In this document: one piece after another, positions 1 through 64,000 of the stretch | Numbering within the stretch: position 1 is the first letter of the stretch | Layout of the letters: each line of letters opens with the position of its first letter | NCBI RefSeq assembly: GCF_003030345.1 | Contig: NZ_CP028158.1 | Span: 1,736,001-1,800,000 of the forward strand | Origin: Plantactinospora sp. BC1 | Lineage (GTDB): Bacteria; Actinomycetota; Actinomycetes; Mycobacteriales; Micromonosporaceae | Direction of reading: 5' to 3' | DNA: 64,000 nucleotides | Program-made: the position numbers and the translations under genes | Notes under the pieces: generated by a model | Databases searched by the model: none | Told to the model about the DNA's origin: nothing | The model's input: only the letters and a program-made list of their open reading frames with translations

Positions 1-1
1 C

Positions 2-1516
2 CTGGCCCGGGCCAGGGCGGAGTACCTGCTGCCCTGCCGGTCCAGCGGATCGGTGCCGGTGTCGGGACACCGGTTCGCGCTGCTGGAGGGCGATCAGGTT
101 CCGGAGGTCGGTTTCGGCGGCAACGGGCTGGTGACCGTCGTCCCGGGCGGCGCGGTGATCCGCACCGGTGCCGAGAGCGGACACGTCCGGCTGCTCCTGA
201 CCATCCTGGACGGACCGCCGCCGGAGGTCGCGACCGGTTGGGAGGAGATCGTCGAGGTCAGCTGGCGGGCGGCCGTCGGCGGCGCCTCGGTGATCGGACC
301 CGACTCGGGTGAGCCGGGGCTGCGCCGGGCCACCCCACCATGGCCGGGCGACTACCGGCTGCGGGTACACGCCCGAGGCAGGGACGACACCGACGAACCC
401 GACCGTGAGTACTACGAACTCGTGGTGTGGCAGGCACCCAGCGCACCCGAAATCGTGTACGCCCGCACCGACCGGCTCGGCCACCGGCTGCGCGGCGAAC
501 CCGAACCCGTGCGCCCCGAACGGCCGGAGGCCGCCTACCGGTGGGTGCGCCGCAGCGCCCTCGCCGAGGCCGCCACGGTCACGGTGGTGACCGGGGCGAG
601 CGCCGACGAGGTGCTGCGCGCCTTCGGTGCGGACCCGGACCGGCCGGAGTCGCTGCGGTCCATCGGCGAGGAGCTGATGAGCCGGCAGTCGATCGATCCG
701 TGGGTCGCGGTACTGGATGTCGGCGATGCCGTGGTCGCCGTCGAGTACAACGGCTGGCAGGGTTCGACCGAACCCGTGCTGACCCGGGCCTCCGCCAGCG
801 GGCGGGCCGCCAGCATGTACTGGAACGTCAACGCGCTGACCCGGCTGTCGTTCGCCGAACAAGGCGAGGTGCTGCTCTCGGTGGAGCCGTTCGGCGCGAT
901 CGAGGCGCCACCGCCGGTCGCCGTGACGCTCGCCGACCTCGACTTCGCCGACCACCACCGTGGCAAGCGGCTGATGGGGCTGGTCGCGGTGGAGCGGTTC
1001 ACCGGCCACGGCATCACCGCCGAAGCCCTGGCTCGGATCGAGGCCGCCGACGTCGCCTTCCGGATCGTGCCGGACCTACCGACGCTGTACCCACGCCGGT
1101 CGGGACCCGGTGACCTGCTCGCGGACGTCGCCGAGACGCTGACCGGACTACCCGAACCGCAACTGCGGGACCTGGCCTGGCAGGTCGCCGCAGAGGCCGC
1201 CCGGTACGCCGGCATCGGCGCCGACCCGGACATCGTCGCCAGCATCGCCGCCCGTGCCCTGACCACGGACGCGCACCTGCGCGCCCGCCGATCCCAACTC
1301 AACGACGGTACGCACCGATGGGTCTGGCTCGCCCTGCACCGGGCGACGAACCCGGACCCGGTCGCCGCCGTCACGGACACGGTCGACGCGGCCCGCTACG
1401 CCGCCGGCCCGCACGCGGCGGACCTGCTCGCCGAGGCCCGGACCCGGATCGCCGAAGCCCGATCCGGTGCCGGCGGACCCGGGTGCGACGACATCCTTGA
1501 CGTCAAGCACGGTTGA
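2..1516 (+). CDS. DUF6461-type hypothetical protein, probably 5'-truncated by the window edge
   Basis: The reading frame is open to the left edge (codons from base 2 read LARARAEYLLPC...), so the true start is probably outside the window; an internal GTG at 53 is the first visible start but has no good ribosome binding site. The central part (about residues 225-290 of the GTG form) contains WVAVLDVG, AVEYNGWQGS and RAASMYWNVNAL, which match my memory of the DUF6461 family of actinobacterial proteins of unknown function. The C-terminal third is rich in Ala/Arg helices. There are no transmembrane segments or signal peptide in the visible part. No catalytic motif is recognisable and I assign no function. 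The next gene starts 36 bp downstream on the same strand but need not be co-transcribed. Confidence 0.7.
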   Translation: MARARAEYLLPCRSSGSVPVSGHRFALLEGDQVPEVGFGGNGLVTVVPGGAVIRTGAESGHVRLLLTILDGPPPEVATGWEEIVEVSWRAAVGGASVIGPDSGEPGLRRATPPWPGDYRLRVHARGRDDTDEPDREYYELVVWQAPSAPEIVYARTDRLGHRLRGEPEPVRPERPEAAYRWVRRSALAEAATVTVVTGASADEVLRAFGADPDRPESLRSIGEELMSRQSIDPWVAVLDVGDAVVAVEYNGWQGSTEPVLTRASASGRAASMYWNVNALTRLSFAEQGEVLLSVEPFGAIEAPPPVAVTLADLDFADHHRGKRLMGLVAVERFTGHGITAEALARIEAADVAFRIVPDLPTLYPRRSGPGDLLADVAETLTGLPEPQLRDLAWQVAAEAARYAGIGADPDIVASIAARALTTDAHLRARRSQLNDGTHRWVWLALHRATNPDPVAAVTDTVDAARYAAGPHAADLLAEARTRIAEARSGAGGPGCDDILDVKHG

Positions 1517-1552
1517 GCTTCTAGCGTCGTCGGCGACGAGAGGGGTGCGACT

Positions 1553-2383
1553 ATGACGACGCTTGTTACCGGGGCCACCGGCAACACCGGACGACACGTG
1601 GTGGCAGAACTCGTCCGCCGGGGAGAACGCGTCCGGGCCCTGACCCGGAATCCGGCCGCTGCCACCGGCAGGTTTCCGGCCGAGGTGGAGCTGGTGGCCG
1701 GTACGCACACCATGCCGGAGAGGTTGGACGCCGCCCTCGACGGCGTCGACCGATTGCATATCACGGTGACGACAGGGCTCGCCGAGGTCGGACCGGAGTT
1801 GGTTCGACGTGCGGTCGCCGCGGGGGTGGAGCGGATCACCGTGCTGTGGGGTGGCGAGGTGGGGCCGGTCGAGCGGGCTGTGGCGGACTCGGGTGTGGGA
1901 TGGACACGCCTGGAACCGCAGGAGTTCATGTCCAACACGTTGACCTGGGTCGAATCGATCCGGACCGAAGGGGTCGTGCGCGAGCCGTACGACTTTCCCA
2001 GTGCGCTGGTCCACGAAGCCGACATCGCGGCAGTGGCTGCGGTGGCACTGCTCGACGACGGCCATGCAGAGCGTGTGTACAACCTGACCGGACCCGAAGC
2101 GCTGACGACGCGCGAGCGGATCGCGATCCTGTCCCGGGCCATCCACCGCGACATCACCTTCGTCCCGATCACGCATGAACAGGCCGTCGACAGGCTGATC
2201 GCCACCGGCGTACCTCGGGCGGAGGCCGAATACGTCGTCGGCTGGTACGCCGCTCCCGACGAGGCCGCCAGGACCGTCGTGGACACCGTCGAGCAGGTGA
2301 CCGGCCACCCGGCACGCACGTTCGCGCAGTGGGTGGCCGAGCACGCGGAGAGGTTCCAGGCGCCCCCGGTCGAGCCCGGCTAG
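1553..2383 (+). CDS. NmrA-like / atypical SDR NAD(P)-binding protein
   Basis: A 276-residue Rossmann protein. It opens directly with the dinucleotide-binding motif GATGNTGR (residues 7-14), the form typical of NmrA/HSCARG-like atypical short-chain dehydrogenases, followed by RALTRNP at the second strand, which usually contacts the NADP phosphate. The active-site Tyr-x3-Lys of classical SDRs is not evident, so it may be a redox sensor or a quinone/NADPH reductase rather than a carbonyl reductase. The ATG at 1553 has a purine-rich GAGAGGGG ribosome binding site. It converges on the ABC permease gene, with only 55 bp between them. The family call is firm; substrate unknown. Confidence 0.85.
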   Translation: MTTLVTGATGNTGRHVVAELVRRGERVRALTRNPAAATGRFPAEVELVAGTHTMPERLDAALDGVDRLHITVTTGLAEVGPELVRRAVAAGVERITVLWGGEVGPVERAVADSGVGWTRLEPQEFMSNTLTWVESIRTEGVVREPYDFPSALVHEADIAAVAAVALLDDGHAERVYNLTGPEALTTRERIAILSRAIHRDITFVPITHEQAVDRLIATGVPRAEAEYVVGWYAAPDEAARTVVDTVEQVTGHPARTFAQWVAEHAERFQAPPVEPG

Positions 2384-2438
2384 CTGTGCGAGCCAGCCAG
2401 CCAGACGGACCGGGCGGGCCGGGTGGCGGCGCTGGCGA

Positions 2439-3281
2439 TCAGCGGCCGAGGCGCTGGTACTGGCGTACGGCCAGCGGGAGGAAGATCGCGGTGATCACCG
2501 CCGGCCAGAGTACGGCGGTGGTGACGGCGTGCTCCTCGATCCAGTACCCGCTGGCCACGGCGGGAGACTCGAAGAGTTCCCGGATCGCGCCGGCGGTGGA
2601 GGAGACCGGGTTCCAGGCGGCGACCGCGCCGAGCCAGCCGGGCATCAGGTCCGGTGGTGCGAAGACCGAGGAGACCATGCCGAACGGGAAGGCGAGCGCG
2701 AAGAGGTTCCCGGCCGCCTCGGTGTTCTTCAGCATCAGCCCGAGTTGGATTCCGACGAAGATCAGGGCCGTACGCAGCCACAGCAGCAGCGCGAAGGCGG
2801 TCAGGGTCGCGGCGAGGCTGCCTCCGGGACGCCAGCCGAGTACCAGCGCGATGACGACCAGGATGGCCAGGTCCACCGTGGCGTGGATGACGTCGGCCAG
2901 GCCGCGTCCGGTGACCACCGCGGACGAGGCCATCGGCATGGAGCGGAAGCGGTCGATGAAGCCCCGTTCCTTGATCATGGTGACGGCGAAGGCGGTGTTC
3001 ATGAAGCCGAAGGCCATGGTCATGGCGAAGAGACCCGGCATGGCGAACTCCAGGTAGCCGGCGCCGGCCCCCTGCCCCGAGACGTCCATGGCGCTGCCGA
3101 AGACGTAGACGAACATCAGCACCATGACGATCGGGAAGCCGAGCTGCCAGGCGAAGTTGGAGGGCTGCCGGACGAGGTGCACCATCTCCTGGATCAGGAT
3201 GGTCCAGCAGTCGACGACCGCCCACTTGAGTCGGCTGCCGAGGGTGTCGGTGGTCTCCGGTGCGAGAGGGATCGTCGTCAT
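2439..3281 (-). CDS. ABC-2 type multidrug exporter permease (DrrB-like)
   Basis: A 280-residue integral membrane protein with about six hydrophobic segments and the ABC-2 permease pattern of DrrB (daunorubicin-type) exporters: an N-terminal cytoplasmic stretch, then FAWQLGFPIVMVLMFVYVF, MAFGFMNTAFAVTMIKERG and a long C-terminal half. It is the translocation pore partner of the ATPase encoded just upstream. Its ATG at 3281 overlaps the ATPase stop codon (ATGA at 3278-3281), so the two are translationally coupled. Substrate unknown; linkage to a divergent TetR repressor fits drug- or metabolite-inducible efflux. Confidence 0.9.
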   Translation of the reverse strand: MTTIPLAPETTDTLGSRLKWAVVDCWTILIQEMVHLVRQPSNFAWQLGFPIVMVLMFVYVFGSAMDVSGQGAGAGYLEFAMPGLFAMTMAFGFMNTAFAVTMIKERGFIDRFRSMPMASSAVVTGRGLADVIHATVDLAILVVIALVLGWRPGGSLAATLTAFALLLWLRTALIFVGIQLGLMLKNTEAAGNLFALAFPFGMVSSVFAPPDLMPGWLGAVAAWNPVSSTAGAIRELFESPAVASGYWIEEHAVTTAVLWPAVITAIFLPLAVRQYQRLGR

Positions 3282-4288
3282 CTGCTGGCCTCCAGCTGCG
3301 CGGTCGGGCGGATCGTGCCGGTCTGCGTGTCGACGCCCCGGCGTTCTTCGGTCAGGTGCAGGAAGGCCTCGTCCAGGGTGGGGCGGCGCAGCCCCAGGTC
3401 GGCCACGGCGATGCCCCGCTGACGCAGCTCGGCGGCGACCTCGGTCAGCGCGGCGACGCCGTTGTCCACCGGAACGCTGACCGCGAGTACCCCCTCGTCC
3501 ACGGTCGCCGTACGTCCGGCGGCGGCGACCTTCGCCACGAGGGTGCGGATCGTCGGCAGGTCGGCCGGTTCGGCGGCGACGATTTCGAGTCGTTCGTTGC
3601 CGATCCGGCGCTTCAACCCGTCCGGGGTGTCCTCGACGACGTTCCTGCCGTGATCGATGACACCGATCCGGTCGCAGAGCCGGTCGGCCTCGTCGAGGTA
3701 GTGGGTGGTGAGCACCACGGTGGTGCCGCGCGAGGCGAGGTCTCCGACCGCCTGCCACACCTCGCGTCGTCCGGCCGGGTCCAGCCCGGTGGTGGGCTCG
3801 TCGAGGAAGAGCACGTCGGGCGCGAGGATCATGCTGGAGGCGAGGTCGAGCCGGCGACGCATCCCGCCGGAGAACTTCTTCGGGGTCTTGTCGGCGGCGT
3901 GGGAGAGGCCGAACTGGTCCAGCAACTCCTGGGCGCGTTGCCGGGCGGCGGCGGTGCCGATGTGGAACAGCCGGCCGAACATCACCAGGTTCTGCCGGGC
4001 GGTGATGTTGTCGTCGACCGCCGTGTTCTGCCCGGTCAGGCCGATGCGGCGGCGCACCAGGCGGGGCTCGGTCCGTACGTCGTGGCCGGCGACCTCGGCA
4101 CGGCCGCCGTCCGGGCGGAGCAGTGTGCACAGGATGCGTACGGCGGTGGTCTTGCCGGCTCCGTTGGGGCCGAGCAGGCCGTAGACCAGACCACGCGGCA
4201 CGGCGAGATCCAGCCCGGCCAGTGCCTGGGTGTCGCGATATCGCTTCTGTAGGCCCTCGGTGACGACGACGTGGCCGGAACTGGGCAC
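3278..4288 (-). CDS. ABC exporter ATP-binding protein (DrrA-like)
   Basis: A 336-residue nucleotide-binding subunit. Visible motifs are Walker A GPNGAGKTT, signature FSGGMRRRLD, Walker B VLFLDEPTTG and a switch His in TTHYLDEADR. The extra C-terminal domain (about residues 225-336) with LRRPTLDEAFLHLT is characteristic of DrrA-type daunorubicin-resistance ATPases. I chose the GTG at 4288 because AGGGGG lies 5 bp upstream and the homologous region begins there; the frame is open further upstream but that part overlaps the divergent TetR gene. It powers the permease encoded downstream with a 4-bp overlap. Probably repressed by the adjacent TetR protein. Confidence 0.9.
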   Translation of the reverse strand: MPSSGHVVVTEGLQKRYRDTQALAGLDLAVPRGLVYGLLGPNGAGKTTAVRILCTLLRPDGGRAEVAGHDVRTEPRLVRRRIGLTGQNTAVDDNITARQNLVMFGRLFHIGTAAARQRAQELLDQFGLSHAADKTPKKFSGGMRRRLDLASSMILAPDVLFLDEPTTGLDPAGRREVWQAVGDLASRGTTVVLTTHYLDEADRLCDRIGVIDHGRNVVEDTPDGLKRRIGNERLEIVAAEPADLPTIRTLVAKVAAAGRTATVDEGVLAVSVPVDNGVAALTEVAAELRQRGIAVADLGLRRPTLDEAFLHLTEERRGVDTQTGTIRPTAQLEASR

Positions 4289-4304
4289 GGAAAACCCCCT
4301 AGAC

Positions 4305-4350
4305 TGGGTACGGTGTACGGAGATTAGCGTACGCCGTACCCAGATCACAA
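4305..4350. promoter_or_regulatory. TetR operator and ABC-exporter promoter
   Basis: A long dyad with perfect 9-bp arms, TGGGTACGG at 4305-4313 and CCGTACCCA at 4334-4342, with further near-matching inner arms (GTACG/CGTAC). On the minus strand a good housekeeping promoter overlaps it: TTGTGA (4345-4350), 18-bp spacer, TAATCT (4321-4326). A bound TetR dimer would therefore cover the spacer and -10 of the exporter promoter. On the plus strand a TAAGAT -10-like hexamer at 4359-4364 lies only 9 bp before the TetR ATG. The arrangement is the standard one for a TetR protein controlling a divergent exporter and itself. Confidence 0.75.
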
Positions 4351-4373
4351 CCGACTTGTAAGATGACCGCACC

Positions 4374-5174
4374 ATGACGAGCGAGCTCAGCCCCACGGAG
4401 CAGTTGCGACGCAGCATCGACCTGCTCTGGGGCGGCACCGAGCGCCCCGCCCGTGGACCGAAACCGACGCTGACCCTGGACCGGATCGTGGACGCGGCGA
4501 TCGCCGTCGCCGACCGGGACGGCACCGCCGCCATCTCCATGCGTCGGGTGGCCGGCGAGCTCGGGGTCGGCGCGATGACCCTCTACCGGTACGTCCCCGG
4601 CAAGGCGGAACTCCTCGCGCTGATGCTGGACCGGGTCAGCGGTCCGGGCGAGGAGGCGGTTCGGGCCGCCGAGAAGGGCTGGCGGGAACTGCTGACGGCG
4701 GTGGCCCGCGACTCGTACCGACTGCACCTGGCGCACCCCTGGCTGCTACAGGTCAACTGGACCCGCCCGGTGATGGGCCCGAACAGTCTCGCCGGGGCGG
4801 AGATCGTCGTCGCCGCGCTGGCCGACCTCGGTCTCACCAGCCAGGAGCGGATCAGCGTGATGGTCACGCTCGACGGCTTCGTCACCGGCTACGCCCGGCA
4901 TCGGATCCTCTACGACGCGGCGGCCGAGGAGACCGGGGTCAGCGACGAGGAGTTCTGGAGCCAGCATCTGCCGGTGCTGGAGCGCGCCATGACGTCCGGC
5001 AACTATCCGGCGATGGCCGCACTCGCCGAGGACGCGTTCGACGCCGGTTGGGACGAGACCTTCGAGTTCGGCCTGAGCTGCCTGCTCGACGGCTTCGCCA
5101 CGTTCTTCGCCGCCCGCCGCTCGAACCCGCCGGCCGGTACGACCGGGACCGATCCGTCCGCCGGCTGCCCGTGA
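4374..5174 (+). CDS. TetR/AcrR family transcriptional repressor
   Basis: A 266-residue regulator. An N-terminal extension is followed by the TetR DNA-binding domain at about residues 33-80 (LDRIVDAAIAVADRDG, then the helix-turn-helix MRRVAGELGVGAMTLYRYV) and a C-terminal ligand-binding/dimerisation domain resembling TetR_C subfamily members that control drug exporters. It is divergent from the DrrAB-type exporter and separated from it by 85 bp containing a strong dyad, so it very likely represses the exporter and possibly itself. The ATG at 4374 has no clear ribosome binding site, and a -10-like box ends 9 bp upstream, so a leaderless or near-leaderless mRNA is possible. Confidence 0.9.
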   Translation: MTSELSPTEQLRRSIDLLWGGTERPARGPKPTLTLDRIVDAAIAVADRDGTAAISMRRVAGELGVGAMTLYRYVPGKAELLALMLDRVSGPGEEAVRAAEKGWRELLTAVARDSYRLHLAHPWLLQVNWTRPVMGPNSLAGAEIVVAALADLGLTSQERISVMVTLDGFVTGYARHRILYDAAAEETGVSDEEFWSQHLPVLERAMTSGNYPAMAALAEDAFDAGWDETFEFGLSCLLDGFATFFAARRSNPPAGTTGTDPSAGCP

Positions 5175-5264
5175 CGTCCTCGGGCGACCCCGGCACCTCG
5201 TACGCGACCGCCGGCCACCTGCCGACCGCAGGATCGGCATCGCCGGCACACCACCCCGACTCCG

Positions 5265-5303
5265 GTGGCCCGGGGCTCGTGGGTGTACCGAGCCCCGGGC
5301 CAC
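5265..5303. terminator. Bidirectional terminator hairpin
   Basis: Perfect 15-bp stem (5265-5279 with 5289-5303) and a 9-nt loop, located between the convergent TetR (+) and ArsR (-) genes. There is no T-tract, as is common in actinomycetes. It should end transcription from both sides. Confidence 0.75.
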
Positions 5304-5331
5304 GGCGAGCGGGTCGCCTCCGCGTCCCCGG

Positions 5332-5691
5332 CTACCGTCGCTGCTGCCCGGTGCCGTGCTCCGCGTCCCCGCCGCGCTGGATCGTCTCGGCGATCCGCTT
5401 GATGCGCCGGAGACGGGAGTCCCAGGCGGCACCGACGTCGGCGAGCTGGGCGACGGCGCGGGCGAGTTGATCCTGATCGACGCGGAACTGCTTCTCGCGG
5501 CCGGCGGCGGTGGCGTGCACCAGACCGACCCGGTGGAGGACGACGAGGTGCTTCGCCACCGCCTGCCGGGTCACCGGCAGGTGCTCGCTCAGGCTGGTCG
5601 CCGTACCGCCGCCCTCGCTCAGCAGCAGGTCGAGCATCCGGCGCCGGGTCGGGTCGCCGACCGCCGACCAGAGGTCGTCGTCGACCGTCAC
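5332..5691 (-). CDS. ArsR-family transcriptional regulator
   Basis: A 119-residue winged-helix protein. The classic ArsR start GDPTRRRMLDLLL is followed by the recognition region LSEHLPVTRQAVAKHLVVL and the wing GREKQFRV. There is no metal-binding CxC pattern, so it belongs to the metal-independent group usually encoded beside SRPBCC/AHSA1 proteins. The start is the GTG at 5691; it lies 2 bp after the stop of the SRPBCC gene on the same strand, so the pair is an operon. Two near-identical inverted repeats in the operon promoter are its likely operators. Confidence 0.9.
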   Translation of the reverse strand: MTVDDDLWSAVGDPTRRRMLDLLLSEGGGTATSLSEHLPVTRQAVAKHLVVLHRVGLVHATAAGREKQFRVDQDQLARAVAQLADVGAAWDSRLRRIKRIAETIQRGGDAEHGTGQQRR

Positions 5692-5693
5692 GC

Positions 5694-6155
5694 CTACGCC
5701 CCCGCCCCGACCTTCGCCGCGTACGTCGGCAGGCGCGGCAGGTAGAAGTCCCAGCCGGTGACGTGCGCGGAGTACTCCGCGACGACCTTGGCCTCGTCCC
5801 AGCCGCGCTCGCGGAAGCCGCTCTCGGTCATCCGCAGCAGCGTCCCCGTGCCGGCGGGTTCGAGCTCGAAGACGACCAGGAAGGAGTTGCCCGGACCGGC
5901 CACCTCGCCCTCGGCGTGGGTCCACCGGAAGGAGAAGAGCCGCGACGGTACGGCGTCGACGACGGTGAACTGCTCCCAGGTGCCATCCTGCGACACGTCC
6001 CCGAAGCCGATCCGCCCCGCTCCCCCGGGCACGGCCGGGAACTCCGCCTCGTCCGGCCACCACCCGCGCAGATGCTCTGGACTGCTCACCACGTCGAAGA
6101 CGACCTCGGGCGAGGCTTCGATGTGGATCTCTCGTTCGATCGTTCCCAGTTCCAT
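5694..6155 (-). CDS. SRPBCC (AHSA1/START-like) ligand-binding protein
   Basis: A 153-residue single-domain protein of the activator of Hsp90 ATPase homologue 1-like group: IEREIHIEASPEVVFDVVSSPEHLRGWW at the start (hydrophobic-cavity fold), then GTWEQF, FSFRWTH and ESGFRERGWDEA, ending with the C-terminal helix. These proteins bind small hydrophobic ligands; their pairing with an ArsR regulator is a common arrangement of unknown physiological role. I prefer the ATG at 6155 because AGAGGG sits 8 bp upstream; a GTG at 6164 would add three residues but has its purine tract abutting the codon. It is the first gene of the two-gene operon. Confidence 0.85.
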   Translation of the reverse strand: MELGTIEREIHIEASPEVVFDVVSSPEHLRGWWPDEAEFPAVPGGAGRIGFGDVSQDGTWEQFTVVDAVPSRLFSFRWTHAEGEVAGPGNSFLVVFELEPAGTGTLLRMTESGFRERGWDEAKVVAEYSAHVTGWDFYLPRLPTYAAKVGAGA

Positions 6156-6170
6156 GCTCGTCACCCTCTC

Positions 6171-6230
6171 GCAACGTTTGGTTGCACATCAGGTTAGCGA
6201 ACCCACCGGACATGCGCAACCGTTGGTTGC
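6171..6230 (-). promoter_or_regulatory. Promoter with two ArsR-type operators
   Basis: Two near-identical dyads, GCAACGTTTGGTTGC (6171-6185) and GCAACCGTTGGTTGC (6216-6230), 45 bp apart, the second a perfect inverted repeat with a 3-nt centre. Reading on the minus strand, a promoter fits exactly between and within them: -35 TTGCGC (6214-6219), 17-bp spacer, -10 TAACCT (6191-6196). One operator covers the -35 and the other lies just downstream of the -10, an efficient layout for autorepression by the ArsR protein encoded in this operon. Confidence 0.75.
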
Positions 6231-6245
6231 ATGACGGCCGTCGGC

Positions 6246-7028
6246 TCAGCCGCCCGACCGCGGCACCCACCGGTCGCCGAGGGCATCGTGCAGGAACAGC
6301 AGCACGGCACCGACCAGGATCGCCGCGAGAACGCCGAGGCCGAACCCGAGAGCGCCACGGTCCCGCCGCTCGCCGCCGCCGAGCATGCCGACCGGCGCCG
6401 TCGACCGCGACCACGGGCGGTCCCGGCCCAACCAGAAGAGCAACCCGAGACCGTACGGTGCGATCGCCACCAGCCAGAACCAGAACCACCGGGTGCCGTG
6501 TACCGGGGCGGGCCCGGCGACGAGAACACCGAGGAAGACGGCGCTGAGGAGCAGGCCCAACCCGGTGACGGCGGCGGCTCCCAGCGGGTGGACGTCGCCG
6601 GCCCGGTGCTCCAGGCCGGCCGCCCGGAGGTGCTGGGCGATGCCGACGGCGCCCGGTCCGGAGTAGTCCGCCGGCTCGACGGTCCCGCCGAGGGTCACCT
6701 GATCGAACCTTCCGGTGTCGGTCCAGTGCACCCGGCCGTCGGGCGTCCGCCACACGAACAGCGGACCGAGGGTGCCGGAGGCATGCAGGGTGGGAGCGTG
6801 GAACCACGGCAGTGGATCGACATCCCAGCCGTCGCCCCACTGGTACGCGCTCACCCGGCCGTCCAGCACGTCCGCCCTCGCCCGGTCGTAGCTCTGCTCC
6901 CGGGGCGCCGCCCACCAGGCCGTGCCCGCCGCGAGCAGCCAGAGCAGGACCAGCGCGACCCGCAGCGGACCCCACCAACGCCAGGTCGGCGCGGCCGACA
7001 CGACCGGCGCGTTCTGCCTCATGGACAC
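6246..7028 (-). CDS. Hypothetical membrane protein (about four TM segments)
   Basis: A 260-residue protein not assigned to a family. One N-terminal membrane span (VALVLLWLLAAGTAWWAA) is followed by a roughly 100-residue extracytoplasmic domain rich in Trp/Asp and Gly, then three hydrophobic segments (about residues 147-170, 182-198, 225-246). The C-terminus is short and cytoplasmic or external. The start at 7028 (MSMRQ) or the ATG at 7022 are both possible. It lies upstream of the ArsR/SRPBCC operator region but is transcribed on the same strand and its 3' end approaches that promoter. No catalytic motif seen; no function proposed. Confidence 0.7.
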   Translation of the reverse strand: MSMRQNAPVVSAAPTWRWWGPLRVALVLLWLLAAGTAWWAAPREQSYDRARADVLDGRVSAYQWGDGWDVDPLPWFHAPTLHASGTLGPLFVWRTPDGRVHWTDTGRFDQVTLGGTVEPADYSGPGAVGIAQHLRAAGLEHRAGDVHPLGAAAVTGLGLLLSAVFLGVLVAGPAPVHGTRWFWFWLVAIAPYGLGLLFWLGRDRPWSRSTAPVGMLGGGERRDRGALGFGLGVLAAILVGAVLLFLHDALGDRWVPRSGG

Positions 7029-7053
7029 ATCGTCCCAGCACGCGAGCCGGGAC

Positions 7054-7079
7054 GAGTGCCACCGCTCTGCGTCGGGTAC
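7054..7079 (+). promoter_or_regulatory. SigB-like promoter element (GAGT-N16-GGGTAC)
   Basis: GAGT at 7054-7057 and GGGTAC at 7074-7079 with a 16-nt spacer, 38 bp before the start of the small membrane protein gene. It matches the GNNT-N14-16-GGGTA(C/T) consensus of actinomycete stress sigma factors as I remember it. One of a set of such sites in this window. Confidence 0.45.
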
Positions 7080-7117
7080 CAGACTCTCCGACCGGGGGCA
7101 TCGGAGGGAGTGACCGC

Positions 7118-7303
7118 ATGAGCAGGGTACCGAGGGCCGTCCAATGGCTGCTCCTGGCCGCTATGACGTGCACGTTCGTGGGCCAGGTCCTAACTGGATT
7201 CGGCCGACCGGTCAACGTTGTCGCGGCATGGTTGTCGGGCGTCCTCGCGCTCTGGTGCGCCGCCAGCCTGTACGTCGGACGCCGGGACCGTCCCACCCGG
7301 TGA
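7118..7303 (+). CDS. Small hypothetical membrane protein (61 aa)
   Basis: A 61-residue protein starting at the ATG at 7118, with a strong GGAGGGAG ribosome binding site 7 bp upstream. Two hydrophobic segments are visible: VQWLLLAAMTCTFVGQVL (about residues 7-24) and NVVAAWLSGVLALWCAASLYV (about 31-51), followed by a basic tail RRDRPTR, so it is a two-span inner-membrane peptide with a likely cytoplasmic C-terminus. It stands alone and converges on the GH15 gene. A SigB-like promoter element lies upstream. Family unknown to me. Confidence 0.65.
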   Translation: MSRVPRAVQWLLLAAMTCTFVGQVLTGFGRPVNVVAAWLSGVLALWCAASLYVGRRDRPTR

Positions 7304-7367
7304 ACGGCCCGCCGGAACCGGCGACGTACCGCCGCTGTGGACCTGCGGGCCGGAGGTACCGCGAGGT

Positions 7368-9140
7368 TCAGAGGAAGCCGGGCCTGGTGAGCCGCCAGGC
7401 CGCTCCGATGAGGCCGACGTGTGACAGCGCCAACGGAGTGTTGCCGAGGTGCGCGCCGGTGCGCGGGTCGATCTCCTCGGCGAAGAGTCCGAGGTCGTTG
7501 GCGAGGGCGGCGGTGCGTTCGAAGAGCGCGACGGCACGCTCGGTCTCGCCCGCCATCGCCAGGCACTCGACGAGCCAGAACGTGCACGCCACGAAGCCGG
7601 CCGGATCGTCCGGCCAGCGCCGGACCAGGCCCTCGGTGCTGAGACCGGTCGCGATGGCCTCGATCGTCGCCCGCATCCTGGGATCCGTGGCCGCCACCAT
7701 CCCGGTGCCCGGCAGCACCAGGACGGAGGCGTCCAGCTCCGCCGAGCCGAGCACCCCGGTGTAGGCGCCGACCCGCTCGTTCCAGCCGTCCCGCAGTACC
7801 GTGCTCCGGATCTCGTCGCGGACGGCGGCCCACCGCCGGGGGTCGGCACGCGGGCCGAGGATCGGGGCGAGCTTCACCGCACTGTCCAACGCGCCCCAGC
7901 AGAGCGCCTTCGACGCCAGGTAGTGCCGCCCGGGACCGCGTTCCTCCCACATCCCGGAATCCGGTTCCCGCCAGTGTGTGGCCTGCTCGGCCAGGCCGAC
8001 CAGCAGCGCCTTGGACTCCTCCGACAGCTCACCCAGCGCGTCACGGAGCAGGTACGCGCTGAGCAGTACCCCGGGTACGTCGTGCTGCCGCTGCCGCCAG
8101 GCGTCGTTGCCGACCCGCACCGGCCGGCTGTCGGCGTACCCGCGCAGGTGGTCGAGGGAGTACTCGGAGAGGTCCCGCTCGCCGGCCACCCCGTACATGA
8201 TCGGCACCGGCTCGTCACCGGTGCGCCCCGCCGAACGGGCCGCCCAGCCGAAGAGCCGCCCCGTCTCCTCCGGACACGTGGTCACCCAGAGCGCCCGCAT
8301 GGTCAGGAAGAAGTCCCGCAGCCACGCGTACCGGTAGTCGTAGTTGTCGGTACCGCCGAGCCGCTCCGGCAACGAGGTGGTGACCGCCGCCACCACCGCC
8401 CCGGTGGGCCGGTAGGTCAGGCCCTGCACCACCAGCGAACTGCGCCGCACCGACTCGGGATAGCGGCCGTGGTAGGGGTGCAGGTCCCGGATCACCCGCC
8501 ACGCCTCGACCGTCTCCGCGAGCGCCGACACCGGCTCCAGGTGCCGTGGCGGCGGGCCGTAGGCCGGCGCGGAGACCAGGTCGAACCCGAGCACCTGACC
8601 GGCGACCACGTCGAACTCGGCGTGCGCCCGGCCGTGCGCACACGCCAGCGGCACCGGGCTGCGCAGGGCCAGGGTCAACGGGCCGGCTTCGGCCAGTACC
8701 TCGTCGCCGCGACAGTGCAGGTACGGAACGACCAGCCCGTACTCCGGCCGCGGCACGTACTCGCAGCGCATCCGTACCCGGCCGGTCAGTCCCTCGACGA
8801 CCCGGGCCAGCAGCATCGGGGAGTTCTGCCCGAGCTCGTGCCCGCGCGCTCCGGGCTCCGCGACCAGAGCCTCGGTGACCGCGACCTCGCCGCCTCCGGT
8901 GTGGTGGACGGTCCGCAACACCAGCGAGTCGTCGAGGTAGGCCCGCTCCGCCTGCCCGCCCGTCCCGTCCGCCGGGCAGATCCGCCAGTGGCCGGCGTCC
9001 GGATCCAGCAGCCGCCCGAACACCGACGGCGCGTCGAACCGGCCCGGGCACCACCAGTCGACCGAGCCGTCCCGGCTGACCAGCGCCGCCGACGCGCAGT
9101 CGGAGAGCAAACCGTAATCGGCGATCGCCGCCTCGGACAT
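7368..9140 (-). CDS. Glycoside hydrolase family 15 protein (glucoamylase/trehalase-like)
   Basis: A 590-residue cytoplasmic (no signal peptide) GH15 enzyme. The N-terminal beta-sandwich domain begins IADYGLLSDCASAALVSRDGSVDWWCPGRF and the (alpha/alpha)6 barrel follows from about residue 235. Family motifs seen: YRYAWLRDFFLT, the general-acid region GMWEERG and the general-base region AEEIDPRTGAHLGN. Actinobacterial GH15 proteins of this type hydrolyse alpha-1,4-glucans, dextrins or trehalose; which substrate applies cannot be decided here. A GGGTAG box ends 9 nt before the ATG, which suggests a near-leaderless transcript. The nearby GH65 phosphorylase and sugar kinase point to glucan/trehalose turnover, perhaps under stress. 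Confidence 0.92.
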   Translation of the reverse strand: MSEAAIADYGLLSDCASAALVSRDGSVDWWCPGRFDAPSVFGRLLDPDAGHWRICPADGTGGQAERAYLDDSLVLRTVHHTGGGEVAVTEALVAEPGARGHELGQNSPMLLARVVEGLTGRVRMRCEYVPRPEYGLVVPYLHCRGDEVLAEAGPLTLALRSPVPLACAHGRAHAEFDVVAGQVLGFDLVSAPAYGPPPRHLEPVSALAETVEAWRVIRDLHPYHGRYPESVRRSSLVVQGLTYRPTGAVVAAVTTSLPERLGGTDNYDYRYAWLRDFFLTMRALWVTTCPEETGRLFGWAARSAGRTGDEPVPIMYGVAGERDLSEYSLDHLRGYADSRPVRVGNDAWRQRQHDVPGVLLSAYLLRDALGELSEESKALLVGLAEQATHWREPDSGMWEERGPGRHYLASKALCWGALDSAVKLAPILGPRADPRRWAAVRDEIRSTVLRDGWNERVGAYTGVLGSAELDASVLVLPGTGMVAATDPRMRATIEAIATGLSTEGLVRRWPDDPAGFVACTFWLVECLAMAGETERAVALFERTAALANDLGLFAEEIDPRTGAHLGNTPLALSHVGLIGAAWRLTRPGFL

Positions 9141-9372
9141 TCCGCGCGACTACCCGGTTTCGGCCCGGTTAGTGGTCCGGGGCGGAGGGCCGGGCCCGGG
9201 ACGCGTCTCCCCCGGCGCCGCCAAAAATCGGCACGGACCGTCATGATCGGGCACGGGCGTCGATCCGGCATAGTGGGTTCGGATCGGGGTCGACGGGGAA
9301 CCAAGCGCCGACCTGCGCGTCACCGGTCACGGCAGGTGTCATTATGATGCGATGACGGACGGAAGGTGGGAG

Positions 9373-9711
9373 ATGTCCCCGGATCTCGAATCCACCGCCG
9401 CCGAGCTGTCCTTGACGGTGGTACGCGACGGCGCCGAGGTCCGGGTAGCAGCCGACGGCGAAGTCGACATGAGCACCGCCGACAGCCTACGGGACTGTCT
9501 GGACGAGCTGCTGGACCAGAAGCCGGAGAAGGTCGTGGTCGACCTGGCCGGCGTCACCTTCCTGGACTCCAGCGGTATCGCCACCCTCGTCCGTGCCTAC
9601 AACCGCGCGATCAACCAGGGTGCCGGGCTGAACGTGGTGAACTGCCAGGCGAACGTTCGCCGGGTCCTGGAGCTGACCGGCCTGCTCGCCGTCATGACCG
9701 AGGGCACCTGA
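9373..9711 (+). CDS. STAS-domain anti-sigma factor antagonist
   Basis: A 112-residue single STAS domain. Key motif: VVVDLAGVTFLDSSGIATLV, whose DSSG serine is the site phosphorylated by anti-sigma kinases in SpoIIAA/RsbV-type proteins. In the partner-switching scheme the unphosphorylated form binds the anti-sigma factor and frees a stress sigma factor. I prefer the ATG at 9373 because GGAAGG lies 6 bp upstream; an in-frame ATG at 9352 has no ribosome binding site and would add seven residues. No RsbW-type kinase or sigma factor is encoded in the window. Its position among genes with SigB-like promoter elements is suggestive. Confidence 0.88.
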   Translation: MSPDLESTAAELSLTVVRDGAEVRVAADGEVDMSTADSLRDCLDELLDQKPEKVVVDLAGVTFLDSSGIATLVRAYNRAINQGAGLNVVNCQANVRRVLELTGLLAVMTEGT

Positions 9712-9747
9712 GCCGGCGGGCCGGTCACGTCCCAGGTTCGCCCGGTC

Positions 9748-9773
9748 GAGTAGCCCGGGCCGGTTCTGGGTAG
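9748..9773 (+). promoter_or_regulatory. SigB-like promoter element (GAGT-N16-GGGTAG)
   Basis: GAGT (9748-9751), 16-nt spacer, GGGTAG (9768-9773). The PfkB-kinase GTG follows after only 10 nt and has no ribosome binding site, so transcription from here would give a leaderless message for the kinase-GH65 operon. Confidence 0.55.
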
Positions 9774-9783
9774 CTGGACGTCC

Positions 9784-10764
9784 GTGAGCGCTATCCCGCA
9801 GGTTCTGGTGATCGGACAGCTGGCCCGCGATCTCGTACTGGTGGTCGACCGGATGCCCCCGGCCGGCAGCGCCGCCGACGTCCGGTGCCGGCGCGAGCTG
9901 CTCGGCGGGAAGGGCGCCAACCAGGCGGTCGCGCTGGCCCAGCTCGGCGCGCGGCCGATCCTGCTCGCCGTGGCCGGCGACGACCGGGTCGGCGACGATC
10001 TGCTGGCCCAGGCGCGTCGGGACGGTGTCGACGTGTCGCAGGTACGCCGTCGGGTCGGAACGCTCACCGGGCTGATCGTGGAGGCGCTGGACGCCGACGG
10101 TGGCTGGCGCTACCTGCAACACCTGCCCGACGAGATGCTGCTGACCGAGGCGGACGTGCTGGCGGCCACCGAGGCGTTCGCCGCCGACGCCGTACTCGTG
10201 CAGCTCCAACAGCCACCGCAGGCGGCGCTGGCGGCGGCGCGGCTCGCCCGGGAGTCGGGCCGGCTGCTCGTACTCGACGGGACCCCGGCCGACGACGAGC
10301 ACCGCCGGCCGCTGCTGGCCGCCGCCGACGTGCTGCGGGCCGACGACCGGGAGACCGGGCTGTTGACCGGCGTCTCCGCCGACGACCCGGGGCAGGTCCG
10401 CGCCGCCGCCGAGAAGCTCCTGCACGCCGGCCCCGGTCTGGTCGTGCTCGGCCTCGGGCCGGCGGGAAACCTCTTCGTCTGGGCGGACCGTCGCTGGGGC
10501 CAGGGACATCTGCTGGTGCCGCTCACCGAGGAGCGGGTCGTGGACACCACCGGCGCGGGAGACGCCCTGACCGCCGCCCTCACCGTGGCACTGCTCCGCG
10601 GCGATCCGCCGCCGGACGCGGCCCGGTATGCGGTGGCCGCCGCCGGAGCCAGCGTCGGGCATCCCGGTGGCCGCCCGGCGCTCGACGGCAGCACGCTGCG
10701 CAACCGGGTGTCGGGGCTCGACCCCGAGCCGGGCGGGGACCCGCGGATCGGCGGGCCGGCGTGA
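9784..10764 (+). CDS. PfkB/ribokinase-family sugar kinase
   Basis: A 326-residue kinase of the PfkB family. The N-terminal signature GGKGANQAVALAQLG (residues about 40-54) and the C-terminal signature DTTGAGDALTAAL, with its catalytic Asp, are both intact, so it should be an active ATP-dependent kinase for a sugar or nucleoside. The ribokinase-like order of motifs favours a free pentose/hexose substrate, but the substrate cannot be read from sequence. The GTG at 9784 has no Shine-Dalgarno sequence and lies 10 nt after a GGGTAG box. Its stop overlaps the start of the GH65 gene (GTGA at 10761), so the kinase may act on a product of that phosphorylase or hydrolase. Confidence 0.9.
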   Translation: MSAIPQVLVIGQLARDLVLVVDRMPPAGSAADVRCRRELLGGKGANQAVALAQLGARPILLAVAGDDRVGDDLLAQARRDGVDVSQVRRRVGTLTGLIVEALDADGGWRYLQHLPDEMLLTEADVLAATEAFAADAVLVQLQQPPQAALAAARLARESGRLLVLDGTPADDEHRRPLLAAADVLRADDRETGLLTGVSADDPGQVRAAAEKLLHAGPGLVVLGLGPAGNLFVWADRRWGQGHLLVPLTEERVVDTTGAGDALTAALTVALLRGDPPPDAARYAVAAAGASVGHPGGRPALDGSTLRNRVSGLDPEPGGDPRIGGPA

Positions 10765-13313
10765 CCGTCGAGACCGGCCCGACCAGCGGACGACGGCACC
10801 CGACGATGCCGGTACCACGAGCCAGGACCGGCCGGCCGGCCCCCGCCGCAGAACCGACCTGGGAGATCCGCGAGGAGGGCCTCGGGCACCGGGCCCTGGC
10901 CGACCTGGAGTCCGTCTTCGCGCTGGCGAACGGCCGGCTCGGGGTACGCGGCACGCTCGAGGAGGGCGGCGTCAGCGCCAACCCCGGCACCTACCTCAAC
11001 TCGTGCTACGAGGAATACGACCTCAACTACCCGGAGAACGGCTACGCCTTCCCGGAGCAGAACCAGGTGCTGGTCGGTGTGCCGGAGGGGACCCGGTTCC
11101 GGCTCTTCGTCGACGACCGGCCGGTCGAGCCGACCGCCGGCGGCACGCACCGGCACGAACGGGTCCTCGACCTGCGCGACGGCACCCTCCGGCGATCGTT
11201 CGGCTGGACCGCCGAGTCCGGCGCGGCGGTGGAGGTGCGCAGTACCCGGCTGGTCTCGTTCGTCCACCCCGGGGTGCTGGCGATCCGCTACGAGGTCGTC
11301 GCCGCCGACCGACCGGTCCGGATCCGCCTGCACTCGGAACTCCGGGCCAACCCTGCGCTGCCGGAACGGGACAGCGACGACCCGAGGAGCCCGAACGTCC
11401 TCGAACGCCCGCTGCTGCCGCGGCGGCACAGCATCGACGGTCTCGGCGGCCTGCTGGGCCACCAGACCCGGCGCAGCGGACAGCGGATCGTCGCCACCGT
11501 CACGCACCTGCTCGACGGCGCGCGGGCCGAGGCCGACGTCGACACCGGCCCGGATCTGGTGCGGGTCGCCGTCGAGGCCGAACTCGCGCCGGGGCAGCGG
11601 CTCCGGGTGACCAAACTCGTCGGGTACGCCTCGTCCGGGCAGCGGCCGTTCGACGAGCTGGTCGCCGAGGCGACCACGGCGCTCGCGGAGGCGACCCGAC
11701 GTGGCTGGGCGGGGCTCCGCGCCGACCAGCGGGGCTATCTCGACCGGTTCTGGGACGACGCGGACGTGGTCGTCGACGGCGACCCGCAGCTTCAGCAGGC
11801 CGTACGGTTCGGGCTCTTCCACGTGTTGCAGGCCAGCGCCCGGGCGGGACAGCGTCCGCTGCCGGCCAAGGGCCTGACCGGCAACGGCTACGACGGCCAC
11901 ACCATGTGGGACGCCGAGACGTTCGTGCTGCCGGTACTCACCTACCTGCGGCCGGAGGCGGCCGAGGCGGCGCTGCGCTGGCGGCATGCCACCCTCGACC
12001 GGGCCCGGCAGCGCGCCGGTGAACTGCGGCTCGCCGGCGCGGCCTTCCCGTGGCGGACCATCGACGGCCGGGAGTGTTCCGGATACTGGCCGGCCGGGAG
12101 CGCGGCCCTGCACGTCAACGCCGACATCGCCGCTGCCGTGCTGCGGTACGTCGCCGCCACCGACGACCTCGCGTTCCTGCGCGACGCCGGTCTGGAGCTG
12201 CTGGTCGAGACGGCCCGGCTCTGGAACCGGGTGGGCCACCACGACGACGCGGGCGGATTCCACATCGACGGGGTGACGGGCCCGGACGAGTACACCGCGC
12301 TCGGCAACGACAACCTGTTCACCAACGTCATGGCCCGGCACAACCTGCTCGGGGCCGTCGCCGCCACCGAGCGGCTGCCGGAGCGGGCCCGACAGCTCGG
12401 CGTCGAGCCGGCGGAGCTGTCCGCCTGGCGGAGGGCGGCCGAGGCGATGCACCTGCCGTACGACGCCGAACGGGGGGTGCACCAGCAGTGCGCCGGGTTC
12501 ACCGCCCTGCAGGAGTGGGATTTCGCCGGCACCCGATCCGACGAGTACCCGCTGTTGCTGCACTACCCCTACCTGGAGCTGTACCGGCGGCAGGTGATCA
12601 AGCAGGCCGACGTCGTACTCGCGATGCAGCACTGCGCCGAGCTGTTCACGCGAGAGCAGAAGGCCCGCAACTTCGACTACTACCACCGGCGTACCGTCGG
12701 CGACTCGTCGCTGTCGGCGAGTGCACAGGCGATCATCGCCGCCGAACTGGGGCACCTGGAACTCGGCTACGCCCACCTCGCCGACTCGGCCCTACAGGAC
12801 CTGCACGACTTTCCGGAGCAGAGCCGGGACGGCCTGCACGTCGCCGCCCTCGCCGGTGTCTGGCTCGCTTTGGTGGCGGGCTTCGGCGGGCTCCGTGACC
12901 AGGGCGACGAACTCGCGTTCGCGCCCCGGCTGCCGGCGGCGCTGACCCGGCTGGAGTTCTCGCTGCGCTGGCGGGGTCACCGGCTCCGGGTCACCGTGAC
13001 CGGCGACTCGGCGACGTACCTGCTGCGGGACGGTACCGACCGGGACGATGCCGACCGGGACGATGCCGACGAGGCGGGGATCCGGCTGCGCCACCACGGG
13101 ACGCCGCTGCACCTGCGGCCGGGCCGATCCCGCCGCCTGCCGCTGCCGGCACTCCCCGACCCCGGGCCGGAACCCCCCGCACCGCCCAGCCGGGCTCCCC
13201 GGCGCCGCCCGGCCGGGAAGCCGGTGACCGCCATCCGGCCGGCCGGGTCGGACGCGGACGAGGCCGCGCCGCCGCCGGCCCGGCCCGGTCCGGCGGCTCC
13301 GGTACCCGGGTGA
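10761..13313 (+). CDS. Glycoside hydrolase family 65 disaccharide phosphorylase/hydrolase
   Basis: An 850-residue GH65 enzyme (maltose, trehalose or kojibiose phosphorylase family). After a disordered Pro/Arg-rich start it has the N-terminal beta-sandwich (EEGLGHRALADLESVFALANGRLG), a helical linker, and the (alpha/alpha)6 catalytic barrel with GHTMWDAETF and HIDGVTGPDEYTALGNDN; the Glu of GPDEY is the family general acid. WEIREEG and phosphate-loop regions are present, but I cannot separate phosphorylase from hydrolase by eye. The start is the GTG at 10761 overlapping the kinase stop. The C-terminal 60 residues are Pro/Arg-rich low complexity with DRDD repeats. No beta-phosphoglucomutase gene is next to it, which is the usual partner of maltose/trehalose phosphorylases. 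Confidence 0.92.
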   Translation: MTVETGPTSGRRHPTMPVPRARTGRPAPAAEPTWEIREEGLGHRALADLESVFALANGRLGVRGTLEEGGVSANPGTYLNSCYEEYDLNYPENGYAFPEQNQVLVGVPEGTRFRLFVDDRPVEPTAGGTHRHERVLDLRDGTLRRSFGWTAESGAAVEVRSTRLVSFVHPGVLAIRYEVVAADRPVRIRLHSELRANPALPERDSDDPRSPNVLERPLLPRRHSIDGLGGLLGHQTRRSGQRIVATVTHLLDGARAEADVDTGPDLVRVAVEAELAPGQRLRVTKLVGYASSGQRPFDELVAEATTALAEATRRGWAGLRADQRGYLDRFWDDADVVVDGDPQLQQAVRFGLFHVLQASARAGQRPLPAKGLTGNGYDGHTMWDAETFVLPVLTYLRPEAAEAALRWRHATLDRARQRAGELRLAGAAFPWRTIDGRECSGYWPAGSAALHVNADIAAAVLRYVAATDDLAFLRDAGLELLVETARLWNRVGHHDDAGGFHIDGVTGPDEYTALGNDNLFTNVMARHNLLGAVAATERLPERARQLGVEPAELSAWRRAAEAMHLPYDAERGVHQQCAGFTALQEWDFAGTRSDEYPLLLHYPYLELYRRQVIKQADVVLAMQHCAELFTREQKARNFDYYHRRTVGDSSLSASAQAIIAAELGHLELGYAHLADSALQDLHDFPEQSRDGLHVAALAGVWLALVAGFGGLRDQGDELAFAPRLPAALTRLEFSLRWRGHRLRVTVTGDSATYLLRDGTDRDDADRDDADEAGIRLRHHGTPLHLRPGRSRRLPLPALPDPGPEPPAPPSRAPRRRPAGKPVTAIRPAGSDADEAAPPPARPGPAAPVPG

Positions 13314-13315
13314 CG

Positions 13316-13411
13316 CCGCTGCCGACCGCCGGTCCGGCACCGCTGCCGGCCGCCGGTCCGGCACCGCTGCCGACGGCCGCTCCGGCACCACTGCCGACCG
13401 CCGGTCCGGCA
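13316..13411 (+). repeat. Four tandem copies of a 24-bp repeat
   Basis: Four contiguous 24-bp units starting at 13316, 13340, 13364 and 13388, differing at a few positions each. They begin 2 bp after the GH65 stop. If translated in the frame that overlaps that stop they would encode a PLPTAGPA octapeptide repeat, but I do not think this frame is a gene. The unit length is a multiple of three and the copies are in phase. Confidence 0.85.
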
Positions 13412-13418
13412 CGCCGAA

Positions 13419-13477
13419 CGCCGTCCGGGACCCGCCGGATCAGCCGGACAGTTGCCGGCGGCGGGTCCCGGACGGCG
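13419..13477. terminator. Strong bidirectional terminator hairpin
   Basis: Perfect 19-bp GC stem (13419-13437 with 13459-13477) and a 21-nt loop, between the convergent GH65 (+) and small DUF (-) genes. No U-tract follows. It directly follows the 24-bp tandem repeats. Confidence 0.8.
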
Positions 13478-13488
13478 CCGGGTGGACG

Positions 13489-13794
13489 TTACGACCGGGA
13501 CCCGGAGAGGTCACCCGGGCCGGTGGGCAGCTCGGTGGCCTGGCCGGCGGCCAGCGGGGAGGCCACCCGGTCCTGGGCGTCCTCCGCACCGGAACTCCCG
13601 CCGTCCGGCGCCACCTCCCCGTCGTAGTTGTAGACCAGGTACGTGCCGTCGCCGACCTCTCTGGTCGCGGTCGTCCGGATGTACCGGTGGATCAGTCCGT
13701 CGATCTCCAGTTCGATCAGCCCGGTGTCGCCGGCCGCCACGAGGCTCTCGTCTCGCGGGCCGCCTATCAGGATCGAGTCGTCATGTGTCGTCAT
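13489..13794 (-). CDS. Small hypothetical protein (DUF5988-like?)
   Basis: A 101-residue acidic protein. The first 60 residues form a compact beta-rich core (SILIGGPRDES, LIELEIDGLIHRYIRTTATREVGDGTYLVYNYDG); the remaining 40 are low-complexity Gly/Ser/Pro-rich. The GGPxD start and the late YxYDG element remind me of the DUF5988 family of small actinobacterial proteins, but I am unsure. The ATG at 13794 has no ribosome binding site, and a GGGTAG box with a GAGT element 16 nt further upstream ends 9 nt before it, so the mRNA is probably leaderless. Function unknown. Confidence 0.65.
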   Translation of the reverse strand: MTTHDDSILIGGPRDESLVAAGDTGLIELEIDGLIHRYIRTTATREVGDGTYLVYNYDGEVAPDGGSSGAEDAQDRVASPLAAGQATELPTGPGDLSGSRS

Positions 13795-13803
13795 GACTGC
13801 CCA

Positions 13804-13829
13804 CTACCCAGGGTCGGATCCGTTCACTC
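13804..13829 (-). promoter_or_regulatory. SigB-like promoter element (GAGT-N16-GGGTAG)
   Basis: On the minus strand GAGT (13826-13829), 16-nt spacer, GGGTAG (13804-13809), 9 nt upstream of the ATG of the small DUF gene. The same leaderless geometry is seen at the PfkB gene. Confidence 0.55.
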
Positions 13830-13889
13830 ACCCGTCGCCCGGCCGACGAACCAGGAATGACCTGGGCGGTACGGGGGCAGAGTGACGGC

Positions 13890-14012
13890 ATGGACGAGCG
13901 GGCGGGCACAGGGAACGAAGCCGACCTGGTGGTCCAGGGGCAGCGGTCCGCGGAGTGGGGGCCGCTGCACCGCGCGGATCAGGACGACCGGGGCGGGCGG
14001 CGAGGCTCCTGA
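13890..14012 (+). CDS. Possible very small ORF (40 aa)
   Basis: An ATG-initiated frame of 40 codons in the gap between two minus-strand genes, preceded by the purine-rich GGGGGCAGAG. The product would be hydrophilic (MDERAGTGNEADLVVQGQ..., ending DRGGRRGS). Codon third positions are GC-rich but the stretch is too short to judge. It could equally be non-coding. Listed because nothing else explains the 267-bp gap. Confidence 0.25.
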   Translation: MDERAGTGNEADLVVQGQRSAEWGPLHRADQDDRGGRRGS

Positions 14013-14061
14013 CCGACGTCGTGCCCGCCGCCCGCCCGTGGACGACCTGTCCGGCGGCGGT

Positions 14062-15021
14062 TCAGCCGTTGCCGCCGACGGCGGGCAGGACATGCTTGGC
14101 GTAGAGCTCGAAGAGTCCCTGATAGTGCGGCCCGGTGTTGGCCACGTAGACCTCGTCGAAGCCGGCCTGCGCGTACTTGTCGATCATTTCGAGGTGCGCC
14201 TCGGGGTCGTCACCGCAGACGAACGCCTGCTTCACCTGCTCCTGGGTCACCAGTTGGGCGGCCTGTTCGAAGTGCCGGGGCGAGGGCAGCACCTGGGACA
14301 GCTCGCCCGGTACCCCGGCGTTGGGCCAGCGTTCGTAGGCGATCCTCGCGCCCTCCTCGACGCTGCTGGCGTACGCCGCCTTGAAGCCGGCCTGGCACGG
14401 CTTGTCGCCTCCGCCGTTGGCGCGGAACCGGCTGACCATCTCGGCGTCCGGGCTGATGCTGATGTAGCCGTCGCCGATCCTGGCGGCGAGGTCGATGGCC
14501 TTCGGCCCGAACCCGGAGATGTAGATCGGCGGCGGGGTCTCCGGCCGGGTGTAGATCCGGGCGTTCTCGACCCGGTAGTGCTTGCCCTGGTGGTCCACGA
14601 ACCCGCCCTGCCACAGTTCGCGGATCACCTCGACGGCCTCCTCCAGCATCTCCAGCCTGGTGGCGGCGTTCGGCCAGGCGTCGCCGAAGATGTGCTCGTT
14701 GAGCGCCTCGCCGCTGCCGACGCCGAGCACGAACCGGCCGGAGTGCAGCACCGCGGTGGTCGCGGCGGCCTGGGCGATCACCGCCGGGTGGATCCGGACC
14801 GTGGGACAGGTGACGGCGGTGGTGACCGGCAGCGAAGAGACCTGGCTCAGCGCGCCGAGCATCGACCAGACGAAGCCGCTCTGCCCCTGCGCGTCCACCC
14901 AGGGGTGGTAGTGGTCGGAGATCCAGAGTCCCTGGAAACCCGCCGCCTCCGCCCCGCGTGCCTGCTCCAGCAGTTCGGCCGGGGTGTACTCCTCACTGGA
15001 CAGGAAGTAGCCGATGCGCAT
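14062..15021 (-). CDS. F420-dependent LLM-class oxidoreductase (TIGR03557 / FGD-like)
   Basis: A 319-residue luciferase-like monooxygenase-fold TIM-barrel protein of the F420-dependent glucose-6-phosphate dehydrogenase-like subfamily (TIGR03557). Seen: MRIGYFLSSEEY at the first strand, WISDHYHPW, TAVTCPTVRIHPAVIAQAA, and GRFVLGVGSGEALNEHI, which forms the F420-binding region. These enzymes oxidise an alcohol or hemiacetal substrate while reducing F420, or the reverse; many orthologues remain uncharacterised. AGGAGG lies 6 bp before the ATG. A SigB-like element (GACT-N16-GGGTAG) is 32 bp upstream of the start, so it is probably a stress-expressed monocistronic gene. Confidence 0.9.
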   Translation of the reverse strand: MRIGYFLSSEEYTPAELLEQARGAEAAGFQGLWISDHYHPWVDAQGQSGFVWSMLGALSQVSSLPVTTAVTCPTVRIHPAVIAQAAATTAVLHSGRFVLGVGSGEALNEHIFGDAWPNAATRLEMLEEAVEVIRELWQGGFVDHQGKHYRVENARIYTRPETPPPIYISGFGPKAIDLAARIGDGYISISPDAEMVSRFRANGGGDKPCQAGFKAAYASSVEEGARIAYERWPNAGVPGELSQVLPSPRHFEQAAQLVTQEQVKQAFVCGDDPEAHLEMIDKYAQAGFDEVYVANTGPHYQGLFELYAKHVLPAVGGNG

Positions 15022-15052
15022 GCCGTCCTCCTCGAATAGGGGTGACCTCGCC

Positions 15053-15078
15053 CTACCCGGATCGTCGGAAAATCAGTC
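15053..15078 (-). promoter_or_regulatory. SigB-like promoter element (GACT-N16-GGGTAG)
   Basis: On the minus strand GACT (15075-15078), 16-nt spacer, GGGTAG (15053-15058), 31 bp before the F420 oxidoreductase ATG, leaving room for its AGGAGG ribosome binding site. Confidence 0.5.
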
Positions 15079-15125
15079 ATCGCGACCGGAGAGTCGGCAC
15101 CGGCCGGAGCACCGGCCGAGGCAGA

Positions 15126-15201
15126 GGGCGGGACACCGGGCGAGGGCAGGGCATCCGGTCGAGAGCAGGGCATCCGGGCGAGGGCAGGGCATCCGGGCGA
15201 G
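15126..15201. repeat. Four tandem copies of a 19-bp repeat
   Basis: Four contiguous 19-bp units starting at 15126, 15145, 15164 and 15183; copies 3 and 4 differ at a single base and copy 1 is the most divergent. The array lies between the F420 oxidoreductase promoter and the terminator of the CBS gene, and is not in a coding frame I trust. 19 is not a multiple of three, which supports a non-coding array. Confidence 0.85.
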
Positions 15202-15216
15202 GGCGGAGACGCCGGT

Positions 15217-15246
15217 GGGCTCGACGGCGCCGGTACCGTCGAGCCC
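15217..15246 (-). terminator. Terminator hairpin of the CBS-domain gene
   Basis: Perfect 11-bp stem (15217-15227 with 15236-15246) with an 8-nt loop, 60 bp downstream of the stop of the minus-strand CBS gene. Confidence 0.75.
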
Positions 15247-15306
15247 AGGTGTGGGGCGGGCGGCCGGCTCCCGGAGGTGCCGTCCACCCGGTGTGCTGCG
15301 TTCGGG

Positions 15307-15723
15307 TCAGCCCTGCGAGATGGCGTCGACCAGGTCACCGACGGGCCGGTCGGGCAGAGCCCGCGCGACGTCGGCCACCGCGACCACCCCGACGAGGTCG
15401 TGCCCGTCGATCACCGGCAGCCGGCGTACCTGGTGGCTGCCCATGGTGCGCAGGATCTCCTCGGCGTCGTCGTCCGCGCCGATGGTCACCGGCTTGCCCT
15501 GGGCGAGTTCCCCCGCCGTCACGCTGCCCGGGTCACGGCCCTGGGCGAGTACCTTCACGACGATGTCGCGGTCGGTGAGCATGCCCTTGAGCCGGTTGTC
15601 ACTGCCGCAGATCGGCATCGAGCCCACCCCGAGTTCCGACATCCGGCGGGCGGCCGTCAACATGTCCTCACTCTCGCCGACGCAGGTGGGATTCGGCGTC
15701 ATGATCTCCCGTGCGGTTGTCAT
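15307..15723 (-). CDS. Tandem CBS-domain protein
   Basis: A 138-residue protein made of two CBS domains: domain 1 about residues 7-60 (AREIMTPNPTCVGESEDML ... GMLTDRDIVVKVLA), domain 2 about 72-130 (GKPVTIGADDDAEEILRTM ... VVAVADVARAL). A stand-alone CBS pair binds adenine nucleotides such as AMP/ATP or related ligands and usually acts as an energy or stress sensor. The ATG at 15723 or the GTG at 15726 are both usable with the AAGG ribosome binding site. It has a SigB-like promoter element upstream and a terminator downstream, so it is monocistronic. The partner protein is unknown. Confidence 0.9.
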   Translation of the reverse strand: MTTAREIMTPNPTCVGESEDMLTAARRMSELGVGSMPICGSDNRLKGMLTDRDIVVKVLAQGRDPGSVTAGELAQGKPVTIGADDDAEEILRTMGSHQVRRLPVIDGHDLVGVVAVADVARALPDRPVGDLVDAISQG

Positions 15724-15763
15724 CACAGATCACCTTCTCTTGGGACGGGGCTTGTCGGTCCTC

Positions 15764-15789
15764 CTACCCAGAAGCTGGGGATTCGATGC
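15764..15789 (-). promoter_or_regulatory. SigB-like promoter element (GCAT-N16-GGGTAG)
   Basis: On the minus strand GCAT (15786-15789), 16-nt spacer, GGGTAG (15764-15769), 40 bp upstream of the CBS gene start. Confidence 0.5.
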
Positions 15790-15840
15790 CGGTCTTCGCC
15801 TCCGCGACGGGCGATGTGACCCAGCCGTGCCGGCCGGTGG

Positions 15841-16776
15841 TCATCCCTTGCGGCCGGTGGTGGCGATGCCCTCGACGAAGTGCCGCTGGGCCAGGAAGAA
15901 CAGAATGATCATCGGTACGGTGGCGATGACGCTGCCGGCGAGGACGATCTCCCACTGCTGTTCGCCGCCGTACCCGAACCGGTCCAGCAGCACCTTCAGT
16001 CCCCGGGGCAGGGTGTAAAGCTCCTCGTCGCGGAGATAGATCAGCGGCTTGATCAGGTCGGTCCAGCTCGCCTTGAACTCGAAGACGAAGGCCACCAGCA
16101 GAGCGGGCCGGATCAACGGAAACGCCAGCCGCCAGAAGAGTTGCGGATAACTGGCCCCGTCGACCCGGGCCGCCTCGAAGTACTCCCTGGGCAGCGAGAG
16201 CAGGAACTGCCGGATCAGGAAGATGTAGAACGCCGACCCGAAGAGGTTGCCGGCCCAGAGCGGCACCTGGGTGCCGGTGAGGCGCAGTTCCGACCAGATC
16301 AGGTACGTCGGGATCATGGTGACCGCGAACGGCAGCATCATGGTGGCGAGGACCAGGCCGAAGAGCAGGTTCCGGCCGGGGAACCGGAAGTAGGCGAAGC
16401 CGAACGCGATCCAGGCACTGGAGACGGTGACCGCCGCCGCGGCGGCGACGCCGACCACCAGGCTGTTGAAGAGCCAGCTCAGCAGCGGTATCGCCGACCA
16501 CGCCTCGGCGTAGTTCTCCGGGGCGAAGGGCACGGGCAGGAAGCCGGTGGAGAAGATGTACTCGCGGGGGCGCAGCGAGGCGGTGACGAGCCAGGCGAAC
16601 GGGAGCAGGAAGAGCAGCGCCGCGCCGACCAGCGCCAGCACGAACGGCAGCCGGCGCCACCGGGAACGGCCGCTCGCCCGCTCCGGTGCCGATCCGGCCC
16701 GATCCGGGGGCAGTGGTCCCGGGCCGGCCGGCGGTACGACGAGGGCGTCGCCCGTCCGGGCCGCGGTCTCGGTCAT
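15841..16776 (-). CDS. Carbohydrate ABC importer permease (MalG-type)
   Basis: A 311-residue inner-membrane permease. A Pro-rich N-terminal tail precedes six membrane spans beginning LPFVLALVGAALLFLLPFAWLV. The EAA loop that contacts the ATPase is visible as EAARVDGASYPQLFWRLAFPLIRPA. The ATG at 16776 overlaps the stop of the MalF-type permease gene (ATGA). It forms the second half of the transmembrane pore. No ATPase is encoded in this cluster, so a shared MsiK-type ATPase elsewhere is expected, as is common in actinomycetes. Confidence 0.92.
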   Translation of the reverse strand: MTETAARTGDALVVPPAGPGPLPPDRAGSAPERASGRSRWRRLPFVLALVGAALLFLLPFAWLVTASLRPREYIFSTGFLPVPFAPENYAEAWSAIPLLSWLFNSLVVGVAAAAAVTVSSAWIAFGFAYFRFPGRNLLFGLVLATMMLPFAVTMIPTYLIWSELRLTGTQVPLWAGNLFGSAFYIFLIRQFLLSLPREYFEAARVDGASYPQLFWRLAFPLIRPALLVAFVFEFKASWTDLIKPLIYLRDEELYTLPRGLKVLLDRFGYGGEQQWEIVLAGSVIATVPMIILFFLAQRHFVEGIATTGRKG

Positions 16777-17747
16777 CGGTCCCGCCCCTCGTAGTAGACG
16801 AACCGCCGGGAGAGCCGTACCTGCACGGCCGTGATGGCGAGGATCACCAGGAAGAGCAGCCAGGCCATCGCCGAGGCGTAACCCATGTGCAGGAACTGGA
16901 ACGCCTCCTGGAAGAGCCGGATCACGTAGAACGTCGCCGCGTCGGAGTTGAACCTGTTCTGCGTCTCCCGGTTCCCGAAGTACATCGTGTAGACCTCGGT
17001 GAACATCTGGATCGAGGCGATCGTGTTCACGACCAGGGTGAAGAAGAGCGACCCCGAGATCATCGGTACGGTCACGTGCCGGAAGCGCGCCCACGCCCCG
17101 GCGCCGTCGATGTTCGCCGCCTCGTACAGGTCGCGCGGCACGTTCTGCAACGCGGCGAGGTAGATCACCACGGTCGAGCCGAGGCTCCAGAGGCTCATCA
17201 GGACGATCCCCGGCATCACCCAGTCCGGGTCGGTGGTCCAGGCCGGGCCGTCGACGCCGACCGCCGCCAGGCCCCGGTTGACGAGCCCGTCCTGGGTGTT
17301 GAGCAGCAGCAGGAAGAGCACCCCGATCGCCACCGCCGGGGTCATCACCGGCAGGTAGAAGACGGTACGGAAGAAGCCCTGCAACCGGCCCACCCGCAGC
17401 AGCAGCATCGCCAGCCCGAGCGAGACCGCCATCGTGAGCGGCACGTGCAGCACGGTGTAGTACAGCGTGTTGGTGAGACTGCGCAGCACCATCGGGTCGT
17501 CGGCGATCCGCCGGTAGTTGTCCAGCCCGGTCCAGGTCGGCGCGCTGACCACGTCGTACTCGGTCAGGCTGAGCCAGAGGCTGGCCAGCATCGGGCCGGC
17601 CTGGAAGACGAGGAGGCCGACCAGCCAGGGCGCGATGAAGACGTACGCCCAGCGCATCTCGTGCCGGGCCAGCGGCTTCATCCGGCGGCGTCGCCGGGTC
17701 CCGGCGGCCCGCTCGGCCGCGGGAACCTCGACGGTGGTGGTCGCCAT
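16773..17747 (-). CDS. Carbohydrate ABC importer permease (MalF-type)
   Basis: A 324-residue permease with about six membrane spans, starting with YVFIAPWLVGLLVFQAGPML and containing the EAA motif EAANIDGAGAWARFRHVTVPMI, which docks on the ATPase coupling helix. It pairs with the MalG-type permease downstream and receives substrate from the lipoprotein encoded upstream, whose stop is 7 bp from this start. The order binding protein-MalF-MalG is that of family 1 carbohydrate uptake transporters. Confidence 0.92.
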   Translation of the reverse strand: MATTTVEVPAAERAAGTRRRRRMKPLARHEMRWAYVFIAPWLVGLLVFQAGPMLASLWLSLTEYDVVSAPTWTGLDNYRRIADDPMVLRSLTNTLYYTVLHVPLTMAVSLGLAMLLLRVGRLQGFFRTVFYLPVMTPAVAIGVLFLLLLNTQDGLVNRGLAAVGVDGPAWTTDPDWVMPGIVLMSLWSLGSTVVIYLAALQNVPRDLYEAANIDGAGAWARFRHVTVPMISGSLFFTLVVNTIASIQMFTEVYTMYFGNRETQNRFNSDAATFYVIRLFQEAFQFLHMGYASAMAWLLFLVILAITAVQVRLSRRFVYYEGRDR

Positions 17748-17754
17748 CGTCGGC

Positions 17755-19098
17755 CTACTTCGCGGCCCGGTCCAGCGCGGCGGTCGCCTCGGACTGCGCC
17801 CGGCGCAGCGCCTCGGCCGGCTCGCTCTGCCCCGACAGGACCCGGTTGACCGCGTCCATCCAGGTCTTGTCGAACTCGGCGCCGGCCCGGGACGCCGGGA
17901 TGGTGAAGGCGTGCTCCTGCACCGAGAGGATCGTCTGTACGGCGTTGTCGAACCGGGGGTTGCCGCTGGGCCGGTAAATCTCCGACATGATCCGGCGGTC
18001 CGCCTCCGCGTTGCCGGTGTAGAGGCCGGTGAAGGGCGCCCCGCTCGCCTGCCGGGCGGTGACCCGCGCCTTCGCCGCCGCCACCCAGGTCTCGGTCGCG
18101 GTCATCTGCTTGGCGAACTCGCAGGCGGCCTCGGGGTTCTTCGCGCCCTTCGGGATCGCCCAGGACTGACCGCTGACCAGGGTGAGCGGGTTGCCCTGCC
18201 GGTCGACGAAGGGCTTGACGACCAGTTGCGCGTCCGGGGTGTTCTTGGCCACCTGGTTGAGGAACCAGTCCTCCATCGGCCAGACCCCGATCTGGTGCCG
18301 GGCCAGCGGGCTGTCGGCGCCGAAGAAGTCGAAGGTGTCCCGGAAGCCCTTGAACCTGTCCCAGCCGGCCTGCCGCTGGAGCAGGCCGTAGGTGGTCTGC
18401 AACGCCTCCAGCACCTTCGGGTCGTCGAGTCGGGCGGTCCGCCCGTCGGCGGAGAGCAGGTCGGCTCCGTTGGCCTTGGCCCAGAGCGGCAGGAACTCGG
18501 GGATCTTCGGGTCGATGCCGATCCGGCTGAGGCGGCCGTTCGAGACCCTGGCCAGTCGGTCGGTCAGGGCCGGCAGCCCGGCCCAGTTCGCCAGGTCGAC
18601 CTGGTCGGGGGTGACTCCGGCCTGCCGGAGTACGGCCTCGTCCAGGTAGACGACGCGGACGCTGTAGAACTCGGGGATGCCGTAGAGGACACCGTCCAGG
18701 GTGACCTGCTCGCGCGCCACCGGCCGGTACTGGTCGACGTCGATGCCGTGCTCGCGCACACAGTCGGTGAGCGGGGTGACCGCGCCCCGGGTGGCGTAGC
18801 TGCCGATGAGCTTCCGGTCCAGATAGACGAGATCCGGCGGGTTGCCGTCGGCGACCGCCGAGAGGAACTGCTGCTCGTCGAAACCACCCTCGGTGATCTC
18901 CACGCTGATCTCCGGGTGGGCCTGCTTGAAGGCGTCGACCCGGCTGGTCGCGATCTCGTCCGAGAGGCTGAAGCCGAGGGTGCTGAGCCGGCCGGATCCG
19001 CCGGTGCCGCCGCCGCCACCGCCGCCACCGACCCCGCCGCAACCGGTGAGCCCGAGGAGCAGCGCCAACGTCGCCGCCAGGCCCGAATGTCTCCGCAT
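17755..19098 (-). CDS. Sugar ABC transporter substrate-binding lipoprotein
   Basis: A 447-residue family 1 extracellular solute-binding protein. The signal peptide MRRHSGLAATLALLLGLTGC ends in a lipobox with Cys20, followed by a Gly-rich linker (about 20 residues), so it is a lipid-anchored exported protein. The mature part has PEISVEITEGGFDEQQFLSA, GNPPDLVYLDRK and the C-terminal lobe typical of malto/oligosaccharide-binding proteins. I chose the ATG at 19098 over upstream in-frame starts because the signal peptide begins there and GGAGGGGG precedes it. Sugar specificity unknown; no glycosidase gene is attached. A candidate LacI-type operator lies about 70 bp upstream. Confidence 0.9.
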   Translation of the reverse strand: MRRHSGLAATLALLLGLTGCGGVGGGGGGGGTGGSGRLSTLGFSLSDEIATSRVDAFKQAHPEISVEITEGGFDEQQFLSAVADGNPPDLVYLDRKLIGSYATRGAVTPLTDCVREHGIDVDQYRPVAREQVTLDGVLYGIPEFYSVRVVYLDEAVLRQAGVTPDQVDLANWAGLPALTDRLARVSNGRLSRIGIDPKIPEFLPLWAKANGADLLSADGRTARLDDPKVLEALQTTYGLLQRQAGWDRFKGFRDTFDFFGADSPLARHQIGVWPMEDWFLNQVAKNTPDAQLVVKPFVDRQGNPLTLVSGQSWAIPKGAKNPEAACEFAKQMTATETWVAAAKARVTARQASGAPFTGLYTGNAEADRRIMSEIYRPSGNPRFDNAVQTILSVQEHAFTIPASRAGAEFDKTWMDAVNRVLSGQSEPAEALRRAQSEATAALDRAAK

Positions 19099-19167
19099 GA
19101 TGCCCCCTCCCCCGCGTCTCCCGGCCGCCCCGGGCAACACGGCGGGTCACTACTTCCACTCGGCCGT

Positions 19168-19188
19168 CCGGTTGAAACGCTCGACCGG
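19168..19188. promoter_or_regulatory. Candidate LacI-family operator
   Basis: Imperfect inverted repeat CCGGTTGA-N5-TCGACCGG (7 of 8 arm positions match) with a central CG flanked by GAAA, the general shape of LacI-family operators. It lies 70 bp upstream of the binding-protein gene of the sugar importer. No LacI-type regulator is encoded in the window, so the regulator would act in trans. Confidence 0.4.
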
Positions 19189-19328
19189 TTCATACCGCGT
19201 GATCTGCACCATCTGCCGTCGGCGGAGCCGCGACGGGCACGGCCACCGGTGACTCACGGCGACGTGCCATGACCGTGCGGAGTCGACCGCTCGGGTGTCA
19301 CCCGGCGCCAGCGTGGACGGTCTACGTT

Positions 19329-19354
19329 GGTTGACGCAGCCGACACCCGGGTAG
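19329..19354 (+). promoter_or_regulatory. SigB-like promoter element (GGTT-N16-GGGTAG)
   Basis: GGTT (19329-19332), 16-nt spacer, GGGTAG (19349-19354), 39 bp before the GTG of the zinc alcohol dehydrogenase, whose GGAGG site lies between. Confidence 0.5.
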
Positions 19355-19393
19355 CAGTTCCACCATCCCCACTGTCGACGGGAGGCGGACACG

Positions 19394-20578
19394 GTGAAGG
19401 CGTTGACATGGCAGGGCAAGCGCGACGTGCGGGTGGCGGAGGTGCCGGACCCACGGATCGAGGAACCGACCGACGCGGTCATCCGGGTCACCTCGACCGC
19501 CATCTGCGGTTCCGACCTGCACCTCTACGAGGTGCTCGGCGCCTACCTGAAACCGGGCGACATCCTGGGCCACGAGGCGATGGGGATCGTCGAGGAGGTC
19601 GGCTCGGCGGTGGACCGGCTCCGTCCCGGTGACCGGGTGGTCGTACCCTTCAACATCTCCTGCGGCTCGTGCTGGATGTGCCAGCGCCAGCTCTACGCCC
19701 AGTGCGAGACGACCCAGGTCCGGTCCGAGGGCAAGGGTGCGGCGCTGTTCGGCTACACCTCCCTCTACGGCTCGGTACCGGGCGGCCAGGCCGAGTACCT
19801 GCGGGTTCCGCACGCGCAGTTCGGCCCGGTCAAGGTGCCGGCGACCGGAGCCGACGAGCGGTACCTGTACCTCTCCGACATCCTGCCCACGGCGTGGCAG
19901 GCGGTACGGTACGCCGACGTACCACCGGGCGGCACGCTCGCCGTCTTCGGGCTCGGACCGGTCGGGCAACTCTGCGCCCGGGTCGGCCGCCATCTCGGTG
20001 CCGCCCGGGTGATCGGGCTCGACCTCGTGCCGGAGCGGCTGGCGATGGCCCGGCGGCACGGCGTGGAGACCGTGGACGTCACCGATCTCGACGACGTGCC
20101 GGGCGCCCTCCTCGACCTGGTCGACGGCCGGGGCCCGGACGCGGTGATCGACGCGGTCGGGATGGAGTCGCACGGCTCCCCGTGGGGCAAACTCGCCCAG
20201 ACCACCGTGGGGATGCTGCCGGACGCGGTGGCGCGGTCGATGACCGACCGGTTCGGGGTGGATCGGCTCAGCGTGCTGCACGCCGCGGTCAAGTCGGTAC
20301 GCCGGGGCGGCACCGTCTCCCTCTCCGGCGTCTACGGCGGGGAACTCGACCCGATGCCGTTGATGGAGATGTTCGACCGTGGCGTCCAACTGCGGATGGG
20401 GCAGGCACACGTACGGCGCTGGACCGACGAGATCATGCCGCTGCTGGCCGAGGAGGACGATCCGCTCGGCGTGCAGGACCTGCGTACCCATCGGCTGCCG
20501 TTGCAGCGCGCGCCCGAGGGCTACGAGATGTTCCAGAAGAAGACGGACGGCTGCATCAAGGTGGTGCTGAACCCGTAG
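19394..20578 (+). CDS. Zinc-dependent alcohol dehydrogenase (MDR family)
   Basis: A 394-residue medium-chain dehydrogenase. Catalytic zinc ligands are visible in ICGSDLH and GHEAMG; the structural zinc lobe CGSCWMCQRQLYAQC supplies four Cys. The Rossmann motif is FGLGPVGQLCARVGRHLG. The overall layout, with a long insert before the Rossmann fold, resembles the glutathione-independent formaldehyde dehydrogenase-like group, but the substrate is undecided. GTG start at 19394 with GGAGG 8 bp upstream. A hairpin terminator follows and a SigB-like element precedes it, so it is a single-gene unit. Confidence 0.92.
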   Translation: MKALTWQGKRDVRVAEVPDPRIEEPTDAVIRVTSTAICGSDLHLYEVLGAYLKPGDILGHEAMGIVEEVGSAVDRLRPGDRVVVPFNISCGSCWMCQRQLYAQCETTQVRSEGKGAALFGYTSLYGSVPGGQAEYLRVPHAQFGPVKVPATGADERYLYLSDILPTAWQAVRYADVPPGGTLAVFGLGPVGQLCARVGRHLGAARVIGLDLVPERLAMARRHGVETVDVTDLDDVPGALLDLVDGRGPDAVIDAVGMESHGSPWGKLAQTTVGMLPDAVARSMTDRFGVDRLSVLHAAVKSVRRGGTVSLSGVYGGELDPMPLMEMFDRGVQLRMGQAHVRRWTDEIMPLLAEEDDPLGVQDLRTHRLPLQRAPEGYEMFQKKTDGCIKVVLNP

Positions 20579-20615
20579 CGAGGTCGGTGCCGGCCCCGTG
20601 GCGACGCCGGTCCCG

Positions 20616-20633
20616 CAGCCGTCGGTACGGCTG
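20616..20633 (+). terminator. Terminator hairpin after the alcohol dehydrogenase
   Basis: Perfect 7-bp stem CAGCCGT/ACGGCTG with a CGGT tetraloop, followed by ACGGTTT, 37 bp after the dehydrogenase stop. A larger outer dyad (GCCGGCCCC ... GGGGCCGGC) surrounds it. Confidence 0.65.
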
Positions 20634-20737
20634 ACGGTTTAGCGCGGGGCCGGCGGGGCATCATCCGACCCGACCGACTCGCGGCGGGCTGCGCGGCCGG
20701 CGCCGACCGTCTCGGCGAACCGTTCGTCAGACCGAAC

Positions 20738-20788
20738 CGTTCCGCAGACTGGATCGTTCCGCAGACCGGATCGTTCCGCAGACCAGCA
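20738..20788 (+). repeat. Three tandem copies of a 17-bp repeat
   Basis: Units start at 20738, 20755 and 20772, each beginning CGTTCCGCAGAC. The array ends 12 bp before the ATG of the SDR gene and abuts its ribosome binding site, so it lies in the likely 5' leader. Confidence 0.8.
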
Positions 20789-20800
20789 GGGAGCACCGAC

Positions 20801-21601
20801 ATGACCGACACCTCAGGCCGGCCGCTCGCGCTGGTCACCGGCGCGTCCAGCGGTATCGGCTACGAGTTGGCGAAGGAGTTCGCCCGGAACGGCTTCGACC
20901 TGGTCGTCGTCGCCGAGGACGACCGCATCGGCCAGGCCGCCCGGGACGTCGAGGCGCTCGGCGCCACGGTCGAGGCCGTACAGGCCGACCTGGCGACGCC
21001 CGACGGCGTGCAGCGGGCGTACGACCGGGTTCTCGCGACGGGTCGCCCCCTCGACGCCTTGGTGATCAACGCCGGTATCGGCGTCAACGGACGGTTCGCC
21101 GAGACGGACCTCGCCGACGAGCTGCGGCTGATCGACCTCAACGTACGGTCGTCGGTGCACCTGGCCAAGCTCGGGATACCGCAGATGGTCGCCCGGGGCG
21201 CCGGACGGGTCATGTTCACCTCGTCGATCGCGGCCACCCAGCCGGGGCCCTTCGAGGCCGGGTACGCCGCCTCCAAGGCGTTCCTGCTCTCCTTCGCGGA
21301 GGCGCTGCGCAACGAACTCGAGGACTCCGGGGTCACCGTGACCGCGCTGATGCCGGGCGCCACCGAGACCGACTTCTTCGATCGTGCCGACATGCGCGAC
21401 ACCAGGCTCGGTGCCGGCCCGAAGGACGACCCGGCCGAGGTGGCCCGGCACGGCTTCGAGGCGATGATGGCGGGCAAGGACCACGTGGTCGCCGGTTCGG
21501 TGCACAACCGGCTGCTCGCCGGCGCGGCCAAGTTGCTCCCCGAGCGGGTCAAGGCGGAGCTGCACTCCAGGCTCTCCCGTCCCGGTTCGGCCGGCGACTG
21601 A
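20801..21601 (+). CDS. Classical SDR-family oxidoreductase
   Basis: A 266-residue short-chain dehydrogenase. TGASSGIGYELAKEF is the cofactor motif, INAGIG the structural motif, the catalytic Ser lies in MFTSSIAA, and YAASK supplies the Tyr and Lys. The sequence following the second strand (VVVAEDD) suggests a choice of NAD(H) over NADP(H), though this is weak. It is similar to the SDRs annotated as ketoacyl reductase-like or short-chain dehydrogenases of unknown substrate. The ATG at 20801 has AGGGAG 9 bp upstream. Confidence 0.9.
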   Translation: MTDTSGRPLALVTGASSGIGYELAKEFARNGFDLVVVAEDDRIGQAARDVEALGATVEAVQADLATPDGVQRAYDRVLATGRPLDALVINAGIGVNGRFAETDLADELRLIDLNVRSSVHLAKLGIPQMVARGAGRVMFTSSIAATQPGPFEAGYAASKAFLLSFAEALRNELEDSGVTVTALMPGATETDFFDRADMRDTRLGAGPKDDPAEVARHGFEAMMAGKDHVVAGSVHNRLLAGAAKLLPERVKAELHSRLSRPGSAGD

Positions 21602-21963
21602 GCCGCCGGCCGAACCGACCGAACCCACCGAACCGGGCCACCGAGCCGCCCGGCCGAACCGACCTGGCCGGGCCACGAGCCGCCCGGCGGGACCGGCCGA
21701 ACCGACCGGGCCACCGGGCCACCGGGCCGCCCGGCGGCCTGAGCCGCCTGGCGGCGCTGGTCCGGCCAGCGGCACTGTCCTCGACTCCACTCCACATACC
21801 GCCGCCCACGAGCCGTTCGGGACAGAACGGATGACCGGTGTGATCGCGTCGACTATCACTGTCGCCCCTGGTCACGGGGCGCGAAAGGTCGGTAGCAGTC
21901 GGTATATCAGCCGATCGGCGGGGTAACCGGCCGCCGACACCGCGGGCGAAGCTGGGGGCGGAT
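21602..21963. other. Non-coding, repeat-rich intergenic region
   Basis: 362 bp without a credible gene. The first 170 bp are degenerate short repeats of GCCGCCCGGC, CCGAACCGACC and GGGCCACCGG units, many in clusters, without a strict period. The rest is unremarkable except for a SigB-like element near the end. No RNA gene recognised. Confidence 0.6.
21902..21926 (+). promoter_or_regulatory. SigB-like promoter element (GTAT-N15-GGGTAA)
   Basis: GTAT (21902-21905), 15-nt spacer, GGGTAA (21921-21926), 37 bp before the first gene of the membrane protein/holin-like/DUF3618 operon. Confidence 0.45.
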
Positions 21964-22650
21964 ATGACACAGCACAGTAATGCCGACCCGACCGGTGACG
22001 GTCACCGGTCGAAGACCCAGGTTGCGCGGCATGGCGCCACCGAGACCGGACAGCGGTTGGCACAGACCGGAGGCGGTCTGGCGCACAACGCCGCCGATCG
22101 GGGCCGGGACGTCGCCGCCGAGGCGGGACGGCAGGCCAACGAGCTGATGGGGCAGGCGTCGGCCCAGCTCAAAGAGCAGGCCAGCGCTCAGCAGCATCGC
22201 GCGGCGTCCGGTCTGCGGGCGCTCGGCGACGAACTGCGGGCGATGTCCGAACGCAGCGAACAGCAGGGGGTCGGCAAGGACCTGGTCCAGCAGGCGGCCG
22301 ACCGGGTCCAGCGGGCGGCGCAGTGGCTCGACCAGCGGGAACCCGGAACGGTACTCAACGACGTGCGCGACTACGCCCGCCGCAACCCGGGACTCTTCCT
22401 CGCCGGGGCCGCCGTCGCCGGTGTACTCGCCGGCCGGCTGACTCGGACCCGCGACGCGTTGCAGGGCGGCGGCGGATCCGAGCCCCATCCGGACGGACGG
22501 CAGACCGAAGCCGGCCATCCCGACGCGGGGATGCTCGGACGGCCGGCCGGGATGACCGGCCCGTCGCAGGCCGGGCAGCCGCACGGCAACCCGGAGGCGG
22601 GGCAGCGCGGCGGGTCCGGTGACGGACGAGCCACCGAGGTACGGCGGTGA
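21964..22650 (+). CDS. Hypothetical single-span membrane protein, first gene of a stress/envelope operon
   Basis: A 228-residue protein. The N-terminal 130 residues are Gln/Ala/Arg-rich and predicted largely helical (QLKEQASAQQHRAASGLRAL...), possibly amphipathic or coiled. A C-terminal motif YARRNPGLFLAGAAVAGVLAGRL forms one membrane span and is the same type of ending seen in DUF3618/YqjD-like proteins. The last 70 residues are disordered Gly/Pro/His. Its stop overlaps the start of the holin-like gene (GTGA at 22647). I do not assign a function; the family pattern suggests an envelope-associated stress protein. Confidence 0.75.
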   Translation: MTQHSNADPTGDGHRSKTQVARHGATETGQRLAQTGGGLAHNAADRGRDVAAEAGRQANELMGQASAQLKEQASAQQHRAASGLRALGDELRAMSERSEQQGVGKDLVQQAADRVQRAAQWLDQREPGTVLNDVRDYARRNPGLFLAGAAVAGVLAGRLTRTRDALQGGGGSEPHPDGRQTEAGHPDAGMLGRPAGMTGPSQAGQPHGNPEAGQRGGSGDGRATEVRR

Positions 22651-23090
22651 GCGTCTCGGCGGGTGGTCTCGGCGCGGACCGGGAGCAGGACCCCACCCGC
22701 GCCTCGATCGGCGAGCTGCTCGGCGCCGTCACCCGCGACACGTCGACCCTGGTCCGCCAGGAGATCCAGTTGGCGAAACTGGAGCTGCGGCAGGAGGCGC
22801 GCACCGCCGGAAAGGCCGCCGGGATGTTCGGCGGCGCCGCACTGGGCGCGCTGATGGTGCTGCTGTTCCTGTCGTACGCCCTCTGGTGGGGGTTGTCGAA
22901 CGTGATGGACCAGGGCTGGGCGGCACTGGTCGTCGCCGGAGTGTGGGCAGTGATCGCCGCCGTCCTCGTCGCGGTGGCCAGGCGCCAGGCGCGCAGTCTC
23001 CGGCCACTGCCGCAGACGTCCGAGTCGATCCGGCGGATGCCTTCCGCCATGCGTGACGGGACACACCATCGATCGGGGGGACAAGGATGA
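22647..23090 (+). CDS. Phage-holin-3_6 family (YqjE-like) membrane protein
   Basis: A 147-residue protein with an N-terminal amphipathic region (IGELLGAVTRDTSTLVRQEIQLAKLEL) and two membrane spans (about residues 58-84 and 90-113). This is the signature of the Phage_holin_3_6/DUF1469 family, which despite its name is found in cellular operons with YqjD/DUF3618 proteins. GTG start at 22647 overlapping the upstream stop; its own stop overlaps the next ATG (23087). Probably part of a membrane complex with its two neighbours. Confidence 0.88.
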   Translation: MSVSAGGLGADREQDPTRASIGELLGAVTRDTSTLVRQEIQLAKLELRQEARTAGKAAGMFGGAALGALMVLLFLSYALWWGLSNVMDQGWAALVVAGVWAVIAAVLVAVARRQARSLRPLPQTSESIRRMPSAMRDGTHHRSGGQG

Positions 23091-23776
23091 GTACGGACCC
23101 AGGCTCGATGCGGGCCGACGTCGACCGCACCCAGGATCGCCTGGGCGAGAACCTGAGCGCGCTCGGCGACCGGATGAACCCGCGCAACATCGGCGACCGG
23201 GTGAACCCGCGCAACATGGCGCAGCACCAGGCCGGCCGGGCCCGAAACGCCTGGCAGCGGGTGCGGGAGTCCGTGATGGGTACCGCCGAGCACGCCCGCC
23301 AGGACATGGCCGGCGCGGTCGATCGGACCCGGGAGGGTGCCCAGCAGGCGCGCGGCGGCATGCAGCGGGCCCGGGAGACGTCGCAGGCGGGGATCTCCTC
23401 GGCCGGCCACCGGATCCAGGAGTTCGGGCAGCAGACCCGGAAGATGCCCGAAGGGCACCCGCTGGCCGCCGGGCTCGTCGCGTTCGGGCTCGGTGTGCTC
23501 GCCTCCGCGCTGCTGCCGGCGAGTTCGGCGGAACGGCGGGCGGTCGGCAAGCTCCGCGACGAGGTCGTCGAACATTCCGACCAGATCAAGCAGCAGGCCG
23601 GCGGCATCGCCCAGCAGGCACAGCAGAACCTGCGGGGACCGGCCCAACAGGCCGTCGAGTCGGTCCGTTCGCGCGCCGGCCAGCACGCGGGCGAGATGCG
23701 GGACCAGGCGCGCTCCTCGGCGGAGGATCTGCGCGGGCAGACCCAGGAGACGATGGGCGAGGTACGTCGGCGCTGA
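23087..23776 (+). CDS. DUF3618 domain protein
   Basis: A 229-residue protein. Residues about 8-45 (MRADVDRTQDRLGENLSALG, then DRMNPRNIGDRVNPRNM) are the DUF3618 region, which resembles the AelAdxAxT-type helix of many actinobacterial envelope proteins. A single hydrophobic segment (HPLAAGLVAFGLGVLASALL, about residues 124-143) is followed by a Gln/Arg/Ala-rich helical tail with heptad-like spacing. The short duplication NIGDRVNPRN is notable. It ends the three-gene, fully overlapping operon. Function unknown. Confidence 0.88.
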   Translation: MSTDPGSMRADVDRTQDRLGENLSALGDRMNPRNIGDRVNPRNMAQHQAGRARNAWQRVRESVMGTAEHARQDMAGAVDRTREGAQQARGGMQRARETSQAGISSAGHRIQEFGQQTRKMPEGHPLAAGLVAFGLGVLASALLPASSAERRAVGKLRDEVVEHSDQIKQQAGGIAQQAQQNLRGPAQQAVESVRSRAGQHAGEMRDQARSSAEDLRGQTQETMGEVRRR

Positions 23777-23822
23777 CCGCGTCGGCGTACCCCGCGCCGG
23801 GCCGCCGTGCCGGGGTGTCGGG

Positions 23823-24800
23823 TCAGTCGCCGAGCAGGGCGAGCACCGCCTGCTCGGCCGCCTGGCCGGACGCCCCTTCGAGGGGCCCGAGCCGACTGTC
23901 CCGATAGAGATCGAGCAGCCGGGGGTCGACGTACGACGCCCGGGCCACCGCCGGGGTGTTGCCGAGCAGCTCGGACACCTCCCGCATCACCCCGGCCACC
24001 ACCCGTCGTCGCTTCGCCTCGGAGTTGCGCGGTCCGGCCGCGCAGAGCCGGGTGGCCGCGAGTACGGTGGCGTGCCAGGTACGGAAGTCCTTCGCCGTCA
24101 TGTCGGTACCGCTGGCCTCGCGGAGGTAGTCGTTGACGTCCTCGGCGCGTACGTCCCACCAGCGCCGCCGCTCCCAGTAGCCGAAGAGCCGCTCCCGGCC
24201 CCGGCGCCGCCGCCGCAGGTTGCGGAGCACCTGGCAGACCTCCGGATCGGTCACCCGTCGGCTCTGCTTCACCCCGCCCTTGGCCGGGAACTCCAGCACG
24301 ACGCAGCCGCCGGACCCCCGGGCGTGCTCCGGCCGGAGTGTGGCGACGCCGAACGTCGGTGCCTCCCCGGCGGCGTACTGGTCGCCGCCGATCCGGAACA
24401 TTCCGAGGTCGAGCAGGCGGGCGACGGTGGCCAGCACCCGTGGCCGGGTCAGGCCGCGCTCGCGCAGATCGTGGTCGACCTGCTTGCGGAGCTGGCCGAG
24501 GTGTCCGGCCACCTCGAGGACGTGCGCGAACTTCTCCCGGTCCCGCCGCTCCCGCCACACCGGGTGGTAGAGGTACTGCTTGCGGCCGGCCTCGTCGATC
24601 CCGGTGGCCTGGATGTGGCCCCGGGGGTCGGGTGAGATCCACACCTCCCGCCAGGCCGGCGGAATGGCGAGTCCCCGCAGCCGGCGCAGCTGCGCCGGGT
24701 CGGTGACGGTCCGCCCCTCGGAGTCGAGAAACGTCACCCCGCGTCCCCGTCGACGGCGGCCGTAACCGGGCGCGCCCAGGTCAGCGCGACGTAGCTTCAT
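23823..24800 (-). CDS. DNA topoisomerase IB (poxvirus-like type)
   Basis: A 325-residue type IB topoisomerase that relaxes supercoils through a 3'-phosphotyrosyl intermediate. Residues about 1-75 form the N-terminal domain (LAIPPAWREVWISPDPRGHIQATG, KQYLYHPVWR). The catalytic domain shows FRIGGDQYA (Arg), FPAKGGVKQSRRV (Lys), DFRTWHAT (Arg) and ARASYVDPRLLDLY (nucleophilic Tyr). The set is complete, so the enzyme should be active. It is accessory to gyrase and topoisomerase I and is common in soil actinobacteria. The ATG at 24800 faces the DUF2188 gene; each has its own SigB-like element in the 169-bp divergent gap. Confidence 0.93.
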   Translation of the reverse strand: MKLRRADLGAPGYGRRRRGRGVTFLDSEGRTVTDPAQLRRLRGLAIPPAWREVWISPDPRGHIQATGIDEAGRKQYLYHPVWRERRDREKFAHVLEVAGHLGQLRKQVDHDLRERGLTRPRVLATVARLLDLGMFRIGGDQYAAGEAPTFGVATLRPEHARGSGGCVVLEFPAKGGVKQSRRVTDPEVCQVLRNLRRRRRGRERLFGYWERRRWWDVRAEDVNDYLREASGTDMTAKDFRTWHATVLAATRLCAAGPRNSEAKRRRVVAGVMREVSELLGNTPAVARASYVDPRLLDLYRDSRLGPLEGASGQAAEQAVLALLGD

Positions 24801-24829
24801 GTCTCACCATCGCTGCCATGCCTGCTGTT

Positions 24830-24855
24830 CTACCCCCGGACCCACTCGGGCACGC
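24830..24855 (-). promoter_or_regulatory. SigB-like promoter element (GCGT-N16-GGGTAG)
   Basis: On the minus strand GCGT (24852-24855), 16-nt spacer, GGGTAG (24830-24835), 29 bp before the topoisomerase IB ATG. Confidence 0.45.
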
Positions 24856-24912
24856 CAGGTCGGTCGGGACCGCCGATCGGAACGGAACCACATCCATCAG
24901 AATGGATTTCCG

Positions 24913-24937
24913 GTTTCCCCTGCCGCCTCCTGGGTAG
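24913..24937 (+). promoter_or_regulatory. SigB-like promoter (GTTT-N15-GGGTAG)
   Basis: GTTT (24913-24916), 15-nt spacer, GGGTAG (24932-24937). This is one of the two best -35 matches in the set and lies 32 bp before the DUF2188 ATG. Confidence 0.6.
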
Positions 24938-24969
24938 CTCCTATCCGAGAAGCAGACAGGAGGCGCAGA

Positions 24970-25197
24970 ATGCCCGACCGGGCGCAATACCACGTGATCC
25001 CCGAAATCGACTGCTGGAAGGTGGAACGCGACTCGGCCGTCGTCGGGCGCTACGGCAGCAAGGAAAACGCGATCGTCGCCGGTCGCAGGGTGGCCCGGGC
25101 GAATCCGCCGAGCCGGCTCGTCGTACACCGGCCCTTCGGGCAGGTGGAAATGGAACACACCTACCAGCACGACCCCCTTCCGCCGCTCGGGCGCTGA
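24970..25197 (+). CDS. DUF2188 family small protein
   Basis: A 75-residue protein. The pattern YHVIPEIDCWKVERDSAVVG, then KENAIVAGRRVARANPPSRLVVHRPFGQV and a terminal HDPLPP is that of DUF2188 proteins, small single-domain proteins of unknown function often found in stress or mobile contexts. ATG at 24970 with GGAGG 8 bp upstream; in-frame upstream codons are not needed. It has its own SigB-like promoter and is divergent from topoisomerase IB. Confidence 0.85.
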   Translation: MPDRAQYHVIPEIDCWKVERDSAVVGRYGSKENAIVAGRRVARANPPSRLVVHRPFGQVEMEHTYQHDPLPPLGR

Positions 25198-25353
25198 TTT
25201 CGTCTGCCCGCCGCCGGCAACCTCCATTCTGTTCGTTCGGCCACGACACGCCGTGACCAGGTTTTCCGCGAACCTGGGCCGGGAAGCATCGCCCGGGTAG
25301 GAGGGATTTCCCCCGACCCGGGAAGTGCACCTCCGGGGAAAGGAGGTCCCGGC

Positions 25354-26082
25354 ATGGGACAGCAGACCCTCGCACCGGGGCGGCCCGGAGCACGCCCCGC
25401 GGGCGCGCAGCCGGTCCGCCGGTTCCGTCGCTGGCTGCGGAACAACGGGTTAGCCGTGACGATGTTCGGCGCGTTCCTGCTCTTCCTCGTGCTGCAGAGC
25501 CTCTTCGGCTGGCAGACCCGCAACGACGATCTGGTCCAGGCCGGTCTGCGGCCCGAGGGCTATCTCGGCTACCTGGGTACCGGGCACTTCGCCGAGGCGG
25601 TCTTCGAGAACTGGGAATCGGAGTTCCTCCAGATGGGCGCGTACGTGCTGCTCACGGTCTATCTGGTGCAGCGGGGTTCTGCCGAGTCCAAGCCCGACCC
25701 CGACCAGGACCGGCCCGGCGACAATCCGACGAAGGCGAAGTCGAACTCGCCCTGGCCGGTACGCGCCGGTGGCCTGGTGCTGGCGCTCTACCGCAACAGC
25801 CTCTCCATCGCGCTCTTCCTGCTCTTCGGCGCCTCCTTCGTGCTGCACCTGCTCGGCGGCACCGCCGAGTACAACGAACAGCAGATGCTGGACTCCGGTG
25901 CGTCGCCCGTCACGGCGTGGCAGTTCCTCGGCAGCAGCGAATTCTGGTTCCAGTCGATGCAGAACTGGCAGAGCGAGTTCCTCGCCGTCGGCACACTGAT
26001 AGTGCTCAGTGTCTTCCTGCGCCAGCACGGCTCGCCGGAGTCGAAGCCGGTCAACACCCCGCACCACGAAACCGGGACGTGA
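25354..26082 (+). CDS. Four-span membrane protein (DUF6766-like)
   Basis: A 242-residue integral membrane protein with an internal duplication: each half has an N-terminal span (LAVTMFGAFLLFLVLQSLF; IALFLLFGASFVLHLLGG), a loop ending in F-W/S-ENW or MQNWQSEFL, a second span (MGAYVLLTVYLVQRGSAESK; VGTLIVLSVFLRQHGSPESK) and the common ending (R/Q)xGS(A/P)ESKP. This fits my memory of DUF6766. The ATG follows AAAGGAGG by 10 bp. Function unknown; a GGGTAG box lies 53 bp upstream but without a matching -35. Confidence 0.8.
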   Translation: MGQQTLAPGRPGARPAGAQPVRRFRRWLRNNGLAVTMFGAFLLFLVLQSLFGWQTRNDDLVQAGLRPEGYLGYLGTGHFAEAVFENWESEFLQMGAYVLLTVYLVQRGSAESKPDPDQDRPGDNPTKAKSNSPWPVRAGGLVLALYRNSLSIALFLLFGASFVLHLLGGTAEYNEQQMLDSGASPVTAWQFLGSSEFWFQSMQNWQSEFLAVGTLIVLSVFLRQHGSPESKPVNTPHHETGT

Positions 26083-26156
26083 CAGCCCGGCGGTCCCGAT
26101 CGGAGCCGACATCCTCTCCGATGGCGCAGCCACGGGTGTCATGATTCGCTCGACAC

Positions 26157-27410
26157 GTGTTGTGGACCCGCAATTTCTCGTACTATCTGGTGGCCCGGGC
26201 GGTCTCGCTCTTCGGCGACGCGATGCTCGTGGTCGGCGCCGGATTGGCGATCGGAGGGATCTACGGCGCGAGTGGCGTCGGATTCGTGCTCGCCGCCTGG
26301 ATGATCCCGTTCCTCGGCTGCATCCTCTTCGGCGGCGTACTCGCCGACCGGTTCAGCGCCCGCCCGCTGATGGTCGGCGCCGACCTGACCCGGATGCTCG
26401 CCCAGGCCGTCGTGGCCGCCGCGTTCTTCCTCGGCACGCCGCCACTGTGGCTGCTCCTGCTCTGTTGGGCGGTCAGTGGGGCCGCCGCCGCGATGTTCCA
26501 GCCGGGCGTGAACAGCATGGTGCCGATCGTCGCCACCGACCTGCAACGGGCGAACTCCACCATCAAGGTCGCCAACTCGCTCGCCGAGATGCTCGGCCCG
26601 GCAACCGCCGGCCTGCTCTTCGGCTTTCTGGGCGCGGGTCCGGTCTTCACCGTCGCGGTCGGCGCCTTCGCCGTCAGCGCCGCCTGCCTCGCCGGGCTGC
26701 GTCTGGGCCGGCTTCCGGTGGCCGGCACCGGCGGCTCCATGCTGCGCGACCTCGCCGACGGCTGGCGGGAGTTCCGGTCCCGTACCTGGATGTGGAACGT
26801 GATCCTGATCTGGGCGGTTTACGGGATCGTGCTGTTCGGCCCGCTGATCCCGCTCGGCGCGGTGCTGATCAGCCAGCGCCTGGGCGCCCCGGCGTACGGC
26901 TGGGTCCAGTCGGCCGTCGCCGTCGGCACCATCCTCGGCGGGCTCGGTGCGCTGCGCGTCAAGCCGCACCGGCCGCTGGCCGCCGGTGCGGTGATGATGT
27001 TCGGCTACGGGCTGCTGCCGCTGGCGATCGCCCTGCACGCCCCGCTGACGGTGCTGATGGCCGCGGCGACCGTCAACGGCCTGGCCTGGGCCTTCTGGTC
27101 GATCATGTGGCAGACCAGCGTGCAGACCCACATACCGCCCCAGCTGCTCAACCGGGTCACCTCGTACGAGGTGCTGGGCTCGAACGGAAGCCTGCCGATC
27201 GGTCAGGCGCTCTCCGGTCCGGCGGCCGGTCTGGTCGGTGCCGAACGGGTGCTCGCGACCTCGGTCGCGGTCGGCGTACTCGGCTGCGTCGCCCTGCTGC
27301 TCGCTCCGGCGGTACGCGGGCTGCGCCGCGTCTCCGGTCCCAGCCCGTCCGCCGAGGCACCCCTGGCTGCGGCTCGGGCAACCCCGCGCGCGGGTGTCGA
27401 GTCCGGCTGA
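26157..27410 (+). CDS. MFS transporter
   Basis: A 417-residue major facilitator with about 12 membrane spans. It begins FSYYLVARAVSLFGDAMLVVG, and the loop 2-3 motif GGVLADRFSARPLM is the conserved GxLaDRxGxR-like sequence of the MFS. The arrangement resembles drug/macrolide efflux proteins such as MefA-type permeases. The GTG at 26157 (VLWTRNF) is the first start giving a sensible N-terminus. It is not clearly in an operon; the giant carboxylase gene begins 201 bp downstream behind its own putative promoter region. Substrate unknown. Confidence 0.9.
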   Translation: MLWTRNFSYYLVARAVSLFGDAMLVVGAGLAIGGIYGASGVGFVLAAWMIPFLGCILFGGVLADRFSARPLMVGADLTRMLAQAVVAAAFFLGTPPLWLLLLCWAVSGAAAAMFQPGVNSMVPIVATDLQRANSTIKVANSLAEMLGPATAGLLFGFLGAGPVFTVAVGAFAVSAACLAGLRLGRLPVAGTGGSMLRDLADGWREFRSRTWMWNVILIWAVYGIVLFGPLIPLGAVLISQRLGAPAYGWVQSAVAVGTILGGLGALRVKPHRPLAAGAVMMFGYGLLPLAIALHAPLTVLMAAATVNGLAWAFWSIMWQTSVQTHIPPQLLNRVTSYEVLGSNGSLPIGQALSGPAAGLVGAERVLATSVAVGVLGCVALLLAPAVRGLRRVSGPSPSAEAPLAAARATPRAGVESG

Positions 27411-27460
27411 CGGTCGACCGGACCGGTGGCAGTGCCGGCCATCAGGGGGTGGAGACAGCC

Positions 27461-27486
27461 AAAAGCTTTTGTTAGGTTCCTACAAA
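27461..27486 (+). promoter_or_regulatory. AT-rich dyads upstream of the carboxylase gene
   Basis: A perfect palindrome AAAAGCTTTT (27461-27470) overlaps an interrupted dyad TTTGT...AGG-TT-CCT-ACAAA (27468-27486). It is conspicuously AT-rich for this genome and lies 125 bp before the acyl-CoA carboxylase start. Likely a regulator-binding site or promoter; the regulator is unknown. Confidence 0.45.
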
Positions 27487-27611
27487 CAGGGGTGCGTACT
27501 GTTCGGTGCGTACGACATGGCGCCGCCAGCCGCCAGGCAGCAGGGTGATCACTGCCGGGGGCAGCCGTCCCGTGGCGAGTTGATCGTGGGTCTACCGGAG
27601 GGGTCGGTCGG

Positions 27612-33104
<5,493 letters not shown>

Positions 33105-33162
33105 GACCGGCGGCGGCGCCGGCCCGTCCAGCGCCGAGGCCCGAGCCCTCGCTCTGCCGAGC

Positions 33163-33190
33163 GCCCGCCGGAAACTAATCTCCGGCGGGC
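33163..33190. terminator. Terminator hairpin between the carboxylase and EamA genes
   Basis: Perfect 10-bp stem (33163-33172 with 33181-33190), 8-nt loop. The loop contains the stop codon of the minus-strand EamA gene, so the hairpin serves the plus-strand carboxylase and overlaps the 3' end of the other gene. Confidence 0.65.
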
Positions 33191-34164
33191 CGTTCCCGGT
33201 CACCGGTGACGCCCCCGGCCGGTGCGTCGCCGGGGCTCTGCCCCGGACCGGCGTCCCCCGCCTTCGGCGACCCCCGCGCGGCCGCGGCGCGATCGCTCGC
33301 CCTCGGCGCACGTCGGGCGAGCAGGAAGACGCCGACGACGAGTCCGCCGAGCGCGGCGAGTTCGCCGAACAGGCTCCAGGCGTCGCTCCGGATCCGCTCG
33401 TCCAGCCAGAGCAGCCCGACCGCCATGGAGACCAGGGGATCCGTGACGGTGAACGTCGCAAGCGCCGGCGCGCCGAGCGGCCCGGCCTGGTACGCGTTCT
33501 GGCTCAGCAGGACGCCGATCGGGCCGAGCACCACGATGCCGTACGTCTGCCACTGCCCCAGCACGGCGATGGGCCCGTCGCCGAAGGCGTGCGCGAGGCT
33601 GCTGACCAGGCCGGCCGTGACGCCGTAGCAGGTGCCGGCGGCGACCGCCAGCGGAAGTGGGCGCGACCGTCGGCCCAGGCGGGCGGCGAGCAGCAGGCAT
33701 CCGGCGACGGTGCCGACCAGACCGGCGGCCAGCCACGCCGCGTCGTGCATCGAGTCCAGGCCCTGACCGCGGTTCCTGGTAGGAGCGGCGATCAGCAGGA
33801 ACGCGGAGAGGCCGACGAGACAGAGCAGCGACTCCAGCAGGATGGGCCCGTCCGGGCGGTGGTGCTCCAGGGCGGCGAGCAGGAGGACGTACCACAGCAG
33901 ACCGGTCACCAGGACCGATTGCACCAGAATCAGCGGGACGAGGGTGAGCGCTGCCGCCTGTAGCCCGAAGGCCGCCGCCGCCAGCGGGACCGACCACCGC
34001 CAGTTGCGCCGGTGCACCAGCCGCCACAGCAGCTTCGGCTGGGCCACCCGTTCCTGGGGTACCCCCTGGTTCGCCCGGTACTGGAGGACCGACGACGTAC
34101 CGAACGCGGCGGCGGCGGCCACCGCGAGCGCCGTACCGAGCGCCAGTTGCGCGCCCTGGTTCAC
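33175..34164 (-). CDS. DMT (EamA-like) transporter
   Basis: A 329-residue membrane protein with nine to ten spans beginning ALGTALAVAAAAAFGTSSVLQYRA. The second half repeats the pattern of the first, as in the drug/metabolite transporter superfamily, and includes LGPIGVLLSQNAYQAGPLGAPALATFTVTDPLVSMAVGLLWLDE. The C-terminal 45 residues are hydrophilic and disordered. I use the GTG at 34164, where the hydrophobic start begins; the open frame extends further upstream but reads low-complexity Arg/Pro there. Convergent with the carboxylase and divergent from the hydrolase gene. Substrate unknown. Confidence 0.85.
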   Translation of the reverse strand: MNQGAQLALGTALAVAAAAAFGTSSVLQYRANQGVPQERVAQPKLLWRLVHRRNWRWSVPLAAAAFGLQAAALTLVPLILVQSVLVTGLLWYVLLLAALEHHRPDGPILLESLLCLVGLSAFLLIAAPTRNRGQGLDSMHDAAWLAAGLVGTVAGCLLLAARLGRRSRPLPLAVAAGTCYGVTAGLVSSLAHAFGDGPIAVLGQWQTYGIVVLGPIGVLLSQNAYQAGPLGAPALATFTVTDPLVSMAVGLLWLDERIRSDAWSLFGELAALGGLVVGVFLLARRAPRASDRAAAARGSPKAGDAGPGQSPGDAPAGGVTGDRERPAGD

Positions 34165-34328
34165 GGACGAGCAGGTCCGGGCATCGCATCTCCTCAACCA
34201 GGTATCCGCGCCATGGTCCGGGCCGGCGGCTGACGACACCGGGGCCGCCCCGGCGCCGGGCTGGCCGCCCGGGGCGTTCCCCGGCGCATCGCCGGCAAAC
34301 CTCCGCGGAAGCGGCGCGGCCGGCGCCG

Positions 34329-34353
34329 GTTTACCCGTCCCGAGCACGGGTAG
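34329..34353 (+). promoter_or_regulatory. SigB-like promoter (GTTT-N15-GGGTAG)
   Basis: GTTT (34329-34332), 15-nt spacer, GGGTAG (34348-34353), 20 bp before the GTG of the membrane-anchored hydrolase gene. Same -35 sequence as at the DUF2188 gene. Confidence 0.55.
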
Positions 34354-34373
34354 CCGGCTCGCCGGACGCAGGC

Positions 34374-36047
34374 GTGGGGCGGAACGGACGTGAGCGGGTG
34401 GCCGAGGCGGGCGGCGTCGGGCGGCGTTGGCCGCGGAGACCGGTGCCGCTGCTGCTCGCCCTGACCGCCGGTCCCGCCGCGATCGAGGCGGCGGTGCTGA
34501 GCTGGACCGCGAACCCGTCCGCGCTCGGGATGGCCCCGCAGGCCGCCGCCGCCAACCCGTTCGGGATCTTCCACGATCTGCGCTGGGTCTTCGTGTACCA
34601 CAACTCCTGGCTCTCCTTCGCCGTCGCGCTGCTCGCCGCGATCGTGGTGCGGACACTGCTCACGGTCGCGATCGTGGTCGTCGCGTGGCCCCCGGAGCGG
34701 CCCCGTCCACCGGTACGCCGGCTGGCAGGTACCGGCCTGGTCGTCACCGCGGCGACCGTGTTCGCGCTCGCGCCGTGGACGGCGATCACCGTGGCGGCCG
34801 GTGCCACCGCGCTGTCCTGGTTCTCGGTCGGTACGGTGCTCGCGCTGTTCGTCCTGGCCCTGGTGCTGCAGCGAGGGCCGATGACGGGAGTGTGGTGGCG
34901 TGGGCTCCCGCCGCCCTGGACGGTGCTCTGGGCGGCGGCCACGTTCGCGGCGCTCACCGTGGGAGCCCTGGTCGTCGGCGTCGGCCCCGACTGGGCGGCC
35001 GTGCCGCTGGCCACCGCCGCCGGCGCCGTCAACGCACCGCTGTGGCGGGCGCTGGTCGCAAGCGCGGTACTGGGCCGATCGCGCCTGCCGCGGTTGCCGA
35101 CGGTACCGGTCGTGGTAGTGGTGCTACTGCTCGCCCTCGCCGGCAGCGGGCTGCTGGCCCGGTCCGGCTCCCGCGCCGCGGCCCGACCGCCGCCCGCGCT
35201 GGTGCAGCGGGACGGCGACCTCGCGCCAAAGCAGGCGCTGCTGTACGTCGGCGGCTACGACTCCCGCTACGACGGCTCGACCGGGCAGCTCCCCGACCCG
35301 GCGGGCCGGACGTCGCTACCCGTCCACCGGTTCTCCTACGCCGGGCTCGACCGGCAGGGCCGGCCGCTGCCCTACTCCCCCGCCGACACGCACCAGCCGC
35401 TCACCCGCAGCGCGCAACTCCTCGCCGGCCAGGTGATCGAGGTACGTCGGCGGACCGGCCGGTCGGTCGCACTGCTCGCGCACAGCCAGGGAACCCTGGT
35501 GGTGCGCGCCTACCTGGACGACGACCCGCATCCCGACGTCGACGCCGTCGCCCTGCTGAGCCCGCTTCCGCAACCCGCCCGCGTCTACTATCCGCCGGCG
35601 GGGGCCCGGACCGGGTGGGGCATCGCGACCGGCTGGCAGTTGCGGATCATCTTCGCGGTGGTCGCCAGGATCGGCGGGTCGGACCTCGGCAGTGACAAAC
35701 CCTTCGCCCGGTCGCTGCTGGACGAGGCGCCGCGGTACCGCGACCGGATGCTCCATCCGGTGGCCGATGTACGGATGATCGCGTTCCTGCCCCTGATCGA
35801 CGCCATAACGAATCCGCCAGGCCCCGATCCGCGGATCCCGGTCGTCATCGTTCCCGAACGGCACGCGATGGACTACGGCAGGGCGAGGACCCAGCGGCTC
35901 CTGATCGCTTTTCTCGACGGCCACTCCCCCCGCCGGGGCGGGGACGGCGGGTACCGGGCGCTCCGCGCCGCCGGTGCCGCCTGGCAGGCGCCGAGCCTGG
36001 CTTTCTCGCTCAATCCGGTCTGGCAGACCCGTCCGGCTCCGCCGTGA
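34374..36047 (+). CDS. Membrane-anchored alpha/beta hydrolase
   Basis: A 557-residue two-part protein. The first 265 residues contain about six to seven membrane spans (e.g. SFAVALLAAIVVRTLLTVAIVVVAW, TVPVVVVVLLLALAGSGLLA). The C-terminal 280 residues form an alpha/beta-hydrolase domain with the nucleophile elbow AHSQGT (GxSxG variant: HSQG) and a distal His in PERHAMDYG. The domain is probably on the outer face of the membrane, after the last span, which would suit hydrolysis or transfer of a lipid. The start is uncertain (GTG 34374 or GTG 34398). It precedes the glycosyltransferase-WS/DGAT gene by 100 bp on the same strand and could act in the same lipid pathway. Confidence 0.7.
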   Translation: MGRNGRERVAEAGGVGRRWPRRPVPLLLALTAGPAAIEAAVLSWTANPSALGMAPQAAAANPFGIFHDLRWVFVYHNSWLSFAVALLAAIVVRTLLTVAIVVVAWPPERPRPPVRRLAGTGLVVTAATVFALAPWTAITVAAGATALSWFSVGTVLALFVLALVLQRGPMTGVWWRGLPPPWTVLWAAATFAALTVGALVVGVGPDWAAVPLATAAGAVNAPLWRALVASAVLGRSRLPRLPTVPVVVVVLLLALAGSGLLARSGSRAAARPPPALVQRDGDLAPKQALLYVGGYDSRYDGSTGQLPDPAGRTSLPVHRFSYAGLDRQGRPLPYSPADTHQPLTRSAQLLAGQVIEVRRRTGRSVALLAHSQGTLVVRAYLDDDPHPDVDAVALLSPLPQPARVYYPPAGARTGWGIATGWQLRIIFAVVARIGGSDLGSDKPFARSLLDEAPRYRDRMLHPVADVRMIAFLPLIDAITNPPGPDPRIPVVIVPERHAMDYGRARTQRLLIAFLDGHSPRRGGDGGYRALRAAGAAWQAPSLAFSLNPVWQTRPAPP

Positions 36048-36147
36048 CAATCTGAGCATGGACGACGGAGGTCCCGTCGCCCGAGGCGATCCGCGCCGCC
36101 GACCTGGACCGGGCGGTCGGCCCGGGGCCGCTCGACGAGGAGACGGC

Positions 36148-38796
36148 ATGACTGACAAGGGTGGCAGCGCGCTCGGTCGTGTGGTCAGCCGTCGGCTGCC
36201 GGACACGCCGTCGCACCCACCCGTTCCGGGGGCGACCCCGCGTCGGGTGCTGATGGTCTCGGCCGACATCGGCGGTGGACACGACGCGACCGGCCGGGCG
36301 TTACAGGAACGGATCCTGGAGTTGTGGCCGGGCAGCACGGTGCGGTGGCTCGACACTCTCGACGTGATGGGGCCCGGTGTCGGGCCGGCCTTCCGCCGCA
36401 TCTACGTCACCAACGTGGAACTGACCCCCTGGCTGTACGAGTTCTTCTTCCGCTCGCTGTGGCGGTACCCCTGGCTGACCCGGGCGTCGAAGGCGTTCAC
36501 CGGGGCCTGGGCCGGGCGCCGGCTCGGTCCCCGGGTCGAGGCCTTCGACCCCGACCTCGTCATCTCCACGTACCCGCTGGGCAGCGCCGGTCTGGCCTGG
36601 CTGCGTCGCCATCGCGGGCTCGGGGTACCGATCGGGGCCTGGGTGTCGGATTTCGCCCCACACCCGTTCTGGGTCTATCCGCAGCTCGACCTGAACCTGG
36701 TGGTCCACCCGCAGGCGGTACCAATGGCCGCCGCCGCCGCACCCGGGGCACCGATCGCGGCCTGCCCGCCGCCCGTGCTGAAACGCTTCCACCCCGGTGA
36801 CCAGGCCGCCGCCCGAGGCCGGTTCGGGCTGGACACCTCCCGGTACGTCGTCGTGGTCGCCTGCGGTTCGTTCGGCTTCGGGGCGGTGGAGGAGGCGGTC
36901 CGGGGACTGGCCACGCTCGCCGGCCCGGTGCAGGTGGTCGTGGTGTGCGGGCACAACCGGCAGCTCGTCGACCGGCTCAACCGGCTGGGAGCACCGGCAG
37001 ACCGGCTCATGGTGCTCGGCTGGGTCGACGACATGCCCGCCCTGTTGCGCGCCGCCGACCTGTTGGTGACCAACGCCGGCGGCGCGACCGCGCTGGAGGC
37101 GTGGGCGACCGGTACCCCGATGCTGATGTACCGTCCCATCGCCGCGCACGGTGCCGCGAACGCCGCACTGATGACGGCCTGTGGGCTGACCGACACCTCC
37201 CAGGACCTGCCGGACCTGCTGAGGCGGGTACGGCTGGCGGCGCAGGACCGGTCCTCCCCCCGCCCCTACGCCGGGCCCGACGGCGGTACCTGCCTGACCG
37301 AGTTCGGCCTGCTCGCCCTGGCCGCCGCGACCCCGCCACCGTCGGTCCCGGCGCCGCCCGCCCCCTCCTCGACCCCGCCGCCGGCCGCGTCGACATCACC
37401 GGTCGCCGGCCCCGGGGCCACCGACCCGCGGCGGCGCCGACCCCGGCGTCCCCCGAGCTGGCCGCTACGCGCCCAGGACGCCTTCTTCCTGCACGTCCAG
37501 TCCCCCACGGTCGCGCAGCAGATCGGCTCCGTGCTGGAACTCGGCCCGTTGCCGGAGGGTCGACCCGTCGAGCGCGACGAGATCATCGATTTGCTGGCCC
37601 GGCGGCTGCCCGCGATCACCACACTGCGTCGCCGGCTGTCGGAGCGCGGCCGGTGGCGACGGCCCGGCTGGGTCGTCGACCCCTGGGTCGATCCGGCGGA
37701 GCACGTGGACGAGCACCACCTGCCGCCCGGCTCGGGGGACGACGCCGCCGAATCGGCGATCGACGTCTTCTGGTCGCAGCCACTCCCGATGCACCGACCG
37801 TTGTGGCAGATGCTGCTGGTCACCGGCCTGCCCGACGGCCGTACCCGGCTGGCGATAAAGCTGCACCACAGCCTCGGTGACGGGCTGTCCGTGATCGGTA
37901 CGGTGCAGCGCCTGTTCGATCCGGCCCCCGGACCGAACGGCCACGGCAAACTCCCCGGGCCGGCCCGCCGACCCGCTCTCCGGCACCCCGGGTCGGCACT
38001 GGTCGAGGCGGCCAGGACGGGCACCCGGCGCACCCTCGGCGTGATCCACGGACTGGCACGACTGGCCGTGGCCGGGCGGGCCCCCCGTACGCCCGTCAAC
38101 CGCCCGTTCCGCACTCCGGGCCGGGTCTTCGTCTCGACCACCCTGCCCAGCGACGAACTGCGTCGGATGGCACGACGCAACGGCGCGCACGTCAGCGAGC
38201 TGATGTGCGCGCTGGTCGCCGACGCGCTGGGGAACACCTACCTGCCACCGGCGGCCCCGACCGGCCTGCGCGCCATGTTCGCGGTCTCGGTGGATCCCCG
38301 GAACCGCTCGCGGACCCACGGGAACTGGACCGGGGCCATCGCCCTCGACCTGCCGGTCGGGCCGCTGCCACCCCTCCGGCGTCTGGCCGCAGTACGTGAT
38401 CGGTTGCGGAGCAGTGTGACCGCCGGACAGCCGCTCGCCGCCATACTCGTGATGAGGGCCATGGGTGCGCTGCCGGCACCGGTTCACGGTGCCCTGGCCC
38501 GCCGGGTCTACAGCCACCGCTTTCTCAACGTCATCGTCTCCTACCTGAGCGAGCGCTCGCCGCGGCCACACCGGCTGGCCGGCGCGCCCGTACGCGCCGT
38601 CACCCCGGTCGTCGCACTGGCCGACGGCGTGCCGATCGGTGTCGGCGTGCTGCGCTGGGGCGACACCACGAACGTGGGCATCCTGCTCGACGAGACCCTG
38701 GCCCACACCGCGAGCCCGTTCGTGGCGGCGCTGCACGCCGCCTTCGCCGAGATGTCGCGCAGCCATCCCGACCCGGCGCCCGGCAACGGGGGTTGA
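36148..38796 (+). CDS. Glycosyltransferase (MGDG-synthase-like) fused to WS/DGAT acyltransferase
   Basis: An 882-residue fusion. Residues about 25-390: a GT-B glycosyltransferase of the MGDG synthase/MurG type (MVSADIGGGHDATGRAL, with GGGH, then VCGHNRQLVDRL, TNAGGATALEAWATGTPML). A Pro/Ala linker (about 391-430) follows. Residues about 432-880: a wax ester synthase/diacylglycerol acyltransferase with the catalytic HHSLGDG at 573-579 (HHxxxDG) and the C-terminal DUF1298-like half (NRSRTHGNWTG, VSYLSERSP). I choose the ATG at 36148 because GAGGAG lies 6 bp upstream; the frame is open further upstream. The fusion suggests one enzyme glycosylating and acylating the same lipid. Confidence 0.85.
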   Translation: MTDKGGSALGRVVSRRLPDTPSHPPVPGATPRRVLMVSADIGGGHDATGRALQERILELWPGSTVRWLDTLDVMGPGVGPAFRRIYVTNVELTPWLYEFFFRSLWRYPWLTRASKAFTGAWAGRRLGPRVEAFDPDLVISTYPLGSAGLAWLRRHRGLGVPIGAWVSDFAPHPFWVYPQLDLNLVVHPQAVPMAAAAAPGAPIAACPPPVLKRFHPGDQAAARGRFGLDTSRYVVVVACGSFGFGAVEEAVRGLATLAGPVQVVVVCGHNRQLVDRLNRLGAPADRLMVLGWVDDMPALLRAADLLVTNAGGATALEAWATGTPMLMYRPIAAHGAANAALMTACGLTDTSQDLPDLLRRVRLAAQDRSSPRPYAGPDGGTCLTEFGLLALAAATPPPSVPAPPAPSSTPPPAASTSPVAGPGATDPRRRRPRRPPSWPLRAQDAFFLHVQSPTVAQQIGSVLELGPLPEGRPVERDEIIDLLARRLPAITTLRRRLSERGRWRRPGWVVDPWVDPAEHVDEHHLPPGSGDDAAESAIDVFWSQPLPMHRPLWQMLLVTGLPDGRTRLAIKLHHSLGDGLSVIGTVQRLFDPAPGPNGHGKLPGPARRPALRHPGSALVEAARTGTRRTLGVIHGLARLAVAGRAPRTPVNRPFRTPGRVFVSTTLPSDELRRMARRNGAHVSELMCALVADALGNTYLPPAAPTGLRAMFAVSVDPRNRSRTHGNWTGAIALDLPVGPLPPLRRLAAVRDRLRSSVTAGQPLAAILVMRAMGALPAPVHGALARRVYSHRFLNVIVSYLSERSPRPHRLAGAPVRAVTPVVALADGVPIGVGVLRWGDTTNVGILLDETLAHTASPFVAALHAAFAEMSRSHPDPAPGNGG

Positions 38797-38886
38797 CGGC
38801 CCGGCGTCGGCCTGCCTGTCGCGTGCACCGGGCCGGGGCCGGTGACGGCGCGGGGCCGCGGCTGCGTGCCGGGGTCGCGCGGTCTC

Positions 38887-38910
38887 AGCCGCCGGGCTGC
38901 CCTGGCGGCT
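38887..38910. terminator. Possible terminator hairpin
   Basis: AGCCGCC (38887-38893) pairs perfectly with GGCGGCT (38904-38910) across a 10-nt loop, between the convergent WS/DGAT fusion and acyl-CoA synthetase genes. Short stem, so uncertain. Confidence 0.4.
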
Positions 38911-40739
38911 CAGTGGCCGCGGTACAGCGCCTCGACGTCTGTCGCGTAGCGGTCCTGCACCACGTCGCGTTTGATCTTCAGGGTGGGGGTCAGTTCGCCG
39001 TCGGCCTCGGTGAACTCCCGGGGCAGGATGCGGAAGGTCTTCACCTGTTCCGCCCTCGACACCGTCCCGTTGGCCCGGTCGACCGCGGCCTGGATCTCGC
39101 GCCGGAGGTTCGGGTCGTCACGCAGCTCCGCCACGGAACTGTCGGGGCGACCGTGGGCGGCGCGCCACCGCGGCCATGCCTGCGGGTCGATGGTGACGAG
39201 CGCGGCGACGTAGGGCCGGTCGTTGCCGACGAGCATGCACTGGCTGACGAGAGGGTGTACCCGGACCTTCTCCTCGACGGGTTCGGGAGCGAGGTTCTTT
39301 CCGGCGGCGGTGACGACGATCTCCTTCCTGCGTCCGGTGATGCTCAGGTAGCCGTCGTCGTCGACGCTGCCCAGGTCGCCGGTACGCAGCCAGCCGTCGG
39401 TGAAGGTGTCCCGGGTCGCGTCGGGGTTGTTCCAGTAGCCGTGGAACACCACCTCGCCACGGGCGAGGATCTCACCGTCGTCGGCGATCCGGATCTCCAC
39501 ACCGGGCAGCGGGCGTCCCACAGTGCCGATCCGGGTCGCCGACGGCAGGTTCACCGTCAACGCGGGCGACGTCTCGGTCAGCCCGTACCCCTCCAGCACG
39601 GTCACGCCGGCGCCCCGGAAGAAGTGGGCCAGCCGCTCGCCGAGCGGGGCGCCGCCGACGATCGCCATCCGGCAGCGCCCACCGAGGGTGGCGCGTAGCC
39701 GGCGGTACACCAGGGCGTCAAACACCGGGCGGGCCAGCCGCAGCAGCGGTCCCGGGCCGCGCCGGGTCTGCACCGCCCGACTGTGCCGGACGGCGACGCT
39801 CTCGGCGGCGGCGAACAACCATCCGCGGCGGGCGTCGTCGGCCGTCTGCCGGGCCCGGGCGTACATCTTCTCGAAGACCCGGGGCACCGCGAGAATGAAC
39901 GTCGGACGGTACCGGCGCAGTTGATCGAGTACTCCGGCGGTCTCGGCGCCGTGTACCAACGTGGCCCGGTTGTGCACCATGCCGACCTGGATCAGCCGGG
40001 GGAACGCGTGGGCGAGCGGCAGGAACAGCACCGTCGTCGCGCCGGGATGCAGCAACTGCGACAGCACCGCGGTCGCGGCGGCGACGTCGCAGGAGATGTT
40101 GCGGTGTGTCAGCACGCATCCCTTTGGCCGTCCGGTGGTGCCACTGGTATAGACGATCGTCGCCACGTCCGCGGCGGTGACCGCCCGACGACGCGTCTCC
40201 ACCTGCTCGTCGTCGACGGCGCGGCCGTGTGCGGCCAGCTCGATCAGGTCACCGGAGTCGATCCGCCACGTCTGCCGCAACGCCGGCAGGTCGGGGCGGA
40301 GGCCGGCGAGCATCGCGGCGTGCTCGGCGGTCTCCACGACACATCCCACCGCGCCGGAGTCGGACAGTATCCAGCCGAACTGCTCGGGGCTGGACGTCTC
40401 GTACACCGGGACCGTGACCGCCCCGATCGACCAGAGCGCGTAGTCGACAAGCGTCCACTCGTAGCGGGTACGGCTCATCAACCCGACCCGGTCGCCGGAT
40501 CCCACCCCGGCCGCGATGAGCCCTCGCGCGAGCCCCTGCACCTCATCCCGGAACTGGCGGCAGGAAACCGGGACAGCCCCACCGGTCCCGGTGCGCCGCA
40601 CCGGCCACGACCGGGGATCCGGATCCGGGCGTACGAACTGCACGGCCTCCGGATCCTGCCGGGCGTTCTCCCACACGACCTCGGCCAAGCTCGACGGTCG
40701 AAGACCGGCGAGCGGCGGCGCCGCCGTCACGTCCCGCAC
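38910..40739 (-). CDS. AMP-dependent long-chain acyl-CoA synthetase (FadD15-like)
   Basis: A 609-residue adenylate-forming enzyme. The P-loop-like motif YTSGTTGRPKGCVLTH lies near residue 195; further motifs are GYGLTETSP and YLSITGRRKEIVVTAAGKNLAPEPVEE, which contains the C-terminal catalytic Lys region. The layout matches the long-chain acyl-CoA ligase/FadD15 group that activates fatty acids. The start is uncertain: I use the GTG at 40739, 4 bp after AGGTGG; a TTG at 40754 is also possible. It should supply acyl-CoA to the WS/DGAT protein encoded convergently. Its promoter lies in the 235-bp gap after the heptose operon. Confidence 0.9.
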   Translation of the reverse strand: MRDVTAAPPLAGLRPSSLAEVVWENARQDPEAVQFVRPDPDPRSWPVRRTGTGGAVPVSCRQFRDEVQGLARGLIAAGVGSGDRVGLMSRTRYEWTLVDYALWSIGAVTVPVYETSSPEQFGWILSDSGAVGCVVETAEHAAMLAGLRPDLPALRQTWRIDSGDLIELAAHGRAVDDEQVETRRRAVTAADVATIVYTSGTTGRPKGCVLTHRNISCDVAAATAVLSQLLHPGATTVLFLPLAHAFPRLIQVGMVHNRATLVHGAETAGVLDQLRRYRPTFILAVPRVFEKMYARARQTADDARRGWLFAAAESVAVRHSRAVQTRRGPGPLLRLARPVFDALVYRRLRATLGGRCRMAIVGGAPLGERLAHFFRGAGVTVLEGYGLTETSPALTVNLPSATRIGTVGRPLPGVEIRIADDGEILARGEVVFHGYWNNPDATRDTFTDGWLRTGDLGSVDDDGYLSITGRRKEIVVTAAGKNLAPEPVEEKVRVHPLVSQCMLVGNDRPYVAALVTIDPQAWPRWRAAHGRPDSSVAELRDDPNLRREIQAAVDRANGTVSRAEQVKTFRILPREFTEADGELTPTLKIKRDVVQDRYATDVEALYRGH

Positions 40740-40896
40740 CCGGCCACCTCGCAATCACCCTCGCCGGCCCGGCCACCGCACCGCGGCCAGGGTCCGCTCC
40801 GGCCATGATGTCGCACCGACAGCCCGGCACGGCGGCGAACTGGCGAAACCAGGCCGGAGCGCACGCCGTCCGGTCACATCGACCGTCGTCGACACC

Positions 40897-40948
40897 AGCC
40901 ACCCCGCCGGACCGCGACCACCGGTGGCAGCCACCCCGCCGGACCGCG
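40897..40948. repeat. 20-bp direct repeat between the heptose operon and the acyl-CoA synthetase gene
   Basis: Two identical 20-bp copies at 40897-40916 and 40929-40948 separated by 12 bp. They lie downstream of the operon's last stop (40975, minus strand) and upstream of the acyl-CoA synthetase gene. Function unknown. Confidence 0.7.
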
Positions 40949-40974
40949 CCGGACGCCGGCAGGCCGCGGTCCGG

Positions 40975-42015
40975 TCAGCGCCCGGCGACCGCCCCTGGCC
41001 CCGTCCGCTCGACCTCCTCGACCGCCGCCAGGACATCCGCCACTCGAAGTGACGCCAACGCCGGGTGTGGCCCGGACCCGGTCGGCGCCGGTCCCTTCCG
41101 CCGGTGCGCAGGTTCCGGCTGTCCCGACGGCTCGCGTCCCGGCTGCCGGGCGGCAGGGATGTCGGGCGTCGGGAGCCGCCACCCGATCGCCGGCCCGGCC
41201 CAGAGGGCGCGATGGCAGAGGCGGTCGGCAGGCGGTCCCCACAGCGCCGGTGACACGGGCCCGAAGAGCAGTACCGACGCGGTGCCGTATGCGGTGGCGA
41301 GGTGGCCGATGCCGGTATCACCGGCAACCACCAGCCGGCCGTGCGCGACCAGCGCGGCCAGCTCGCCGACGTCGGTGCGCCCGGCCAGCACGGCCGACCC
41401 GGGCAGCCCGGCCCGGGCGGCGACCTCCTCGGCGAGGTCGCGCTCGCCCGGTGCACCGGTCACCAGCACCCGGTGTCCCCGGCGGGCCAGTTCCCGAGCC
41501 ACGGCGGCGAACCGGTCGGGCGGCCAGCGCCGCTCGACGGCCTTCGCACCGGGGTGCACGATGCTGGCCCCGACGGGCAGTTCACCCGGCGTCGGCCGGT
41601 GCAGCGCCAGGTCGGACGGGTCGGTGGCGATGCCGTACCAGTCGAGCAGCCGACACCAGCGGGCGACCTCGTGCTCGTCGGGCCGCCACACCGGGCCGAC
41701 GTGGTGGCCGGCCTCGGCGCAGGCGAAGGCCATCAGCTGCCGGGGCTGGGCGGCCCGCAGCAACCGGTGCGACTGCGGCCCCCGACCGTGCAGGTTCACC
41801 GCCCGTTCCGGAGCCATCGGCGGCCACCGGTACGGGCCCAGCCCGTCGACGTCGACCTGCTCGTCGATGCCGCCGACCAGCTCGACCAGGGGCCCGAGCC
41901 AGCGCGGTGCGGCCAGCACCAGCCGCTCTCTGGCGAAGGCGGCACGGAGGGCGCGGAGCGCCGGCACGGCGGTGGCGAGGTCGCCGATGCCGAGGGCGCG
42001 CAGCACGAGGATCAC
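40975..42015 (-). CDS. Glycosyltransferase family 9 (heptosyltransferase-like)
   Basis: A 346-residue GT9 protein. It begins MILVLRALGIGDLATAVPALRALRAAF, has SIVHPGAKAVERRWPPDRFAAVARELARRGHRVLVTGAPGE and the C-terminal ATAYGTASVLLFGPVSPALWG, all typical of ADP-heptose:LPS heptosyltransferase-like enzymes. This supports transfer of the heptose made by the operon. It is the last gene; its GTG at 42015 overlaps the SDR stop (GTGA). The C-terminus carries a Pro/Gly-rich extension. Acceptor unknown. Confidence 0.88.
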   Translation of the reverse strand: MILVLRALGIGDLATAVPALRALRAAFARERLVLAAPRWLGPLVELVGGIDEQVDVDGLGPYRWPPMAPERAVNLHGRGPQSHRLLRAAQPRQLMAFACAEAGHHVGPVWRPDEHEVARWCRLLDWYGIATDPSDLALHRPTPGELPVGASIVHPGAKAVERRWPPDRFAAVARELARRGHRVLVTGAPGERDLAEEVAARAGLPGSAVLAGRTDVGELAALVAHGRLVVAGDTGIGHLATAYGTASVLLFGPVSPALWGPPADRLCHRALWAGPAIGWRLPTPDIPAARQPGREPSGQPEPAHRRKGPAPTGSGPHPALASLRVADVLAAVEEVERTGPGAVAGR

Positions 42016-42704
42016 GGGTACGAACTCTCCCGCTCGGCGCAGACCACCAGCTCCCGTACGGCGCACCCCGGCGGCTGGGAGAGCGCGAAGAGTACCGCGT
42101 CGGCGACGTGCCCGGGGTCGTTGAGTACCGCGTCGGCGCCGGGCCGGTACTGCTCGTCCCGGCCGTCGAAGAACGCGGTACGCATGCCGCCCGGGACGAG
42201 CAGGGTGACGCCGACCGTGCCGGCCAGTTCGGCGGCGAGAGCCCGGGTGAAGCCGACGACCCCGAACTTCGCCGCGCAGTAGGCGGTGGCGTCGCTGACC
42301 GCCTTGACCCCGAGGGTGGAGGCGACGGTGACGACCGTGCCGTGCGAGCGTTCCAGCGCCGGCAGGGCGGCGCGGACGACCGCGGCGGTGGCGAAGAGGT
42401 CGACCGTGACGACCCGTTCCCAGACCTCGGCGGGGACGTCGGCCAGCCGTCCGGGCGTGTCGACACCGGCGGCGGTGACCACGCCGTCGAGGCCGCCGGC
42501 CTGCTCGGCGAGCTGCCGGGTGGCCCGCTCGGCGGCCCGGGTGTCGGCGAGGTCGCACTCGATCCACGGCACGCCGTCGGCCGGTGCCTGCCGATCCAGC
42601 ACGTACGGCCGTCCGCCGGCCTTCTGCACCGCGGTCACGACGGCGGCGCCGAGTCCGCTGGCGCCGCCGGTGACCAGGATCGCCTTGTCGGTCAGGTTGT
42701 TCAT
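42012..42704 (-). CDS. Classical SDR oxidoreductase in the heptose operon
   Basis: A 230-residue short-chain dehydrogenase: AILVTGGASGLGAAVVTAV (cofactor), VTAAGVD, and YCAAKFGVVGFTRALA with catalytic Tyr and Lys. The cofactor site lacks the longer substrate domain of HldD-type ADP-heptose epimerases, so it is probably not the missing epimerase, but it may oxidise or reduce a sugar carbonyl in this pathway. ATG at 42704 overlaps the HldE stop; its stop overlaps the GT9 start. Confidence 0.88.
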   Translation of the reverse strand: MNNLTDKAILVTGGASGLGAAVVTAVQKAGGRPYVLDRQAPADGVPWIECDLADTRAAERATRQLAEQAGGLDGVVTAAGVDTPGRLADVPAEVWERVVTVDLFATAAVVRAALPALERSHGTVVTVASTLGVKAVSDATAYCAAKFGVVGFTRALAAELAGTVGVTLLVPGGMRTAFFDGRDEQYRPGADAVLNDPGHVADAVLFALSQPPGCAVRELVVCAERESSYP

Positions 42705-44275
42705 CGTCGTCCTTCCGCGAGTTGACGATCGCCGGCCCGGGCGGCGGCGATGGTGCCGGAGGTGGAGCGGCCGTCGAGGTACGGCACGAGTACCGTCTCG
42801 CCGCCCCAGCGCCGGACCTGCTCGGCCTCGGGCAGGTCCGGCTGGTCGGGGTCGGCGCCCCGGGCGTAGTCGCCGCCCTTGACCCAGATGTCCGGGCGGA
42901 GCCAGGAGAGCACCGCCTGCGGCGTCGGCTCGTCGAAGATCACGACGGCGTCGACGCAGTCCAGGGCGGCCAGCAGGCCGGCCCGGTCGGCCTGCGGGGT
43001 GAGCGGTCGCCCCGGACCCTTCAGCTCGGCGACGCTGCGGTCGGAGTTGAGGCAGACGACGAGGCAGTCGCCGAGCCGCCGGGCGGCCCGCAGGGTGGCC
43101 AGGTGACCGGCGTGCAGGAGGTCGAAACAGCCGCCGGTGGCGACCACCGTCCCGCCGTTCGCGCGGGTCCGGGCCAGCACGGCGGAGGCCGCCTCGCGCC
43201 CGTCACCGTCGACCCCGGGCGCGCCGACCGGATGCCCGCCGTCCGCTACCGCGCCTGCGACGTCGCGCGCCCCGCCCGGACGGGCTGCGGCGTGCGATCC
43301 GGCGGCGGCGTGCGATCCGCCCGCTCCGGCGGCGGCGTGTGATCCGCCTGGGCCGGCCGGTCCAGGGAGCGTGGCGGCACCGGTCGGTCCAGGGAGCGTG
43401 GCGGCGCCGCCGGCCGCGACATAGGTCGAGGCGACCCGGACCGCCTCCTCCACCGCCTCCGACAGGAGCGCCCCGTCGGCCAGGGCCGCCGCTGCGGCGA
43501 CGGCGAACCGGTCACCGGCACCGCAGGTGTCGCCGGTGGCGGCCACCGGCGCGGGTACGACCAGCGGGGCCCCGCCGTTGTGGCAGAGCAGGCTGCCGTC
43601 GCCGCCCATCGTGACCGCGACCGCGGCGGCCCGCCACCGGTCCCGCAGCAAACGGGCCGCGCGGGCCACCCCGGACAGTCGCGGCCCGGAGCCGGCGTCG
43701 CCGGTGAGCCGGAACAGCTCTCCCTCGTTCGGGGTCACCAGACGGCTGCCGGGCACCGCCGCCGGTCCGCGCGGATGCGGGTCCCACACCACGGGTGCGG
43801 TGCTGCCGGCGAGTGCCTGGCGGATCGCCGACAGTCCGGCCACGCCCCGCCCGTAGTCACTGACCAGGATCGCGCCCGCACCGGCCAGGATCTCCAGCGC
43901 GGCGTCCGGTGGTTCGCCCGGAGGTTGCGCGTCACCGCCCCGGTCCAGCCGGAGCAGCGTCCGGCCGCCGGTCCGCAGCCGGATCTTCTCCGGAGTCGCG
44001 CCGGGCAGCGGCAGCGGATAGAGCCGTACGCCGGCGGCGGTGAGCAGCGCGGTCAGCCGGGCCCCGGCCGGGTCGTCGGCGAGCGCGGTGACCAGCGCGA
44101 CGTCGTGCCCGTCGGCGGCGGCGAGCAGGGCGGCGAGCCCGGCCCCACCCGGCCGGTCGGTGGCCGACTCCTCCGCCAGGACCGGCACCGGGGCGTCCGG
44201 GCAGAGCCGGTCGACCCGACCGTCGACGTCCCGGTCCAGCAGCGTGTCGCCGACCACCACCAGTGGGCCGCTCAC
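42701..44275 (-). CDS. hldE: Bifunctional heptose 7-phosphate kinase / heptose 1-phosphate adenylyltransferase (HldE)
   Basis: A 524-residue two-domain enzyme. Residues about 1-285 are a PfkB-type kinase (DTLLDRDVDGRVDRLCPDAPVPVL, catalytic GDTCGAGDRFAVA) that phosphorylates D-glycero-D-manno-heptose 7-phosphate at C1. Residues about 375-515 are a cytidylyltransferase-like domain (GGCFDLLHAGHLATLRAARRLG, with HxGH; WVKGGDYARG), which makes ADP-heptose. Between them lies a 90-residue Gly/Ala/Pro linker with tandem repeats (ATLPGPTGA, SHAAAG) that is unusual for HldE. GTG at 44275 overlaps the GmhA stop. This is the core ADP-heptose enzyme of the operon. Confidence 0.92.
   Translation of the reverse strand: MSGPLVVVGDTLLDRDVDGRVDRLCPDAPVPVLAEESATDRPGGAGLAALLAAADGHDVALVTALADDPAGARLTALLTAAGVRLYPLPLPGATPEKIRLRTGGRTLLRLDRGGDAQPPGEPPDAALEILAGAGAILVSDYGRGVAGLSAIRQALAGSTAPVVWDPHPRGPAAVPGSRLVTPNEGELFRLTGDAGSGPRLSGVARAARLLRDRWRAAAVAVTMGGDGSLLCHNGGAPLVVPAPVAATGDTCGAGDRFAVAAAAALADGALLSEAVEEAVRVASTYVAAGGAATLPGPTGAATLPGPAGPGGSHAAAGAGGSHAAAGSHAAARPGGARDVAGAVADGGHPVGAPGVDGDGREAASAVLARTRANGGTVVATGGCFDLLHAGHLATLRAARRLGDCLVVCLNSDRSVAELKGPGRPLTPQADRAGLLAALDCVDAVVIFDEPTPQAVLSWLRPDIWVKGGDYARGADPDQPDLPEAEQVRRWGGETVLVPYLDGRSTSGTIAAARAGDRQLAEGRR
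43359..43405 (-). repeat. 27-bp repeats encoding the HldE interdomain linker
   Basis: Two 20-bp identical blocks (43359-43378 and 43386-43405) with a 27-bp period, encoding ATLPGPTGA-type nonapeptides in the minus-strand HldE gene. The adjacent 43270-43345 region carries further GGSHAAAG repeats. They look like recent in-frame expansions of the linker. Confidence 0.7.
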
Positions 44276-44979
44276 GAGCACGCCTCCTCGGTGGAGAGCA
44301 CGGTGAGCAGCCGCCGCGCGCCGGAGGGATCCCACCCGTTCTGCGCCATGGGCGGCGGCGCCGTACCGTCCCGGGCGGCGACCGGCCGGCCGTTGCCGGG
44401 GTGGCGCGGCCGGGACAGGGCCTGGTCGACGTAGGAGCAGAGCAGGTGGGTGGAGACCAGGTGCAGCTCCTGCACCACCTGCGGTTCGGGCGACGGCACC
44501 GCCAGCACCTCGGCACAGGCGTCGGCGAGCGGGTTGGGCGCCGGGCCGGTGAACGCCCAGCAGGTCAGTCCGGCCCGCCGGCCGGCGTCGGCCGCCGCGA
44601 GCAGGTTCTCGCTGCGGCCGCTGGTCGACATCAGCAACAGGACGTCGCCGGGCCGGCCGTGTGCCCGTACCTGCCGGGCGAAGACCTCGGCGAAGCCGTA
44701 GTCGTTGCCGATCGCGGTCAGCGAGGAGGTCTCGGCGGTCAGCGCGATCGCGGAGAACGGGGCACGGTCGTCGCGGAGCTTGCCGACCAGCTCGGCGGTG
44801 AGGTGCTGGGCCTCGGCGGCGCTTCCACCGTTGCCGGCGGCGAGCAGCCGCCCGCCGTCGGAGAGGATCCGGGCGAGCTGGCCGCCCCACCGGCTCAGCC
44901 GCCGGGCCGCGTCACGGTAGCCGGGCAGGGCGCGGGACAGCTGGCTCAGGTGCGCGTCGAGAAGAAGCTGTTCGGACAT
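44272..44979 (-). CDS. gmhA: Sedoheptulose 7-phosphate isomerase (GmhA-type SIS protein)
   Basis: A 235-residue SIS-domain protein. GNGGSAAEAQHLTAELVGKL carries the phosphosugar-binding Ser and the helix typical of GmhA, and LLLMSTSGRSENLLAAADA supplies the second phosphate-binding loop. It should convert sedoheptulose 7-phosphate to D-glycero-D-manno-heptose 7-phosphate, the first step of ADP-heptose synthesis. The C-terminal 45 residues (HPGNGRPVAARDG...) are an extra tail compared with the usual family length of about 195. ATG at 44979 overlaps the glycosyltransferase stop by one base; its stop overlaps HldE. Confidence 0.9.
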   Translation of the reverse strand: MSEQLLLDAHLSQLSRALPGYRDAARRLSRWGGQLARILSDGGRLLAAGNGGSAAEAQHLTAELVGKLRDDRAPFSAIALTAETSSLTAIGNDYGFAEVFARQVRAHGRPGDVLLLMSTSGRSENLLAAADAGRRAGLTCWAFTGPAPNPLADACAEVLAVPSPEPQVVQELHLVSTHLLCSYVDQALSRPRHPGNGRPVAARDGTAPPPMAQNGWDPSGARRLLTVLSTEEACS

Positions 44980-46196
44980 CAGGCCACCGCCCCGCTGGTC
45001 TGGGGCGTACCGCAGACGGCGGTGTAGACGGCGCCGAGCCGCGCCGCCGTCCGGGTCCACGAGTAGCCGGTACGGATCCGGTCCACGGCGGCGAGACCGT
45101 AGCGGTGGCGCCGGTCCGAATCGGCCAGCAGATGGCGCAGCACCGCGCCCAACGTCTCCGGGTCACGGGGCGGTACGAGGTCGCCGGTGAGGCCGGGCAC
45201 GACCGTGTCGGTGAGACCGCCGACGGCGGTACCGAGCACCGGTACCCCGCAGGCCATCGCCTCCAGCGGGGTCAGCCCGAAGGGTTCGTACCAGGGGGTG
45301 GCGACGAGGATGTCGGCCGACCGGTACCACCGGGGCATCTCCGCGCGGGGTACCGCCCCGACCAGGCGTACCCGGTCGGCGACCCCCTCCGACTCGGCCA
45401 GCGCACGCAGCCGGTTGGCGAACCCGTCCTCGCCGAGCCGGGCCGCCGGGGGGCCGCCGATCAGCACGTACTCGGCCTCGGGCACCATCCGCAGCGCCCG
45501 GACGACGTCGAGGAAACCCTTCCGTTCGACCAGCCGGCCGACGCCCAGCAGCCGGGGCCGGCCCGGTTCCCGGCTGACGGCGGAACCGTCCGGGGTGAAG
45601 ACGTCCGGGTTGACCCCGGAGGGTACGACGCTGATGGCGGAGCGGGGTACGCCCATCCGGGTCAGTTCGGCCACCTCGTCGCGGCACTGCGCGACGACCC
45701 GGTCGACCCCTCGGCCGAGCATCCGCTCGTATCTGATCCGCTGTGGCGGGCTGGTGTCGGCGGCGCCCTGGTGGCGGCGCTTCACGGTGCCGAGGGCATG
45801 GTAGGTCTGCACCACCGGCACCCCGCTCTGCCGGCCGGCGACGAGGGTGGCGAGGCCACTCATCCAGAAGTGCGCGTGTGCGACGTCGGGCCGCCACAGC
45901 CCGTCCTGCCAGTGTCGGGCGAGCCAGCGCCCGAAGTCGGCCATGTACGGCAGCAGCTCGTCCTTTGGCACCGGCTCCGGCGGGCCGGCCGGCACGTGCA
46001 GCACGCTGACCCCGTCCCGCATCGGCACCACCGGGCCCTGGTGCGGCTGGTCGCGTCGGGTGTAGACGTGCACGTCGTGGCCCTGGTCGGCCAGCGCGGC
46101 GGCGAGTTCGGCGACGTGGGTGTTCTGGCCGCCGGCGTCCGGGCCGCCGAGTTCGGCGAGCGGACTGGCGTGTTCGGAGATCATCGCGATGCGCAT
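44979..46196 (-). CDS. Glycosyltransferase family 4
   Basis: A 405-residue GT-B enzyme with GGPDAGGQNTHVAELAAALADQGHDVHVYTRR at the N-terminal domain and the C-terminal retaining GT4 signature EPFGLTPLEAMACGVPVLGTAVGGLTDTV, in which the EX7E Glu pair is intact. VVQTYHALGTVKRRHQG resembles sucrose-phosphate synthase/mycothiol GT-like acceptor loops. Sugar donor and acceptor unknown; the operon context suggests a glycan backbone or branch. The ATG at 46196 lies within the 3' end of the preceding gene (16-bp overlap). Confidence 0.9.
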   Translation of the reverse strand: MRIAMISEHASPLAELGGPDAGGQNTHVAELAAALADQGHDVHVYTRRDQPHQGPVVPMRDGVSVLHVPAGPPEPVPKDELLPYMADFGRWLARHWQDGLWRPDVAHAHFWMSGLATLVAGRQSGVPVVQTYHALGTVKRRHQGAADTSPPQRIRYERMLGRGVDRVVAQCRDEVAELTRMGVPRSAISVVPSGVNPDVFTPDGSAVSREPGRPRLLGVGRLVERKGFLDVVRALRMVPEAEYVLIGGPPAARLGEDGFANRLRALAESEGVADRVRLVGAVPRAEMPRWYRSADILVATPWYEPFGLTPLEAMACGVPVLGTAVGGLTDTVVPGLTGDLVPPRDPETLGAVLRHLLADSDRRHRYGLAAVDRIRTGYSWTRTAARLGAVYTAVCGTPQTSGAVA

Positions 46197-47152
46197 CGTT
46201 CCTCCTGAAGCAGTCGGTCCCAGTCCGCGAGGAACCGGTCGAGGCCGTAGCGGGTGGTGGCGGCGTGCCGGGCCCGTTCACCCATGGCCCGCGCGGCGGC
46301 CGGATCGTCGATCAGCCAGGCGGCGGCCTCCCGCAGGGTGTCGAGGTTGGTGGAGAGGACGCCCGCCTCGGGCGGTACGGCGGCGACCGCCTCGGTGCTG
46401 GCGAGTACGACGACCGGCATCCCGATCGTCATCGCCTCCAGGAGGCTGAGCCCGAGCGACGTCCAGCGGCACAGGTGCAGGTAGGCCCGGCGTCGGGCGA
46501 GCTGCTCGTGCAGCCGCGCCTGGGGCAGGTCGTAGGTGCCGAGGCGGTCGGCGGGCAGGCCGACGGCGTCGGGGAGCGCGTCGACGCCCATGCCGAAGAC
46601 GTCCAGCGGGGCGACCGTGGCGAAGTGTCCGAACAGGTCGGTTCCGGTGACCCGCCAGCGGCGGACCGGTTCGTTGGTCACCACCGCCAGCCGGTCGAGG
46701 CTGCCGTCGTACCGGACCGGGGGTGGGACGATGCCGTGTTCGATCACGGCGGTGCGGGTGGCGCCGGTGTCCCAGAACAGGTCGTTGAAGTGGGTGACGT
46801 GCGCGACGAGCAGGTCGTCGCGGTCGGCCATCGGGTGCCGGGTGTTCGGTACGTCGCCCTTCGGGGTGTTGTGCTCGACGTAGATCGCCGGTAGGTCCCG
46901 GCCGGGGCGCCGGCCCAGCCAGCGTTCGGCCAGCTCCAGTTCCTCCGGCCGTTGCAGGATCACCAGGTCGACCGGTTCGGCGGCGAGCCGCTCCGGGGGC
47001 AGTTCGCGTACCGTCGCCGGCCAGTCGTAGGTCCGGGCCCGGCCGAGGCCGTACGGCCCCCGGTCCGGCGTGACCGGTACCAGGTAGTGGTGCTTGCCGT
47101 GGACGAACGCGGTGGTCCACGAGCCGTGCACGTGCCACAGCAGGATGTTCAC
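46181..47152 (-). CDS. Glycosyltransferase (GT-B, glycosyltransferase 4-like)
   Basis: A 323-residue protein. It starts NILLWHVHGSWTTAFVHGKHHYLVPV and has AIYVEHNTPKGDVPN and the C-terminal RWTSLGLSLLEAMTIGMPVVVLA, a GT4/GT1-like nucleotide-binding region (EAMTIGMPV). It is shorter than typical GT4 enzymes (about 380). GTG at 47152 overlaps the stop of the GmhB-GT9 gene (GTGA). Donor unknown. Confidence 0.8.
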   Translation of the reverse strand: MNILLWHVHGSWTTAFVHGKHHYLVPVTPDRGPYGLGRARTYDWPATVRELPPERLAAEPVDLVILQRPEELELAERWLGRRPGRDLPAIYVEHNTPKGDVPNTRHPMADRDDLLVAHVTHFNDLFWDTGATRTAVIEHGIVPPPVRYDGSLDRLAVVTNEPVRRWRVTGTDLFGHFATVAPLDVFGMGVDALPDAVGLPADRLGTYDLPQARLHEQLARRRAYLHLCRWTSLGLSLLEAMTIGMPVVVLASTEAVAAVPPEAGVLSTNLDTLREAAAWLIDDPAAARAMGERARHAATTRYGLDRFLADWDRLLQEERCASR

Positions 47153-48840
47153 CCTGCGCCTCCTCCTGCTGTCGGGTGGCCGACCCCGAAGCCGGAGCCG
47201 GCCGGTGCTCGTGGTGGTGGCGGTCGGGATGCGAGCAGGTCGACGGCGGCGAGCACGGCGGCCGGGTCGAGTCGGTCCAGGCAGGGATGGCCGGGCAGCG
47301 GGCAGACGCTGGCGCGGCTGTCCCGGCACCCGGCGCCGGCATCGCCGAGCCGCACCACCGGTACCCGGTAGGGCGCCCACTGTCCGAACGGGACGGTGGG
47401 CGCGAAGAGACTGACCACCGGGGTGCCGACCGCGGCGGCCAGGTGCGCCGGCCCGGTGTTGCCGACGACCAGGCAGGCGGCCCGGGTCAGCAGCGCGGCC
47501 AGCTCGCCGAGCGAGGTACGGCCGCCGAGGTCGACGCCGCCGCTTGCCGCCACCCGTGCGGTCAGGTCCCGCTCCCCCGGGCCGCCGGTGACCAGTACCC
47601 GGTGACCGGCCCGGGTGAGCGCGGCGACGATGTCGGCGCAGCGCTGCGGCGGGCAGGCTCGGGCCGGTACCGACGCGCCGGGGTGCACGACGACGTAGCC
47701 GGCCGGCAGGTCGGCGGGCGGTCGTCCGGTCAGCGCGTCGGCCCGCAGCCGCAGCGTTGGCTCGTCGCCGGCCGGCAGCGCGAAACCGGCGGCGGCGGCC
47801 AGCGACAGCGCCCGCTCCGGCTCCGGCACCCCGGTCGGCACCCGGTGCCGCAGGTCCAGCAGGCTGCCCGGATAGTCGTCGCTGATCGCACCGACCAGCG
47901 GTACCCCGGCCATCCGCAGCAGCAGGGCGAGCGGCAGGGCGGACTGGTGGAAGGAGGTGAAGATCAGCGCCTGGTCCGCCTGCACGGCGGCGAGCCGGGC
48001 GGTCAGTTCCCGCATGTCGTCCGGCCGCATCGGGGCCGGTGCCGGGTCGATCCAGGGCAGCGGCCACTCGATCAGCTCGTCGACGCCGGGCAGCAGCCGG
48101 GCGGCGCCCCGGCCCCGGGGGCCGCAGAGCATGACGACGCGATCCGCACCGGCGGCGACCGCCCGGATCGCCGGCCCGGTGACCAGGACGTCCCCGGCCG
48201 AGTCGCTCCGCGCCACCAGCACCGTGCCCGCTCGCCCGCCGGCCCGGCGCGGCGCCGTCGACGTCCGGCCGGTGGTCGATCCGGTGGGCAGCAGTGCCTG
48301 CCGGCGGAGCAGTTGGTCGACCGCGTCGGCCAGGTCGGCGGCGACCGCCGGGGCGGCGGCGACCTCCTCCGGCCGGGTCACCGGGGTCGGTACCAGGATT
48401 CCGGTGGCGCCGGCCGCGAGGGCGGCGGTCATGTCCCGGCCGATGTCGCCGATCACCGCGCAGCGGCGCGGGTCGGTGCCGAGCGCCCGGGCGGCGGCCT
48501 CGACGAGTCCGGGTGCGGGCTTGCGGCACCGGCAGCCGTCGCCGTCACCGTGCGGGCAGATCTGCCAGGTGTCGAAGGGGCCGAGCAGTTCCTCCACCCG
48601 GGCGTTGACGGCGGCCAGCTCGGCGGCGGTGAAGAGGCCACGGGCCAGCCCGGACTGGTTGGTGACCACCCCGAGTCGCAGTCCGGCGGCGCGCAGCCGG
48701 GCCAGCGCCGCCCCGGCGCCGGGCATCGGGCGTACCTTTTCCGGGTCGCCGTTGTAGGGCACGTCCTCGATCAGGGTGCCGTCGCGGTCGAGCAGTACGG
48801 CGTCGAAGAGCGGTCCGGGCGGCCGTGCCGGCCCGGTCAT
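47149..48840 (-). CDS. Heptose bisphosphate phosphatase (GmhB) fused to a GT9 glycosyltransferase
   Basis: A 563-residue fusion. Residues about 1-180 are a HAD-IIIA phosphatase: LLDRDGTLIED (nucleophile Asp), TNQSGLARG, CPHGDGDGCRCRKPAP (the Cys/His zinc loop typical of GmhB) and GDIGRDMTAALAAG. This removes the C7 phosphate of the heptose bisphosphate. After an Arg/Thr-rich linker (about 181-210), residues 211-545 are a GT9 glycosyltransferase (RSDSAGDVLVTGPAIRAVA, VVHPGASVPARACPPQRCADI, NTGPAHLAAAVGTPVVSLFAP). The fusion links heptose activation and heptosyl transfer. ATG 48840 overlaps the GT2 stop; its own stop overlaps the next GTG. Confidence 0.92.
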   Translation of the reverse strand: MTGPARPPGPLFDAVLLDRDGTLIEDVPYNGDPEKVRPMPGAGAALARLRAAGLRLGVVTNQSGLARGLFTAAELAAVNARVEELLGPFDTWQICPHGDGDGCRCRKPAPGLVEAAARALGTDPRRCAVIGDIGRDMTAALAAGATGILVPTPVTRPEEVAAAPAVAADLADAVDQLLRRQALLPTGSTTGRTSTAPRRAGGRAGTVLVARSDSAGDVLVTGPAIRAVAAGADRVVMLCGPRGRGAARLLPGVDELIEWPLPWIDPAPAPMRPDDMRELTARLAAVQADQALIFTSFHQSALPLALLLRMAGVPLVGAISDDYPGSLLDLRHRVPTGVPEPERALSLAAAAGFALPAGDEPTLRLRADALTGRPPADLPAGYVVVHPGASVPARACPPQRCADIVAALTRAGHRVLVTGGPGERDLTARVAASGGVDLGGRTSLGELAALLTRAACLVVGNTGPAHLAAAVGTPVVSLFAPTVPFGQWAPYRVPVVRLGDAGAGCRDSRASVCPLPGHPCLDRLDPAAVLAAVDLLASRPPPPRAPAGSGFGVGHPTAGGGAG

Positions 48841-49862
48841 CGCCGGTCACCGGGGTACCGCCCGATCGGGCGTGGCAACTCGGCGCGGTGCCGCCACCAG
48901 CCCCGCAGCCAGTGGGTGACGGCGAGCGGCGGGATGACGGCGCTGGTCACCAGCATCGTGCCGACCTCTGCCGGGGTACCCGGCCCGGGCGCGATCCGCG
49001 CGGTTGCGAACCGGGCGGTACCGGCCAGCCAGGCGGTGCCGGCCAGGGCGGCGACGGCGGTGAGCGGGCGGTGCATCCGGGAGCCCCGGGCGGCCACGGC
49101 ACCGCCCAGGGCGGCGACGGCCAGCACCGCCGCGCCGGTCAGGGCCGCGTGCCGGTGGCGTCGTCCGGCCGGTATGCCGAGTTCGGTGCGCCAGCTCGGG
49201 CCGTAGAGCCGGCGCAGCAGGGCGTCGTCGGAGTTGCCCCGCTGGGTGCGCAGGCTGATCCAGCGGCTCTCCGGGCGTACCGGATGGCGGACGCCGCGGG
49301 TGCCCCGGAGCAGTCGCCAGCCAGCCAGGCGTACCCGGTGGGCCAGCTCCGCGTCCTCCCGGTAGGCCCGGGGGAACCGTTCGTCGAAGCCGCCGACGGC
49401 GGCGAGCGCGACCCGCCGGTAGGCCATGTCCGCGGTGATCCACTCACCGTCGGCGAGGCCCGCGGTGACCCGTTCCCAGTCGGTCGGCCGGCGACCGGCC
49501 GGCAGCGGCACGCGTATCCCGCCCTGCACCCCGCCGACCCGGTCCGGCACGGCGAGGTCCGTCCGCAGCCGCGCCAGCCAGTCCGGCGCCGGCAGCACGT
49601 CGTCGTCCAGGAACGCCACCCAGGGATGCCGGGCCGCCCGCCAGCCGAGGTTGCGGGCCGCCGCCGGGCCGGCGCCACGTCCGCGCAGGACCTTGGTGTA
49701 CGGCGCGAGCGCCCCCGGTACGGCCAGCTCGGTGCCGCCGGTGGGCCGGTCGTCGACCAGGAGGATTTCCAGTTCACCGCCCTCGGTCACCTGCCCGGCG
49801 AGGATGCCGAGCAGGTCGGCGAGGCTGTCCCGGCCGAGGGTCGGTACGACGACGCTGATCAC
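48837..49862 (-). CDS. Glycosyltransferase family 2 with a C-terminal membrane region
   Basis: A 341-residue GT2 enzyme: VISVVVPTLGRDSLADLL, FLDDDVLPAPDWL (DxD-like motif in DDD) and EDAELAHRVRLAGWRL (catalytic ED). The C-terminal third has two or three hydrophobic segments (about residues 230-325), suggesting membrane association. GTG at 49862 overlaps the carbamoyltransferase stop. It is the only clearly membrane-bound transferase of the operon. Confidence 0.88.
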   Translation of the reverse strand: MISVVVPTLGRDSLADLLGILAGQVTEGGELEILLVDDRPTGGTELAVPGALAPYTKVLRGRGAGPAAARNLGWRAARHPWVAFLDDDVLPAPDWLARLRTDLAVPDRVGGVQGGIRVPLPAGRRPTDWERVTAGLADGEWITADMAYRRVALAAVGGFDERFPRAYREDAELAHRVRLAGWRLLRGTRGVRHPVRPESRWISLRTQRGNSDDALLRRLYGPSWRTELGIPAGRRHRHAALTGAAVLAVAALGGAVAARGSRMHRPLTAVAALAGTAWLAGTARFATARIAPGPGTPAEVGTMLVTSAVIPPLAVTHWLRGWWRHRAELPRPIGRYPGDRR

Positions 49863-51520
49863 CGCCCCGCTCCGAGGTCGCCGCGGTGCACGGCGTACGG
49901 GCCGATGGCGAGCAGGTCCACCGGTGCGGAGCCGAAGAGTTCCATCGCCTCGCGCGGGGTGTCCACCATCGGCCGGCCGGCGGTGTTGAGCGAGGTGTTG
50001 ACCACCACCGGCAGCCCGGTGAGGCGGTCGAACTCGGCCAGCATCTCGGCCACCAGCGGTTCGGTCCCCGGGTCGACCGTCTGCACCCGGGCGGTGCCGT
50101 CGACGTGCACCACTGCCGGGATCCGGTCCCGCCACTGTGGCGCGACCCGGTGCACGAAGAGCATGTACGGGCTGGGCAGTACGCCGTCGAAGATCTCGGC
50201 GGCCCGTTCGGCCCGGACCATCGGAGCGATCGGGCGGAACTGCTCCCGCCCCTTGACGTCGTTCATCCGGCGGGTCGTCTCGGGGTCGCCGGGGTGGGCC
50301 AGCAGCGACCGGTGACCCAGCGCCCGTGGCCCGTACTCGCTGCGTCCCTGGAACCAGGCGACGATGCCGTTGTCGGCGAGTACCCGGGCCGCCTCGGCGG
50401 CGATCGAGTCCGGTCGCCGGTACGGCAGCGCCGCGCGGCGCAGTTCGGCCTCCAGTTCCTCGTCGGTCCAGCCCCGGCCGAGGTCGACCCCGGGCATCGG
50501 CGCGGTGGTGTCGCCGAGCACGCTGTCCAGGTGCAGCGCCGCGCCGAGTGCGGTGCCGGCGTCACCGGCCGCCGGCTGCACCCACACCCGCTGGTAGGGG
50601 CCCTCGGCGGCGATCCGGGCGTTGGCCACGCAGTTCAGGGCGACCCCGCCGGCCATGGTCAGCGTGGTCGGGCCGTCGGCCGCCTCGTGCAGCCAGCGGG
50701 CGAGGTCGAGGATCACCTCTTCCAGCCGGGCCTGCACGCTGGCGGCGAGGTCGGCGTGCTCGCCGGTCATCTCCGCGTCCGGCGGGCGCGGCTTGGCCAG
50801 CGAGGCCCAGTCGATCCGGTCGACGGTGAAGCCGCCGTCGTCGGTCACCCGGACCAGTTCGCGCAGCAGCCCGAGGTGCCGGGGCTCGCCGTAGGAGGCG
50901 AGGGCCATCACCTTGTACTCGTCGCTGGAGTGCAGGAAGCCGAGGTGCCGGGTGAGGTCCTCGTAGAGCAGGCCCAGCGAGTGCGGCAACTGCTGGGCGG
51001 CGAGCTGCCGCAGCCGTCCCTCCCGGTAGACCCCGCCGAGGTGGCTCGCGGTCTCGCCCCGGCCGTCGAGCACGAGTACCGCCGAGCCGGTCGTGCCGGT
51101 CGGGTCCGGGGGTACGGCCAGCCCGGCCGAGGCCGCGTGCGCGACGTGGTGCGGTACGAACCGTACGATCTCCGGGTCGAGGCCGGGCAGCACCTCGGCG
51201 AGGAACTGCGGCGCCCGCTTGGCGTACTCGATCCGCAGCCAGTCCCACGGGTCGGTCAGGCCGAGTTCGGCCGCGTCCCGGCACAGGCCGGGGTCGAAGG
51301 AGTAGGCGACCGCGTCGAGGCTGGCGGCGTCGATGCCGGCCTGCCGCAGGCACCAGGCGGCGGAGAGTTCGGGCAGTTCCCAGGCGGAGAAGGCGACCGG
51401 ACGCTTTCCGTGCTTACGCCGGCTGAACCGCTCCTCCTCGGCTGCGGCCACCACCCGGCCATCCACGACCAGTGCGGCCGCCGGGTCATGGAAGATCGCG
51501 TTGATCCCGAGTACGCGCAT
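49859..51520 (-). CDS. Carbamoyltransferase (NodU/CmcH family)
   Basis: A 553-residue O-carbamoyltransferase. The N-terminal Kae1-like domain (about 1-340) carries RVLGINAIFHDPAAALVVDG, AEEERFSRRKHGKRP, HHVAHAASAG (metal-binding His) and MAGGVALNCVAN; the C-terminal domain (about 360-550) carries RSEYGPRALGHRSLLAHP. The family moves a carbamoyl group from carbamoyl phosphate to a sugar hydroxyl via carbamoyl-AMP. It is the first gene of the nine-gene operon. ATG at 51520 with AGGAG 7 bp upstream. It predicts an O-carbamoylated heptose or glycan. Confidence 0.93.
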   Translation of the reverse strand: MRVLGINAIFHDPAAALVVDGRVVAAAEEERFSRRKHGKRPVAFSAWELPELSAAWCLRQAGIDAASLDAVAYSFDPGLCRDAAELGLTDPWDWLRIEYAKRAPQFLAEVLPGLDPEIVRFVPHHVAHAASAGLAVPPDPTGTTGSAVLVLDGRGETASHLGGVYREGRLRQLAAQQLPHSLGLLYEDLTRHLGFLHSSDEYKVMALASYGEPRHLGLLRELVRVTDDGGFTVDRIDWASLAKPRPPDAEMTGEHADLAASVQARLEEVILDLARWLHEAADGPTTLTMAGGVALNCVANARIAAEGPYQRVWVQPAAGDAGTALGAALHLDSVLGDTTAPMPGVDLGRGWTDEELEAELRRAALPYRRPDSIAAEAARVLADNGIVAWFQGRSEYGPRALGHRSLLAHPGDPETTRRMNDVKGREQFRPIAPMVRAERAAEIFDGVLPSPYMLFVHRVAPQWRDRIPAVVHVDGTARVQTVDPGTEPLVAEMLAEFDRLTGLPVVVNTSLNTAGRPMVDTPREAMELFGSAPVDLLAIGPYAVHRGDLGAGR

Positions 51521-51530
51521 GCCGGCGCTC

Positions 51531-51556
51531 CTACCCGGCCCGGGGCGCCCTCACAC
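51531..51556 (-). promoter_or_regulatory. Ambiguous SigB-like element (GTGT-N16-GGGTAG)
   Basis: On the minus strand GTGT (51553-51556), 16-nt spacer, GGGTAG (51531-51536), 10 nt before the carbamoyltransferase ATG. But the last bases also make the AGGAG ribosome binding site of this gene, so it may be a chance match and not the promoter of the heptose operon. Confidence 0.25.
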
Positions 51557-51641
51557 GGAAGATCAGCAACTTCCCATAAGTGAGGGGTGTCCAAATAGTC
51601 CCTTGACCGCTCCGGCTGCCGGGCACCGCCACCGGCCTGGA

Positions 51642-52115
51642 CTACGAGGCGCGGTGCTCCGGGTAGCCGTAGAGGTCGAGTAGGCGGGTGCGGGTGGCCT
51701 GGAGCCGGTCCAGCATCACGGCCATGAACCGGCGGTTGAGTTCGTACCCGAACGTCGTGTCGTCCGCCATCAGGTGCCGTACCCCGGACGCGTCGAACTC
51801 GACGGCCCGGACCGGCTCCACCGCCACCGCCCCGAACTGCCAGCGCTGCGGCGCGAAGAGCCAGGACCAGCCCAGCACGTCGCCGGGGCCGAGAGTCTCG
51901 ATGACGACGTCGCCCCGGCCCGGCGTGGGCAGGTCCAGTGCCACCTGTCCGGAGCGCAGCAGCCAGAAGCGCGTCGCGGAGCGCCCCGCCGCGAACAGCC
52001 GGTAGCCGCGGTTGCGGTACACCGGGTGGGCGTAGGCGGTGAGCCGGTCGAGCCAGGCCGGGGCCAGGCCGTCGAGGAACGACTGCTCGACCAGCAGGTC
52101 GCGGGTGCTCGTCAT
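51642..52115 (-). CDS. Cyclic-nucleotide-binding domain protein without an HTH
   Basis: A 157-residue protein comprising one cNMP-binding beta-barrel (Crp/Fnr-type effector domain): FLDGLAPAWLDRLTAYAHPVYRNRGYRLFAAGRSATRFWLLRSGQVAL, then GPGDVLGWSWLF. The phosphate-binding Arg-Ala pair is not obvious, so nucleotide binding is uncertain. The C-terminal HTH of Crp/Fnr is absent; the chain ends in a short helix. I choose the ATG at 52115, with GGGGAAG upstream; the frame is open to 52232. Located divergently from the universal stress protein. Confidence 0.8.
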   Translation of the reverse strand: MTSTRDLLVEQSFLDGLAPAWLDRLTAYAHPVYRNRGYRLFAAGRSATRFWLLRSGQVALDLPTPGRGDVVIETLGPGDVLGWSWLFAPQRWQFGAVAVEPVRAVEFDASGVRHLMADDTTFGYELNRRFMAVMLDRLQATRTRLLDLYGYPEHRAS

Positions 52116-52398
52116 GACTTCCCCAATCGCCGCTCGGGTACGCCGTTCCGTCCGCCGCGCGGTTTCCTCCCTCCATGACACGCCGACCGGCCGGGATCGG
52201 ACAGGGCCGAAGGACCCGAATGTCACTGCCAACCGGCCCCGCTCTTCCGCATCGGGCCATACGGGCCCGCCGGGGCGGGTACAGGGTCCCCTACCGAACC
52301 GACCATCGGCCCTACGCCGCAGACGTCACGCACTGTTACGGTTTGTGATAGGAGCCCGGTAGGCGGAAATTTTCCGGGAAGTCCGGTTGGAGGAAGTC

Positions 52399-53274
52399 AT
52401 GAACGTACGCCCCATCACCGTCGGCTACGACGGGTCCGACGGCGCCAGGGCCGCCCTCGGCTGGGCCCTCGACGAGGCGGCCCGTACCGGCGCACAGGTG
52501 TCGCTGCTCTTCGCGTTCGAGTGGCCGGCCGTCGCCAGCACGGTCGCCCCACTGGCGACGACTTGGCCGGACCAGGGTGTCCGGGACGACGCGCAGAAGA
52601 TGCTCGACGCCGCGATCCTCGACGCCTTCCAGACCCACCCGCAGGTGCTGGTCACCCGCACCGTCGCGGACGGTCCGGCCGCGCTGCTGCTGCGGGAGCG
52701 TTCCCGACAGGCAGGTCTGCTGGTGCTCGGCAGCCGTGGTCACGGCGGCTTCACCGGTCTCCTCCTCGGCTCGACCAGCGTGGCCGTGACGGCGCACGCG
52801 CACTGCCCGGTCGTCGTGGTGCGGGGCGAGCGGGAGCGGCCGGACGGGCCGGTCGTGGTCGGCGTGGACGGCTCGGAGTGCGCACAGCTCGCCCTCGAGT
52901 ACGCCTTCGCGCAGGCAGCGGCCCACGGCGCCGAGCTGCGGGTGGTCCGGGCGTACCAGCCGGTCGCCTCCGGCGAGCAGCCGTCCGGGTCCGGCCCGGA
53001 CGAGCAGGCCGGCGCCGAGCGGGCCGAACTCGACGAGGTACTCGCCGACGGACGGAGCAGGTACCCGCAGGTCCAGGTGACCGTCGACGTGGTCCCCGGC
53101 CCGGCCGGTCGGGTCATGGTCGACGCGAGCCGGGACGCCCGACTGGTGGTCGTGGGCTCCCGGGGCCGGGGCGGCTTCGGCGGGCTGCTGCTCGGCTCGA
53201 TCAGCCAGCAACTGCTGCATCACGCGCACTGCCCGGTCGCGGTGATCCGGGAACTCCCGACGACCACCGACTGA
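52399..53274 (+). CDS. Tandem universal stress protein
   Basis: A 291-residue protein with two USP domains (about 1-143 and 150-291). Each has the ATP-binding motif G-x2-G-x9-G-S/T: GSRGHGGFTGLLLGSTS and GSRGRGGFGGLLLGSIS, each preceded by a Leu/Val-rich strand, so ATP binding is likely. Members are induced by hypoxia, starvation or dormancy in mycobacteria. ATG at 52399 with GGAGGA 5 bp upstream; the frame is open four codons further. It has no classical SigB-like box of the kind seen elsewhere (CGGTAG instead of GGGTAG). Confidence 0.93.
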   Translation: MNVRPITVGYDGSDGARAALGWALDEAARTGAQVSLLFAFEWPAVASTVAPLATTWPDQGVRDDAQKMLDAAILDAFQTHPQVLVTRTVADGPAALLLRERSRQAGLLVLGSRGHGGFTGLLLGSTSVAVTAHAHCPVVVVRGERERPDGPVVVGVDGSECAQLALEYAFAQAAAHGAELRVVRAYQPVASGEQPSGSGPDEQAGAERAELDEVLADGRSRYPQVQVTVDVVPGPAGRVMVDASRDARLVVVGSRGRGGFGGLLLGSISQQLLHHAHCPVAVIRELPTTTD

Positions 53275-53327
53275 CCACGCGATCGGGAGTTGGCGGGGGT
53301 GTTCCGGCACGCGGTGCCGGGGCGCCG

Positions 53328-53366
53328 GGGCCTTGTCACCCGCCGGCCGGCCGGGTGACAAGGCCC
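53328..53366. terminator. Strong bidirectional terminator hairpin
   Basis: Perfect 15-bp stem (53328-53342 with 53352-53366), 9-nt loop, between the convergent universal stress protein and chitinase genes. Confidence 0.85.
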
Positions 53367-53373
53367 GGGTGGC

Positions 53374-54264
53374 TCAGCAGGACAGGTTGGCTCCGGCCGG
53401 CACGCCGAGAATGCCGACGAACTGCTGGTACCTGTTGATCCGGCTCTGCACCTGCGCGGGGTTGCCGCCGTTGCACTCGATCGAGCCGTTGATGCTGCGG
53501 ATGGTCTCGCCGAACCCGGCGCCGGTGACCATGGCGTTGTGCGCGGTCATCCGGCCCGGACCGTTCTGGGTCATCCAGTACCAGATGGCGGTCTTCCAGG
53601 CCACGGCCGCGTCGTTCTGCACCAGCCAGGGGTTGGTCAGCAGCGGTAGCCCGAGGGCGTTCCCGGCGGCGTTGTAGTTGAAGCTCCAGCTCAGCTGGAT
53701 CGGCCCGCGCCCGTAGTAGGCGGCCTGCCCGGCGGGGCAGCCGTAGGGCTGGCCGGCGTCACAGTAGTGCGGGTAGTTCGCGGTGTTCTGCTCGACGATG
53801 TGCACGAGTCCGCCGGTCTCGTGGTGCACGTTCGCCAGGAAGGCGGCCGCCTCCTGACGCTGGACGGTGGTGTTGCCGGTCCGGGTGAACGCCGGGTACG
53901 CGCTGAGCGCGGCGACCAGCCCGGTGTACGTGTAGAAGGAGTTGCGGCCCGGGAACATCTGGTTGAACTGCGCCTCGCTCACCGCGAAGCTGCCGCCCGG
54001 TGGCGGCGGCGTGGTGCCGCCGCCGCAGGTGCCGAGGTCCCGCCAGACGCCGGTGGTGCCCGGCGGCCTCTCGTTCTGGGTCCACCAGTTCGCCTGGTAG
54101 TTGCGACCGCCGTGGGAGACCTGGTCGCCTCCCCAGTAGACGGCCGAGGACTGCCACGGTGCCGCGCAGGCCGCCGCCGATGCCGGGGTCGACGGGACGA
54201 CCGCCACGAGTCCGGCGGCGACGACCAGCGCCGCGAACGCGACCAGAGCGCGCAGTCTCGACAT
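53374..54264 (-). CDS. Secreted GH19 chitinase with a CBM5/12 chitin-binding domain
   Basis: A 296-residue exported enzyme. The signal peptide (residues 1-about 30, RLRALVAFAALVVAAGLVAV ... TPASA) is followed by a CBM5/12 module (about 33-75; WQSSAVYWGGDQVSHGGRNYQ, ANWWTQNERP), a TTPPPPGG linker and a GH19 catalytic domain (about 90-296) with NVHHETGG, whose Glu is the general acid, and YYGRGPIQLSWSFNYNAAG. It cleaves chitin or chitin-like beta-1,4-GlcNAc chains outside the cell. ATG at 54264 with AAGGAG 6 bp upstream. Upstream CTTTACTAAT direct repeats probably bind a regulator. Confidence 0.93.
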   Translation of the reverse strand: MSRLRALVAFAALVVAAGLVAVVPSTPASAAACAAPWQSSAVYWGGDQVSHGGRNYQANWWTQNERPPGTTGVWRDLGTCGGGTTPPPPGGSFAVSEAQFNQMFPGRNSFYTYTGLVAALSAYPAFTRTGNTTVQRQEAAAFLANVHHETGGLVHIVEQNTANYPHYCDAGQPYGCPAGQAAYYGRGPIQLSWSFNYNAAGNALGLPLLTNPWLVQNDAAVAWKTAIWYWMTQNGPGRMTAHNAMVTGAGFGETIRSINGSIECNGGNPAQVQSRINRYQQFVGILGVPAGANLSC

Positions 54265-54343
54265 GGTCACTCCTTCCTGGGTACGTGCGGGCGGTGGACG
54301 CCGCACATCGATGGAGGTGACCGTAACACGTTCTGTTCACAAA

Positions 54344-54374
54344 CTTTACTAATCTATCAACATGCTTTACTAAT
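54344..54374 (-). promoter_or_regulatory. Direct-repeat regulatory site upstream of the chitinase gene
   Basis: Two identical CTTTACTAAT decamers (54344-54353 and 54365-54374) spaced 21 bp apart, two helical turns, in an AT-rich patch 80-110 bp upstream of the chitinase start. On the minus strand they read ATTAGTAAAG. Likely operator for substrate induction; regulator not identified. Confidence 0.55.
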
Positions 54375-54442
54375 AATTCTCCTGACGGCTGGAGGCCGAG
54401 CGCTCGCGTCCTGCGGCCACGGGTTGGACCACCCCGGCCCGG

Positions 54443-55480
54443 TCAGCGCCGGGCGGGCTCCACCGGCCCGCCGGTACGCAGGGACTCGACGACGGCCTCG
54501 GCCGCCGCGACGCCCCAGCATGCCTCCTCGACCGGCATCACGTCGGGCTTCCGCCGGCCGGTGAAGACCGCCAGGGCGTACCCGACCTCGCGGCGCAACG
54601 CCCCGCCGACCACGCCGTCCTCCTCCGGCCAGAGCGACAGGTCCGGAACCTGGACCCCGGCCGGGGTCCACTCCACCAGCGCGTCGCTGACCAGCCGAGC
54701 CTTGAGGATCCCCTCCAGACCCAGCACCTCGACCTCGCCGACGATGGCGCCGTCCAGGGTCAACGGGCCGTCGTCCAGGGTGCCCGGTGCGGTCGCCGGC
54801 ACCAGCCAGGCGGATTCCACCGTCGCGATCACCCCGTTGTCGAACTCGAGGAGGGCGCTGACCACGCTCGGCGCCGCGTCACCGGCCGCACCGCTGCACA
54901 TCGCCGTCACCCGGCGCACCGGGGTACGGGCGAACGAGATCGCCAGGTCGATGTCGTGGATGCAGGATTCCCAGACCGGATGCACCCGGTCGCCGAAGCT
55001 GAGGAACCAGGCGCGGCTGAAGTCCCGGCGCAGCCGCAGCGCGCAGGGTGTGCCGACCGCGCCCCGCTCGACGCCGGCTCGCATCCGGGCCATCGGCGCG
55101 GTGAACCGGGAGATGTGCCCCACCACGACCTGCCGCTGGTGCGCGGCGGCGGTGTCGGCGACCCGCCAGGCGTCCTGGCTCGACAGGGCCAGCGGCTTCT
55201 CGACGAAGACGTGGCTCCCCGCCTCCAGCGCGGTCACCGCCAGCCCGACGTGCGATGCCTCGTCGGAGGCGATCACCACGACGTCCGGACGGACCCGGTC
55301 GAGCAGCGGGGCGAGGTCGCTCCCCGTCTCCGCCACGTCGTGCGCCCGGGCCACCTCGGCGAGCCGGTCGGGGTCCGGGTCGGCCAGGCCGACGAGCCGG
55401 GCGCCGGCCTCGGCCCAGACGCGGGCGTGCAGGGCGCCGAACCGGCCCACACCGGCGATGGCGACGGTCGGTCCGGTCAT
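54443..55480 (-). CDS. Gfo/Idh/MocA family oxidoreductase
   Basis: A 345-residue NAD(P)-dependent dehydrogenase. Rossmann domain residues 1-120 begin VAIAGVGRFGALHARVWAEAG and the conserved EKPLALS (catalytic-Lys region) follows. The C-terminal domain has SCIHDIDLAISF with its conserved Asp and His. It oxidises or reduces a sugar, inositol or amino-sugar hydroxyl. Last gene of the catabolic operon; ATG at 55480 overlaps the PLP-enzyme stop (ATGA). Substrate unknown. Confidence 0.9.
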   Translation of the reverse strand: MTGPTVAIAGVGRFGALHARVWAEAGARLVGLADPDPDRLAEVARAHDVAETGSDLAPLLDRVRPDVVVIASDEASHVGLAVTALEAGSHVFVEKPLALSSQDAWRVADTAAAHQRQVVVGHISRFTAPMARMRAGVERGAVGTPCALRLRRDFSRAWFLSFGDRVHPVWESCIHDIDLAISFARTPVRRVTAMCSGAAGDAAPSVVSALLEFDNGVIATVESAWLVPATAPGTLDDGPLTLDGAIVGEVEVLGLEGILKARLVSDALVEWTPAGVQVPDLSLWPEEDGVVGGALRREVGYALAVFTGRRKPDVMPVEEACWGVAAAEAVVESLRTGGPVEPARR

Positions 55481-56754
55481 GAGTTCCTCCCGAGGGTGGT
55501 GCTGGACGGTTCGTGCGGGTCCGGGCCGGTGAAGCCGGTCGGGTCGTGCGGGCCGGGGCCGGTGCAGCCGGTCGGGTCGTGCGGGCCGGGGCCGGTGCAG
55601 CCGGTCGGGTCGTGCGGGCCGGGGTCGGTGAGCAGGTCGAGGGTGGACGGCTCCTTCGCGCCGTGCCCGGTGAGCACCGCGACGGCGCGCGACCCCGCCG
55701 GAACGGCGGAGGTGTGCAGGGCCGCCACGGCGGCGGCCGCCGCCGGCTCCACGAAGAGCCCCCGGCGGGCGAGCGTGCGTCCCGCCTCGGCGATCGCCGA
55801 CTCGTCGACGGCGACGAGGGCGCCGGCACTGTCCCGGACGGCGGCCAGGGTGAGCAGGCCCTCGTCCTCGTAACCGCGCAGCGCGTCGGCGATCGCGGTA
55901 GCGGCGGTCGGGGCGACAGCCAGCGGCTCGCGCAGCGACGACTCCCAGTCCGGCACACCCCAGGCCCGCACCAGCGGCGCACACGCCTCGGCCTGCACCC
56001 CGACCATCCGGGGCAGGCCGGTCGTCACGCCCGCGTCCCGTAGGTCGGTGAAGCCGAGCCAGATGCCGCGCAGCAGCGGACCCGCCCCGACCGGTACGAC
56101 CACCACCTCGGGTACGCCGCCGCACTCCTCGACCAGTTCGGCAGCGATCGGCCGGTACGCCTCGGTCAGCAGCGGGTTCCGGTAGGTGGTGGTGACGTTG
56201 AGCCAGCCCTCCTGCTCGGCGCGGGTCGCGGCGGCGTACGCGTCGCTGTAGTGGCCGTCGACCAACTCCACCTCCGCACCGTGCGCCCGGGCGGTCCGCA
56301 CCTTCGCCCCCGCGTTCGAGCCGGTGGCGCAGAAGACCCGGCAGCGCAGTCCCGCCGCCGCCGCATAGCTGGCGGCCGAGACGGCGGCGTTGCCGGTCGA
56401 GGCGAGGACGAGCCCCTCCAGTCCCCGGTCCAGCGCGGCGGACGCGGCCAGCGCCATCGCGCGGTCCTTGAACGAGAGCGACGGGTTCAGCGACTCGAGC
56501 TTGACGTGCGCGTCGACACCGTCGAGCCGCAACGGCAGCAGCGGCGTGGCACCCTCGCCGAGGGTGACGGCGTGCCCGGTCCGGGGCAGCATCCCGGCGT
56601 ACCGCCACACTCCGCTCCCGGAGCCGGGCCGGCAGGCGGCGGCGGAGACCGGGGCCAGCTCCAGCACCAGCGGCGATCCGCAGGCCGGGCAGCGGTAGGC
56701 GGGAAAGCCGGTGCTCCGGTGACACCGGAGACAGCCGACGGTGAAGTGCCTCAT
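55477..56754 (-). CDS. Threonine-synthase-like PLP-dependent enzyme with repeat-extended C-terminus
   Basis: A 425-residue fold-type II PLP enzyme. The N-terminus is a zinc-ribbon-like region (CLRCHRSTGFPAYRCPACG). SLSFKDRAMA supplies the PLP Lys and STGNAAVSAASYAAAAGL is the phosphate-binding Ser/Thr-Gly-Asn loop. It resembles threonine synthase but lacks flanking homoserine kinase/dehydrogenase genes, so another beta- or gamma-replacement or elimination reaction is likely. The last 50 residues are an 11-residue repeat (PGPHDPTGCTG, 3.6 copies) from a 33-bp DNA repeat. ATG at 56754 overlaps the IclR stop. Confidence 0.88.
   Translation of the reverse strand: MRHFTVGCLRCHRSTGFPAYRCPACGSPLVLELAPVSAAACRPGSGSGVWRYAGMLPRTGHAVTLGEGATPLLPLRLDGVDAHVKLESLNPSLSFKDRAMALAASAALDRGLEGLVLASTGNAAVSAASYAAAAGLRCRVFCATGSNAGAKVRTARAHGAEVELVDGHYSDAYAAATRAEQEGWLNVTTTYRNPLLTEAYRPIAAELVEECGGVPEVVVVPVGAGPLLRGIWLGFTDLRDAGVTTGLPRMVGVQAEACAPLVRAWGVPDWESSLREPLAVAPTAATAIADALRGYEDEGLLTLAAVRDSAGALVAVDESAIAEAGRTLARRGLFVEPAAAAAVAALHTSAVPAGSRAVAVLTGHGAKEPSTLDLLTDPGPHDPTGCTGPGPHDPTGCTGPGPHDPTGFTGPDPHEPSSTTLGRNS
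55511..55629 (-). repeat. 33-bp tandem repeat (3.6 copies) in the 3' end of the PLP-enzyme gene
   Basis: Units start at 55511, 55544, 55577 and 55610 (last partial). Units 2 and 3 are identical; unit 1 differs at a few bases. 33 is a multiple of three, so the array adds 11-residue blocks to the C-terminus of the encoded enzyme. No spacers separate the units, so it is not CRISPR-like. Confidence 0.9.
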
Positions 56755-57629
56755 GGCGCCGTCACCGGCGCGGAGGGCGGCTCCGCCGGTGCCGGACGCG
56801 GCTGCGGGGTCCGGTCGACCGGGTCGGCCTGCGGGTCGGTGGTGTCGCGGATCGGCGCACCCGGCCAGCCGAGCTGACCGGAGAGGTCGGCGGCGGCGGC
56901 CCGGACCTGCGGGCCGAGCCGGCCGGCGGCCTCGGCGTCGAACCGGGTCGCCGGGGCGGAGATGCTCAGTCCGGCGACGACGTGCCCGGTGTGGTCGAAG
57001 ACCGGGGCCGCGACGCAGCAGATGCCGTGTTCGCTCTCCTGGATGTCCCGGGCGTAGCCGTCGGCCCGCACCCCGGCCAGCAGCGCGTCGACCTCGGCCC
57101 GGTCCGTCCGTTCGCCGGAGAGCCGCCGGTGCGCGTCGACCACCTCGTCCAGCACGTGCGCCGGTGAGTGGGCGAGGATGGCCCGGCCGATCGCGGTGGT
57201 CAGCGCCGGGTTGGTCTGGCCGACCCGGCTGTGCATCCGGACCCGGGACGGACTGTCGATCTTTTCGATGTAGACGACGTGCACCAGGGCGAGTACCCCG
57301 AGGTGGCAGGTCTCGCCCGTCCGCGCCGAGAGCGGCCGCATCACCCCCAGCGCCTCGTGCCGCAGGTCGAGCCCGTCCAGATAGGAGCGGGCCAGCGTCA
57401 TCGTGCCGGCGGCCAGCGCGTACCGGCCGTCGGCCGTCTCCCGGACCAGCGCGGTACCGCGCAGCACACCGAGCATCCGGTGCAGGGTGGTGGCCGGGAT
57501 CTCCGTCGCCTTGACGAGTTCGGTCAGCGACGCCCCCGACGGGGTCTCCGCCAGCGCCGCCAGCACCGCGACGGTCCGTTCGACCGCCCGTAGGCCGTCG
57601 GGCTTCCGCTCGTTGTTGACCATCTTCAT
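56751..57629 (-). CDS. IclR-family transcriptional regulator
   Basis: A 292-residue regulator: winged helix at about residues 10-70 (AVERTVAVLAALAETPSGASLTELVKATEIPATTLHRML) and an effector-binding GAF-like domain with TNPALTTAIGRAILA, GYARDIQESEHGICCVAAPVF. It is encoded inside the operon and should control it in response to the substrate or a pathway intermediate. ATG at 57629 overlaps the M20 gene stop (ATGA); a second ATG at 57623 has a better-spaced GAGGG site. The C-terminal 45 residues are Pro/Arg-rich low complexity. Confidence 0.92.
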   Translation of the reverse strand: MKMVNNERKPDGLRAVERTVAVLAALAETPSGASLTELVKATEIPATTLHRMLGVLRGTALVRETADGRYALAAGTMTLARSYLDGLDLRHEALGVMRPLSARTGETCHLGVLALVHVVYIEKIDSPSRVRMHSRVGQTNPALTTAIGRAILAHSPAHVLDEVVDAHRRLSGERTDRAEVDALLAGVRADGYARDIQESEHGICCVAAPVFDHTGHVVAGLSISAPATRFDAEAAGRLGPQVRAAAADLSGQLGWPGAPIRDTTDPQADPVDRTPQPRPAPAEPPSAPVTAP

Positions 57630-58813
57630 GCCCTCACCCCGGCGTCGGTCTCCAGCGGGCGCACCGACAGCATCCGCTGCGCCATAGCACAGTAGACCTC
57701 GGCCGCGCCGCGCAACTGGTCGACGAGCACCCACTCGGCGAGGGAGTGCGCCTGGGCGATGTCACCCGGTCCGCAGACCGCCGCCGGGGTGCCGGTGGCG
57801 GCGAGCAGCGCGGCGTCGGTCCAGAACTGCAACCCGACCGGCTCGGGGTCGGCGGCGACGGCGCAGAGCATCCGCAGGTACGGGTCGTCGGGCGGGCAGT
57901 CCAGCGGGGCGTGCACGAAGGTCGACGTACCGGCCATCTCCTCGACTGTCGCGTCCACCCGGGGGTCCGCCCGGCGCAGCTCCGCCACGACCTCGCGCAG
58001 CTCGGCGAGTACCTCGTCGTGCCGTTCGGACGGCAGCCACCGCCGGTCGAGTTGGACCACGCAGGAGGCGGGAACCATCGGCGGGCGGTCGCCACCGGCC
58101 ACCACCCCGACGTTGACGGTCGCGGGCCCGAGCAGCGGATGACGGCGCCGGTCGAGCCGGGGTACCAGGTCCCGCTCGACCGCCGCGATGAACCGGGCCG
58201 CGTGGTAGACGGCGTTCACCCCGTCCTGCGGCACGCTGCCGTGCGTGGCGACGCCGCGGAACGTCGCCTCTGCCCACATCGCGCCCTTGTGCGCCCGGCC
58301 GACCCGCAGCATCGTCGGCTCGCCCACGATCGCGAAGTCGGCGCGTACGCCGGCCTCCACCAGCGCCCGCATTCCCGGGCTGCCGTTCTCCTCCCCGGCC
58401 ACCCCGGTCAGCAGCAGTTCACCGTCGAAGGTGACGTCCGGGGCGGCGAGCAGTTCGACGACGGCGATCATCGCCGCGAGCGCGCCCTTCATGTCGACGG
58501 CGCCCCGGCCCCAGAGCCGGCCGTCGGCGACCCGGGGCAGCAGCGCGTCCGGCATGCCGTACGGCGGCACGGTGTCCAGGTGGGCGTTGAGCATCAGCGT
58601 CGGGCCGGGCCGGTTGCCCCGTACCCGGGCGATCACGTTCGCCCGGTCGCCCCGCACCGGTTGCAGCTCCACCTCGGCGCCGCAGCCGCGCAGCCGGTCG
58701 GCGAGGTAGTCGGCTACCGGGCGCTCCTGCCCGGGATGGTCCTGGTGGCCCTCGATCGCGATCAGCCGGGCCGCCTCCGCCAGCACCGCGTCCGGGTCGA
58801 TCCGCCCGATCAT
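57626..58813 (-). CDS. M20-family metallo-amidohydrolase (ArgE/DapE-like)
   Basis: A 395-residue zinc hydrolase. Metal-binding and catalytic motifs are AHLDTVPP, GAVDMKG, VAGEENGSPG and the final HSLAEW region, the set typical of ArgE/DapE/ACY1. It should remove an acyl or amide group, e.g. from an N-acyl amino sugar or amino-acid conjugate. Its presence in a sugar operon is unusual and implies an amide-bearing substrate. ATG at 58813 overlaps the FGGY stop. Confidence 0.9.
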   Translation of the reverse strand: MIGRIDPDAVLAEAARLIAIEGHQDHPGQERPVADYLADRLRGCGAEVELQPVRGDRANVIARVRGNRPGPTLMLNAHLDTVPPYGMPDALLPRVADGRLWGRGAVDMKGALAAMIAVVELLAAPDVTFDGELLLTGVAGEENGSPGMRALVEAGVRADFAIVGEPTMLRVGRAHKGAMWAEATFRGVATHGSVPQDGVNAVYHAARFIAAVERDLVPRLDRRRHPLLGPATVNVGVVAGGDRPPMVPASCVVQLDRRWLPSERHDEVLAELREVVAELRRADPRVDATVEEMAGTSTFVHAPLDCPPDDPYLRMLCAVAADPEPVGLQFWTDAALLAATGTPAAVCGPGDIAQAHSLAEWVLVDQLRGAAEVYCAMAQRMLSVRPLETDAGVRA

Positions 58814-60330
58814 CCGGCACCACCACCTGCGAGGGCCGGGTCGCGGTGCAGCGCGGCGACGGCCGCCGAGGCGGCGGTGTAGCGGTGCCGGGCCCGCCGG
58901 TAGGCGCTCCGGTGCGCGTCCGGGGCGGTCAGCGGCGCGCTGTCGTCCAGCACCGCGCAGGCGGCGGCGACGTCCGGCCAGATCCCGGCGCCGATCCCGG
59001 CCAGCGCGACGGCACCGCGCGGCGAGGCGTCCTGGCCCAGCCGTCGCACCGGCGCGTCGCAGGCGGCGGCGAACGCCTCGCACCAGACCTCGGAGCGGGT
59101 CACCCCGCCGCCGACCCGGATCTCGGTCGCGGCACCGGCACCGTCGAGGAGTTGCTCGACGGCCGCCGCGCAGGCGTACGCGACGCCCTCCAGGACGGCC
59201 CGGGCGATGTCGGCGGGTCCGTGTTCCGGTGCCACGCCGAGCAGGGCGCCCCGGACCGCCGGGTCGTGGATCGGGGCGCTGGCGCCGAGCAGGTACGGCA
59301 GGAAGGTCAGCCCTGCGGCGCCGGGGCGGCTGTCCCGGGCGAGCCGGTCCGCCGTACCGTCCGGCACCTCCGGGGCGGCACCGGCGAGCAGGTTCCGCTC
59401 GGCCCAGCGGATCGCCAGCCCGGCCGCGTACGAGGAGACCATGCCGAGGAAGCCCTCCTCGCCGGCCCGGGCGAAGACGAACCGGTCGACGCCGGCCCTC
59501 GGCTCGGCGACCGGGGTGACGATCTGGGCGGCGGTGCCGACGTTGACGTAGACCCGGCCGTCGGCGACCGCCCCGGCGCCGAGCGCGGCGCAGGAGACGT
59601 CGCCGCCGCCGGCCACCACCGGGGTACCGGCGGGCAGCCCGGTCGCCTCGGCCGCCTCGGGTCGGACCGTTCCGACGATCTCCGCCGAGCCCTGCACCCG
59701 GGGCGCCAACCGCTCGTCCGCCCCGCAGCGGGCCCAGAGCCGGGGCTCCCACCGCCGCCGTCCCACGTCGTAGAGCAGGGTGCCGGCCGCGTCGGTGGGG
59801 TCGGTGCCCCAGTCGCCGGTGAGGTGGTGCCGCAGCACGTCCTTGGGCTGGACCAGCCGGACGGCCCGGCGTACCGCCTCGGGTTCGTGCCGGACCAGCC
59901 AGGCGAGCTTGGGGGCGCTGAACGCCTCGACCACCGGGTTGCCGGTCAGCTCGCCGAAGAGGTCGTCCCGGTCGCGCAGTTCCCGCACCTCGGCGACGGC
60001 CCGCCGGTCCGCCCAGGTCATCGCCGGCCGCACCGGCCGGTCCCGGTCGTCGAAGAGCGCCACCGCGTGCATGTGGCCGCTCAGCCCGACCCCGGCCACC
60101 GCGCCGGGGTCGAGGTCGGCGAGCGCCTCCCGGACGGCGCCGGACGTCGCCCGCCACCAGTCGGCCGGGTCCTGCTCGTGCCGCCCCGGCCGGCCGGTGT
60201 CCGACGGGTAGTCCCGGTAGGACCGGGCCGCCGTGGCGCCGGTCCCGGCGTCGACCACCACCACCTTCACCCCGGTGGTACCCAGGTCGATGCCGACCAG
60301 CAGGGCGTTGCCCGGTACGGCGCCGGTCAA
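58810..60330 (-). CDS. FGGY-family sugar kinase (xylulokinase-like)
   Basis: A 506-residue kinase of the ASKHA fold. LLVGIDLGTTGVKVVVVD is the phosphate-1 motif and GVGLSGHMHAVALFD resembles the xylulokinase-type substrate loop; NVGTAAQIVTP and VGGGVTRSEVWCEAFA (adenosine motif) follow. It phosphorylates a ketose or polyol after isomerisation. The start must be the TTG at 60330, which overlaps the isomerase stop (TTGA); no ATG/GTG lies near the first strand. Substrate unknown, related to xylulose kinase. Confidence 0.9.
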   Translation of the reverse strand: MTGAVPGNALLVGIDLGTTGVKVVVVDAGTGATAARSYRDYPSDTGRPGRHEQDPADWWRATSGAVREALADLDPGAVAGVGLSGHMHAVALFDDRDRPVRPAMTWADRRAVAEVRELRDRDDLFGELTGNPVVEAFSAPKLAWLVRHEPEAVRRAVRLVQPKDVLRHHLTGDWGTDPTDAAGTLLYDVGRRRWEPRLWARCGADERLAPRVQGSAEIVGTVRPEAAEATGLPAGTPVVAGGGDVSCAALGAGAVADGRVYVNVGTAAQIVTPVAEPRAGVDRFVFARAGEEGFLGMVSSYAAGLAIRWAERNLLAGAAPEVPDGTADRLARDSRPGAAGLTFLPYLLGASAPIHDPAVRGALLGVAPEHGPADIARAVLEGVAYACAAAVEQLLDGAGAATEIRVGGGVTRSEVWCEAFAAACDAPVRRLGQDASPRGAVALAGIGAGIWPDVAAACAVLDDSAPLTAPDAHRSAYRRARHRYTAASAAVAALHRDPALAGGGAG

Positions 60331-61268
60331 CGGCTGCGCCGGGGGACGAAGCCGAACTCCATCAGGTATTCCAGGGACTCCTCCGCGACCCGGTCGAAGT
60401 CGGCCAGTCCCACCCCGGCCGGCTCGCCGACGCCGATGTTGCCGCCGACCTGCCAGCCCTCCCACTCGACGCTGACGTACCCGTCGAAGTTGATCTCTGC
60501 GAGTGCCTCGTACGTCTCCCGGAAGTCGACCAGCCCGCCGCCGAACCAGATGTGGTTGCAGTGCACGATCGTCGGCAGCCCGACCTCGTCCTTGATCTGC
60601 ACGATGTCGATGTACGGCCCGAGCCGCTTGATCGCCTCCTTGACGTTCATGAACGGCTTCACCGCGACGTAGAAGGCGCCGGTGTCCATCGTCATCCGCA
60701 GGTTGCTCGCGCCGACCTCGTCGAACATCCGCTCGATCAGCTCGACCCGGTTGAGGATGGTGCCCTGCAACAGTTCGATGCTGACGTTGAGCCCGAGCGT
60801 CGAGGCGTGCGCGGCCACCTCGGTGATCGCCTCCCGGCACTGCCGCCAGGCGTCCTTCCGGCTGAGCAGCACGTTCAGCGGCGGGTCGTAGTAGCCGTCG
60901 CCGATCAGCGTGCAGACCGACTTCGCACCGAGTACGGCCGCCGCGTCGAGGGCCTTCTTGAAGGACTCGATGCCGCGCTCCCGGTCGAACTCCCGGGGGC
61001 TGACGAAGGTGGTGTGGTGGCCGAGGTAGCCGATGTCGATGCCGACCCGCTCCGCCGTGGCCCGCACGTCCCGCAGTTGCTGGTCGTACTCGGCCTTCGG
61101 CGCCTCCAGCAGCTTCGCGAAGATGAAGTCGACGCCGTCGTAGCCGTACTTCGCGGTCTGCTCCACGCACCAGGTCGCCGGCTTGTCCCCCCAGGAGTTC
61201 CAGGCCGGGCCGGCGGCCTCCAGCCGACCCCAGGGCATGTTCGGCCAGACCTCAAAACTGATCTTCAC
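60327..61268 (-). CDS. Sugar phosphate isomerase/epimerase (xylose isomerase-like TIM barrel)
   Basis: A 313-residue TIM barrel of the AP-endonuclease/IolE-like group. KISFEVWPNMPWGRLEA begins the barrel; DIGYLGHHTTFVSPREF, SIELLQGTILNRVELIERM (Glu), TMDTGAFYVAV (Asp), VQIKDE and VSVEWEGWQ (Glu) mark probable metal-binding residues. GTG at 61268 with AAGGGAAG upstream; 33 bp after the SIS gene. It should interconvert an aldose/ketose or epimerise the sugar before kinase action. Confidence 0.88.
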   Translation of the reverse strand: MKISFEVWPNMPWGRLEAAGPAWNSWGDKPATWCVEQTAKYGYDGVDFIFAKLLEAPKAEYDQQLRDVRATAERVGIDIGYLGHHTTFVSPREFDRERGIESFKKALDAAAVLGAKSVCTLIGDGYYDPPLNVLLSRKDAWRQCREAITEVAAHASTLGLNVSIELLQGTILNRVELIERMFDEVGASNLRMTMDTGAFYVAVKPFMNVKEAIKRLGPYIDIVQIKDEVGLPTIVHCNHIWFGGGLVDFRETYEALAEINFDGYVSVEWEGWQVGGNIGVGEPAGVGLADFDRVAEESLEYLMEFGFVPRRSR

Positions 61269-61301
61269 CGGGTCTCTTCCCTTCCTCAGATGTGCGACGG
61301 G

Positions 61302-62078
61302 CTACAGGTGCGGGACGAGGTCGGACATCCGCCGCGCGGCCTCGCTGTTGTGCTCGGCGGCGCCGGGCATGTTCGCGCTCATGAACACCTCCGGCGTCTC
61401 GCCGCGCCGGATCTGGATGCCGAGCGCCTCGACGATGATCGCGTCGAGCAGGGCCAGACCGACCACACTGGACGACGGTCCGGCGGACGGCAGCCCGGGG
61501 CCCAGCTCGACGAGCGCGTCGCCGGGCGGGCAGTGGTTGTCGACGACCACGTCGGCGATGTCGTGCAGCCGTGGACCGGGCCGGGAGATCGCCGAGGCGT
61601 ACCGGCGGGAGGTGATCGCGATCAGCGGCAGTCCGCGCGCCTTGGCCGCCTGGGCGACCTCGACGGGCAGCGGGTTCGCGCCCGAGTTGGAGGCGACCAG
61701 CAGGACGTCCCGCTCGCCGTCGAGCCGGTACCCGGCCAGCAGCGCCTCGGCGTGCCCGTGCTCCCGTTCCAGCACCGTGCTGCGTACCGCGCCCTCGTGC
61801 AGCATGTGCGCCGGCTTGAGGATCGGGCAGACCCGCACCGCGCCGCCGGCCCGGTAGAACGCCTCCTCGCCGAAGATGTGCGAGTGGCCGCTGCCGAAGA
61901 CGTAGAAGAGTCCCTTCTCGGCGAACGACCGGGCGACCAGTTCGGCGGCCCGCCGTACCGCCGGCAGCTCCTCGGCCAGGGCGCGGCCGAGGACCTCCTG
62001 CACGCGTGCCGCGTACCCGCTGGCGGTGACGTCCTGTGGCGACCACGCCGCGCCCTCGGCGGGCGCCGCGCCGCTCAC
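61302..62078 (-). CDS. SIS-domain protein (sugar isomerase/deglycase-like)
   Basis: A 258-residue SIS protein. YVFGSGHSHIFGEEAFYRAG contains the phosphate-binding SIS loop, and LLVASNSGANPLPVEVAQAA the second loop; the family resembles UPF0309/YckF-type sugar isomerases. It may isomerise or remove the amine from a phosphorylated sugar. GTG at 62078 overlaps the permease stop (GTGA). Together with the M20 enzyme it supports an amino-sugar or Amadori-type substrate; this is inference. Confidence 0.85.
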   Translation of the reverse strand: MSGAAPAEGAAWSPQDVTASGYAARVQEVLGRALAEELPAVRRAAELVARSFAEKGLFYVFGSGHSHIFGEEAFYRAGGAVRVCPILKPAHMLHEGAVRSTVLEREHGHAEALLAGYRLDGERDVLLVASNSGANPLPVEVAQAAKARGLPLIAITSRRYASAISRPGPRLHDIADVVVDNHCPPGDALVELGPGLPSAGPSSSVVGLALLDAIIVEALGIQIRRGETPEVFMSANMPGAAEHNSEAARRMSDLVPHL

Positions 62079-62923
62079 TTGACCGCTCCGGCGGTCAGCC
62101 CGCCGACGAAGTAGCGGCCGGCGAAGAGGAACGGGACGATGGCGGGAATGACCGTGCAGACGGTACCGGCCATCAGCAGCCCCCAGTTCACGGTGTACTG
62201 GCCCATGATCGCGCTGAGCCCGATCGGCAGCGTCTTGAGCTGGTCGCTGACGATGAGCTGCGAGGCGAAGACGAACTCGGTCCAGGAGAAGACGAAGGCG
62301 TAGACGGCGACGGTCGAGATGCCCGGCGCGAGCAGCGGGAGCACGATCCGCAGCATCATCCGGACCGGGCCGGCCCCGTCGACGGCGGCGGCCTCGTCGA
62401 TGTCCCGGGGGATCGCGAAGAAGAAGCCGCGCAGCAGCCAGGTGCAGAACGGTGCGGTGAACGCGACGTTCACGATCACCAGCGCGTTTCTGGTGTCGAT
62501 CAGCTCCACCGCCGCGAACGCCTGGTAGAGCGGCACCAGCAGCAGCGTCCCCGGAATCATGTACGCCACCAGGATCGCCCCGGCCAGCTTGTTGCCGCCC
62601 GGAATGCGCAGCCGGTAGAGCCCGTACGCCGCCGCGAACGACACCAGCACGGTGCAGAAGGCGGTGGAGAGGGCGATCACGAAGCTGTTGGTGAGATAGC
62701 TCGGATAGTCCGTCGCGGTGAAGAGCTGCCGGAAGTTGTCCAGGGTCGGGTGGGTCGGGATCAGCGTCGGCGTCGTACGCAGGATCTCCTCGCGGTCCTT
62801 GAACGCCGAGATCGTGATCCAGTAGAGCGGGCCGAGCACGATGGCGGTGAGCACGGTCCAGGTGACCAGGCGCGGCAGCCGCGCCCAGGACAGCCGGGAC
62901 GTCACGGGTGGCGCGGATGTCAC
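62075..62923 (-). CDS. Carbohydrate ABC importer permease (MalG-type)
   Basis: A 282-residue permease with six spans, beginning VTWTVLTAIVLGPLYWITISAFKDREEIL; EAA loop EAAAVDGAGPVRMMLRIVLPLLAPG. GTG at 62923 overlaps the stop of the MalF-type permease (GTGA) and follows AGGAGG by 5 bp. Second pore subunit of the operon's importer; no ATPase gene nearby. Confidence 0.92.
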   Translation of the reverse strand: MTSAPPVTSRLSWARLPRLVTWTVLTAIVLGPLYWITISAFKDREEILRTTPTLIPTHPTLDNFRQLFTATDYPSYLTNSFVIALSTAFCTVLVSFAAAYGLYRLRIPGGNKLAGAILVAYMIPGTLLLVPLYQAFAAVELIDTRNALVIVNVAFTAPFCTWLLRGFFFAIPRDIDEAAAVDGAGPVRMMLRIVLPLLAPGISTVAVYAFVFSWTEFVFASQLIVSDQLKTLPIGLSAIMGQYTVNWGLLMAGTVCTVIPAIVPFLFAGRYFVGGLTAGAVK

Positions 62924-63882
62924 GAGTCCTCCTTCGGCTTCGCGACGCGGATGTAGAAGAAGGCGACGGCGGCCAGCAGGATGATCGTGATCACGCTGAC
63001 GGCGGCGGCATCGCTCGCCTGGAACTGGTTGAAGGCCTTGTTGTAGATGAAGATCGGGGCCGTCGTCGTCGCGTCGGCGGGCCCGCCCTTGGTGACCAGG
63101 TAGATCGAGTCGACGATGTTGAACGACCAGAGCGACCCGACCAGCCCGAGCGCGAAGAGCACCGGCTGGAGCAGCGGGAAGGTGATCCGCCAGAAGATCC
63201 GCCAGGCGTCGGCGCCGTCCACCCGGGCGGCCTCGTAGATCTCGCCGGGAATCGTCCGCAGCGCGCCGAAGATGACGACCGCGCCGAGCGGGAACCAGTG
63301 CCAGCTGTTCATCAGGATCAGCGCCGGCATCGCCAGCGCGCTGTCCCCGAACGGGCTGCCCAGCCCGTCGATCCCGACCGCGGCGGCGAGCTTCGGCACG
63401 ATGCCGTAGTTGCTGTTGCTCAGCCACTGCCAGATGACCGCGACCGCGACGGTGGGGATCACCCAGGGGATGAGCACCCAGGTCCGGGAGGCCCGGGCCC
63501 AGCGCCCGGAGCGGCCGATCAGCAGCGCGGTGCCGAAGGCGATGAGGGTCTGCACCAGCAGGTTGCCGGCCAGCCAGATCCCGGACCGTCCGATCGCGGC
63601 CCAGAACGCGCCGTCGCCGAACGCCTCGGTGTAGTTGTCGAGGCCGACGAAGTTCGAGCTGCTGCCGACGACACCCTGGTCCTGGAGGCTGAGCAGCACC
63701 GTGTTCAGCAGCGGATAGCCGATCACGCCGAGCATCAGCAGCACCAGCGGCGCGACGAGGCCGTACCCGAGCAGGTGCGTGTGCCAGGGCCGGCGACGGC
63801 GGGCGGCCGTCGCCGGCCGCCCGGCCGCCCGGGTACCGGGGAGGACCTCCCCGGTACCCGGCACCGCGTTGCGGCTGCTCAC
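62920..63882 (-). CDS. Carbohydrate ABC importer permease (MalF-type)
   Basis: A 320-residue permease with six spans (first: YGLVAPLVLLMLGVIGYPLL) and the EAA loop EAARVDGADAWRIFWRITFPLLQPV. The GTG at 63882 overlaps the binding-protein stop (GTGA at 63879-63882). A Pro/Arg-rich N-terminal tail precedes the first span. Confidence 0.92.
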   Translation of the reverse strand: MSSRNAVPGTGEVLPGTRAAGRPATAARRRRPWHTHLLGYGLVAPLVLLMLGVIGYPLLNTVLLSLQDQGVVGSSSNFVGLDNYTEAFGDGAFWAAIGRSGIWLAGNLLVQTLIAFGTALLIGRSGRWARASRTWVLIPWVIPTVAVAVIWQWLSNSNYGIVPKLAAAVGIDGLGSPFGDSALAMPALILMNSWHWFPLGAVVIFGALRTIPGEIYEAARVDGADAWRIFWRITFPLLQPVLFALGLVGSLWSFNIVDSIYLVTKGGPADATTTAPIFIYNKAFNQFQASDAAAVSVITIILLAAVAFFYIRVAKPKEDS

Positions 63883-64000
63883 TTGGCGACCGCCGCACGC
63901 ATCTGCTCGTCACCCCACTTGGCCGCCGCCTCCGGCGACTCTCCGCTGCTGTACATCCGCTGCACGACCTGGGCCAGGATGTTCTGCCCGGAGATCTTGC
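63879..64000 (-). CDS. Sugar ABC transporter substrate-binding protein, C-terminal fragment
   Basis: Only the last 40 codons lie in the window. The translated end (GQNILAQVVQRMYSSGESPE, then AAAKWGDEQMRAAVAK) is typical of the C-terminus of family 1 sugar-binding proteins. Its stop overlaps the MalF-type permease start. The rest, including signal peptide, is beyond the right edge. Confidence 0.85.
   Translation of the reverse strand, partial: KISGQNILAQVVQRMYSSGESPEAAAKWGDEQMRAAVAK

Follow-up and report, generated by a model that had tools for sequence, protein, structure and literature searches.

The window, a 64,000-nucleotide stretch of the genome of the soil bacterium Plantactinospora sp. 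BC1, carries nine minus-strand genes between positions 40975 and 51520, in which neighbours overlap by 1–16 bp (4, 4, 4, 16, 1, 4, 4 and 4 bp, in order from the first gene to the last). The first gene, Carb (49859–51520), encodes a NodU/CmcH-type O-carbamoyltransferase of 553 residues, and the second a GT2 glycosyltransferase of 341 residues (48837–49862; PF00535, Glycos_transf_2). These are followed by a 563-residue fusion of a GmhB-type HAD phosphatase to a GT9 enzyme (GmhB-GT9b, 47149–48840; PF13242/PF00702 and PF01075), a 323-residue GT1/GT4-like glycosyltransferase of GT-B fold that we term GT1 (46181–47152; PF00534, 33.6 bits), a 405-residue GT4 glycosyltransferase (44979–46196; PF13439/PF00534) and a 235-residue GmhA-type sedoheptulose-7-phosphate isomerase (44272–44979; PF13580, SIS_2, 71 bits). 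Completing the operon are HldE, a 524-residue heptose-7-phosphate kinase and heptose-1-phosphate nucleotidyltransferase (42701–44275; PF00294, PfkB, and PF01467, CTP_transf_like), a 230-residue short-chain dehydrogenase (SDR, 42012–42704; PF00106, adh_short, 125 bits) and GT9a, a second, 346-residue member of the GT9 heptosyltransferase family (40975–42015; PF01075, Glyco_transf_9, 82 bits). Gene ends and Pfam assignments confirm the nine overlapping genes and their families as described in a sequence-only reading, including the classical short type of the SDR. A gap of 235 bp separates the operon from the next gene, an acyl-CoA ligase (38910–40739); this ligase, a cyclic-nucleotide-binding protein and stress proteins were rejected as parts of the operon, since they do not recur at other clustered loci.

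GmhA, HldE and GmhB make ADP-D-glycero-D-manno-heptose, normally for lipopolysaccharide (LPS). Pfam, NCBIfam and PDB matches show that the isomerase, kinase, 7-phosphatase and nucleotidyltransferase of the NDP-D,D-heptose route are all encoded here, at family level. Searched against NCBIfam, the three proteins match the GmhA, HldE and GmhB models best, and each of these models scores under its curated cut-off (gmhA, 143.6 bits against 209; PRK11316 for HldE, 247 against 521; PRK08942 for the GmhB domain, 124.6 against 178), and the heptosyltransferase models that match GT9a all do likewise; 2xbl, a solved relative of GmhA, matches at 143 bits. Thus the three names depend on family, motifs and operon combined, and the substrates of these enzymes and of both GT9s could differ. 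Catalytic motif patterns, drawn from general knowledge, were counted over the orthologues. The GmhB zinc loop is present in 107 of 107 (the tighter LDRDGT in 79), HxGH of HldE in 101/101 and its GAGD in 95/98, QExH....H of GmhA in 94/97 and its N-terminal motif in 84/97, and YxxK of the SDR in 92/92. The SDR shares 59–84% identity with 20 chosen orthologues, and its orthologue is missing from six of 23 stretches outside Micromonosporaceae. In the family set, 81 of 83 loci have GmhB and GT9 fused, and at all 26 other loci the two are separate.

A published mark of HENases with broad NTP use is the STTR5 motif, (F/L)xxGRSTT. The window's HldE reads YLDGRSTS, which has the Arg at STTR5 position 5 without matching the strict motif; that Arg occurs in 88 of 95 HldE orthologues and the strict motif in three. 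With this residue, ADP may not be the sole nucleotide that HldE uses. What had first been read as a complete ADP-heptose pathway stands as a route to NDP-D,D-heptose, complete at family level and perhaps not confined to ADP. The absence of the HldD epimerase was borne out, as a model search of the genome gave no match above cut-off (the best of 15 reached 112 bits against 274.6).

Pfam detects five GT9 genes in the genome, every one of them at its three HldE loci. GT9 is a family of which not every member need use heptose, and our assignment, made by family match, is best taken as predicted heptosyltransferase. The structure model of GT1 (pLDDT 94.6) has BshA as its nearest solved fold (TMq 0.75), while GT4 is kin of sucrose-phosphate synthase and MshA (6kih, 204 bits; MshA, 186 bits). 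Given that autotransporter GT9 heptosyltransferases exist (TIGR04414, by name), and that this model matches the GmhB-GT9 fusion, if weakly (20.6 bits, with the cut-off at 200), we considered whether the GT9s put heptose on secreted proteins. We judge this very improbable: an operon with five glycosyltransferases points rather to an oligosaccharide, and the recurrent neighbours that could be typed (see below) include no acceptor protein.

Carb carries both domains of the NodU/CmcH/TobZ enzymes, PF16861 (218 bits) and PF02543 (164 bits), and its nearest solved relatives are 7xb6, TobZ and GdmN, with the novobiocin enzyme also among its solved relatives. We take its N-domain to hold the HxxxH metal site, and its C-terminal domain to be the carbamoyltransferase domain. 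Among orthologues, HHxxHA is found in 43 of 43 and a tighter C-domain pattern in 30 of 43. Carb adjoins GT2 at every one of 39 loci. The GT2 model (pLDDT 93) has a GT-A fold, with chondroitin polymerase nearest (TMq about 0.45), and three long C-terminal helices (residues 235–257, 264–290 and 297–324) that, in the model, look like membrane anchors; hydropathy alone gave weak and uneven signals for these helices, and we relied on the structure model instead. UDP-glucuronate decarboxylase (UXS) orthologues lie at nine of 26 Carb loci outside Micromonosporaceae, with a nucleotide sugar dehydrogenase of the UDP-glucose dehydrogenase type (Ugd) at five of these nine, and at none of the Micromonosporaceae loci, the window included. 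Since Carb is tied to GT2, and UXS lies at those nine loci, the second sugar donor is likely to be UDP-xylose or UDP-glucuronate, a linkage drawn from outside the family, and the carbamoyl group may sit on this second sugar rather than on heptose. Furthermore, in one genome (G193; three contigs, completeness 100) Carb and GT2 lie beside UXS while GT1 and HldE have no match. The carbamoylated sugar could thus just as plausibly be a pentose or a uronic acid. Of the O-carbamoylated heptose glycan originally proposed as the product, the heptose route, the GT9s and Carb are indeed encoded, but a carbamoyl group on the heptose itself is not established by these linkages.

Searching related genomes for the same gene order, as the sequence-only reading had advised, we find that the operon spans at least 16 actinobacterial families and has a second copy in this genome. 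Of 296 Actinomycetota genomes, 26 carry a strong GT1 orthologue, and these 26 represent 16 families. Across these 296, GT1 and Carb are found together in 24, Carb alone in four and GT1 alone in two (Fisher p 5e-29), and across 150 genomes of genus g8 the corresponding counts are 48, one and two (p 1e-35), both p values ignoring shared descent. Outside the family, 23 stretches hold a near-complete gene set; named loci, the nearest being from Micromonosporaceae, hold most of it too, as a rule lacking Carb and GT2. Such recurrence is more than chance, and the same gene set in distant relatives probably reflects an undescribed shared sugar chain. The idea that heptose genes are exceptional in a Gram-positive was ruled out, as many actinobacterial genomes carry them.

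The second copy in Plantactinospora sp. BC1 lacks exactly Carb and GT2, and synteny places it at a site common to many Micromonosporaceae; GT1 is carried by 124 of 200 genomes from this family. We refer to loci with Carb as type A and those without as type B. The two do not form clean clades within Micromonosporaceae: in a midpoint-rooted tree of four proteins from 100 loci, L062 (A) and L068 (B), both from one genome, lie side by side, and L114 (A) falls among B loci, which calls for loss, regain or gene conversion to be considered. Some B labels reflect contigs that end early, as L077 and L103 carry GT2.

This pattern bears on whether Carb and GT2 are a separate unit, making a carbamoylated xylose or uronic acid for the same or another glycan and sharing a promoter with the heptose genes. 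That exactly this pair is missing from the second copy, and stands with UXS in G193, is what such a unit would predict. However, GT1, from the heptose unit, accompanies Carb in 48 of 49 Carb-positive g8 genomes, and the G193 pair may be a decayed remnant, making us doubtful of a separate unit. G008 and G204 have heptose genes without Carb, the reverse of G193, so the products of the two halves may be partly distinct.

Our conclusion from this set of results, which we put at roughly 60%, is that this conserved actinobacterial operon makes a glycan that contains heptose and probably carries an O-carbamoyl group. Judging by families and motifs, GmhA would isomerise sedoheptulose-7-phosphate, HldE would phosphorylate the product, the GmhB domain would then remove the 7-phosphate, and HldE would activate the sugar as D-glycero-D-manno-heptose linked to ADP, or possibly also to CDP or UDP, the D,D form being used unchanged without HldD. 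The two GT9 enzymes would add heptose, and GT4 and GT1 further sugars; at the membrane, GT2 would add another sugar, with UDP-xylose or UDP-glucuronate as its donor, and either this sugar or a heptose would be O-carbamoylated by Carb. The SDR would oxidise or reduce a sugar, and the second genomic copy would make an uncarbamoylated core. We regard a glycan or glycolipid of the envelope as the likeliest product; this fate is a guess, as the nine genes include no flippase, ligase or polymerase. From its taxonomy, with the nearest named loci in Micromonosporaceae, the host presumably has no LPS. We advance more tentatively, and with considerable doubt, a broader proposal: that one conserved operon makes an envelope glycan common to many actinobacterial families, an equivalent, in Gram-positives, of the LPS inner core with two D,D-heptoses and an O-carbamoylated xylose or uronic acid, whose carbamoyl-free version is core to many Micromonosporaceae.

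Neighbour-family clustering of the flanks ruled out our initial statement that no neighbour recurs across families. The sugar-related recurrent neighbours are UXS (six loci, three families), an extra GT2 (six loci, six families) and Ugd (five loci, two families); topoisomerase IB (six loci, two families), a sigma factor (five, three) and a response regulator (four, two) also recur. One further neighbour family, without a type, is found at nine loci in two families, and a few more recurring sets resemble wrong-strand ORFs of the operon itself.

Could the product be a diffusible, carbamoylated heptose natural product? Septacidin and hygromycin B of Streptomyces, according to a review, derive a heptose from sedoheptulose-7-phosphate (PMC10221265), the antibiotic enzymes TobZ, GdmN and that of novobiocin are relatives of Carb, and the Carb-bearing form is patchy in genus g8 (49 of 150 genomes). 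Against this, the three window ORFs longer than 800 residues are a biotin-dependent carboxylase, a GH65 and a glycolipid-type fusion, none of them a PKS or NRPS; nucleoside or aminocyclitol genes, a point of difference from septacidin and hygromycin B, are absent from the nine genes, as are scaffold genes of these kinds from those window ORFs that were typed; the typed recurrent neighbours are those listed above; and the Carb-less form sits in shared Micromonosporaceae synteny, with GT1 broadly distributed in the family. A specialised metabolite is therefore unlikely in our view.

The envelope glycan we favour resembles the Gram-negative LPS inner core (GmhA, HldE, GmhB, HldD, WaaC/WaaF) in its activation steps and GT9s, at family level. 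The operon differs in the GmhB-GT9 fusion, in adding an SDR, GT4, GT1, GT2 and Carb, and in a genome without HldD above cut-off; no Kdo or lipid A gene is among the nine. A GT9, an HldE-like nucleotidyltransferase and a NodU-type carbamoyltransferase also act on a single sugar unit in the making of bleomycin and tallysomycin. The GT9s and Carb here would be their counterparts, and a literature search for those genes gave no paper. Tang et al. (2022) are said to describe tridomain NDP-heptose synthetases of actinobacteria, whereas GmhA and HldE are separate ORFs at all 102 loci tested. NDP-heptose synthesis in actinobacteria is thus already in print, and that work may already describe the operon; no description of the nine genes was among the matches listed (titles and abstract starts, with few subscription papers covered). 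In the Pseudomonas LPS core, a putative carbamoyltransferase, WapO (PA5005), modifies heptose at HepII O-7 (PMC8005017); the 13C signal of the carbamate is reported near 159 ppm. The heptose that WapO modifies comes from the pathway encoded here, but its acceptor is LPS HepII, while Carb is linked to a GT2.

One paper leaves open what most producers use heptose for, and remarks that genes adjoining the heptose enzymes may hint at it (PMC11573728). This operon is such a hint, its partners being two GT9s, GT1, GT4, GT2, the SDR and Carb, and sometimes UXS, Ugd and a further GT2; our survey identifies the partners that co-occur and the genomes with one copy or two. NDP-heptoses activate the innate receptor ALPK1, so their wide production among actinobacteria is relevant to which bacteria ALPK1 can sense.

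Upstream of Carb by ~50 nt, on the minus strand, lies a conserved element, GAAGTYGNTGATCT (51560–51573). Sigma-70 and terminator scans gave no match. The element is present at 15 of the 17 Micromonosporaceae loci with Carb. Its exact C form has no further match in the window and occurs at 14 of 166 loci, once at each and all of the Carb-bearing type. Outside Micromonosporaceae, an ACTTCTC-like upstream element is found at eight of 26 loci against 0.9 expected from simple shuffles, which is suggestive.

The nine genes at 40975-51520 of the window lie consecutively on the minus strand, overlapping by 4, 4, 4, 16, 1, 4, 4 and 4 bp, and are transcribed in the order Carb (the carbamoyltransferase), GT2, GmhB fused to GT9b, a GT1-like gene, GT4, GmhA, HldE, SDR and GT9a; an acyl-CoA ligase on the same strand is the tenth gene, its start 235 bp past the ninth. 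This is a real operon, and the sequence-only reading had its gene list and coordinates correct and its parts rightly named. GmhA, HldE, GmhB and the heptosyltransferases match their NCBIfam equivalog models with scores that fall short of the curated cut-offs, and we therefore use these activity names at the family level. We regard it as an instance of a conserved actinobacterial heptose-glycan operon, of which we found no published account in the literature searched. Nearby, an ORF at 36148-38796 matches models for both MGDG synthase and wax ester synthase/DGAT; if it is a single gene, it would be an unusual fusion of glycolipid type.

Sequence matches to solved relatives were found for GmhA (2xbl), HldE (kinase 4e84, nucleotidyltransferase 5x9q), GmhB (3l8h and 4pnh, with a CxH...CxC loop) and Carb (7xb6, TobZ and GdmN). 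Motifs (for example the GmhB zinc loop, HldE HxGH and SDR YxxK) were counted only in fetched orthologues with more than 45% identity and 70% coverage. The zinc loop is present in 107/107 GmhB orthologues (tighter LDRDGT pattern, 79/107), HxGH in 101/101 and GAGD in 95/98 of HldE, QExH....H in 94/97 of GmhA (tighter N-terminal motif, 84/97), YxxK in 92/92 of SDR, HHxxHA in 43/43 of Carb (tighter C-domain pattern, 30/43) and DDD in 40/40 of GT2. GxTGxxH was found in 88/94 GT9a orthologues, tighter patterns for GT9b in 98/106 and for GT4 in 84/103, and one GT1 pattern in 12/101. The lack of an HldD epimerase, remarked on from the window, extends to the whole genome, where none of 15 matches passed the cut-off (best 112 versus 274.6 bits).

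PMC11461863 and PMC11573728 describe the STTR5 motif of nucleotidyltransferases. The window HldE reads YLDGRSTS, with arginine at STTR5 position 5 and without the strict motif; among orthologues, 88/95 have the arginine and 3/95 the strict motif. Given this arginine, HldE might make CDP- or UDP-heptose. Tang et al. 2022, who reportedly described actinobacterial tridomain NDP-heptose synthetases, may cover part of these findings; in contrast to those synthetases, GmhA and HldE are distinct ORFs in 102/102 of our loci.

Among 32 stretches fetched from outside the Micromonosporaceae, a check for the gene set found a near-complete module at 23. Carb was present in 22 of these, GT2 in 22, GmhB in 23, GT9b in 22, GT1 in 21, GT4 in 22, GmhA in 20, HldE in 22-23, SDR in 17 and GT9a in 21, by identity thresholds of our own setting and at loci mostly picked via a GmhB-GT9 match, which biases the counts toward those genes. 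Outside the 23 stand L154-L157 (Carb pieces); L158, L160 and L161, all three lacking Carb and GT2 and the last two having diverged sets; and the partial loci L162 and L163. GmhB and GT9 are fused in 81 of the 83 family-set loci, two of which are MAGs of unstated family, and split in all 26 others; the fusion is a trait of the Micromonosporaceae set. Operons with Carb (type A) and without it (type B) occur together in seven named Micromonospora genomes. In a four-protein tree of 100 loci, all those outside the family set are type A except L158, while inside it A and B are intermixed. Topoisomerase IB adjoins the operon at 19 of 26 chosen no-Carb loci (25 from the family set, including the MAG L122, plus L158).

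In one draw of 296 Actinomycetota genomes, Plantactinospora sp. BC1 among them, strong GT1 orthologues (E <= 1e-90) were found in 26 genomes of 16 families, with weaker ones (E <= 1e-10) in 5 more; Carb orthologues of at least 62% identity in 28, the next matches dropping to 50%; and HldE (E <= 1e-20) in 38. GT1 and Carb occur together in 24 genomes, GT1 alone in two (G008, G204) and Carb alone in four, namely G193 and three assemblies broken into hundreds of contigs (G206, G269, G200). The genus to which G193 belongs has large genomes and is of the same class as BC1; there, 49/150 genomes have Carb, 50/150 GT1 and 48/150 both. Fisher p-values for this co-occurrence are 5e-29 (296 genomes) and 1e-35 (the genus), treating as independent genomes that are not. 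Within the Micromonosporaceae, GT1 is present in 124/200 genomes and 29/44 genera, in two copies in 11, and absent from 76/200 at the threshold used.

The sequence-only reading took the product to be an O-carbamoylated heptose-containing glycan. Its heptose part is well supported; where the carbamoyl group sits is not. According to PMC8005017, P. aeruginosa-type LPS is carbamoylated on heptose via the putative transferase WapO, and PMC10221265 describes sedoheptulose-7-phosphate-derived heptose in the Streptomyces products septacidin and hygromycin B. Carb and GT2 are adjacent on the same strand in 39/39 loci counted; of the excluded L154-L157, GT2 adjoins Carb in L154, L156 and L157, and the L155 contig stops 230 bp past Carb. 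At 9/26 non-family Carb loci there is also the epimerase of L044 or a gene 55-73% identical to it. This epimerase scores 321 bits against human UDP-glucuronate decarboxylase UXS1 (next family, 118), and NCBIfam gave only dehydratase matches, all below cut-off, for the UXS-type genes. UXS lies less than 20 bp from Carb in L044, L049 and L050 and at the GT9a end in L057 and L159, and 5/9 UXS-bearing loci have a nucleotide sugar dehydrogenase of the UDP-glucose dehydrogenase type; no UXS was found within the stretches examined at any of the 17 Carb-bearing family loci. L154 holds a UXS-Carb-GT2 set at 9237-13375 in G193 (3 contigs), a genome with no GT1 or HldE match, and this set may be a remnant or an independent unit. 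The modelled GT2 structure combines a GT-A domain with three helices, 23-28 residues long, at the C-terminus; chondroitin polymerase is among the solved structures closest to it, at a low TM-score (~0.45). GT2 would thus be a membrane-associated enzyme that takes its sugar from UDP-xylose or UDP-glucuronate, and Carb would act on the GT2 product or on heptose. GT1 is modelled confidently as a GT-B fold (pLDDT 94.6), nearest to BshA, with PimB' and sucrose-phosphate synthase among the matches, and the best matches of GT4 are sucrose-phosphate synthase at 204 bits and MshA at 186 bits; these relatives indicate no sugar donor for either.

Among the genes around 37 clustered loci, those shared by at least three loci and by more than one family encode UXS, an additional GT2-family protein, a dehydrogenase of UDP-glucose dehydrogenase type, topoisomerase IB, a sigma factor and a response regulator, besides one family that was left untyped; those typed included no transporter, flippase or polymerase. 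The extra GT2-family gene, which may be a pathway member, flanks the operon at six loci of six families (L047, L048, L051, L052, L057, L058; PF00535 in two members). A sigma-70-type factor, typed in two members, lies near the operon at L044, L045, L049, L119 and L130, which represent 3 families. The element GAAGTYGNTGATCT, at 51560-51573 of the window and likewise ahead of Carb in L062-L136, stands 50-53 nt before the Carb start at 15/17 family loci; its exact C form occurs once in each of 14/166 loci and is absent elsewhere, and it may serve the operon as promoter or operator. Type B loci such as L009 and L042 have different conserved words upstream of GmhB, GTTTACTCC and GGGAACCCG, at 54/59 loci each.

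The BC1 genome, a single contig of 8.33 Mb, has HldE nucleotidyltransferase domains in three places and five PF01075 GT9 matches: a pair in the window operon, another pair in a second copy at ~5.44 Mb and a single one at a third locus at ~4.42 Mb. These positions coincide, and therefore each full PF01075-detected GT9 accompanies an HldE. Apart from the HldE loci, a GT9 fragment with one stop lies at 8295248-8295523 (64% identity over 88 residues). In the second copy, L009, nothing matches Carb or GT2, and GmhB-GT9b, GT1, GT4, GmhA, HldE, SDR and GT9a are 58-84% identical to their window counterparts. The third, L151 (4415000-4434999), carries at ~7056-11054 an HldE that clears its cut-off with 208 bits, together with a GT9 and a GT2; its 20 kb gave no GmhA or GmhB match. 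Another carbamoyltransferase, at ~2994800-2999500 (L152), has as neighbours an NAD epimerase and a gene of thymidylate-synthase type; the set resembles a polyoxin-type nucleoside antibiotic cluster.
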